Source: Salinivirgaceae bacterium
Lineage (GTDB): Bacteria > Bacteroidota > Bacteroidia > Bacteroidales > SZUA-534
Reading direction: 5' to 3'
DNA length: 37,664 nt
NCBI GenBank assembly: GCA_027858735.1
Contig: JAQICC010000048.1
Location: forward strand, 1 to 37,664
The notes beneath the pieces are model-generated. The model was not told the origin of the DNA. It did not search any database and saw nothing but the letters and a program-made list of their open reading frames with translations. Within the stretch, counting starts at the first letter, position 1, and each line of letters begins with the position of its first letter. The position numbers and the translations under genes are program-made. This document shows positions 1 through 37,664 of this stretch, in pieces.

Positions 1-1400
1 TCGCTCATTGCCGCAGCTTCTTGACTATAAACTCCAAGGCCGTCGTAAAAACTTGTTGGTTTCCATTCTAATGCCTGCTGAGCAAAAGGCGTATGCCAAT
101 AACGAAAGGTATTTGCCTTAGCGGCAGATAAGTTATCAATTATGGCAGTATAATTTGCAATGCTATTCCAACCAATATTTATACCTAAAGGGTAAAATGG
201 TTCACCGGTTGTATGTCTGTAATATTGCTTATTTTTGGTATCATTTCTAATTATTCCTTTTGCAGCACCATCTGTAACTTCAACAAAATAGGTATCTGAA
301 GTTACTTTACCATCTGCGTCATTTAAAATAAGTTTTACCGAATGGGTACCTTGCTGTTCCGATATAAACCTAAGCATCCACGACTGATAAGTGGTATCTT
401 TTACCCAAGTTGTATTTTCAAGATTAACGCTCACATAATAAAAACAGGGTAGCATAATTATACTCCCGTCGGGGTAGAGAATTTCTGCATCAACAGTTAC
501 CTCATCGGGATTATAAACATTTGTATAGCTTTTGTTTATTTGAAAAACAGCTTCAATTTTTTCGTTTATAGCCGGTGCTGTATTAACAAATGTTGCTTTG
601 CTTATTTTCTCATTTTCATCTAAAACAAAAATATATTTATTATCCGTTGAAGTTTTAGCATCATTATCGGTAAGGGTTAAATTAACATTGTAAATACTAT
701 CACTTGTATATGTATGCTTTACTATTTCTCCAGTTGCTACAGACCCATCACCAAAATCCCAGCTATAGTCCGTTATTTCTCCATCAAAATCAAATGAACC
801 AGATGCATCAAAGGTAACTTCGTCACCAATAAATACTTTATTGCTCGATACTGTAAATGTTGCTTTTGGAGTACCATCTCCAACATCTGGATTACTTAAA
901 AGTACATCGTCAAAATAAACATCAGCCTCTGTATCATTATTATCTACACATGCTGCTAATTCGAGTTTTGTAAATGCCTTTCCCATCGCAGGAGTTAAAT
1001 CCATTTTACATTCAGTCCAAGTATCTGCCAATGGCTGAAAATCGTAGGTTGGTGCCCAACTTTCAATCAGAATTTCATCACCAATCCAAAATTTAGCAAA
1101 AATTCTACCTTGCGTGCTAGTCCTAAGCTTAAAAGTAAGGGTATTGTTATATGCAATTTGCATTGTATCGGGAAAATCCATAGTTACATATTTCCATTCA
1201 CCCACAACTTTCTTATAATATCCAACCTTTGCGCTCGAGTTAATGCCATTCGCATCGGGATTATCAACAACGCTGGTTTCGCCTTCAGCTGAAAAAACTG
1301 GAGTGGTTTCAGGAGTTTCAAAATCGACTATCATTTGTGCCGAAATTGTTAAAGATGTAAATATAAATAATGATGCAACTAGCAGTTTTATTGTTTTCAT
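1..1400 (-). CDS. Secreted CBM/PKD glycoside hydrolase, C-terminus cut by window edge
   Basis: An open frame runs from an ATG at 1398-1400 to the left edge (466 codons) without a stop, so the gene is partial. It starts with a Sec signal peptide of about 22 residues ending SAQ. Residues about 24-170 look like a galactose-binding beta-sandwich (it ends VYFDDVLLSNPD, typical of such modules). Residues about 180-262 are a PKD domain with the diagnostic WDFGDG. An Ig-like segment follows (about 270-378). From about residue 400 a hydrolase barrel begins: EPFYPLGINIGWNS, then NTFRYWHTPF. This beginning resembles GH5-like barrels and the neighbouring gene at 4992-6044 (ASGLNLAWNN, CMRWWVH). The catalytic glutamates lie outside the window, so family and substrate are not proved. 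The promoter region carries an element shared with that neighbour. Confidence 0.8.
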   Translation of the reverse strand, partial: MKTIKLLVASLFIFTSLTISAQMIVDFETPETTPVFSAEGETSVVDNPDANGINSSAKVGYYKKVVGEWKYVTMDFPDTMQIAYNNTLTFKLRTSTQGRIFAKFWIGDEILIESWAPTYDFQPLADTWTECKMDLTPAMGKAFTKLELAACVDNNDTEADVYFDDVLLSNPDVGDGTPKATFTVSSNKVFIGDEVTFDASGSFDFDGEITDYSWDFGDGSVATGEIVKHTYTSDSIYNVNLTLTDNDAKTSTDNKYIFVLDENEKISKATFVNTAPAINEKIEAVFQINKSYTNVYNPDEVTVDAEILYPDGSIIMLPCFYYVSVNLENTTWVKDTTYQSWMLRFISEQQGTHSVKLILNDADGKVTSDTYFVEVTDGAAKGIIRNDTKNKQYYRHTTGEPFYPLGINIGWNSIANYTAIIDNLSAAKANTFRYWHTPFAQQALEWKPTSFYDGLGVYSQEAAAMS

Positions 1401-1472
1401 TTTATTTATCTTTTTTAGTTCCTAATTTATGATTGTAAAATTACACAGGGTAGATATAACGGCCTTGCAATT

Positions 1473-1501
1473 ATGATTCAAAGACTATAAAATTTGTATC
1501 A
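1473..1501 (-). promoter_or_regulatory. Shared promoter-region element upstream of the PKD hydrolase
   Basis: On the plus strand TATGATTCAAA (1473-1483) is followed two bases later by CTATAAAAT. The same arrangement occurs at 6117, and both copies begin 73 nt upstream of their start codons. Here the element is also an inverted repeat: TGATTCAAA (1474-1482) against TTTGTATCA (1493-1501), one mismatch. Read in the gene's direction it supplies a TTTG about where a Bacteroidota -33 box would sit, with a weak TATATCTA 20 nt further on. Operator or extended promoter is an inference. Confidence 0.5.
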
Positions 1502-1580
1502 TATAATGTTGTGCTCAATACACTACATTCTTAATATTATACTAACAATCATGCACTTACTCAACACTATTTAAAGATTT

Positions 1581-1612
1581 TTTTTTAAAAGCATATAGAT
1601 GCTTTTAAAAAA
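1581..1612 (-). terminator. AT-rich hairpin after the GH5 gene
   Basis: A perfect 14-bp inverted repeat (1581-1594 and 1599-1612) with a 4-nt loop, core AAAAGCAT/ATGCTTTT, lies 25 nt beyond the stop codon of the GH5 gene at 1637. Its outer arms are A/T runs, as in Bacteroidota intrinsic terminators. It separates that gene from the PKD hydrolase promoter. Confidence 0.55.
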
Positions 1613-1636
1613 TTAATATACTTCTTTACCTTCCTA

Positions 1637-2701
1637 TTATTTATATGAATCTTTACAAAATTGTCCGTATTCCGTCGGTTTAAAAGTATCCCACGATTCA
1701 ATCATATTGGGATGCCATTGGGGATCAAAAACCCACCATAACCAGCTAATACCTCTATTATTTAGATATTTTAAAATACGATTGCCATAATCGCCATTGG
1801 CTTTTAATCCAGAATCGCCCATAACAAAACCAATTTCAGTTGCAATAACAGGGTATTTATCGGTAGCAAAACCAAAGGCCTGATCCCATTGTGGTTCCCA
1901 TGGTTGGGAGCATTTATTAGGATAGGGATGCGTAACGTATCCAATACCCTCACGCCCTATGGGTTCTAAACGCAAGGGTGTTAAATCATAAGCCCAGTCA
2001 AACCCAGCTACCAATGGTATGGTTTGTTTATCAAAAGCACGCACCAAATCAATTAATTCTTCCATCATATCTTTCCATTCTGACCAAGAAATAGAGCCCA
2101 ATTGTCCTCGAAAAAGAGATGGTTCATTAAACAGCTCATAAAATGCAATAGTGTTATGTCCGCTATAACGTTTTGATATAGTACGCCAAAACATACTCGT
2201 TTCACTATAAGTTGTAGCATACATAGGATCTTGAAACAATTCTGATTTTAAATTCCCTATTGAATGCCAATCAATAATTATATAAATACCAAGGTCAGTA
2301 CACCATTCAACAGACTGATCAATTAATTCTAAATATTTTTCAGGGGTACGCTCACGCCACGCCACCGGATGAACAGGTATGCGAATAAGTTCAATGCCCC
2401 ATTCATTTATGGTTTCAAAATATTCTTTATTCCATTGTCCTTGATTTTCAATTTTATCAGGATCAGAAATTGAAACACCTTTAAAAAGCATAATATTACC
2501 TTGTAAATCAACAAATTTATTGCCCTCAACCTTAATTAAGGGCATAATATCCTTCGTTTTCGATTCATATTCATTTCCCGCATGACGGTCATCCCACCAA
2601 GCATGATAATTACTATTTTCCTGACCGACTAAAACATTTAATTGCATTCCAAATATTAGGATTAGTAAGCCTAAAATCATTTTCAATTTCATATATATCA
2701 T
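1637..2701 (-). CDS. Secreted GH5 (cellulase-superfamily) glycoside hydrolase
   Basis: A 354-residue protein with an N-terminal signal peptide (hydrophobic 8-19, no lipobox), followed by a single (beta/alpha)8 barrel. GH5 landmarks are in order: IELIRIPVHP (about 104-111), IIIDWHS (about 141-147), FYELFNEP with the predicted acid/base Glu193, YVTHPYP (His258), and VIATEIGF with the predicted nucleophile Glu289. These retaining enzymes cut beta-1,4-glucans, mannans or related glycans; the subfamily and substrate cannot be told by eye. It has neither a lipobox nor a sorting domain, so periplasmic or soluble secretion is likely. The start at 2701 was kept; a Met three codons later is an equally good start. 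It lies 265 bp downstream of the DUF362 gene. Confidence 0.88.
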   Translation of the reverse strand: MIYMKLKMILGLLILIFGMQLNVLVGQENSNYHAWWDDRHAGNEYESKTKDIMPLIKVEGNKFVDLQGNIMLFKGVSISDPDKIENQGQWNKEYFETINEWGIELIRIPVHPVAWRERTPEKYLELIDQSVEWCTDLGIYIIIDWHSIGNLKSELFQDPMYATTYSETSMFWRTISKRYSGHNTIAFYELFNEPSLFRGQLGSISWSEWKDMMEELIDLVRAFDKQTIPLVAGFDWAYDLTPLRLEPIGREGIGYVTHPYPNKCSQPWEPQWDQAFGFATDKYPVIATEIGFVMGDSGLKANGDYGNRILKYLNNRGISWLWWVFDPQWHPNMIESWDTFKPTEYGQFCKDSYK

Positions 2702-2784
2702 ATTTAAATAAGCGGTTCTACTACCAAATTAATGGGTGTTTTTATAATCTCTACATATTTAGATTTTAAGCTTAACAGTTCTCT

Positions 2785-2849
2785 CCCGATAGTTATCCGG
2801 GATCAGTCCACAGTCAATTTACTGACTGATAACTGCCTACTGTCGACTA
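2785..2849. repeat. Palindromic, CAGT-rich intergenic repeat-like sequence
   Basis: Between two genes on the same strand lies CCCGATA (2785-2791) facing TATCCGGG (2794-2801), an imperfect hairpin. After it come several short degenerate units of the kind CAGTC, ACTGACTG, ACTGCC and CTGTCGACT up to about 2849. The composition differs from the surrounding AT-rich spacer. I recall similar strings in Bacteroidota intergenic regions, but copy number here is unknown. It could also act as a transcript-stabilising or terminating hairpin. Confidence 0.4.
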
Positions 2850-2966
2850 TATTCCATTGATAAAAATGTACTATTTATAAGTTTTCCACTAAATTCGTAA
2901 TAATACTAAATAAGTTATCTCTATTTCAAATTTCAAAAAAACCAACTAAACATAAATTGGCAAATA

Positions 2967-4913
2967 CTATCTTTTAATAATTGACCTACTAAAACTCAAC
3001 TCGCCACAACAATATTGAACAATATGAGCTCCCGGTTCAAGCCAACTAACATCAATCTGATGATCAAATGCACCTGAATATTCTTTTTCTATATTGCCAA
3101 GTATACTGTAAATTCTAAGGGTACCTTTTCCTATAAATTCTTGCGGCATTTGCAGACTTATAAAATTATCAACAATAGTGGGCGTTATAACAAAAGAATT
3201 TGCATCCTTTTGAGTTACATCTGTAGTCTCAATTTCAGTACTAAACAGCAATTCGACACCTTCACCTGTCCCTAAATTTCTTGAATATTGTTTATCAGCA
3301 GCGTTATTCCAATGTTCATGAACACCAAGACTTTCAATTGGAGTGCCATCATCTTCAGGATCATAAATAATACCTTCGGGCCACCAATCGCTTGATGCTG
3401 CCTGATGTAAATAATCATCAATACCACTGAATTGAACATAGGTATATCGTGGTGGGTTTGCATTTAAATCTTCTTCTGTAAATTCTGCTTGAAGTATATC
3501 TAATGCCACCGATGATATTGCCACAGGATCGAGCGACAGTAATATTGACGATGACCAATCGTTATTAAATGGTTGCGACATAAATTTTACAGGTGGATCA
3601 TGCTCATACGATGTGGACCAGAGCATATCGCCAAGGTACATCAAGGTTTTTCCACCCAAATGCTCATACGCCATTAAATCAACAAAAACACGATAACGAT
3701 TATAGCCGTCGCGAAGAGGTGCATCATAGTCAATACGGTGCAATCCTTTATGTAAATGGGAAGCTCCATCAGCTGTATTCGATCCAAAATGATTCTTTGC
3801 AAAGAACGTTACCCCGCCCCAGCGATGTCCTTTTATTGCAGGTACGTTTAATATGTAATCGGCATTAATTATGCAATCGAAATAACCATCAGATTCCTCA
3901 TCTAATTCAGTGCCCTTATCGGAATACACAATTTTTTTATCGTTTGTAGAGCTTAATTTATCGCGAACATCATTATTTGATCGTGACATGTAATGAATAT
4001 TTGGAAATTCATCAGCCCATTTTTCATAACAATGCTTGAAAATTTGTGTATAGGGGTCTCCTATATAAATGGATTCTTGAGCAACTCCAGCCTTATTAAT
4101 TAATTGGCGCAATAGAGCCAATATTATTTGAGGTGAAGTGTCAACATTACCATAATTATCATCATTAGCAATGGAAAGGTCATTATTGGTATTCCATGCA
4201 TGAACGGCATTAATTTTAATGAAAATTTTTTCTCCAGCCTGATAGCCAACCTCACCCTTTTGATGGTTTATGTTATAGTATTCAAATATTTTAATCCATG
4301 CATCGTTCTCTGTTTCAGCACCTGTTAATTGTAACAACGATTTAATTAACATATCATCTACCACAACTTGATCGCAATTTTTATCTAAAAAATAACCATC
4401 TCCATATTTATCGGGAGTACAATTCTTAGTTGTAGCATTAGGATTATGAACCCACACCACACGGCCAGGAAAAATTCCCTTGGCATCGCCAATTGGGCTA
4501 TTGGGTCCTAATGGATCTTCGAAAGTTAAGATTTCAGTATTGTTCGCAAATACAGATTGCTCTGTTTGAGAAATTGAAAAACTAATGGCCACAGCACTTA
4601 ATGCAAAAAATACCACGGCATAAATATACTTGGATTGAGCCCATTTTAATTTAGCCTTGCGTATGGCAACTATTGAAATGAAAATTCCACTCAAATAAAG
4701 TATTAGCGAAGATGCAAATGGTATAGCCACCTTCATACATGGATAACTAACCCTGCTTGGTTTAGGAACAACCCGCATAATTATCCAAACTACGGATAAA
4801 ATACCAAATATTGGAACTACCCATTTACTTAATGCTTTTACAGGTTTATTTGATTTTGGACAGAATTTGATATTCTGTTTTAATAAAGTCTTTATTAAAT
4901 TTAGGTTTTTCAT
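2967..4913 (-). CDS. DUF362 protein with three N-terminal membrane helices and T9SS-like tail
   Basis: A 648-residue protein. Three hydrophobic helices occupy about residues 31-50, 62-84 and 96-117, with no cleavable signal peptide evident. The middle (about 145-540) resembles DUF362: GEKIFIKINAV, SIYIGDPY, INADYILNVPAIKGHRWGGV and FFAKNHFGS occur in the expected order. DUF362 proteins are often linked to iron-sulfur or redox functions, but no ferredoxin-like cysteine cluster is visible, so no activity is assigned. The last 80 residues (about 566-648; FVITPTIVDNFISLQ to FSRSIIKR) look like a type A T9SS C-terminal sorting domain. An inner-membrane-type N-terminus together with an export tail is odd. 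The gene follows the GH5 gene at 4992 after a 78-bp gap and is probably co-transcribed with it. Confidence 0.75.
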   Translation of the reverse strand: MKNLNLIKTLLKQNIKFCPKSNKPVKALSKWVVPIFGILSVVWIIMRVVPKPSRVSYPCMKVAIPFASSLILYLSGIFISIVAIRKAKLKWAQSKYIYAVVFFALSAVAISFSISQTEQSVFANNTEILTFEDPLGPNSPIGDAKGIFPGRVVWVHNPNATTKNCTPDKYGDGYFLDKNCDQVVVDDMLIKSLLQLTGAETENDAWIKIFEYYNINHQKGEVGYQAGEKIFIKINAVHAWNTNNDLSIANDDNYGNVDTSPQIILALLRQLINKAGVAQESIYIGDPYTQIFKHCYEKWADEFPNIHYMSRSNNDVRDKLSSTNDKKIVYSDKGTELDEESDGYFDCIINADYILNVPAIKGHRWGGVTFFAKNHFGSNTADGASHLHKGLHRIDYDAPLRDGYNRYRVFVDLMAYEHLGGKTLMYLGDMLWSTSYEHDPPVKFMSQPFNNDWSSSILLSLDPVAISSVALDILQAEFTEEDLNANPPRYTYVQFSGIDDYLHQAASSDWWPEGIIYDPEDDGTPIESLGVHEHWNNAADKQYSRNLGTGEGVELLFSTEIETTDVTQKDANSFVITPTIVDNFISLQMPQEFIGKGTLRIYSILGNIEKEYSGAFDHQIDVSWLEPGAHIVQYCCGELSFSRSIIKR

Positions 4914-4991
4914 ATTACTAAGGGTAGTATAGGTTAATAGTTATATCTAAGTTCGTACTTTATTATTTTCTAAATGGATTGAATAATAAAC

Positions 4992-6044
4992 TCAATGTAG
5001 TTTTACAACATCGGGGTATTGAGTTGAAAGCATGAGCATTGCGGGCCTGGCATCTTCAATTCCACCATGGCCATCGTGGCTTGTCCAGGTCCAGGATAAT
5101 GCGCCGGCATAACCATTGTTAAATAAATATTGGTATGCCTGTTTTGTATCAACGTCTTTTATGGGTCCTTTAGCAGAAAACTCGCCAATTACCAAAGGTT
5201 TATCAAGCTGCCAATAAGAGGCCGGATGATGAAATGGTGACAACTCCTCTCCACCCCAATCGTAATAATGCACCATATAAAAATCAAGTATACCTAGCGA
5301 ATCGCCTCCTGCTGATATAAGCTCGGTATCGGTATAATAATTTTTATAACCGTCAACATCTGAAGCCGCTTTAAAGCTCCATGAACCGTTTGAGACTTTT
5401 TCATTTGGGGCTTCTTTGTGAATAGCACCGGCTGTTAAATTAATAAACTGTTGCACATATTTCATCTGAGTTCTCTCCTCTTTTGGGGTCCAGCCAAATT
5501 CTGCTGTCATGCCCTCCGGCTCATTAAAAATTTCCCAACACATTATTCCTTTATGCCCTTTTAATGAGGTAACCATGGGTATTAAAGCGTTATTAATGTA
5601 TGCATTAGTAGATGCTGTATCTTGTAAAAGATTTCGATTTTGCTGATAACTAACTCCTTCATTTCCTTGTAGCATATCAAATGACCACAAGCACAAACTA
5701 ACTACCATTTTTCGTTCTTCGGCCAAATCAAGAACTTTTTTAACATTTGCGATTTCAGCGTTTGAAATTCCCGAAACTTTTCCATTTGTAAATTGTGGAC
5801 TATGCGTACCATTTACATGAACCCACCAGCGCATACAGTTACCACCGACCTTTGAAATATCATCAAGGGCATTTACAAAAACTGTTTCCTCAAAATTATT
5901 GAGATCTTGTGCAAAATTGTTCCATGCTAAATTTAAACCACTTGCAAAAATAGGCTGGTTGTTAATGCTAATTCTGTTATTCTGTGCAGTAACTGAGAAT
6001 ACTAATAAAAAACTGATGAATACTAATAGCCAATATTTTTTCAT
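4992..6044 (-). CDS. Secreted GH5-like endo-glycanase
   Basis: A 350-residue protein from the ATG at 6042-6044 (MKKYWLLVF). An in-frame TTG 12 nt further up could extend it, but the signal peptide and the promoter spacing both favour the ATG. The signal peptide ends near VTAQ. The barrel has FASGLNLAWNN near its start, CMRWWVHVNG, IMCWEIFNEPEG with the predicted acid/base Glu175, the YMVHYYDWGG strand, and PLVIGEFSAK with the predicted nucleophile Glu288. The WEIFNEP and GEFS motifs fit GH5 clan A enzymes; mannan is a reasonable substrate given the neighbouring locus, but the sequence alone does not show it. It has no lipobox or sorting domain. It is the first gene of a unit with the DUF362 and GH5 genes, under the element at 6117. 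Confidence 0.85.
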   Translation of the reverse strand: MKKYWLLVFISFLLVFSVTAQNNRISINNQPIFASGLNLAWNNFAQDLNNFEETVFVNALDDISKVGGNCMRWWVHVNGTHSPQFTNGKVSGISNAEIANVKKVLDLAEERKMVVSLCLWSFDMLQGNEGVSYQQNRNLLQDTASTNAYINNALIPMVTSLKGHKGIMCWEIFNEPEGMTAEFGWTPKEERTQMKYVQQFINLTAGAIHKEAPNEKVSNGSWSFKAASDVDGYKNYYTDTELISAGGDSLGILDFYMVHYYDWGGEELSPFHHPASYWQLDKPLVIGEFSAKGPIKDVDTKQAYQYLFNNGYAGALSWTWTSHDGHGGIEDARPAMLMLSTQYPDVVKLH

Positions 6045-6389
6045 TCTACACTCCAACTTAATAGTGAATTTTAAGAACCTAAAATTACAGAATTAGTTAT
6101 TTATGGAGTATAAGATATGATTCAAATGCTATAAAATATGACCCCTACTAAATAAAAGCTTATTTAGACCTTTCATTTCTAATGGTTGACTTTAAGCACA
6201 ATAAGCGAAATCAAAATGGCAGCAAAGATTTTGTTTGTGAATAGCCTTTACATGACATTCAAAAAAGTTAAATTTTAACTATATTGCCTTTCCAATTAAA
6301 ATGAATAAACGAGTTATTATATACAATGGTAACTTATAACAAAAAAATTCGTAATTCTAAAGGTGAAATCTACCTACTTATAATAAATC
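6045..6389. other. Divergent intergenic region (345 bp)
   Basis: It separates the minus-strand GH5 gene from the plus-strand signalling gene. It holds the regulatory element at 6117-6141. A loose TAnnTTTG-like string (TATATTGC, near 6281) could serve the plus-strand gene, but I see no matching -33 box. There is no ORF of note, no RNA gene and no repeat. Confidence 0.6.
6117..6141 (-). promoter_or_regulatory. Shared promoter-region element upstream of the GH5-like gene
   Basis: TATGATTCAAA (6117-6127), two bases, then CTATAAAAT and, one base later, TG: the same order and spacing as at 1473. It begins 73 nt from the ATG at 6044, exactly the spacing found for the gene starting at 1400. Unlike that copy, the second inverted arm is not conserved (TATGACCCC). 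An activator or extended promoter site is inferred. Confidence 0.5.
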
Positions 6390-9200
6390 ATGATAAAACA
6401 ACTTTGGCTTAATTTTATTTTTTTTTTCGTATTTCTAGGTATTTCTTCTGCTAAAGATAACCTTGAAGCAGATAGCCTTTTGTTGCTTTTAAAAAATACT
6501 ACCAATGCCATAACACAGGTTGATATTCACAATGAACTAGCTTGGTTATATAGGAGATCGGATACAGAGCAAGCGTTATTCTATGCAGAAAAGGCTTTAT
6601 TACTTGCCGACAGTGTTAATTATATTGATGGAAAAGCAAGTGCCTATCTGAGAAAAGGAGCTGTATTACAAAATCAAAGTAAGATTAAGGAGGCCTTAGT
6701 TCAATATGAGAATTCCCTTCAATTATATCAGCAACTTAATAATAAAAACAAAACAGCATCGTGCTATTTCAATATGGCATTAGCTTATGAGGAAATAGTA
6801 AACTATAAAGAAAGCATAGCTAACTTCGAGAAAGCATTATCTGTATATAATGACCTCAAAATGACAAATAGGGTAACCAAATGTTACTATAATATTGGAG
6901 TTATTTACGAACAAGCCGGTAATTATCAGAAAGCAATTGAAAATTTACAAAAATCATTAGCCTTTGAAACAGAAAGCGAAAATAAAAGCGGTATTGCCAG
7001 ATGTTATATTTGGATTGGAAATGTTTATGATAGTTGGGGCGATTATGAAAATGCAAGCAAATACTTCGAAAAGGCAAATACTGTATTTAAAGAATTAGAT
7101 GACCAAGAAGGTGTAGCCTATTGTTTAAATAATTTAGGCAATATATATGAAGTTTGGAGCAATTACGAAAAAGCTATTGAATATTTTAACAAGGCATTAG
7201 CCATAGAAATAGAGATTTGTGATTCAAGTAGCATTAGTGGAACCTGGTTAAATATTGGTAGCATTTATTCTACAATAGGTGATTTCCCAATGGCACTTCA
7301 ATACTACCACAAGGCTTTAGAAATGGCAACTATAATTAATGATGAAAGTATGCTTTCGTTGTGTTTGTCATACATTGGTGATGTATTTGAAATTAAAGGA
7401 AATTATAACGAAGCCATAGCGCACTACCATAAATCTCTAGAAATAGAAACTGCTCTTAAAGACAAAAGCCGAATGGCTTTTTGTTATAATAATGTAGGAG
7501 ATATTCACAAAAAACTAAGTGACTTAATCAGGGCAATTGAATATTATGAAAAGGCTTTAATGGTTTATAAAGAACTAGGCGAACTGGAAGGTATTTCTGC
7601 TAGTTACAGCAATATTGGAAGTGTTTATACCCAATTAAATGAATTTGAAAAAGCCATTAAATATTATAAAAAAGCCATTAAATTAGATACTGAAATGGCA
7701 AATAAAAGTGGCATTGCTAATTGCTCTCATGCCTTAGGACAAATTTACTTAAAACAAAAGAAAACTGAAGATGCAATACACGCATTTAAAGCAAGTTTAG
7801 TTCTTTATAAAAGTCTCGCTGAAAATGGTTCTATAGCCACAAACCTTATTTCATTGGGTGAGACTTACGAATCGATGAAACAATATAAAAAAGCTATCAA
7901 CAGCTATCTGGAAGGTATTGAAATTGCTCAAGAAATTGGTTCTAAAACTGATATTAAAGTTGCCAGCAAAGGCCTCTCTGCGTGTTATGAAAACACAAGC
8001 AACATTGAGAAAGCTCTTAAATATTACAAATTATTTAAAACAACCAACGATAGCATCTTCAATGTTGAGAGCAGCATAAAAATTAGTCAAATTGAATCGA
8101 AATTTGAATTAGAAAAGAAAGAACAACGTATTGAATTACAAAAAAACCAAATGGCCAAAAAGGATTTGGAAATTAAACAACAGCGATTATTTAAAAATAT
8201 TTTATTTGCCGGAATTGCTATACTTGTATTAATTGCCGGTATAATAATCAGAGCCTACATTCAAAAGAGGAAAGCTCATGCATTAATTCTTTTGCAGAAG
8301 ACGGATATCTCAGAAAAAAAAGCAGCCCTTGAACAAAATAAAGAGGAAATGCTCCTTCAAAATGAAGATCTGCATCAACAAAATGAAGAAATAATAGCCC
8401 AACGCGATGAAATAGAGCAACAGCAACAAAAGTTACTTAAAATTAACCAAGAGGTTCGCGGTAGCATTAATTATGCGGAAAGAATACAAAAATCAATATT
8501 GCCCGATGAATCAATATTAGCAGAAAACTTATCGGATCATTTTATTTACTATAAACCACGAGATATTGTTAGTGGTGATTTTTATTGGTTCAGAAAAGTT
8601 AAGAACTACTTGATTATTACTGCTGTTGACTGCACCGGACATGGTGTTCCCGGAGCGTTTATGAGTATGCTTGGTATATCGTTTCTTAACGAGATCGTAT
8701 CGAAGAGCAGATTCGACTCTACTGATTTGATTCTGAACCGTTTACGAGAAAAAGTAAAAAGTGCTCTAAAACAAAAAATTACCCTTGGTGAATCCATGGA
8801 TGGAATGGACATGTCTTTATGTATTATTAATTTGGAAACAAATGAATTACAATACTCGGGAGCACATAGCCCATTGTATATAATACGAAATGGTAAATTA
8901 ATTCATTTTAAAGCAGACCGTCAACCTATAGCTATTTACCTTAAAGAGAAACCTTTCACCCAGCACAATATGCAACTTAAAAAAGGAGATTGTCTTTATC
9001 TATTCTCCGACGGTTACATGGATCAATTTGGGGGGCCTAATCAAAAGAAATTTTCTTCATCAAGATTTAGGGAATTACTGATTGCCAATTATACCCTTCC
9101 CTTTAACATACAAAAAGAAATTCTTAATGATACTTTTTATAAATGGCGAAATGGGTATGAGCAAATGGACGATTTAATGGTTATGGGCTTAAAAGTCTAA
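6390..9200 (+). CDS. TPR-repeat membrane protein with SpoIIE/PP2C-type phosphatase domain
   Basis: A 936-residue signalling protein. Residues 1-21 are a signal peptide or first membrane helix. Residues about 30-560 hold roughly a dozen 40-residue tetratricopeptide repeats with recurring G.Y..A......AL cores, placed in the periplasm. A transmembrane helix follows at about 604-625, then a Gln/Glu-rich coiled coil (about 630-690). The C-terminus is a SpoIIE/RsbU-like serine phosphatase: YAERIQKSILP (about 694-704), DIVSGDFYWF with a metal-binding Asp, DCTGHGVPGAFMS, LFSDGYMDQFGG, and MDDLMVMGLKV at the end. Such proteins sense an envelope signal and dephosphorylate an anti-sigma-factor antagonist or a similar partner. 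No partner-switching partner is encoded nearby, so the target is unknown. It stands alone, divergent from the GH5 unit and convergent with the esterase unit. Confidence 0.92.
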   Translation: MIKQLWLNFIFFFVFLGISSAKDNLEADSLLLLLKNTTNAITQVDIHNELAWLYRRSDTEQALFYAEKALLLADSVNYIDGKASAYLRKGAVLQNQSKIKEALVQYENSLQLYQQLNNKNKTASCYFNMALAYEEIVNYKESIANFEKALSVYNDLKMTNRVTKCYYNIGVIYEQAGNYQKAIENLQKSLAFETESENKSGIARCYIWIGNVYDSWGDYENASKYFEKANTVFKELDDQEGVAYCLNNLGNIYEVWSNYEKAIEYFNKALAIEIEICDSSSISGTWLNIGSIYSTIGDFPMALQYYHKALEMATIINDESMLSLCLSYIGDVFEIKGNYNEAIAHYHKSLEIETALKDKSRMAFCYNNVGDIHKKLSDLIRAIEYYEKALMVYKELGELEGISASYSNIGSVYTQLNEFEKAIKYYKKAIKLDTEMANKSGIANCSHALGQIYLKQKKTEDAIHAFKASLVLYKSLAENGSIATNLISLGETYESMKQYKKAINSYLEGIEIAQEIGSKTDIKVASKGLSACYENTSNIEKALKYYKLFKTTNDSIFNVESSIKISQIESKFELEKKEQRIELQKNQMAKKDLEIKQQRLFKNILFAGIAILVLIAGIIIRAYIQKRKAHALILLQKTDISEKKAALEQNKEEMLLQNEDLHQQNEEIIAQRDEIEQQQQKLLKINQEVRGSINYAERIQKSILPDESILAENLSDHFIYYKPRDIVSGDFYWFRKVKNYLIITAVDCTGHGVPGAFMSMLGISFLNEIVSKSRFDSTDLILNRLREKVKSALKQKITLGESMDGMDMSLCIINLETNELQYSGAHSPLYIIRNGKLIHFKADRQPIAIYLKEKPFTQHNMQLKKGDCLYLFSDGYMDQFGGPNQKKFSSSRFRELLIANYTLPFNIQKEILNDTFYKWRNGYEQMDDLMVMGLKV

Positions 9201-9204
9201 ATGT

Positions 9205-9239
9205 AAATGGGTTGCCGGCAAAAAATCAGCAACCCATTT
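9205..9239. terminator. Hairpin between convergent genes
   Basis: AAATGGGTTGC (9205-9215) and GCAACCCATTT (9229-9239) form a perfect 11-bp stem with a 13-nt loop, starting 5 nt after the stop codon of the plus-strand signalling gene and 57 nt beyond the stop of the minus-strand esterase. The position and the terminal A/T bases suggest a bidirectional terminator, although no long T-run follows on either side. Confidence 0.7.
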
Positions 9240-9295
9240 CTCTAACTATATGAAAAACTATTACTACTTAACAAATTAAATTTTTAACACTAATT

Positions 9296-11140
9296 TTACC
9301 AATTCATTAAATCTCTTATAAAAGCTTCCAGTTCATTAGCCGTTAATTCATGTTCTTGCATATTTGGATGATAATCACAACCCCTATTCAAATTTGGGGT
9401 TAAAAATAGTTTACTAACCTTATTATCATTTACATTATTCACAATGCCTGTTAAATAATTTTTTTGAGAATTAAACAAATTATCATCGGCCATAGGGCTG
9501 GTTAAACAAACTATGTTTGCATTTGCGTATTTACTGCGTACGGTACCAATAAACTCAACATAGGCACTACAAAATGTAACTGAATCCTGAATTCCATCAT
9601 TCTGACCTAGGCATATTGTTACAACATCAGCCTGATAGTTTGTAAAGTCCCAATCATTTCCTGAAACACCCAAATTAACCGTTTCATATATATCTGCCAT
9701 TACATTGGTTTTATCGCAACAGCTGTGTACTACACCAATACCCGATTCCGAAGATAGCATCCACTGGGCATTTAGCATACGAGCAACTGTTGGGCCATAA
9801 GCATAATAAGCACTATGCTGATCATACCATTCTCCTGTTCCACAGGCTACCTCACTGGCATCAACCCCATAACCACAAGTAATTGAGTTGCCTATAAATT
9901 CAATTCTCCTTTCAGGTAAGGCATCGGGTACTAACAATTCATCGCAACGGAATCCAACAAAATCAATATATCCAATACCGGCTTCGGTGTTTTTTGTTAT
10001 GGTTAGGGTGTGTTCACCATCGGTTAAATTTTTAACAATATCAATGGTGTTCTTCTTAGTTGTCGTTTGAATTCGAGTGGCTTCGGTGCCATCAACCACA
10101 ATCTCTAAATAATTATGGCTATTCCCCCACAATTCCTGATCATCGATTAATATTTGACAATAAGTTCCTTTAAATTTTACTTTAATTGTTGTTCCCGGTG
10201 CATATAGACGAGGTTTTAAAGGATTGGTAAAATCAACTCTTCCCATATATTGAATATTTGGGTTATCGGCTTTAATCACCTCTTCAGTTACATAAACCCT
10301 ATAATGCTTTTTGGTGTCAATTTCGGTTGTTACCGAATAATCAACATAACCAGTTTCTGCAAAATTCACAACCTCGCCTGATTGTGGTGATACAGTAGTG
10401 CCTTCACTTATGGTAATTTCAGGTGTAACATGGGTTAAATCATATCCAACAGGTACTTCAATTAATAGGGTACTCCCGTCGAATACAGTTTCTTCAATTT
10501 GATTAGGAATAATAAATGTTAGAATATTTGCTTCGTAAATTTTCGGAGTATTTACGCTTACTTTATAGAGCAGCTCCGTACCATTTTCTGCAGTTACTGT
10601 ATAAATGACCAATCCGTTTGAAAAATCAACCTCATCACCTGATGCTGGTGAAATGGTAGCCTTAGGCGAAACTGTAATCTCGGGTTTTAAATTGCTAAGG
10701 TTGGTTCCTAACTTAACTTCAATTGACACTGAATTATCAGTAATTATAGCTTCGCTTTCTTGTCGACTCAAATAAAAAGTCAGCATTTTAGCCTCGCTAC
10801 TTTTCTCCTTTTCAACGCTTACATTCCAATTTTTCACCTCGTTACTTTCCGAGGTAACAGTATAGTTCACTTTCCCATTACTAAAATTGGTTTCGACACC
10901 CGACGCCGGTGTGATCTTTGCATTCTCAGAAAGCCCAATTTCGGGCGTTACTTTTGTTAGGTCGGTTTGCGCCTCCACCTCTACAAAAACAGTTGCTTGA
11001 TCAGAATTAATTGCAGCTTCTGCAATTTGCCCTTCTACACTGAACGAAAGTATTTCATTTTCAGTTTTTGCATCAACCGGATCGGTGCATGACCAAAACA
11101 AAACCAATACACTTAGGTAAACTAAATATTTATGTATCAT
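9296..11140 (-). CDS. CE2-like acetyl esterase lipoprotein with three N-terminal repeats
   Basis: A 614-residue protein with a lipoprotein signal (FWSC, lipid Cys18). Residues about 28-110, 116-197 and 203-286 are three tandem beta-sandwich repeats, each with the pattern LTPEI, ISPASG, V.FSNG, YTVT and a closing V.V strand; these act as spacers or adhesion modules. Residues about 297-405 form a jelly-roll like the N-terminal domain of CE2 esterases. The SGNH-type catalytic domain follows: RIEFIGNSITCGYG with the predicted nucleophile Ser419, GQNDGI (block III-like) and YHPNMQEHE with the predicted His591. CE2 enzymes remove acetyl groups from mannan or xylan oligosaccharides, which would suit acetylated mannan. 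Six bases separate it from the upstream SGNH gene, so the two are co-transcribed. Confidence 0.87.
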   Translation of the reverse strand: MIHKYLVYLSVLVLFWSCTDPVDAKTENEILSFSVEGQIAEAAINSDQATVFVEVEAQTDLTKVTPEIGLSENAKITPASGVETNFSNGKVNYTVTSESNEVKNWNVSVEKEKSSEAKMLTFYLSRQESEAIITDNSVSIEVKLGTNLSNLKPEITVSPKATISPASGDEVDFSNGLVIYTVTAENGTELLYKVSVNTPKIYEANILTFIIPNQIEETVFDGSTLLIEVPVGYDLTHVTPEITISEGTTVSPQSGEVVNFAETGYVDYSVTTEIDTKKHYRVYVTEEVIKADNPNIQYMGRVDFTNPLKPRLYAPGTTIKVKFKGTYCQILIDDQELWGNSHNYLEIVVDGTEATRIQTTTKKNTIDIVKNLTDGEHTLTITKNTEAGIGYIDFVGFRCDELLVPDALPERRIEFIGNSITCGYGVDASEVACGTGEWYDQHSAYYAYGPTVARMLNAQWMLSSESGIGVVHSCCDKTNVMADIYETVNLGVSGNDWDFTNYQADVVTICLGQNDGIQDSVTFCSAYVEFIGTVRSKYANANIVCLTSPMADDNLFNSQKNYLTGIVNNVNDNKVSKLFLTPNLNRGCDYHPNMQEHELTANELEAFIRDLMNW

Positions 11141-11146
11141 GTTTTT

Positions 11147-13147
11147 TTAAATTAAAGATGTACGAATTGTTTTAATGTACTTAGCACCCGATAAGGTTAC
11201 TAAATAAACACCGGGTAAGGTGTTTAAACTATTAAGGTTAAGCATTTGCTTATTAATACCCATTGTATTTTTATCATATACTACCTCAGTAATTTTTTGC
11301 CCTTGGATAGTAAATAATTTTAGCGTTATAATTTCTGGCTGTTGTAAAAAGTATTGAATATTTAAATTACTGCTTACCGGATTAGGAAAAACATTAGCCC
11401 ATTCCAAATTTTTATTAATTTGATTTATTGAGGTATAACCATCTCTACCTTCAACAGTTATAAAACTTTTATCGCTAAAATCAATACTATCAAACACTAC
11501 CAAACTAACAACATAATCACCATTAATATCAAATTTACATTGGGGCTTATCAGAATCATCGCCGGCAATACTGGTTTCACTGCCTTCAGGTGCCGATTCT
11601 AAAACCCATTTATAGGTAATTTCATCACCATCATCATCAAAACTTTTTGTACCATCAAATCTAAAATACTTACCTAGTGCACTAATAGTATCGTTTCCGG
11701 GCACAGCAATGGGTTTGCTATTTGTTGCACGTATACTCACCTTTTTTAATGCCGGAACACTTGAATTTATTCCCGCCGAAACAGTTAATTCAATTATATA
11801 ATCACCTGCAACATCGGGTACAAAACTGGCTGTACTTTCATTCGCTTTACTAATGGTAATAGAACTTCCTGCGGGTTTCTCTTTTATGATCCATTCATAT
11901 CCCCCAATATCGTTGCCATCGGGGTCGAAGCTTTCTGTTCCATCAAGGTTTACAACTAGCCCCACTACTCCTTTTTGATATGAGCTGGTTTTTGCAATTG
12001 GAGCAGCTGAACCCACATTTCCGGCAACCATTATTCGCTCAATATGCACATAGTTTCCACTTGTACTTGTTTCGCTAATTGAGCGAATGTGCAAAATATG
12101 CTCCTCATCACTCAATGCCTCTTGCACCAATGCAAAAGCATATTTTGTTCCCCAATCTTCATTCATAAAGGCATCAATAATGGTTTTTTCACCCTCATCA
12201 ACCCAAACTTCAGCCCGCCCTCTATCATTATTAATATTTTGTGTGAAAATTACCGAAACAGCATTTCCCATTAATTTAAAGTCAATTTGGCTGCCTTCAA
12301 CATTGGTATTCCAACCTGACGTAGCAGCATTCCAGCCTTGATTACTCAATGGAACTATATTGCTTGGAAAAAATTGAAATGTATTTGAATAAATATCGGT
12401 AACTATTGGTGCCGGTAATTCGGTGATAATCTCAGGTAAATTTACCTCTTCAGGTAAAGTTGTATAAATGCTATCCAATTGATCTGTAATAAAGCCTGCT
12501 ACATAGGCCATTCCTGCATCGTTCGGATGAAGACCATCAACAAAAATAGAACTTAGCTCAACACCATCTTCGGCCACTTTTGCATCAATTAAATCGGCAA
12601 AACTTACCATAGGCACTGCATAATGCTCACCTACTGGTTTATGACTGGCTTGTGCCGTGGTACCATTATCTTGCTTTAGCATTAAAATCATTACCCCCGG
12701 ATAGTTTTCAGCCAGTAGTACTTGCTGAACCAATCCTTCCATCATTTTTGTGGCCAAAGCACCTTCAGCATCGTTAACCGAAAACTCAACAACCATAAAA
12801 TCAGGTTGTTGCACAAGTAAATCGTCATACGCTCTATGTGTACCAATATCTGACCCTGTGCCTCCCCATCCTGCGTTAATCAATTCTACTTTACTATCCG
12901 GAAATTTGGTTTTCCACCAATCGGCCATCAAATTGCTCCATCTTTTAGCATCTAACGAAGCTGCATAGCCTTCTGTAATTGATCCACCTAATACGCCAAT
13001 TTTTATATCCTCCCCATTACGCCCCTTATTCATGGCCTTATAAATTCGGGCATAATCGCTTTCTTGGGTTTGTGCACTTATCGTTTGGTTTATCATTACT
13101 AAAAACATAGCCAACAACAATGTCTTTGATAAAAAAGCATGTCTCAT
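11147..13147 (-). CDS. Secreted SGNH hydrolase with PKD-like domains and T9SS sorting tail
   Basis: A 666-residue multidomain protein. A signal peptide ends at about ISAQ (25). The SGNH/GDSL domain spans about 45-222: IGVLGGSITEG with the predicted nucleophile Ser56, NAGWGGTGS, EFSVND and DGLHPND with predicted Asp204/His207. A beta-sandwich follows (about 240-375, ending HIERIMVAG). Two PKD-like domains come next (about 380-470 and 475-565), each with FDPDG or FDDDG and a Y.W strand. The last 80 residues, beginning WANVFPNPVSSNLNI, are a type A T9SS sorting domain, so the enzyme is expected outside the cell or on its surface. Carbohydrate deacetylation is the likely role from its pairing with the CE2-like gene; the ester cleaved is not proved. 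Confidence 0.88.
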   Translation of the reverse strand: MRHAFLSKTLLLAMFLVMINQTISAQTQESDYARIYKAMNKGRNGEDIKIGVLGGSITEGYAASLDAKRWSNLMADWWKTKFPDSKVELINAGWGGTGSDIGTHRAYDDLLVQQPDFMVVEFSVNDAEGALATKMMEGLVQQVLLAENYPGVMILMLKQDNGTTAQASHKPVGEHYAVPMVSFADLIDAKVAEDGVELSSIFVDGLHPNDAGMAYVAGFITDQLDSIYTTLPEEVNLPEIITELPAPIVTDIYSNTFQFFPSNIVPLSNQGWNAATSGWNTNVEGSQIDFKLMGNAVSVIFTQNINNDRGRAEVWVDEGEKTIIDAFMNEDWGTKYAFALVQEALSDEEHILHIRSISETSTSGNYVHIERIMVAGNVGSAAPIAKTSSYQKGVVGLVVNLDGTESFDPDGNDIGGYEWIIKEKPAGSSITISKANESTASFVPDVAGDYIIELTVSAGINSSVPALKKVSIRATNSKPIAVPGNDTISALGKYFRFDGTKSFDDDGDEITYKWVLESAPEGSETSIAGDDSDKPQCKFDINGDYVVSLVVFDSIDFSDKSFITVEGRDGYTSINQINKNLEWANVFPNPVSSNLNIQYFLQQPEIITLKLFTIQGQKITEVVYDKNTMGINKQMLNLNSLNTLPGVYLVTLSGAKYIKTIRTSLI

Positions 13148-13175
13148 AATTTATTAATTTAACGTTTGTAATTTT

Positions 13176-13207
13176 GTAAACTACCCGATAAGCTATACAA
13201 TAACAAA
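13176..13207 (-). promoter_or_regulatory. Candidate promoter of the esterase unit
   Basis: Read on the minus strand, TTTG (complement of 13204-13207), 20 nt, then TAGTTTAC (complement of 13176-13183). This matches the Bacteroidota layout TTTG-N19-21-TAnnTTTG with two mismatches in the -7 box. It lies 29 nt upstream of the SGNH hydrolase start codon. Confidence 0.35.
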
Positions 13208-13266
13208 AACCTAACTCTTGTTATGGCCTGTTACTATCATGTCAAGACTTAAGTTTCATATTTAGC

Positions 13267-13299
13267 ATTCGGAGTGCGACTGAAAGTCGCGCCCCGAAT
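13267..13299. repeat. GC-rich 33-bp imperfect palindrome
   Basis: ATTCGG (13267-13272) pairs with CCGAAT (13294-13299), and GCGACT (13276-13281) with AGTCGC (13285-13290) around a GAA loop. The intervening bases give one G-C pair, one G-T wobble and one mismatch, so the 15-position stem has a single mismatch. Composition is much richer in GC than the spacer. It lies between the alpha-galactosidase end and the SGNH hydrolase start. No T-run follows on the minus strand, so a REP-like repeat is as likely as a terminator. Confidence 0.6.
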
Positions 13300-13390
13300 A
13301 CAAAACACTAAGCGACATTGTTTTGTAAATACGGCATTAGTAATGTTTACTTTATCAGGTTTTTAAATGTTAACAATACCAATGCACATT

Positions 13391-14599
13391 TTATTTTTTC
13401 AACTTCACGAACAAAACATCATGCCCCTGAATTGTTGCTTTAAGTGATTTTTTAGTGTTCCCAAGGGTTTTATTTTCCCAAACATTAAAAATCTCAAAAG
13501 TATCCTTTCCAAAATCAGCTTTTTTACCAGAAAACGTATCATCTAGTGGATTATCTTTCCAATTGAATTCAATAGTTGCTTCATTTATACTTCTGTTTAA
13601 AAAACAAACAGCAAATTCATTAGAGGCTAACGGTTTTACCCAAACATCAACCCCTCCAATTACACCATGCTTATATGCTTGTATGCCAAGCGAATCCTGA
13701 TTTACAGAAACAGCATGTGGATTGGTTAATATTTCGGTAGTTTCTTTACTCATCTGGCGTAAATCGTTTCCGGCAATTAGCGGAGCGGCTAACATACACC
13801 ACAGGCTAAAATGCGAACGATCTTCACTTAAAGTCATTCCATTGCCAATTTCCATCATATCAGGATCATTCCAATGTCCTGGACCCGCAACTTTTCTAAG
13901 ACTATCGTTGTCTCGCAAATCAAGAATTTGCAGTACTCCCCACGAATTCCATGTGCCATGATCGTAAACACAATCGAAACAATTGTAAATATCGCCTGTA
14001 GTTCTCCATAAATGGCCAACGTCTTGCGCCCACTTCCATGGTTCGGTATCGCCCCATTCGCAAATACTAAAAACGATAGGTCGTCCGGCAGCTTTTAATG
14101 CCTGACGCATAGTTAAATATGCACCTTCTGATTTTAAGCCATCGGTATTACACCAATCGTATTTTAAATAGTCGATGCCCCACTTTGCGTATTGCTGAGC
14201 ATCCTGGTATTCAAAACCTCTGCTACCTGGATGTCCTCCGCAAGTTTGCCAACCTGCATCGGAATAGATACCTAGTTTTAAACCTTTGCTATGCACATAA
14301 TCGGCTAAAGCCTTCATGCCATTTGGAAAACGCACAGGGTCGGGATGAATAAATCCAAGGCTATCACGTTTACCATGCCAGCAATCGTCAATATTTATGT
14401 ACTCATAGCCGGCATCTTTCATTCCTGTTTTCACCATGGCATCTGCCATTTCACGAATCATGTCTTCGCTAACATCGCAAGCAAAATGGTTCCAACTATT
14501 CCAACCCATAGGGGGTGTTAAGGCCAAGCCATCATATTTTTGCGAAAATAGGCCCAAAGAACCCAATAGCATTGCAAAAAGTGTTATTTTTTTTATCAT
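13391..14599 (-). CDS. GH27 alpha-galactosidase
   Basis: A 402-residue protein from the ATG at 14597-14599 (MIKKITLFAM), which opens a good signal peptide ending LFSQ; an in-frame TTG 69 nt upstream would add a poor leader and run into the preceding gene. GH27 hallmarks are clear: LTPPMGWNSWNHF (about 27-39), YINIDDCW (67-74), LGIYSDAG, GIDYLKYDWCN with the predicted nucleophile Asp148, WRTTGDIYN with the predicted acid/base Asp203, and GHWNDPDMMEIGN. A C-terminal beta-domain ends the protein. The family removes terminal alpha-1,6-galactose; here the expected substrate is galactosyl side chains of galactomannan oligosaccharides. With no lipobox or sorting tail, it is probably periplasmic. It is the last gene of the unit starting with the GH5_7 mannanase, 61 bp after the GH28-like gene. 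Confidence 0.95.
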   Translation of the reverse strand: MIKKITLFAMLLGSLGLFSQKYDGLALTPPMGWNSWNHFACDVSEDMIREMADAMVKTGMKDAGYEYINIDDCWHGKRDSLGFIHPDPVRFPNGMKALADYVHSKGLKLGIYSDAGWQTCGGHPGSRGFEYQDAQQYAKWGIDYLKYDWCNTDGLKSEGAYLTMRQALKAAGRPIVFSICEWGDTEPWKWAQDVGHLWRTTGDIYNCFDCVYDHGTWNSWGVLQILDLRDNDSLRKVAGPGHWNDPDMMEIGNGMTLSEDRSHFSLWCMLAAPLIAGNDLRQMSKETTEILTNPHAVSVNQDSLGIQAYKHGVIGGVDVWVKPLASNEFAVCFLNRSINEATIEFNWKDNPLDDTFSGKKADFGKDTFEIFNVWENKTLGNTKKSLKATIQGHDVLFVKLKK

Positions 14600-14660
14600 A
14601 GTTCTATTATTTAAAATTTCAATATCAAATGAGAATTGCAACTTAATCATTAACTGAATT

Positions 14661-16220
14661 TTATTCAATCGCTACATTACTACTTTCCACACCTTTTTTA
14701 TTTAAATCAGTAGTAAAGTTTTTTCCGTTTTCAATAAATACAGCTTTAAGTGATCTGTTTGATGGTGAGGCACTTGTTTTTACACCTGTTAATTGCAGAC
14801 CATTAAATTCTTTCACATGAATACCATGTCTAAAATAGGGTTCTTTCACCTCAGCCCAGCTAATTACACAATCATGTAATTTCAAATCATTTACATATTG
14901 AGCATAAAACGCTGAAATGTCTGATGCAAACAATTGTCGTTCACCCATCGTACCACGCAAATCAATATTACCGCCAGCTACATCGTTTAGTTTGCTATTA
15001 ACAAGCTTAAATCTTACGTTTTCAAAACGTATATCTTCAATAATACTTTCATCCGACCCATATAAAAGAATACCATTTTCGGCGGTACACGTAATGTCTC
15101 TAAAAGTTACATTTTTAATCTGACCCAATTTCACGCTATCTTCACCACGCACAGCTGATATATGAATCGGTTCTCCATTACCCCACCAATCACCGGTATG
15201 TAAACGCGTTTCAATATTTACCTGTGAAATAGTAACATTCTCAACCGATCCACTGCCTCGTACAAAAATACCAATCCCCCTATTCGAATTTGTAATATTA
15301 ATATTACTAATATGTATATTTTTAATACTGTTTTGATCGATAAAGCCTAACCGGATTCCACTTGATCGAGATTGGAGATTACAATTGGTAATGCAGAAAT
15401 TCTCAGATTTATGAATAAGATTTTCGTAACCCGGTAGTTCATAATGGTGTGCATATCCAGTAATAACTATGGCATCATCACCAGTTCTAATATCGCAATT
15501 TGAAACAGTTACATTATTGCAGGAAGTAATATCAATACCATCGCTATTTGGCGTAAAAAGACTTGCCCAAATTTTAACGCCTGATACATTAACACCGTCA
15601 CAGTCGGCAAAATGCAATGTCCAAAATGGAGATTTTATTAATTGAATATCACGTACCAATACATTTTTGCAATCAGAAAAAATCACCATTTGTCGAGGTC
15701 TATCTTTTGGCTTAACTGGGCCATCACCAATTCCAGAGTCAACAGCCCTATACCTGTCTTTTTGTCTAGTAAATTGACATCCACCCCATTCAATAGATTT
15801 AGCTTTATCCCATTCAAAAAAAACCTCCTCATTTCCATTTATTGCACCTTGGCCAGTTATTGAAACATTGTAAGCTTTATGGGCATAAATAATTCCATAA
15901 TTAGAAGGGGTTTCAAAAATTGGAGACTTATAGGGTTTATAATCAGCTAAATCAGGACTACCTTTTAGTTCAGCCCCAGATTCAAGGTATAGGTTTACAT
16001 TTGATTTTAATTCCAAGGTACCTGAAATAAAAATACCTGAAGGAATATATACTGTACCACCTCCGTTTGCTGTACAGGAATCAATAGCTTTTTGAATTGA
16101 TTTCGTATTAAGTGTTAAACCATTAGGTATTGCGCCAAAATCAGTAATATTAAATGTTTGTGCCACAATTCCACTATATAAAGCAGTTAATATTAGCACC
16201 AGTGCAAGGCCTTTTATCAT
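14661..16220 (-). CDS. GH28-like (polygalacturonase-fold) secreted protein
   Basis: A 519-residue protein with a signal peptide (about 1-20, ending IVAQ). It has the pectinase-type opening FNITDFGAIPNG, AIDSCTANGGGTVYIPSG, and a right-handed beta-helix of many short repeats. GH28 catalytic positions are only partly conserved: NSDG (225-228) and the GDDAI aspartates (Asp248, Asp249) are present, but the usual GHG is replaced by SSG (287-289) and the usual RIK by a FVRG string (319-322). The fold and two of the acidic residues support hydrolysis of an alpha-linked uronic acid, rhamnose or other sugar, but the precise reaction is open. It sits between the epimerase (30-bp gap) and the alpha-galactosidase, an unexpected place for a pectin enzyme. 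Confidence 0.85.
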   Translation of the reverse strand: MIKGLALVLILTALYSGIVAQTFNITDFGAIPNGLTLNTKSIQKAIDSCTANGGGTVYIPSGIFISGTLELKSNVNLYLESGAELKGSPDLADYKPYKSPIFETPSNYGIIYAHKAYNVSITGQGAINGNEEVFFEWDKAKSIEWGGCQFTRQKDRYRAVDSGIGDGPVKPKDRPRQMVIFSDCKNVLVRDIQLIKSPFWTLHFADCDGVNVSGVKIWASLFTPNSDGIDITSCNNVTVSNCDIRTGDDAIVITGYAHHYELPGYENLIHKSENFCITNCNLQSRSSGIRLGFIDQNSIKNIHISNINITNSNRGIGIFVRGSGSVENVTISQVNIETRLHTGDWWGNGEPIHISAVRGEDSVKLGQIKNVTFRDITCTAENGILLYGSDESIIEDIRFENVRFKLVNSKLNDVAGGNIDLRGTMGERQLFASDISAFYAQYVNDLKLHDCVISWAEVKEPYFRHGIHVKEFNGLQLTGVKTSASPSNRSLKAVFIENGKNFTTDLNKKGVESSNVAIE

Positions 16221-16250
16221 ATCAAATCTGTTTTAGTATCAATTTATTAA

Positions 16251-17441
16251 TTAACTAAGCCTTTCAATTAACTCCATGCAAGCCCGACCATTATGATAAG
16301 GACATTTCCAAAACCCAGCTTTGTCATTCTCAGTATATGGAACCCTATCCTTATTTACACTCCAATACCACTCACCATTATCTTTATCAACAATGTATTT
16401 TTTTATGAAGCTCCAACTATTCAGCGAATTTTGCAAATATGTTTCGTTGCCCGAGAGTTGATAGGCATTATAAAAGCCTACAATAGCCTCAGCCTGAGGC
16501 CACCAATGCTTATCAGTATCCGTATGATTTTTTGAGGGAAATGTTTCATAAATCAGACCCCCATCAGCATCAATACCTTTAAGGGCAGCCTGTGCCATAT
16601 TCACGGCAATATTTGCAACCTTTTTAGTCAACGCTGAATCACCCAAAACCTCTGCAGCTTCATGCAATAACCAAGAACATTCTATATCATGCCCGTAGGA
16701 AATCATATCAGACTTGGCAGTCCAATCATCATCGAAAAAAAGTATTAAATTGTAATTTTGATTGATAAACTTATCGGTAAATAGCTTTATTAAATTACTT
16801 AGCGCTCCCTTCAATTTATCATTTTCCCATTCTCTATAAAGATTCGTATAGGCCTCAAGAATATGCAAATGGGTATTCATGGTTTTGCTTTCATTATCAT
16901 CCTTTTCGCTTAAACGATAATCATCCATTTTATTCCACTCACATGTAAGCGCTTCAAAATAGCCATTTTTATCTTTATCGAAGCTATGCTTTTCAATCAA
17001 ATAAAATAAATCAACAGCAGAAGCAAGTGCATTTTTATCTCCACATGCCTTATAGTATTCAACCATTCCATAAATTACGAATGCTAATCCATATATTTGA
17101 TTGCGTGTGTTTGAGGGATTTCCCATAAAATCAAGCTCCCAATAAACACCTCCGTATGTTTTATCAATAAAATGATCTAAAATATATTGATAGGCTCTTT
17201 GTGCCATTTTTAAATCGTCTTCATTGCGATTTATTCTGTAGGCCGAAGCAAAAGTCCAAAGAATTCGTGCATTCATTACTGCCCCTTTGGGAGCTTCAGC
17301 ATTGGGAACATTATTATGATTAATGCTTCCAATAAATCCACCATGCTTTTCATCGATAGTATTTGCTCTCCAATAACCCAAAATATTATTTTGAAGCTCT
17401 GATTCTAATTCTGTTCTTAGTTTTAATAAATCTGTACCCAT
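16251..17441 (-). CDS. Cellobiose/mannobiose 2-epimerase (AGE family)
   Basis: A 396-residue protein without a signal peptide, hence cytoplasmic, of normal family length. It has the (alpha/alpha)6-barrel pattern of the N-acylglucosamine 2-epimerase superfamily, with MNARILWTFASAY, NTHLHILEAY (His191), SYGHDIECSWLL (His251), KHWWPQAEAIVGF and WKCPYHNGRACMELI (His383). Those three histidines match the spacing of the cellobiose 2-epimerase active site. In mannan loci this enzyme turns beta-1,4-mannobiose into 4-O-beta-mannosyl-glucose, the substrate of the GH130 phosphorylase encoded at 25929-27116. Only 6 bp separate it from the GH5_7 mannanase, so they are co-transcribed. Assignment to mannobiose rather than cellobiose rests on context. 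Confidence 0.93.
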   Translation of the reverse strand: MGTDLLKLRTELESELQNNILGYWRANTIDEKHGGFIGSINHNNVPNAEAPKGAVMNARILWTFASAYRINRNEDDLKMAQRAYQYILDHFIDKTYGGVYWELDFMGNPSNTRNQIYGLAFVIYGMVEYYKACGDKNALASAVDLFYLIEKHSFDKDKNGYFEALTCEWNKMDDYRLSEKDDNESKTMNTHLHILEAYTNLYREWENDKLKGALSNLIKLFTDKFINQNYNLILFFDDDWTAKSDMISYGHDIECSWLLHEAAEVLGDSALTKKVANIAVNMAQAALKGIDADGGLIYETFPSKNHTDTDKHWWPQAEAIVGFYNAYQLSGNETYLQNSLNSWSFIKKYIVDKDNGEWYWSVNKDRVPYTENDKAGFWKCPYHNGRACMELIERLS

Positions 17442-17447
17442 ACTAAT

Positions 17448-18761
17448 TTAAGGTATTCTATTAAATTGTTTATTGTATTTTCTAATTATGTCAATTGTCG
17501 ATGTATCTTCTGGATAAACTGAATTCAAACCCTGCTCCTCTTGCGGTGGATCACCAGAATAAGGATCTCCTGCTTTCCAATAAATTTGTCCACTTATAGG
17601 ATGAGTAAATCCGCCAAAGGTCCAAAAATTAGCTCCTACCAGATTTTTACCGGCCTCAATACTTTTCGAAATTTGGCCAAAGGCATAGTCATAGTATTTA
17701 TCGCGGTAAGTAACCGGCGTACCTACTTCAAATAATTCATTGTCGCGAGCTATGCCAAACTCTTCGAGCACAAGCGGTTTATTTAATTTTTGTGCCACAG
17801 CCATATGGTCATCAATGTATTTCTGAACCTGCTGCAAAGCTATAGGAAAGGTTGAATCGGCTTGTTCATGATTGTACCAACTCCAGTTTTTAATCCAAAT
17901 ATGAAAGGTTAAATAATCAATGGAAGGTAATGCATGAATGGTTTCAAAAAGATCAAGAGATTCTGAACACCCTTTTTCACCTTCATTACCTGTTGTAACT
18001 AAGTGGTTTTGATCAAGGCTTTTAATAAGTTCTGAAGTTTCTTTTACCCATTTAGTAAAGGGTTCAAAATTATCTTCAGCCATTGGCCTAGGTTCATTGG
18101 CAAGTTCCCAAGCCATAATTGATGGGTCATTCGTATATTTTAGCCCGTTTACCGTGTTGGTTCGGGTAACAATGTATTCAATGTATTGATTTACTTGCTG
18201 AATGCAAGTGTCGCAGCTATAAAATTGCTTTTGATAATTATAAAAATCATCCCACGAATATTGCTCTAAGTTAGGATTAACAAATTCGCCATATCCATTC
18301 CAATTAAGGTACTGAGCCATTCCTCCTGACCATTCCCAATTGTTTGTTAAATACAAAATTGCACACATATCGCGTTTTTGCAATTCATTTAATAAATAAT
18401 CAAGTCCTTCCAATAGTTTAGGACTATATACACCCGGTTCTTTAACTAAAGCCGGTGTTACCCTAAAAGGTTGATTATCGGGTCCTTCTGCTCCTACTGA
18501 AACACGAAGGTTGTCAATTCCATTTTCTTTTAAAAAATCAAGTTCTTTGGCTAACCTTTCACGGTCTCCACCAACAGTATCGGCTGCCAGGCTTGCGCCA
18601 TACCAATAATTTGCTCCTATATAATTATAGGCTTGGCCATTTTTTATAAACTTTCCGTTTTGTACGGATATAAATTCAACATTGTCGGTTTGAGTTTTAC
18701 ACCCAACCATAAGTATTAAAACCAATTGAATACTTAGAGCAAAAAGAAAAATTTTATTCAT
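17448..18761 (-). CDS. GH5_7-type endo-beta-1,4-mannanase lipoprotein
   Basis: A 437-residue protein with a lipoprotein signal (LILMVGC, lipid Cys21), expected at the outer membrane. The barrel opens with YNYIGANYWYG and has LRVSVGAEG, LTNNWEWSGGMAQYL, IMAWELANEPRP with the predicted acid/base Glu223, LTFHIWIKNW and LVLEEFGIARD with the predicted nucleophile Glu334. WELANEPR plus the LTNNW...GGM and HIWIKNW blocks are typical of GH5 subfamily 7 mannanases. It would cut the mannan backbone. It opens the second transcriptional segment of the locus, directly after the terminator at 18806-18841, and is followed by the epimerase. Confidence 0.93.
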   Translation of the reverse strand: MNKIFLFALSIQLVLILMVGCKTQTDNVEFISVQNGKFIKNGQAYNYIGANYWYGASLAADTVGGDRERLAKELDFLKENGIDNLRVSVGAEGPDNQPFRVTPALVKEPGVYSPKLLEGLDYLLNELQKRDMCAILYLTNNWEWSGGMAQYLNWNGYGEFVNPNLEQYSWDDFYNYQKQFYSCDTCIQQVNQYIEYIVTRTNTVNGLKYTNDPSIMAWELANEPRPMAEDNFEPFTKWVKETSELIKSLDQNHLVTTGNEGEKGCSESLDLFETIHALPSIDYLTFHIWIKNWSWYNHEQADSTFPIALQQVQKYIDDHMAVAQKLNKPLVLEEFGIARDNELFEVGTPVTYRDKYYDYAFGQISKSIEAGKNLVGANFWTFGGFTHPISGQIYWKAGDPYSGDPPQEEQGLNSVYPEDTSTIDIIRKYNKQFNRIP

Positions 18762-18805
18762 GAATAAAAGGTATGAAAAAAATACTAATTGAATATTAGT
18801 AAGAT

Positions 18806-18841
18806 ATAAAAAAATAGTGCAGGCCTAAAACCTGCACTATT
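18806..18841 (-). terminator. Intrinsic terminator after the CBM9-like gene
   Basis: On the minus strand AATAGTGCAGG, a 7-nt loop and CCTGCACTATT (plus-strand arms 18813-18823 and 18831-18841) form a perfect 11-bp stem followed directly by TTTTT. It lies 12 nt after the stop codon of the CBM9-like gene and 45 nt before the GH5_7 start, so it ends or attenuates the SusC/SusD transcript. Confidence 0.88.
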
Positions 18842-18853
18842 CTTATGAAACTA

Positions 18854-20791
18854 TTATTTTTTGTTAAATTTAGAAATGGCAGCTTTACCATCGCTATCAG
18901 TAACTTTAATTATATATACACCTTCGTGTAAATCACTAATACTAATTGTTTTCGATCCATTTAATGCTCTGTCAATAACTTTTGATCCGATAACATTAAA
19001 TACCTGAACGTTCTCGGCATTATCCATATCAATGCTAATTTGACTGTAAGCAGGATTAGGATAAACATGAAGCACGTTTCTTGCAGCTCTCTCAGCAATG
19101 GCTGTTGGCCATCCACCTGAAAGTGTAACTTCTCCCCAATACTCATTAGTTAAGTAAGCCACATCGGTATCTGTATTGTTCGCCCAATTCAATATTGATT
19201 GACGACCATCAACAGCGTTTGCATCAAGTATGGAAAGCTCAAATGCAATTTTCATTCCTTCTGATAAAGAGATGGCATCTAAAGCATCTTGCGATGAATT
19301 CGAGTTTGTTCTGAACCAAGTAGCCCAAGGTATACGAGCCTCAATTACATAACCGCTTGAACTTGAAATAATTTTAAATTCAATATTTGTAGTATCGCTA
19401 TCTCCAAAAAATGCATCCATACCTAAAGTAACACCATCACCACCATCACCATGTGCTGGGCCTTCAGTTCCATAATTAATGCGCATTTGATGTTGCTCAC
19501 CGCTTATGCGTGAAGAACCAACATAGCGACGGTTTTGAATGTCCATAAACATTTCAACACCATCATTCATCCAAGGCGAAGTACTTTCACCCAATTCAAT
19601 TGGATCGTCATCAGTTACTTCAATAAAAATATAGAAATTATCAAGATCACCAGCTGCTAACCATTCACCATAAGTATCAGTTTCTGATAAATCTTCACCA
19701 GTTTCGTTATTAGCAACACGGTTAACAACATTGGCTACTTCACCATACGCATCATCATATAATCCATCAATAACAATTTCTTCGCTTGTAAATGCAACTA
19801 CTGTTGTATTCGGGGCTTCAGCTAATTGAGCCTCAGCATAGAATACAGTAATTTTGCTTATATAAACATAAGCATCAACAACAGCTGGCCAATCGCCTGT
19901 AGTTTCTTGAGCTGCAATTTGTAAACCAGTAACAATACTTTCTGGCTTAGCATCTGCTTCAATTTCAGTTAAATCGGTTGGTGCTGGATTAAGCGAACCA
20001 CCAAATAAATTACCATTTGCGTCAGTAGCATTTATTAAGGCTTGAGCATTTGCTGCATCAATACCCGATTCGCCAACATCGTACTTCAATTTAAACGTCA
20101 TTTTGTTGTTACTACCCACTTCAAATGCAGTAATTGGAAGATTAGATTCCCAACCATTCAATTTAACTTTTAGCAGTTTTTCGCCACCTTCTTCAACAAC
20201 TTCCATTCCGTCAGGTAAAGTTGATACATCAACTGATGCAGGATCAAATAAAATACTTGCATCAACTGACATTAAACGGCCTACCCACATGGTATCCCCA
20301 ACAGTTGGTCCCCAAGCTACAGTCTCTTGTCCAAAGAATTGAATTTGATGTACAAGTTCCATTTCTGCTGTAATATCTGCCTTTCTTAGGTGCCATCCTT
20401 CAAGTGAAGGATTCTGACCTAAAGCTGTGTTTGCAGGAACCATTACGCTTGCATCCCATGATGCAGGAACTGTATTTACCGTATCCATAATTTGAACAAC
20501 TGATGAAATGTCAGCTAATGTTAAACCATCAGCGACTGTTGAGCTCCCTTGTGAGAACTTAACCATTCCATTAATTTGTGTTCCTAAAATACCGCTTACT
20601 TCCGGAACATCAATTGTTGAGTTCCAACCATTAATAACTACTTGAAGGTAGGATACGCCATCGATTTCGACAACTTCCATACCATCAGCCAACTCGCCAT
20701 CATAAGTGGCAGGATCAAGAATTACTGTTTGAGCATTAACTAGCCCGAAAGCCAGTAAAGCCAAAAGTAAAGTAAAGATTTGTTTTCTCAT
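18854..20791 (-). CDS. CBM9-like surface glycan-binding candidate with T9SS sorting tail
   Basis: A 645-residue protein. The signal peptide ends at VNAQ (about 21). Two related modules follow: residues about 22-180 and 181-322 share DPA, DGMEVVE and an L.V..NGW core, an internal duplication. Residues about 330-560 resemble a CBM9-like domain: IDGLYDDAYG, FYIFIEVTDDDP, WMNDGVEMFMDI, GYVIEARIPW and MKIAFELSILDAN. The final 73 residues, from LHVYPNPAYSQISI, are a type A T9SS sorting domain. It has no hydrolase motifs. Its place directly after SusD (67-bp gap) is where SusE/SusF-type surface glycan-binding proteins usually sit, so a mannan-binding role is inferred. Export by T9SS rather than as a lipoprotein is unusual for that position. 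Confidence 0.85.
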   Translation of the reverse strand: MRKQIFTLLLALLAFGLVNAQTVILDPATYDGELADGMEVVEIDGVSYLQVVINGWNSTIDVPEVSGILGTQINGMVKFSQGSSTVADGLTLADISSVVQIMDTVNTVPASWDASVMVPANTALGQNPSLEGWHLRKADITAEMELVHQIQFFGQETVAWGPTVGDTMWVGRLMSVDASILFDPASVDVSTLPDGMEVVEEGGEKLLKVKLNGWESNLPITAFEVGSNNKMTFKLKYDVGESGIDAANAQALINATDANGNLFGGSLNPAPTDLTEIEADAKPESIVTGLQIAAQETTGDWPAVVDAYVYISKITVFYAEAQLAEAPNTTVVAFTSEEIVIDGLYDDAYGEVANVVNRVANNETGEDLSETDTYGEWLAAGDLDNFYIFIEVTDDDPIELGESTSPWMNDGVEMFMDIQNRRYVGSSRISGEQHQMRINYGTEGPAHGDGGDGVTLGMDAFFGDSDTTNIEFKIISSSSGYVIEARIPWATWFRTNSNSSQDALDAISLSEGMKIAFELSILDANAVDGRQSILNWANNTDTDVAYLTNEYWGEVTLSGGWPTAIAERAARNVLHVYPNPAYSQISIDMDNAENVQVFNVIGSKVIDRALNGSKTISISDLHEGVYIIKVTDSDGKAAISKFNKK

Positions 20792-20858
20792 TAGTAAAGA
20801 ATTTTAGTTAATAAAAAAATTAAATATTTGTGTTTATAATCTCCTAATTTATATCGCC

Positions 20859-22616
20859 TTATCGCCATGCGTCATATTGTTCTAAACCTGGGGCCTTTTG
20901 CAATTCTTCGGCCGGGATTGGAAAAAACTCATGCTTGCCTTTCACATAGTTCACTACCAAACCATCACCCATTGAAGCTAGTGTTATTCCATTGATAAAT
21001 TTCTCGGCCAAATCCCAACGCACTAAATCAAAAAAGCGGCTTGTTTCCATAGATAGTTCCAATCGGCGTTCATGAACAATATCTTCGAATGAAACAGCAG
21101 GCAAATCGGTTGGATAACCAGTATAGCCAGAATTACGAGCACGAGTACGTACTTGATTTACATAGCCTAAAGCTTTGCCATTGTCCTGAGTTTTAAGAGC
21201 TGCTTCAGCAGCCATTAATACAACATCGGCATAACGGATTAAGCGAATATTCATTGATCCGTTTTGATCGGCCAATTTAACATTCCAATATTCATCGGGT
21301 GAACATTCGAATTTTCGTCCTATTGTATTTGTAGGCAAGTTCACAAAATCCATTTCATACCATGAACCGCCGCCAGATTCGGCTATTAATACAGTATCTC
21401 CAGGCACACCTATTGCTGTTTGAAAACGAGGGTCTAATTCTGGATCAACCACAGTAGAATTTAAATCGGTTTCACGCGTATCGTTATTTCCAAAAGCATC
21501 AAGCAGATATTGGGAAGGTAAATTGAAGCTCCAACCACCTGCGGTATTGCCACCATTGCCATCTTCATCAATATAAAAGCGAATGGTCGAATAAATAGTT
21601 ATGTAGTTGCCTCTACTAGCAGTCCAATCTTCACCATCATTCACATTTTGTACTTCCCAAACGCCTTCATCGCAATTGTCGCCATCAACTGTAAAAATCC
21701 AACGGTAGCCACCAATTGTACCATCAACAGGAGCTCTCCAAGAAGGAAAACGCTCTTCACCTATTCCAACTAAACCATACTGACCTGAATTAATTACTTC
21801 TTCTGCATAGAGAAGAGCCTCATCATATTTTTCTACACAACCGCTAAAACGAGCATCATCGCTGTAATTTTCGGCATATGATGATTCATATAATAAAACT
21901 TTTGCCATTAAAGCTTTTGCTGCACCTTTACTTGCTCGTCCAACATTTGAACCTAATTCGCTTTTTTCAAGAAGTAATGGAATTGCCAAGCGTAACTCAT
22001 CTTGAATAAAATGGAGTACTTCAGCAATAGAATTTCTTGGAACACCAAACTGTTCTGGATCCATTAAATAGTTAACAATGGGTACCCCACCGTAAAGCTG
22101 CAATAATGTAAAATGATAAAACGCACTTAAAAAATGCATTTCGGCTGCACGTAAATCTATTAATTCTACAATTGCTTCAGCAGCATCGGCCGATTTTGCT
22201 TTTTCAACTTCCAATGCTTTTATATCATCAATTCTTGGTAATACAGTGTTTATCATACGAAGACCTTTATAAGGATAAGCCCAAGCGCGATGAATTGAAG
22301 ATTCCGTAGCTGTATGGGTTAAGCGATCGATGCGCTGATACTGAGGCCAATCGTTTACATTTTCCCCACCAATTTCTACATCGTCGGCTGCACACTGGTA
22401 ACCCAATGAATAAGTTACATCGTATACATCGCGTGTTGCTAACATAGCATATGCTGATGTAGCAGTTGCATCAAGATTTTCGAAATTGACATAATAGGCT
22501 TCTGTTGTATCTGATCCGAGTGGCTTTAAGGTCAGCATTTCATCGGTACATGAAGCCAGCATCAGTATAACCAATGCTACTATTGAATATTTTTTTGCGT
22601 TCATCATTATTTTCAT
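20859..22616 (-). CDS. SusD/RagB-family glycan-binding lipoprotein
   Basis: A 585-residue protein with a lipoprotein signal (LMLASC, Cys23). Starts at Met1, Met4 or Met5 all preserve it. The SusD fold shows as TPR-like helices early on (AYAMLATRD, YPYKGLRMINTVLPRID, EMHFLSAFYHFTLLQLYGGVPIV) and the usual C-terminal SusD signatures: IRLIRYADVVLMAAEAAL, YVNQVRTRAR, FEDIVHERRLELSMETSRFFDLVRW. It would cap the SusC barrel at the cell surface and bind mannan oligosaccharides. It lies 9 bp after SusC. Binding specificity cannot be read directly. Confidence 0.97.
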   Translation of the reverse strand: MKIMMNAKKYSIVALVILMLASCTDEMLTLKPLGSDTTEAYYVNFENLDATATSAYAMLATRDVYDVTYSLGYQCAADDVEIGGENVNDWPQYQRIDRLTHTATESSIHRAWAYPYKGLRMINTVLPRIDDIKALEVEKAKSADAAEAIVELIDLRAAEMHFLSAFYHFTLLQLYGGVPIVNYLMDPEQFGVPRNSIAEVLHFIQDELRLAIPLLLEKSELGSNVGRASKGAAKALMAKVLLYESSYAENYSDDARFSGCVEKYDEALLYAEEVINSGQYGLVGIGEERFPSWRAPVDGTIGGYRWIFTVDGDNCDEGVWEVQNVNDGEDWTASRGNYITIYSTIRFYIDEDGNGGNTAGGWSFNLPSQYLLDAFGNNDTRETDLNSTVVDPELDPRFQTAIGVPGDTVLIAESGGGSWYEMDFVNLPTNTIGRKFECSPDEYWNVKLADQNGSMNIRLIRYADVVLMAAEAALKTQDNGKALGYVNQVRTRARNSGYTGYPTDLPAVSFEDIVHERRLELSMETSRFFDLVRWDLAEKFINGITLASMGDGLVVNYVKGKHEFFPIPAEELQKAPGLEQYDAWR

Positions 22617-22625
22617 TTAAGGTGA

Positions 22626-25600
22626 TTAAAAAGTAACATTAAGCCCACAACTATACATTTTAGCAGTTGGATATGCTGCCTTGTCAATTCCTGCACTACG
22701 CGGATCAGAGAACCCTTGAGCATTTCTTGTTGAACCCACCTCAGGATCGAGACCTGAGTATTTTGTAAATGTTAGCATATTTTTTGCTGCGAAATACACA
22801 CGAATTCTTGAAATATGTGCCATTTTGCTAATTGTTGCAGGAAGCGTATATCCAATTTCAATATTCTTTAGTCGCACATATGACCCATCTTCAATATAAA
22901 AATCTGATAAACGGGTGAAATTTTCATTTGAACCAATAGGATCAATGCGTGGATAGGTTGCTCCATCATTTAATGGGGTTACCAATTCATCGTTTCTATC
23001 ATAAAGCTCAACAGTATAATGGTCGTTGTAATAATCTTCACCCCAGTTAAAACCACCATCGGTATTGTATAAGTAAAACTTGGTTGCATTAAAAATTTTA
23101 TGTCCGAAAGCTCCTTGAAAAAATGCTTTAACATCAACCATTCCAAGATTTTGTGGAAGCGTAACTTCGGTATATAAATTTAAACCAAGCGTAAACTTAG
23201 GATGAGGACTGCCTAAGGGTACCATATCATCATCACCTAATTTGCCATCACCATTGGTATCTTTAAATTTAAAATCGCCAGGGCTTGCTCCTGGCTGAGC
23301 ATATTCAATCTCGCCATCAGGATTCACTGTGTACGGTTGATTGGTACATATGCCCTCTTCATTCGGACTATCAGACAAACGGAATAAACCATCGGTTACA
23401 TAACCATAAAAAATATCGAAGGGCTGGTTGCTCATGGTTCTGGTTAAATTAGAACCAATACCCTTTGTGGTTCCTTGATACAAAGTATCGGGTTCAATTT
23501 TACCTACGTAAGTATTAATGTATGTAAAGTTCAAGTTGGCACCATAATTAAACATACCCCGTTTTTCTTTCCAACCTAAAGCAAGTTCAATACCTTTATT
23601 ATTAATTTGACCGATGTTTTTAGTAGGATCTGAAATTTCATTCCTAACGGTTTCCTGGTATACGTCAGTAACTCTCCAACCTGCCATCCACGGCGACTCC
23701 ACTGTCATAAGCATGCCATTATTATGGCGTTCGAAGTAATCAATAGATACCGAAAATTTATAATCCAGAAAGCCAAAATCAAGACCTAAATTCGAGGTTT
23801 GCACCTCTTCCCAATGGATAGATCTATTCACAAATTTATCGGGAGCTAATCCTGAGCTTGTTACAGGCATATTGTTATAAGAATAACTATTTACTGCTGT
23901 ACCCCCAACTGTAGAATAATACTGATAGGGTGAAACGGAATTATTTCCTACAATACCCCATCCGTAACGAATTTTACCAAAGTTCATAAATGGTAATGTA
24001 TTGCGAACAATATCGAGCTCTGTAAATTTAAATCCTGCAGAGAATGATGGGAATATACCCGAACGTTTATTTGGTCCAAATTTTGAAGAATAATCTTTAC
24101 GCACATTAAACTGCCCTAGAATCATTCCCATATAATCGTAGCTTACTCGACCAAGATATGAGTACCCTGCTTCTTCACTAGCTGTACCATCTGGTATCTG
24201 CGAAACAGCGGTGTCATTTCTGGCTCCATTATAATACCACATTTCACGATCCTGGTTATATAAATCCAAACGAGTTGCATTGCTCCATTCGCTTATACTG
24301 TATCCCGATTCCATACCTGCCAGAGCACTTAGATTATGCACATCGAAAAACGATTTATTAAATGTTAGCAAATTTTGAAAAAGCCATCCACTATACATAT
24401 CAGTACCTTTAGCAATTGAACTGATGTCGTTTTTATTTGAAGGCGTAACAAAATAAATAGGTGCAAATTCCATACTATTGCCAAACCCAACATTTCCTGT
24501 CAATCTACTTTCAAAGCTAATTGCGTCAATTGGTGTCACTTTCCCATAAAAGGTTGCACTACCATTTTGGCTTCTTGATTCACGATTTTTTAAATTAACC
24601 ATTGCTAATGGGTTACCTGTATTTCCAAGTGGAGTAAACGACCAACCGTCATCGTATTTTGAATCGGTTGTTTTTTCGCCGTACGGTGGCACCCATGAAT
24701 GATAAGCCAAAGCCGCTAAAATTGGACTTGCATATTCATCTTTTAGCTCCCATTCCTGAAAACCAGTATAAATCTTATTCGAATAGTTTGTATTTAAGCC
24801 AACTTTTAACCATTTATTTGCAGCATGTTCACCATTAATTCTTATGGATAGCTTTTCGTACGCACTACTTTTTAAAATACCTTCTTGCGATAAATAGCCA
24901 ACTCCCATGTAAAAGGTTGACTTTTCATTACCCCCTGAAACACCTAGATCGTAATTTTTCATCATTGCTTTTTGAAAAATCATATCCTGATAATTATAGG
25001 TTTGAAAGGTATCGGGTTGGGTTGTTAAATAATTACTAGCGCGTGCATTTGCCAACACTTGATACTCGTGATACATTTTGGCAAATTGAGGTCCGCTGGT
25101 AACATTTACTTTGTTAGCAGCTTGCTGTACACCCCAATATGAGTTAAATGTTACTTTGGTATCGCCGGGCTTACCTTTTTTAGTAGTAATTAAAATTACA
25201 CCACTACCCGCATTTGCACCGTAAATTGCCGCTGAAGATGCATCCTTAAGAATTTCCATTGATTCAATATCAGATGCATTTACTGAGTTAGGATCAGCCC
25301 CAACACCATCAACAATCCAAATAGGGTCGGTACCATTAATTGAAGTAATACCTCTAATTTTAATACTCACAGCAGAACCCGGAGCTCCACTATTTGAGGA
25401 GACCTGAACGCCAGCGGCTCGCCCTTGCAAAGCTTCCTGTATTGACGCCGCTCTTGACTGCTCCAAATCTTCGGCAGAAACTGATGCTACAGCACTTGTT
25501 AAATCCGATTTTTTTTGAGTACCGTATCCAATAACTACTATCTCAGATAATTCTTTAATATCCTCTAACAGTACCACATCAAGTATAGCATTTGCTGTTT

Positions 25601-25877
25601 TGCTTAAATCAATGGAATACTTTTCGTTTAAGTAGCCAATAAAGCTTACCTCAAGGTTAACTACTTCCAAATTTAGGTTTGGAATTGTGTACTTCCCATC
25701 CAAATTGGTAACAGAACCATTGGTAGTTCCCTGAACAATTACGTTAACCCCTATTAACGGATCACCACTAACATCAACTACTGTCCCTGTAACACTTCCG
25801 GTTTGTGCATAAAGCGCTACCGGAAATAGAAAAAGCAGAAGAAATCGGGAAAATTTAATCAGTAAAGTTTTTTTCAT
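22626..25877 (-). CDS. SusC/RagA-family TonB-dependent outer-membrane transporter
   Basis: A 1083-residue protein, normal for the family. The signal peptide ends at LYAQ (about 25). A carboxypeptidase-regulatory-like beta-sandwich (about 26-110: GSVTGTVVDVSGDPLIGVNV) precedes the family signature ELSEIVVIGYGTQKKSDLT, the plug (SIQEALQGRAAGVQV, VSIKIRGITSINGTDPIWIVDG, MEILKDASSAAIYGANAGSG) and a 22-strand barrel that closes with an aromatic residue (LNVTF). It imports glycan fragments across the outer membrane using TonB energy, working with the adjacent SusD. It begins 51 bp after the GH130 stop codon, in the same apparent operon. Confidence 0.97.
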   Translation of the reverse strand: MKKTLLIKFSRFLLLFLFPVALYAQTGSVTGTVVDVSGDPLIGVNVIVQGTTNGSVTNLDGKYTIPNLNLEVVNLEVSFIGYLNEKYSIDLSKTANAILDVVLLEDIKELSEIVVIGYGTQKKSDLTSAVASVSAEDLEQSRAASIQEALQGRAAGVQVSSNSGAPGSAVSIKIRGITSINGTDPIWIVDGVGADPNSVNASDIESMEILKDASSAAIYGANAGSGVILITTKKGKPGDTKVTFNSYWGVQQAANKVNVTSGPQFAKMYHEYQVLANARASNYLTTQPDTFQTYNYQDMIFQKAMMKNYDLGVSGGNEKSTFYMGVGYLSQEGILKSSAYEKLSIRINGEHAANKWLKVGLNTNYSNKIYTGFQEWELKDEYASPILAALAYHSWVPPYGEKTTDSKYDDGWSFTPLGNTGNPLAMVNLKNRESRSQNGSATFYGKVTPIDAISFESRLTGNVGFGNSMEFAPIYFVTPSNKNDISSIAKGTDMYSGWLFQNLLTFNKSFFDVHNLSALAGMESGYSISEWSNATRLDLYNQDREMWYYNGARNDTAVSQIPDGTASEEAGYSYLGRVSYDYMGMILGQFNVRKDYSSKFGPNKRSGIFPSFSAGFKFTELDIVRNTLPFMNFGKIRYGWGIVGNNSVSPYQYYSTVGGTAVNSYSYNNMPVTSSGLAPDKFVNRSIHWEEVQTSNLGLDFGFLDYKFSVSIDYFERHNNGMLMTVESPWMAGWRVTDVYQETVRNEISDPTKNIGQINNKGIELALGWKEKRGMFNYGANLNFTYINTYVGKIEPDTLYQGTTKGIGSNLTRTMSNQPFDIFYGYVTDGLFRLSDSPNEEGICTNQPYTVNPDGEIEYAQPGASPGDFKFKDTNGDGKLGDDDMVPLGSPHPKFTLGLNLYTEVTLPQNLGMVDVKAFFQGAFGHKIFNATKFYLYNTDGGFNWGEDYYNDHYTVELYDRNDELVTPLNDGATYPRIDPIGSNENFTRLSDFYIEDGSYVRLKNIEIGYTLPATISKMAHISRIRVYFAAKNMLTFTKYSGLDPEVGSTRNAQGFSDPRSAGIDKAAYPTAKMYSCGLNVTF

Positions 25878-25928
25878 CTGTTATTTATTTAAGTTTTAAT
25901 TGCTATAAAAAGTCCTAAATGACTATTT

Positions 25929-27116
25929 CTATTTGTTGCTTTCTTTATTCTTATTTATTAAATCGTAAATCGATTGTACTGAAGTGATACTTCTCAATCC
26001 GTCTTCAGGAGAATTTTCACAGTAATCAATTAACTGATCAGTGCTTGATTCTGCTACATGTAACCGTGTATCTGATGATGCATAATAAATCAATACTCTA
26101 CCATCATCGTCATTAATCCAGCCATTTGAGAAAACCACATTGGATACGTCGCCCACTCGTTCACTGCATTTCGGAGCAATAAAATGCCCTGCAGGTTTAT
26201 GAATTATTTTAGTTAAATCGTTCAAGTCAGTCATGAATACATACAAAACATAGCGTAAACCCGCTGCCGTATTACGAACACCATGCGCCAAATGCAACCA
26301 ACCTTTAGGAGTTTTTATAGGTGCTGGTCCTAAACCATTTTTAACTTCATAAACGGTATGGTACTGTTTTTCATCAAGAATTACTTCGTCTTTAACCTCA
26401 GCATTTTCCATGCTATTGCTAAAACCAAAGCCAATTCCACCGCCCGATCCGGTATCAATAAAACCGTCTTGCGGACGTGTATAAAGTGCGTACCTGCCAT
26501 TTACAAATTCAGGGTGCAACACCACATTTCTTTGCTGCCCCGAATAAGTAATTAAATCGGGTAAACGTTCCCACGATTTTAAGTCTTTTGTACGAGCAAT
26601 GCCTGCTGCTGCAACTGCCGATGAAGTATCCCCTTCTGATGCCTTAGGGTCTTTTCGCTCAGTACAAAAAATACCATAAATCCATCCATCTTCGTGTTGT
26701 ACTAAGCGCATATCGTACACATTAGTATCCGGATTTTCAGTTTCGTTCATTAATATCGGATACTCCCAAAATTCAAAATTATCGATGCCATTAGCACTTT
26801 CAGCAATGGCAAAAAACGATTTACGATCGTTGCCTTCAACACGAACAGCTACTACATATTTTCCGTTAAACTTTAACGCCCCCGCATTAAACGCTGCATT
26901 AAAACCAATACGCTCCATTAAAAACGGATTGGTTTCAGCATTTAAATCATAGCGCCATGTTAATGGAATATGCTTTGCTGTTACCACCGGGTTTTTATAA
27001 CGGCTATATACACCATTTTCAATAACAGTTCCTTTTTCGTTTTCACGCCCTATTAATTGGGCATGTTCTTGTTCTAAATTTTTTAATCGATCAGTAAAAC
27101 TCATATTTATTGTCAT
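25929..27116 (-). CDS. GH130 4-O-beta-mannosyl-glucose phosphorylase
   Basis: A 395-residue cytoplasmic protein (no signal peptide) with a five-bladed propeller fold. Landmarks are [22 protein letters not shown], the catalytic region [19 protein letters not shown] with the predicted general acid Asp135, [32 protein letters not shown] and [19 protein letters not shown]. The long N-terminal helix ([17 protein letters not shown]) is typical of GH130 subfamily 1. Members phosphorolyse mannosyl-glucose to mannose-1-phosphate and glucose. The internal Met at 27102-27104 (MSFTDRL) may be the true start; the acid would then be Asp131, which I recall as its position in the Bacteroides fragilis enzyme. 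With the 2-epimerase it forms the known non-hydrolytic mannobiose pathway. The sulfatase stop codon lies 26 bp upstream. Confidence 0.94.
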
Positions 27117-27142
27117 TTTAAATCTCTTGTATTGCTGTGCAT

Positions 27143-28897
27143 TTAATTGCTTCGGTAAATTTCTATTCCTTTAATCTCAATATCAGAGGCTTCATTATCT
27201 TGATAAACCAAATTCATTAAACATGCTCCCTCTTGTAAGCTCAATTCGCCTATTGTCTGGCTGCCCCACGAAACTTCATCAACCTCATCGCGTGTCACCC
27301 TATCTTGGTTTTTTACTATAGATTTACTAATTGCATTTTCAATTTTAAAATTCAGTTGGTGGTTTTGACAGGAAAGGCTAAAATTGTCGCCTACAGTTTT
27401 TTTACTACCTACATAATGTAATTTCACATTATACCGGCCCGTATTCACTACATTAATTGGCCACTGCATATAATCGCTGGTGTCTGTCCAATTTAGCACC
27501 CAATCGTTTGCCCAACCCATGCCTCCTGCAAATTCAACATGGTTTCCCAACGCACTTTCATGTGCAGGAAGTTCAGTCATTGGAGCAATTCGGTGTCCTA
27601 TTTGAATAGGTTCCGGAATCAAACCTTTACTTTTTACTTGTGGTAACCATTTATTAAAATCATTAATAAGCGAATCGGCCAATGCATTTTCACTTTTCAA
27701 AATATTCATCATTTGAAAAGGATCTGTTTTGATATTAAATAATGCGGTATCGTGAGGATAAAGTGTCAGTAAATAGTCATTGGTTCTAACCGATCCTGCA
27801 AAGCTATTTTCATCGAATATCTGGTGCGAATAGAATTTCCTGTCAACTAAATGTTTAGTACTATCCATTAAAATACCAGCAAAGCTTTTACCATTAAAAG
27901 TTAAAGTGTCACTTGATATTTTACACAAATCTAAAATGGTTGGAAAAAGATCGATATGAGCAGCAAAATCATCATTTACTTCTCTTGATTTTATGTTCCC
28001 ACCAGGATAGTTTATAATAAACGGCACCCTAACTCCACCTTCATCAACCTGAGCCTTGCGCCCTTTGTACCCACCATTATACCTTACGTAATTAGGTCCG
28101 TTATCGCTTAAATAAATAAATATGGTGTTATCGTGTTTTTGCTCTGCCTTTAGTGCATTTTGTATACGCAATACATTGTCATCGATATTCTCGCACATAC
28201 CATAAATAGCTGCCGTTTTATCATCCAGTCCCTTCTTAATATATTTATTAAAATATTTATCGGGAACCTGATAAGGCGTATGAGGTGTATTGTAAGCTAC
28301 AATTGCCATAAAAGGCTGGGGGCTATTATGAATATATTGAACTACCGAATCAGTTATTACATCAGTTATATATCCTTTAGTTGCTACCTTTATGCCATTA
28401 CTCTCTAATTTAGCATCGAAATAATTATTCCAGTGTCCTGCGCAAAACCCAAAAAACGTTTCAAACCCCTGACCTAAAGGATCATGAGGGTACTGTTGTC
28501 CATTATGCCACTTACCAAAATAGGCTGTTACATATCCATTTTCGCTTAAAACCTCAGCTAGGGTAGTTTCACGCTCACGCATTACCTCTTTTCGGTGAGT
28601 AAGCCATGATGTACCCGTTGCTAAATGATACTTGCCTGTTAAAATACTAGCCCTTGTTGGAGCACATACCGGCGACACATAAAAACGATTAAAAACAACC
28701 GCTTCTTTTGCCAAAGAGTCAAGTGCCGGAGTTTCTATTATTTGGTTTCCATTATAACCTACATCACCCCATCCTTGATCGTCGGTAAGTACAATTATTA
28801 CATTAGGCTTAACGCTTGAACTATATTTCCAAGAGCATCCAGTAAAAAAACTGGACAGCACTAAGCTTAATATTATATTCACCAATACGCTATTCAT
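27143..28897 (-). CDS. S1-family sulfatase lipoprotein with C-terminal beta-sandwich
   Basis: A 584-residue protein with a lipoprotein signal (FFTGC, Cys21). The type I sulfatase core is intact: [17 protein letters not shown] with metal ligands Asp39/Asp40, [15 protein letters not shown] with Cys78 in the C-x-P-x-R formylglycine motif, [19 protein letters not shown] and [10 protein letters not shown]. Residues about 435-584 form an extra domain ([34 protein letters not shown], ending [10 protein letters not shown]) like carbohydrate-binding beta-sandwiches. It removes a sulfate ester from a glycan; the sugar and position are not readable. Its start overlaps the stop of the small membrane protein (ATGA), so translation is coupled. 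A formylglycine-generating enzyme must be encoded elsewhere. Its place in the operon suggests the natural substrate is partly sulfated. Confidence 0.92.
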
Positions 28898-29244
28898 TTT
28901 ACAGGAATAATTAAGTGGTGAGTACTATTTTTCGATGTTGGTTGAATTATATTTTTAAATAGAATTGAAATCGTTAAGCCTGCAACAATAAGAAATGGAA
29001 AATACCTTGGGAATAAATCCCAAGGTAAAAATTCCACTAACAAACTACCAAACTTAATTACTGCCATAGTATAAATACTAGGGCTACTCATGAGAGTATT
29101 TACTATTACTAAACTATTAAAAAACTCAAAATTTATTTGTAAACTAGTAAGCCACAATTCGCCAATTATAGCCACAATTAAAAAAATCATTGCAGCTAAT
29201 ATTAACTTATGCATTTTTATTATATGCTTACCAAATAGACTCAT
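28894..29244 (-). CDS. Small hydrophobic membrane protein, unknown function
   Basis: A 116-residue protein not assignable to a family. Hydrophobic stretches lie at about 13-34, 42-70 (less clear) and 82-100, suggesting two or three membrane helices; the C-terminal tail is polar ([15 protein letters not shown]). The gene is real by context: its ATG follows the GH26 stop codon after one base, and its TGA overlaps the sulfatase ATG in the sequence ATGA. A start at Met11 is possible. A helper for export, anchoring or sulfatase maturation is conceivable but unsupported. Confidence 0.7.
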   Translation of the reverse strand: MSLFGKHIIKMHKLILAAMIFLIVAIIGELWLTSLQINFEFFNSLVIVNTLMSSPSIYTMAVIKFGSLLVEFLPWDLFPRYFPFLIVAGLTISILFKNIIQPTSKNSTHHLIIPVK

Positions 29245-29245
29245 A

Positions 29246-30376
29246 CTAAAATTCTTCTTTGTATATATTTTTAATTTCAGACAAAAACAGCGTCATATCG
29301 TCATTTACAAAATCAATAAAATTAGGTACACTATTATGTCCAGGATAAGGAACATAGAAATGATCGGGTCGACCATTGCGCCAAAATAAAATATACGATA
29401 TGCCCGCTGTCTTTGAATTCGTTTTAATCATTGGCAAAACCACATCGGTAAACCAAATCTCGTTCGGAATGGTTTCAATCCCAGTTTCTGATATGGTATA
29501 AAGCTTATTTTTTTCACTTGCCAAATCGGCTAATATCTCAAGTACTTTAATACTATTGTGCGTATTCGCCTTTTCATTTAAGCCTTTATAATCATCGTAA
29601 CCTAAAATATCTACATATGCATCACCCGGATAATAAGCTAAGTACTCTTCTTTTGTACTAAAAAAATCGGTTGAGTATATATAAATAATATTATGAAGCT
29701 TTCTTTCATTTCTCAGGTAATCAACTGTGAATTTCCAAAGGGCTTTATACTCATTGGTTGTGCACGATTTTGCACCCCACCAGAACCATCCTCCATTCAT
29801 TTCATGAAACGGACGAAATAAAACGGGTATAAGCTCGCCTTTATCGTTCTTTAAATCGGCAAAGAAATCAGCTACCTTATTTAACTTAACAAGATATGCT
29901 TCATGTTTTTCTCCATTAGGCAGTATGTCAGCAACACAAGAAGTTGTATCCCAACTACTCCCCTCAGTATTAAAATGTCGACTATGCCATCCATAGGTGT
30001 TAATTCCGCCTTTTTCATAAGCTTTTAACGACCACTCTTTCATTTTATCAAACGATACATTATCAATATTTGAGCTATCGCCAATGTGACCTAAGTCCCA
30101 CCCAAAAATTGCGGGATGGTCACCGCATACATCATTAATATCCGTTCTAAAATTTTCATCTTTCCAACCCATACCATATGCCAAAGCATCTTGGTGTCCA
30201 ACCAAAACTTTTTGCTTTGCCAGAGTTGACATATTATTATATAAGCTTATGGTTTGACTGGTAGCCAAATTATCGCTTAAGTTATTTACTGGCGAAGTAT
30301 TTGTTTCTGTTGTTGAATTGCACGAAGCTAAACCTCCAACAATAAAAATAAATAATGCTTTTTTCAATTGATTCAT
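29246..30376 (-). CDS. GH26 endo-beta-1,4-mannanase lipoprotein
   Basis: A 376-residue protein with a lipoprotein signal (GGLASC, Cys19). The GH26 mannanase pattern is clear: KVLVGHQDALAYGMGW (about 56-71), PAIFGWDLGHI (88-98), GGINTYGWHSRHF, PVLFRPFHEMNGGWFWWG with the predicted acid/base Glu192, GYDDY, YTISETGIE with the predicted nucleophile Glu297, and ISYILFWRNGRPDHFYVPYPGH. It cuts the beta-1,4-mannan backbone, probably giving mannobiose and larger fragments at the surface or in the periplasm. It is the first gene of the main operon, behind a promoter candidate at 30406 and paired direct repeats. With the GH5_7 enzyme the locus has two unrelated mannanases. Confidence 0.96.
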   Translation of the reverse strand: MNQLKKALFIFIVGGLASCNSTTETNTSPVNNLSDNLATSQTISLYNNMSTLAKQKVLVGHQDALAYGMGWKDENFRTDINDVCGDHPAIFGWDLGHIGDSSNIDNVSFDKMKEWSLKAYEKGGINTYGWHSRHFNTEGSSWDTTSCVADILPNGEKHEAYLVKLNKVADFFADLKNDKGELIPVLFRPFHEMNGGWFWWGAKSCTTNEYKALWKFTVDYLRNERKLHNIIYIYSTDFFSTKEEYLAYYPGDAYVDILGYDDYKGLNEKANTHNSIKVLEILADLASEKNKLYTISETGIETIPNEIWFTDVVLPMIKTNSKTAGISYILFWRNGRPDHFYVPYPGHNSVPNFIDFVNDDMTLFLSEIKNIYKEEF

Positions 30377-30405
30377 AGTTGTTATTTTGTAAAAATCTAT
30401 TGAAC

Positions 30406-30413
30406 CAAAAATA
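30406..30413 (-). promoter_or_regulatory. Candidate -7 box of the mannan operon
   Basis: On the minus strand TATTTTTG matches the Bacteroidota -7 consensus TAnnTTTG exactly and lies 30 nt upstream of the GH26 start codon. A -33 TTTG at the right spacing is not exact (a TTTC lies 17 nt upstream), which would fit an activator-dependent promoter. Confidence 0.45.
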
Positions 30414-30442
30414 GAGTTAATAGCTATCTTGAAATGTCACTA

Positions 30443-30471
30443 TTGAATCAAACACTTTTAGTTTTGAATCA
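30443..30471. promoter_or_regulatory. Direct repeat TTGAATCA spaced by 21 bp
   Basis: TTGAATCA occurs at 30443-30450 and 30464-30471, start-to-start 21 bp or about two helical turns, about 30 to 58 bp upstream of the -7 candidate. The same octamer (as TGATTCAA) is the core of the elements at 1474 and 6118. A binding site for a dimeric activator is inferred. Confidence 0.5.
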
Positions 30472-30477
30472 CATTTT

Positions 30478-30517
30478 AAGCTATGTCTCATTTTTCTTTA
30501 AACTATGTCTCATTTTT
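30478..30517. promoter_or_regulatory. 18-bp direct repeat spaced by 22 bp
   Basis: The copies at 30478-30495 and 30500-30517 share AA, one variable base, then CTATGTCTCATTTTT: 17 of 18 positions are identical and the start-to-start spacing is 22 bp. It lies directly upstream of the TTGAATCA pair. Such helical-phase direct repeats suit AraC-type DNA-binding domains, including those of hybrid two-component regulators common at polysaccharide loci. Confidence 0.55.
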
Positions 30518-30694
30518 ACAAAAGCACTGTAAATAAGGTATTTTATAGGGTGATATTGTAGCTATATTTGAAAATACATGAATTCAATAATCAATCATAT
30601 TCAATAAAATTAATATTCTAGGATTACTCAATTTATATAATTTCACCATCCCCGCCACGACTAATGCTATTTACTCAAGGAATTGTGATCAAGT

Positions 30695-30882
30695 ATTCCC
30701 CCTCAGTCTTTCGACAGCGCCCCCAGAGGGAGCACTGTCTCTGTTGTAAAGTTTTATGGAAAGCTAAATTTCGACCATCAAATAAAATTATTTAGTTGTA
30801 AAGCCTAATCGAAGTAAGTCTTCCCCTTGGGAGCCAGTGCTGATTTTACATCGGTAAAGTGCCTGAAAGGCGATGGGGGAAT
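30695..30882. repeat. 188-bp sequence bounded by short inverted repeats
   Basis: ATTCCCCC (30695-30702) faces GGGGGAAT (30875-30882), and inside it AGCACTG (30731-30737) faces CAGTGCT (30835-30841). It contains C-rich strings (CGCCCCCAGAGGGAG, TTCCCCTTGGGAG) unlike the AT-rich flanks. It resembles non-coding repeats often seen between Bacteroidota genes, possibly a small non-autonomous mobile element or folded RNA-encoding repeat. There is no target duplication I can prove. Confidence 0.4.
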
Positions 30883-31091
30883 TTTAATATCTAAAATCAA
30901 CTTGAGAGTTAGAATAAATACTTTATTGAGCCAAAAAACTGCACTTGCAACATTTTTTTCCCTACCACATTCGCCTTCGGTTAAACACAATTTAGAGACA
31001 ATACTTAACGACATAGAATCATACCTGAAACTGTTTTTGCTTGTTATTCTATTCTTTTGTAATACTTAAATTATAACAAACTTCGAATAAC

Positions 31092-33857
31092 ATGACACTA
31101 TATATAGGCTCCAAAACATTACTCAACCTTAATTCTTTGAAACAGTTTATTGGCATACTATTTATGCTATTTTTCATGTTTACAAAGCCCGCAATTTCTC
31201 AAACCATCGATTCATTACAAATTTCAAAAACATATAAGGAAACTCCTATAACAGAAATATTAGATGCTTTAAAAACAGAATACAATCTGAACATATACTA
31301 TAAGCAGGAATGGTTTAGTGAGGCACTATATAGTGGTAGCTTTAATAATGTGCCGGTACTAACTGTTTTAAATCGTGTTTTTGAGAACACTCAACTTATT
31401 TACCTAAATATTGACGATAATATATATGTAATACCTCGCGATGATGTGGCCTTGATTTTAAGAAAAATGACCAATCAGAATAATCAGCACGATTTATTGA
31501 AAGAGTATACCGTAATTGGAAACCTCAGTGAATCGGGTAAACATAAAAATGTTAAAATTAAGGGATTAGTAAAAGATGGTGCTACAGGCGATATTTTAGT
31601 AGGCAGCAAAATAATTGTTGAGAATACAAAATTCTATGCCACCGCAGGATATACCGGTAATTATGTTTTAGAAATTCCGGCAGGCTTATACCGGCTAAGG
31701 ATAATAAGCATGGGTTACGAAGATTATTTTATTGATATTAAAGCAGTAAGTCCCGGTAAGCTAAATATTGAAATGTTTGAAGAATCGCATGCTATTAACG
31801 AAGTAACTATTTCATCGGAGCGAACAAACAAGAATGTAACAAGAAACCAAATGAGTGTAATTGAAATGAATGCAAGAACCATTAGGCAATTACCTTCATT
31901 AATTGGTGAACCCGACATAATAAAAAGTTTTGCATCAATGCCTGGTGTAAAATCGGCAAGCGAATTTGGATCGGGAATAAATGTTAGGGGAGGCAGTGAA
32001 GATCAAAACCTATTTTTACTTGAAAACAGTCCTATTTACAATACCTCGCATGTTATGGGTTTGCTATCGGTTATTAATCCTGATGCGGTTACAAAAGTAT
32101 CGTTATACAAAGGGCACATTCCCATCGAATTTGGCGAACGTGTATCTTCAGTTATGGATATTAAAATTGACGACCCATCCATAAGCGAACTTAAAGTTAA
32201 AGGTGGAATAGGTATTTACAGTAGCAGGCTACTGCTTGAAACTCCGCTTATGAACAAACTGGTGAAATTTAAAATTGGTGCTCGTTCAAGCTACTCCGAT
32301 TTCCTTTTAAAACAAATGCCCGACTATAATCTTCAGAATAGTTCAGCTTCGTTTTACGACCTTACAGGATCGGCGTTTATAAATTTAAAAAACAATCCTA
32401 TTAACGTTTTTGGATATTATAGTTACGATTATTTTAAATATGCTTCTGACTATTCATATAAATATGGCAATAAGTTATATTCTTTATCGTGGACGCATAT
32501 TTTCAACCCCGATTTTTCAGCAACAGTAATTGGAGCTTATAGTAATTATGCCATCGAAAATGAAGATAAACAAGATGCTTTATTCAAAAATTCGTCGGTA
32601 TCAGAGATTGAGTCAACTACCGGAAAGATAAATTTTGAATACAAAGGAATAAAGACACAAAACTTTCAAATGGGTGCACAGGGCATTAAATATGCAATAA
32701 ACCCAGGAAACAGAGTTCCGGTAGATTATTCACAGTCTGAAGTTTTTAATTCTGAAAATGAAAGTGGTTACGAAATGTCTGCTTTTTTTGGCGATGACAT
32801 AACGATTGGACCTCTGTTTTCGTTCTCGGTAGGACTGCGGTATACTTATTTTTCTTACTTAGGATCAAAAACCATATATAGTTACACCAAGGATGCTCCT
32901 ATGCTGCAAGAAAACATGGTGGATAGTACATCTTATAGCCATGGCGAATCTATAATTAATTATTCCGGTTTTGAGCCACGAGCCTCGGTAAAATATCTTA
33001 TATCGGCAAAAAGCTCGATAAAGCTGAGTTATAATAGAAATAAGCAATACCTCTCCCTTCTTTCCTATACCGCAATAACAACACCTGAAGATACATGGAA
33101 ACTTGCCGACCCCTACCTGAAACCCATAATTGCCGATCAAATGGCATTAGGATATTACCAAAACTTTCAAGATAATAACATTGAAGCCTCGGTTGAAATA
33201 TATGCGAAAAAACTTCAAAACTTAACCGAATACCGAAATGGTGCTCAGCTAAAATTTAACAAACACATTGAAACGGAATTACTGAATGCCACGGGATCAA
33301 ATTATGGAATTGAGTTTTTAATTAAAAAGAAAAATGGTGATTTAACCGGTACGCTTTCATATACTTATTCGCGAGCATGGAAACAAACCGACGGAAATTG
33401 GTTGGTTGATATGATCAATAAAAATGAGCGCTATCCGTCACAATACGACATTCCTCACGATTTTAACATTAGCGGAAACTATAAAATTAATCGAAGAATT
33501 CGTTTTGGTGCCACATTCTCATATTCAACCGGACGACCTGTTACTTTGCCTGAGTATACCTATAACCTAGGCTATAGTAAATTGGTTTATTATTCCGACA
33601 GAAACAAATACCGTTTGTCGGATTACCATCGTCTTGATATTTCGATGAGTATTGATGAAAGCCTTAAAAAGAAAAAGAATTGGAAAGGAAGCTGGACTTT
33701 CTCAATTCTTAATGTTTATGGTAGAAAAAATGCATATTCCATATTTTATCAAAAAGACACCCCTACTGCAGAAAATAATTATCAGGCATTTAGCTTATAT
33801 AAAATGTACCTTATTGGTATGCCAATGCCTACTGTAACATATAACTTCATTTTTTAA
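31092..33857 (+). CDS. TonB-dependent receptor with N-terminal STN domain
   Basis: A 921-residue outer-membrane protein. A signal peptide (hydrophobic about 17-33, ending AISQ at about 37) is followed by an STN-like domain (about 40-120: ITEILDALKTEYNLNIYYKQ, NVPVLTVLNRVF), a carboxypeptidase-regulatory-like domain (about 155-235: KIKGLVKDGATGDILVG), a plug (about 255-365: MPGVKSASEFGSGINVRGGS, DAVTKVSLYKGHIPIEFGER) and a barrel ending in a terminal Phe (TYNFIF). STN domains often pass a signal to a FecR-type anti-sigma factor, but no FecI/FecR pair is present here. It is not a SusC type: the partner is the DUF4249 lipoprotein 15 bp downstream. The substrate is unknown and need not be mannan. 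Confidence 0.93.
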   Translation: MTLYIGSKTLLNLNSLKQFIGILFMLFFMFTKPAISQTIDSLQISKTYKETPITEILDALKTEYNLNIYYKQEWFSEALYSGSFNNVPVLTVLNRVFENTQLIYLNIDDNIYVIPRDDVALILRKMTNQNNQHDLLKEYTVIGNLSESGKHKNVKIKGLVKDGATGDILVGSKIIVENTKFYATAGYTGNYVLEIPAGLYRLRIISMGYEDYFIDIKAVSPGKLNIEMFEESHAINEVTISSERTNKNVTRNQMSVIEMNARTIRQLPSLIGEPDIIKSFASMPGVKSASEFGSGINVRGGSEDQNLFLLENSPIYNTSHVMGLLSVINPDAVTKVSLYKGHIPIEFGERVSSVMDIKIDDPSISELKVKGGIGIYSSRLLLETPLMNKLVKFKIGARSSYSDFLLKQMPDYNLQNSSASFYDLTGSAFINLKNNPINVFGYYSYDYFKYASDYSYKYGNKLYSLSWTHIFNPDFSATVIGAYSNYAIENEDKQDALFKNSSVSEIESTTGKINFEYKGIKTQNFQMGAQGIKYAINPGNRVPVDYSQSEVFNSENESGYEMSAFFGDDITIGPLFSFSVGLRYTYFSYLGSKTIYSYTKDAPMLQENMVDSTSYSHGESIINYSGFEPRASVKYLISAKSSIKLSYNRNKQYLSLLSYTAITTPEDTWKLADPYLKPIIADQMALGYYQNFQDNNIEASVEIYAKKLQNLTEYRNGAQLKFNKHIETELLNATGSNYGIEFLIKKKNGDLTGTLSYTYSRAWKQTDGNWLVDMINKNERYPSQYDIPHDFNISGNYKINRRIRFGATFSYSTGRPVTLPEYTYNLGYSKLVYYSDRNKYRLSDYHRLDISMSIDESLKKKKNWKGSWTFSILNVYGRKNAYSIFYQKDTPTAENNYQAFSLYKMYLIGMPMPTVTYNFIF

Positions 33858-33872
33858 ATTTTAGAAACTATT

Positions 33873-35042
33873 ATGTTGAACCACAACGCTAAAATAAATA
33901 CGTATATGGTAATGATAGCCCTTACCTTTTTAATATTTACTACCGGCTGTCAGGAACCCTATTTAAATACAAATTTAAATGCCAATGAGCATATACCGGT
34001 TTTTAATGGTTTATTAACAAATATCGACAAGCTAAACACGTTTAAACTGACCTATGCTGCACCTTATACCCAACAACAAACCGAAGGCATTGCAGGAGCA
34101 ATTATTACTATTGAAGATCAAAATAATAGACTAATTCAGCTTAAAGAATCGGGGAATGGAGTATACAAGCTTCCTAACGGGAGTGCCGATTTTAGTCCCG
34201 AAAATGAATATATAGCTACCATAATTCTCGCCGATGGAAGTGTAATAAAATCGGAACCTATTTTTTGGAATGACACCTTGCCACTTGCCAATGTATTTTT
34301 CGATTTCAATATAAAAACATCGCTGGTAAAAAACTCGGCAGGAGAATACATTAACGTAAACCAAGAAGGTATTTTTGTTAAATTTAAATTGCAGCAACCA
34401 AAAACCGAAACGGTTTATTACCGGGTAAACGCCGATTATTATGTGCATTCACAAAAATGGATAAGTAGGGTTGGCGAATATATTATACATGAACCTCATT
34501 ACGACATAGTTTACGAAATTAGATACGATACACTTTATGATATCTACGAAGGATTTAGTAACGTAGATTTTCCAGTTACGGGTGAACTTTTCCCTTACAT
34601 TGAATATGATCAGAGTGATTTAACCGTTTCTGCGCTTTTTTTACCTGCCGATAATGAATGCCGAAACTTCTCAAATTATACTGAGGACAACTTTATTGAA
34701 TGGCTTATTCCTATTGACTTGTATCACACATCGGAGCAAGTGCATAATTATTATAGCAATGTAGCAAAACAGCTTGGAGCATCGGGGCAAATATTTGATC
34801 CTATTCCTGATCAAATAATTGGGAATATGCACAACGAAACCGATCCCAGCGAACCCGTATTAGGCCTATTTGATGTCGTGTCGGTTAACCGTAAATACCT
34901 GCAAATTTATGTATATGAATCTTTGGGTTACCGCTCATATCAGAGCAAAACATTAAGCGATACTGTTATTAAGCAAGGTTGGTATCCCAATCAATTTTAT
35001 GTTGATACTGTATTTATAGATTCTTTACCGGTTAATAATTAA
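33873..35042 (+). CDS. DUF4249-family lipoprotein
   Basis: A 389-residue protein with a lipoprotein signal (IFTTGC, Cys26). It has the DUF4249 layout: an N-terminal beta-sandwich (IPVFNGLLTNIDKLNTFKLTYAAPY, AIITIEDQNNRLIQL, YKLPNGSADFSPENEYIATI) followed by a second region with several Tyr-rich strands and a C-terminal segment with YYSNVAKQLGASGQIFDPIP, close to DUF4249 endings, then a shorter variable tail. Members sit next to TonB-dependent receptors, apparently as surface partners analogous to SusD; the biochemical role is not established. Start at 33873 keeps a normal-length signal; Met12 or Met14 would shorten it. Confidence 0.88.
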   Translation: MLNHNAKINTYMVMIALTFLIFTTGCQEPYLNTNLNANEHIPVFNGLLTNIDKLNTFKLTYAAPYTQQQTEGIAGAIITIEDQNNRLIQLKESGNGVYKLPNGSADFSPENEYIATIILADGSVIKSEPIFWNDTLPLANVFFDFNIKTSLVKNSAGEYINVNQEGIFVKFKLQQPKTETVYYRVNADYYVHSQKWISRVGEYIIHEPHYDIVYEIRYDTLYDIYEGFSNVDFPVTGELFPYIEYDQSDLTVSALFLPADNECRNFSNYTEDNFIEWLIPIDLYHTSEQVHNYYSNVAKQLGASGQIFDPIPDQIIGNMHNETDPSEPVLGLFDVVSVNRKYLQIYVYESLGYRSYQSKTLSDTVIKQGWYPNQFYVDTVFIDSLPVNN

Positions 35043-35079
35043 TAAACTAAAGTGATAAATTCTAAATATCAATCTGACA

Positions 35080-36759
35080 ATGATTTCAAATAAAATTTAC
35101 ATTCCCCTAGTTTTCTTAATTACAGTGCTCATAACCATTAAGTCGGGATTTTCTCAAGATTTAAATCATGAAAAGGTTTATGTACATGTTAACAGAAATA
35201 TTTTACTAAGCGGATCGGACTTAAAATACTCGGCTTATATAAGCAATGAACACAATACTGAAGTAAGTACCATTGTTTATTTTAAGCTCATAGATTGCTA
35301 TCAAACTCCAATTTTACATTGGAATTCACCGGCTTACAACAACACCGTTTCAGGCATACATAAAATACCTGAAACCATTGAAAATGGGCAGTATTATCTA
35401 TTGGCTTACACCAATAAAATGCGTAATTATCCGATTGAAGCATTAAATACAACTCCTCTTATAATTCAACGAATTTATGAAGATGCTGGGGACTCCATAT
35501 GCATAGAAAAATCTCTTTCAAAATTTGATACCGCTCAAGCTAAATTAAGTTGGAATAAAAATAAGTTGCTAAATATAGAGGTGGTAAATAATGCTGATTT
35601 TAGCATAGCACTTAATCCTACCAAAGATTTAAAAATTGCCCAACTTTCAATTTCTGTTACGGAGTTATCAAACCTAAATTCAGTTAGCTCGGCTTCAAAC
35701 TTTATGCAACATACAAAGCAGGTTAATTCATATCTTAGAACTAACAACATTGAACCTTTACCTATCGAAAACGGATATAGTATTTTATCAGGTCAGCTTT
35801 TACGCCTACCCGATTCTGTTCCGGTCAGCTCTAAACTTGTGTATTTGGCCTATCCTGACAGCTCTGTTCATTTTAAACATTTTGAAACAAATGCAAAAGG
35901 TGAGTTTTGCTTTTTGCTCGACTCCACTTTCATGAATAAACAATTGTACTTACAAATGACCGACGCCGATTGCCATAAAGACAGTATAACATGGCTAGTT
36001 GACAAGAAAGAGTTACTTAATATTTCGGCGTTTAATCCTAAAAATATTGGAATTACACCCGATAATATGGAGTATATAACCCAGTTGCAGAAACGAGAGA
36101 TTGTTCAACGCGTTTACCATTCTTCTCAAATTTCAGAAAACAATGAACCAAATAATGCTTTTGTAAATAACTTTTTTCAAACCCCTTCATACATAACAAA
36201 ACCGTCAGACTATATTGAATTAAGCAATTTTCAAGACATTTGCGACAACATATTACCCTCCATAAGATTTAGGGTGGTAAACCATAAAGTTGAAATTGGT
36301 ATGGTAATAAATCAAGATGTGATATTTGAAAATGTTCTTATTTGCGTAAATGGCCTTCCATGTTTTAATATGAATTATATCGAAAATCTATCATCGAAAG
36401 ATATAAAACGAATTGAAACCTTTAATTCGGTTTTAATGCACGGAAACTTAACCTATAATGGCGTAATAGCAATTTACACGCACAAAAACCAGATAGATGA
36501 TAGGGCCTTTTGCAATCCTAATATATCATTGAAAAATAAATACCATAGGGCAAACACAAATAGCAAAATCTCATCTGAGTCAAATTTGCCTAAGGTAACA
36601 CCCGATATTTATTGGAATGAGAGTGTAAAAATAGATTCGGAACCAAAAACAATTCACATAAGAAAACCAGAGCTGGGTGCAAATTACAAAGTAGAAATTA
36701 ATGGCTTAATAAATAACATTACGCCTTTTAGCTATGAGAAAACTATTAAAATAAAATAA
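35080..36759 (+). CDS. Secreted MG2-like protein with orphan plug-like domain
   Basis: A 559-residue protein with a signal peptide ending GFSQ (about 25). Residues about 26-130 resemble the macroglobulin MG2-like domain of Bacteroidota envelope proteins: EKVYVHVNRNILLSGSDLKY and ENGQYYLLAYTNKMRNY. A carboxypeptidase-regulatory-like beta-sandwich seems to follow (about 230-310: SGQLLRLPDSVPVSSKLVYL). Residues about 415-475 resemble a TonB-receptor plug (ICVNGLPCFNMNYIENLSSKDIKRIE, GVIAIYTHKNQ) but no barrel follows. Related proteins I recall are longer, about 800 residues. It follows the DUF4249 gene by 37 bp. A structural or docking partner of the receptor is the most that can be inferred. 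Confidence 0.7.
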   Translation: MISNKIYIPLVFLITVLITIKSGFSQDLNHEKVYVHVNRNILLSGSDLKYSAYISNEHNTEVSTIVYFKLIDCYQTPILHWNSPAYNNTVSGIHKIPETIENGQYYLLAYTNKMRNYPIEALNTTPLIIQRIYEDAGDSICIEKSLSKFDTAQAKLSWNKNKLLNIEVVNNADFSIALNPTKDLKIAQLSISVTELSNLNSVSSASNFMQHTKQVNSYLRTNNIEPLPIENGYSILSGQLLRLPDSVPVSSKLVYLAYPDSSVHFKHFETNAKGEFCFLLDSTFMNKQLYLQMTDADCHKDSITWLVDKKELLNISAFNPKNIGITPDNMEYITQLQKREIVQRVYHSSQISENNEPNNAFVNNFFQTPSYITKPSDYIELSNFQDICDNILPSIRFRVVNHKVEIGMVINQDVIFENVLICVNGLPCFNMNYIENLSSKDIKRIETFNSVLMHGNLTYNGVIAIYTHKNQIDDRAFCNPNISLKNKYHRANTNSKISSESNLPKVTPDIYWNESVKIDSEPKTIHIRKPELGANYKVEINGLINNITPFSYEKTIKIK

Positions 36760-36767
36760 TGCATGAA

Positions 36768-36783
36768 ACCCTCAAGCGAGGGT
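36768..36783 (+). terminator. Weak hairpin after the MG2-like gene
   Basis: ACCCTC (36768-36773), a 4-nt loop and GAGGGT (36778-36783) form a 6-bp GC-rich stem 8 nt after the stop codon. No T-run follows (GGCAATTATTTG), so termination would be partial at best. It lies 70 nt before the next gene. Confidence 0.35.
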
Positions 36784-36853
36784 GGCAATTATTTGTATAG
36801 AAACTCGAACAAAATAAATACTTGATTATCACATTAAAACACACGTTAAACAT

Positions 36854-37537
36854 ATGGAATCATTTAAAATATTAGCAGCTATTATTTTAATTACTGCAAG
36901 CTCTATAGTATCGGCACAAGACCGTTTTTCTGATGCTTTTACAAAAGCTTTAGTAAGCAATAAATCGGTGCCCGTTACGGCAACATTGTTTATTAATGAA
37001 CATCCTTCGAAAAAAGAGCAATTCACAAGTAATTGGGAAAAAGGCAGCATTGTATTTACGAACGGTACTACAGCAACCAATTGCAATTTGCGCTACAATT
37101 GTTGGAAAGATGAGCTTATTTGGTTGCGCAACTCTGATTTTAAAACAGGAACCGTAATTAAAACTACGGTGCAGGAGTTTTCAATAAACAAGCAACGATT
37201 TATTAAATACGATGACAACCAAAGCCTTATAAAAACAAGCCTTTACCTTGAAGCATTAGCGATAGGAAAGGTATCATTATACTGCCATAGAAAAGTTACC
37301 TTTTTAAAATCGAGCGATACATTTTCTGACAATCACCAATACTACCTAAAGGTTAATGGCAAAATGATAAAAATTAATTTGAGAAAGTCGCGTGTTATGC
37401 CTCAATTTTCAGAAAGTCAACAAAAAGCTATAAAATTAATTTTACGCGAAAATCACCTCAAGCTTAAAGATGAATATGAATTGGCAAAGGCCTTAGATAT
37501 ATATAATGTTCAAATAAAAAGTAAATTGAACCTTTAA
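36854..37537 (+). CDS. Secreted protein of unknown function
   Basis: A 227-residue protein. A signal peptide is clear (about 1-21, IVSAQ). The mature part has no motif I recognise: a run of predicted beta strands (VPVTATLFINEH, GSIVFTNGTTA, YNCWKDELIWLR, VSLYCHRKVTFL, HQYYLKVNG) followed by a helical, charged C-terminus (about 180-227). Three cysteines fall in the mature region (about 76, 81 and 144). The layout resembles small secreted Bacteroidota proteins of 200 to 250 residues that bear a conserved but unassigned beta domain. It is the fourth gene of the plus-strand unit, 94 bp after the MG2-like gene, so co-transcription is possible but less certain because of the hairpin between them. 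Confidence 0.65.
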   Translation: MESFKILAAIILITASSIVSAQDRFSDAFTKALVSNKSVPVTATLFINEHPSKKEQFTSNWEKGSIVFTNGTTATNCNLRYNCWKDELIWLRNSDFKTGTVIKTTVQEFSINKQRFIKYDDNQSLIKTSLYLEALAIGKVSLYCHRKVTFLKSSDTFSDNHQYYLKVNGKMIKINLRKSRVMPQFSESQQKAIKLILRENHLKLKDEYELAKALDIYNVQIKSKLNL

Positions 37538-37571
37538 ATTCAAAAAAAATACAAGCCGTATATTTAGCCCC

Positions 37572-37579
37572 TATGTTTG
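37572..37579 (+). promoter_or_regulatory. Candidate -7 box near the right edge
   Basis: TATGTTTG matches the TAnnTTTG consensus exactly, 61 nt upstream of the ATG at 37641. No TTTG is seen at the -33 position, so support is partial. Confidence 0.3.
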
Positions 37580-37640
37580 TAATGAGATAAGTTCCATAGT
37601 AAATATTACATTTATTTATGAAACCAAAAAATAGAACATT

Positions 37641-37664
37641 ATGAACAAAAGTAAACAATTAGAT
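37641..37664 (+). CDS. First eight codons of a gene running off the window
   Basis: ATG at 37641 opens an uninterrupted frame (MNKSKQLD) to the right edge. The preceding AT-rich spacer, a -7 candidate and the same-strand position make a real start plausible, but eight codons cannot identify a product. Confidence 0.35.

Follow-up and report, generated by a model that had tools for sequence, protein, structure and literature searches.

The operon described here raises two questions: what a 116-codon gene is doing between a GH26 beta-mannanase and an S1-type sulfatase, and whether the sulfatase reveals anything about the glycan on which the operon acts. The genes lie on the minus strand of a 37,664-nucleotide stretch of a Salinivirgaceae genome (contig JAQICC010000048.1, positions 1 to 37,664; hereafter the window) and are listed in Table 1 in operon order. 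GH26, a GH130 mannosylglucose phosphorylase, an epimerase and a SusC/SusD pair occur together in one locus, which identifies it as a beta-mannan PUL; a Bacteroides fragilis pathway of the same beta-mannan kind has reportedly been described (Senoura 2011). The best PDB sequence match of the GH26 protein is 4zxo (E 2.1e-81), followed by Cellvibrio CjMan26C entries. The locus encodes no inner-membrane disaccharide importer, as the symporter slot holds only the 116-aa ORF; an importer is a common component of beta-mannan PULs rather than a universal one, and some of the loci that we fetched have none near GH26. Rfam and tRNA scans of the window returned no matches.

Table 1 Genes of the beta-mannan operon in the window, in operon order.
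Feature	Position	Strand	Evidence
GH26 beta-mannanase, operon gene 1, lipoprotein-like N-terminus (GLASC, by eye)	29246..30376	-	Pfam PF02156 E 2.9e-47
116-aa membrane ORF, proposed symporter remnant	28894..29244	-	SSF similarity and slot
S1-type sulfatase	27143..28897	-	Pfam PF00884 E 4.7e-61, motif table
GH130 mannosylglucose phosphorylase	25929..27116	-	PDB 3was E 8e-174 (4-O-beta-D-mannosyl-D-glucose phosphorylase)
SusC/RagA outer-membrane transporter	22626..25877	-	TIGR04056 778 bits
SusD-like glycan-binding protein	20859..22616	-	Pfam PF07980, PF14322
CBM9-domain protein, T9SS tail, SusE/F position	18854..20791	-	Pfam PF06452, PF18962
GH5-like glycosidase	17448..18761	-	Pfam PF00150 E 1.1e-9; 72% identity to G001 and G002 syntenic genes
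Cellobiose/mannobiose 2-epimerase-like	16251..17441	-	NF041848 408 bits (cut-off 800, not reached), E 3.8e-122
GH28-family protein	14661..16220	-	Pfam PF00295 E 4.7e-21
GH27 alpha-galactosidase	13391..14668	-	Pfam PF16499 E 5.8e-78
GDSL esterase, PKD domains, T9SS tail	11147..13147	-	Pfam PF13472 E 1.5e-14
CE2-type acetylesterase	9296..11140	-	Pfam PF17996 E 2.9e-30

An earlier, sequence-only reading of this DNA had noted that the GH26 stop and the start of the small gene are one base apart and that the stop of the small gene overlaps the sulfatase start. Both observations hold: the first junction reads TAG-T-ATG, and the TGA of the 116-aa ORF shares a 4-base ATGA overlap with the sulfatase ATG. 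Their overlapping or near-overlapping stop and start codons give the three genes the layout of translational coupling, through which the mannanase, the 116-aa protein and the sulfatase may be co-produced. The same reading had placed the sulfatase at the head of the operon and had taken the packing of these three genes to imply a need for co-production; GH26 is in fact the first gene and the sulfatase the third, and 6 of the 14 same-strand junctions of the window are equally below 10 bp, one of the six being an 8-bp overlap (the count omits the CE2-to-GH5 pair, which has a plus-strand gene in between). Because tight packing is operon-wide, the junctions do not single out GH26, the 116-aa ORF and the sulfatase.

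The 116-aa ORF is not a chance frame, given that an open frame of 116 codons has a probability of ~5e-5 at its base composition; its GC content is 0.276. Its codon use is host-like, and its synonymous-codon score was matched by none of 2,000 base shuffles. No family was found for it in Pfam, even at E 10, or in NCBIfam. The same Pfam result speaks against a resemblance to small DUF5658-like membrane proteins, which we had considered. In a search of 20 genomes of the family, its own included, the ORF matched only itself and one SSF symporter at E 0.01, and a scan of genome contigs, limited in its reach to close relatives, yielded 95 pattern matches, none of which was confirmed. The 144 fetched loci (L033-L066, which are short or repeated stretches, were left out) contain 7,988 distinct ORFs, 58 of them SSF; BLASTP against these gave nothing under E 0.9 for the protein apart from weak SSF similarity. 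AlphaFold2 predicted three helices from the single sequence, with a pLDDT of 73 and a pTM of 0.34, which is too weak for a fold search.

Related operons provide a candidate for the origin of this gene. In HGW-Bacteroidetes-4 (G001), a genome of the same family, the order is GH26, SSF symporter, sulfatase, GH130, SusC, SusD, CBM9 protein, GH5 and epimerase, colinear with the window, and the SSF is a 613-aa protein that begins 9 bp after GH26 and lies directly before the sulfatase. The window repeats this order with the 116-aa ORF replacing the SSF, and carries GH28 and further genes downstream. In UBA12394 (G002) the order is GH26, sulfatase and GH130, with 16 bp separating GH26 from the sulfatase and no SSF in the slot. 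Among 97 distinct GH26 genes, a non-random sample whose loci were chosen by GH26, SSF or sulfatase similarity, the gene after GH26 was most often an SSF (27), followed by unannotated genes (24), genes on the opposite strand (14), GH130 (10) and others (22, two of which are contig ends). A GH26 tree of 20 rows pairs the window with a clade of eight rows (support 93/90), and G001 and G002 come next; GH26 is followed by an SSF in six of these eight rows (split by a stop in G143), and the contig ends after GH26 in the other two. As the tree thus places SSF-bearing loci around the window, an SSF adjoining GH26 looks like the ancestral state.

The ORF itself resembles these symporters. Its 11 best non-self BLASTP matches among the 7,988 ORFs are all SSF symporters (one, from L005, is a truncated duplicate of the top match), led by the syntenic G001 protein at E 0.017, and SSF account for 24 of the 29 non-self matches down to E 5. 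The matches converge on a single place, query residues ~43-88 aligning with SSF residues ~125-170 in G001 numbering, and the G001 match extends from query 25-84 on SSF 104-166; overall, residues ~25-88 of the ORF resemble SSF residues ~104-170. In a pairwise alignment with the syntenic SSF, 18 of 63 residues are identical (29%, E 9e-6). An HMM of the nine nearest SSFs, which was constructed after one of 20 SSFs, scores the ORF at 13.1 bits; 1, 0 and 0 of 10,000 shuffles (three kinds) attain this value, and 382 other hydrophobic segments all fall short of it, with 7.3 as their best score (a 383rd segment, from the cut locus L001, was the ORF itself and is not counted). The similarity to the SSF of the same slot is therefore above the controls, and it becomes weaker with broader HMMs: under the 20-SSF HMM the ORF scores 8.1 bits, a value that 6 and 5 of 5,000 shuffles also attain, and with a 48-SSF HMM one unrelated GPH segment ties with the ORF at 8.1. 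In phmmer, an unrelated protein encoded in the same genome ranks second among the non-self matches of the ORF, and lower down many unrelated ORFs appear among the SSFs.

The resemblance spans about half of the ORF, residues 1-24 and 89-116 having no convincing SSF match, and no SSF piece scored positively in the remaining frames of the slot. The ORF has neither a PF00474 match nor the length of the whole fold; the G001 symporter matches PF00474 at 2.9e-26. No form intermediate between ORF and symporter was found, and the search matches included no further genome of the window's genus. Sequence comparison by itself makes a moderate statistical case for descent from an SSF, and the exact slot turns this into a good one. 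We consider it probable that this is a beta-mannan operon of the GH26-symporter-GH130-epimerase kind and that the 116-aa ORF is what is left, after strong divergence, of its SSF sodium:sugar symporter.

The sequence-only reading had instead suggested a dedicated helper, and one may postulate that an unrelated small membrane protein replaced the symporter and now assists the lipoprotein-like sulfatase or the mannanase. An open frame that persists in spite of divergence, host-like codon use, tight junctions and the lack of a Pfam or NCBIfam match would all agree with such a protein. However, the sequences that the ORF matches best are SSF symporters, always at the same place, and where the gene next to GH26 can be read within the family (two loci) the slot contains an SSF, as in the G001 operon, or nothing. 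That reading had also named a lack of homologues at other sulfatase loci as one half of what would count against it, and none was found when further sulfatase and mannan loci were examined. We therefore regard a replacement by an unrelated helper as unlikely; a leftover of operon remodelling is the more likely identity of the ORF than a protein dedicated to the sulfatase.

Whether the remnant is still maintained was approached by simulating neutral drift, in a simple model without indels, from two related SSF genes with 3,000 runs apiece. The full 116-codon frame survived in 0.2-0.3% of runs at ~27% identity to G001 and in ~0.7% at ~34% (the observed value is 29%); for the aligned 63 codons alone the share was 4-7%. 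Because of this simulation and the host-like synonymous codons, retention is suggested: the frame appears to have remained open longer than modelled neutral drift predicts, and may have been kept as a translated bridge or for a small new role. A sub-case of the remnant reading, not exclusive of it, is that the ORF is a decaying pseudogene without a role whose frame is open by luck or recency. The complete loss of the slot in G002, an in-frame stop that divides the SSF of G143 in the neighbouring clade, and the low GC of the ORF would fit such decay, but the rarity of fully open frames in the neutral runs at this divergence and the codon use of the ORF speak against it; we tentatively give decay an appreciable, though lesser, share of the probability.

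If the ORF is a symporter remnant, import may have passed to another transporter. The window's genome (98.9% complete) contains no close copy of the symporter, its best SSF match having 25% identity (E 5.2e-20). It does encode a GPH/MFS_2 protein with 55% identity to the GPH of another genome's mannan operon. This protein is encoded on another contig (G000:C9), in a locus that also has two GH26 genes, a mannose-6-phosphate isomerase-like gene and a gene for a hybrid two-component regulator. GPH genes adjoin GH26/GH130/epimerase genes in many other loci as well (e.g., L108, L111, L117, L129 and L160). In the relevant passages of one PUL study, a PUL-encoded symporter is assigned the import of manno- and manno-gluco-disaccharides (PMC9860051).

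The order of events that we infer begins with an operon carrying an SSF symporter (~610 aa in relatives) for mannobiose or mannosylglucose, of the kind thought elsewhere to bring these sugars into the cytosol, where GH130 acts on them. The gene would then have undergone large deletions and diverged strongly until part of the ~104-170 region was left, a remnant probably too small for transport. The loss was presumably tolerable because the second mannan locus has a GPH-type MFS importer, which would have made the symporter dispensable; this class replaces the symporter in other mannan operons. The open frame could have been retained because its translation hands ribosomes on from GH26 to the sulfatase, a bridge that would prevent polarity, or for a small membrane role. 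The intact S1 sulfatase may once have desulfated mannan oligosaccharides, and copies in the same place within the family have lost their motifs.

In an alignment with 21 relatives, the window sulfatase retains DD, CAPTR, K, GKWH, TPH, SDNG and KGRK, motifs that we take as defining S1 sulfatases; with its PF00884 match, the [CS]xPxR site and the metal- and sulfate-binding motifs, it belongs to the S1 type. Its C-terminal part (~residues 430-584) lies outside the assigned domains. The PDB sequences that the enzyme matches best are 6bia (named Sulfatase) and the iota-carrageenan sulfatase entries 6b0k/6b0j. Of the 22 aligned sulfatases, 19 have an intact [CS]xPxR site, one of these being Ser-type, in a table that omits the G240 pieces, two distant paralogues and repeated loci. 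The exceptions are G001 (GSQSL and GKWQ), G002 (NSYSY and more) and G003 (CSSTQ and GKWY; its start is cut by a contig end and its DD site was not judged), all from one genus within the window's family. In G002 and G003 the C-terminal part is missing as well; absent motifs, like lipobox and membrane-helix calls on proteins of other genomes, were judged by eye. The three broken copies group together in the sulfatase tree (support 100/99), in which the branches of G001 and G002 measure 1.56 and 2.54, compared with 0.55 for the window and 0.54 for G003. The family and order were searched for sulfatases at E 1e-100 and 1e-95, and the G002 copy was found by synteny; since these thresholds are strict, further distant same-family copies may exist.

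These observations bear on the proposal of the sequence-only reading that the sulfatase points to a sulfated, perhaps algal, mannan as substrate; in that case the intact enzyme would remove its sulfate here. Part of that proposal stands: sulfatases of this subfamily lie near GH130, and mostly also near GH26 and an epimerase, in other Bacteroidota and on one Rhodothermaceae contig. Intact relatives share a stretch with GH26, GH130 and epimerase in G363, G394, L123 and L139, with GH26 and GH130 in L122, and with GH130 and an SSF in G320. The window copy itself keeps every S1 motif checked, on a branch that is short relative to G001 and G002. However, a close homologue in G229 lies outside any mannan locus, and all three same-family copies found are broken. 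In G383 the contig ends near the sulfatase, and among the more distant CSPTR/SAPTR sulfatases only that of G347 is accompanied by a distant GH26-like gene (25%), among several sulfatases.

Profile searches of the 98.9% complete genome also recognised no FGE or anSME maturase. At E 1e-10 the FGE fold was matched by GldK, by GldJ and by a 691-aa protein that stays far below cut-off in every one of its NCBIfam matches. For anSME the cut-off is 349.45 bits, and the highest score in the genome, from peptide-maturase-like radical SAM proteins, is 70.8. A maturase could be hidden in the missing ~1% of the assembly. The window sulfatase is the genome's only non-membrane PF00884 match (E 1e-10), the other three being multi-helix membrane proteins, of which two are LTA synthase-like, far below cut-off, and the third has 1,008 aa without a CxPxR site by eye. 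In addition, the GH27, CE2, GDSL esterase and GH5 genes suggest galactosyl and acetyl decorations, and hence an acetylated galacto(gluco)mannan substrate, and the beta-mannan loci of a North Sea Flavobacteriia survey are labelled there as non-sulfated (PMC6298971). The sulfated-mannan proposal is thus weakened for this organism, and we consider it possible but rather unlikely that the locus targets such a glycan.

A wider scenario would join the two genes: the importer job passed to the GPH transporter, the symporter was pared down to a bridge or an exapted membrane microprotein, and the family's sulfatase is becoming a dead yet retained mannan-locus protein, with the window copy either at a late stage before this switch or using a maturase of unknown kind. 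We offer this as speculation of low probability. With an intact symporter in G001, a 116-aa remnant in the window and nothing in G002, one family presents three states of the slot, next to a sulfatase in two states, motifs intact (window) or lost (G001, G002 and G003). Importer replacement and decay from enzyme to pseudoenzyme thereby become directly comparable in one glycan operon. A caution follows as well: a sulfatase gene alone does not establish a sulfated substrate, and active site and maturase need checking first.

Our searches of open-access literature did not show a sulfatase inside a GH26/GH130 beta-mannan locus, and met no shrunken symporter in the same literature, for which the search terms were not aimed. 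Known beta-mannan PULs, as far as the relevant passages describe them, encode GH26, a symporter, a GH130 mannosylglucose phosphorylase and an epimerase or isomerase (PMC9860051, PMC5217682). Those of Muricauda sp. MAR_2010_75 (PMC9860051) and Bacteroides ovatus (bacova_02087-97, PMC5217682) have GH26, mannosylglucose-type GH130, epimerase and SusC/SusD in common with the window, and in the Muricauda locus, going by the same passages, GH27 is also shared. The window differs in having the 116-aa ORF for the symporter, a sulfatase between this ORF and GH130, and a GPH-type importer in a second locus. Its sulfatase shares all S1 motifs checked with 6bia and 6b0k, the nearest PDB sequences, but is distant in sequence and differs in its extra C-terminal part, its mannan-locus context and a genome with no recognised maturase. 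Closer at hand, the G001 operon (PHDD01000005, L012/L094) has the same order over nine genes, the slot counted, but with a full-length SSF and a sulfatase that lacks the Cys and Arg of CxPxR and the His of GKWH. The operon of G002 (Marinilabiliales UBA12394, DOTG01000026, L067/L095) has the same order except for the slot, and a GH130 that is 76% identical, but the SSF slot is gone and the sulfatase is without catalytic motifs and C-terminal part. Set beside these systems, the window is a beta-mannan operon of known kind in a remodelled state, with an importer remnant and an intact sulfatase.

Four genes divergent from the GH26 operon were compared with two same-family genomes that carry a matching mannan operon. 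Marinilabiliales UBA12394 conserves all of them at the same position, with identities of 55% for the TonB receptor, 44% for the DUF4249 protein, and 33% and 46% for the two unnamed proteins, and three of the four were matched in HGW-Bacteroidetes-4.

The sulfatase in the window retains intact S1 motifs; neither of the sulfatase maturases FGE and anSME was recognised in whole-genome searches of the genome of the window. As a separate observation, contig C323 of this genome (loci L196 and L199) carries several clustered, peptide-maturase-like radical SAM/SPASM genes, possibly a RiPP cluster. Fragmented sulfatase sequence lies near GH130 and SSF symporter genes in genome G240, and one of the pieces shares 66% identity with the window sulfatase over 116 aa. 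In genome G143, the SSF symporter gene that follows GH26 is divided by an in-frame stop into parts of 77 and 521 aa, reflecting either genuine decay or a sequencing error.

Positions of the features discussed
Feature	Location	Strand	Context
TonB receptor, DUF4249 protein, two unnamed proteins	window 31092-37537	+	divergent from GH26 operon
Sulfatase	window 27143-28897	-	GH26 operon
GH28-family protein	window 14661-16220		within mannan operon
Fragmented sulfatase	G240, L083:3359-3938		
Divided SSF symporter	G143, L014:4185-6023		

Within the mannan operon, the GH28-family gene overlaps GH27 by 8 bp; this family is otherwise known for pectin enzymes.
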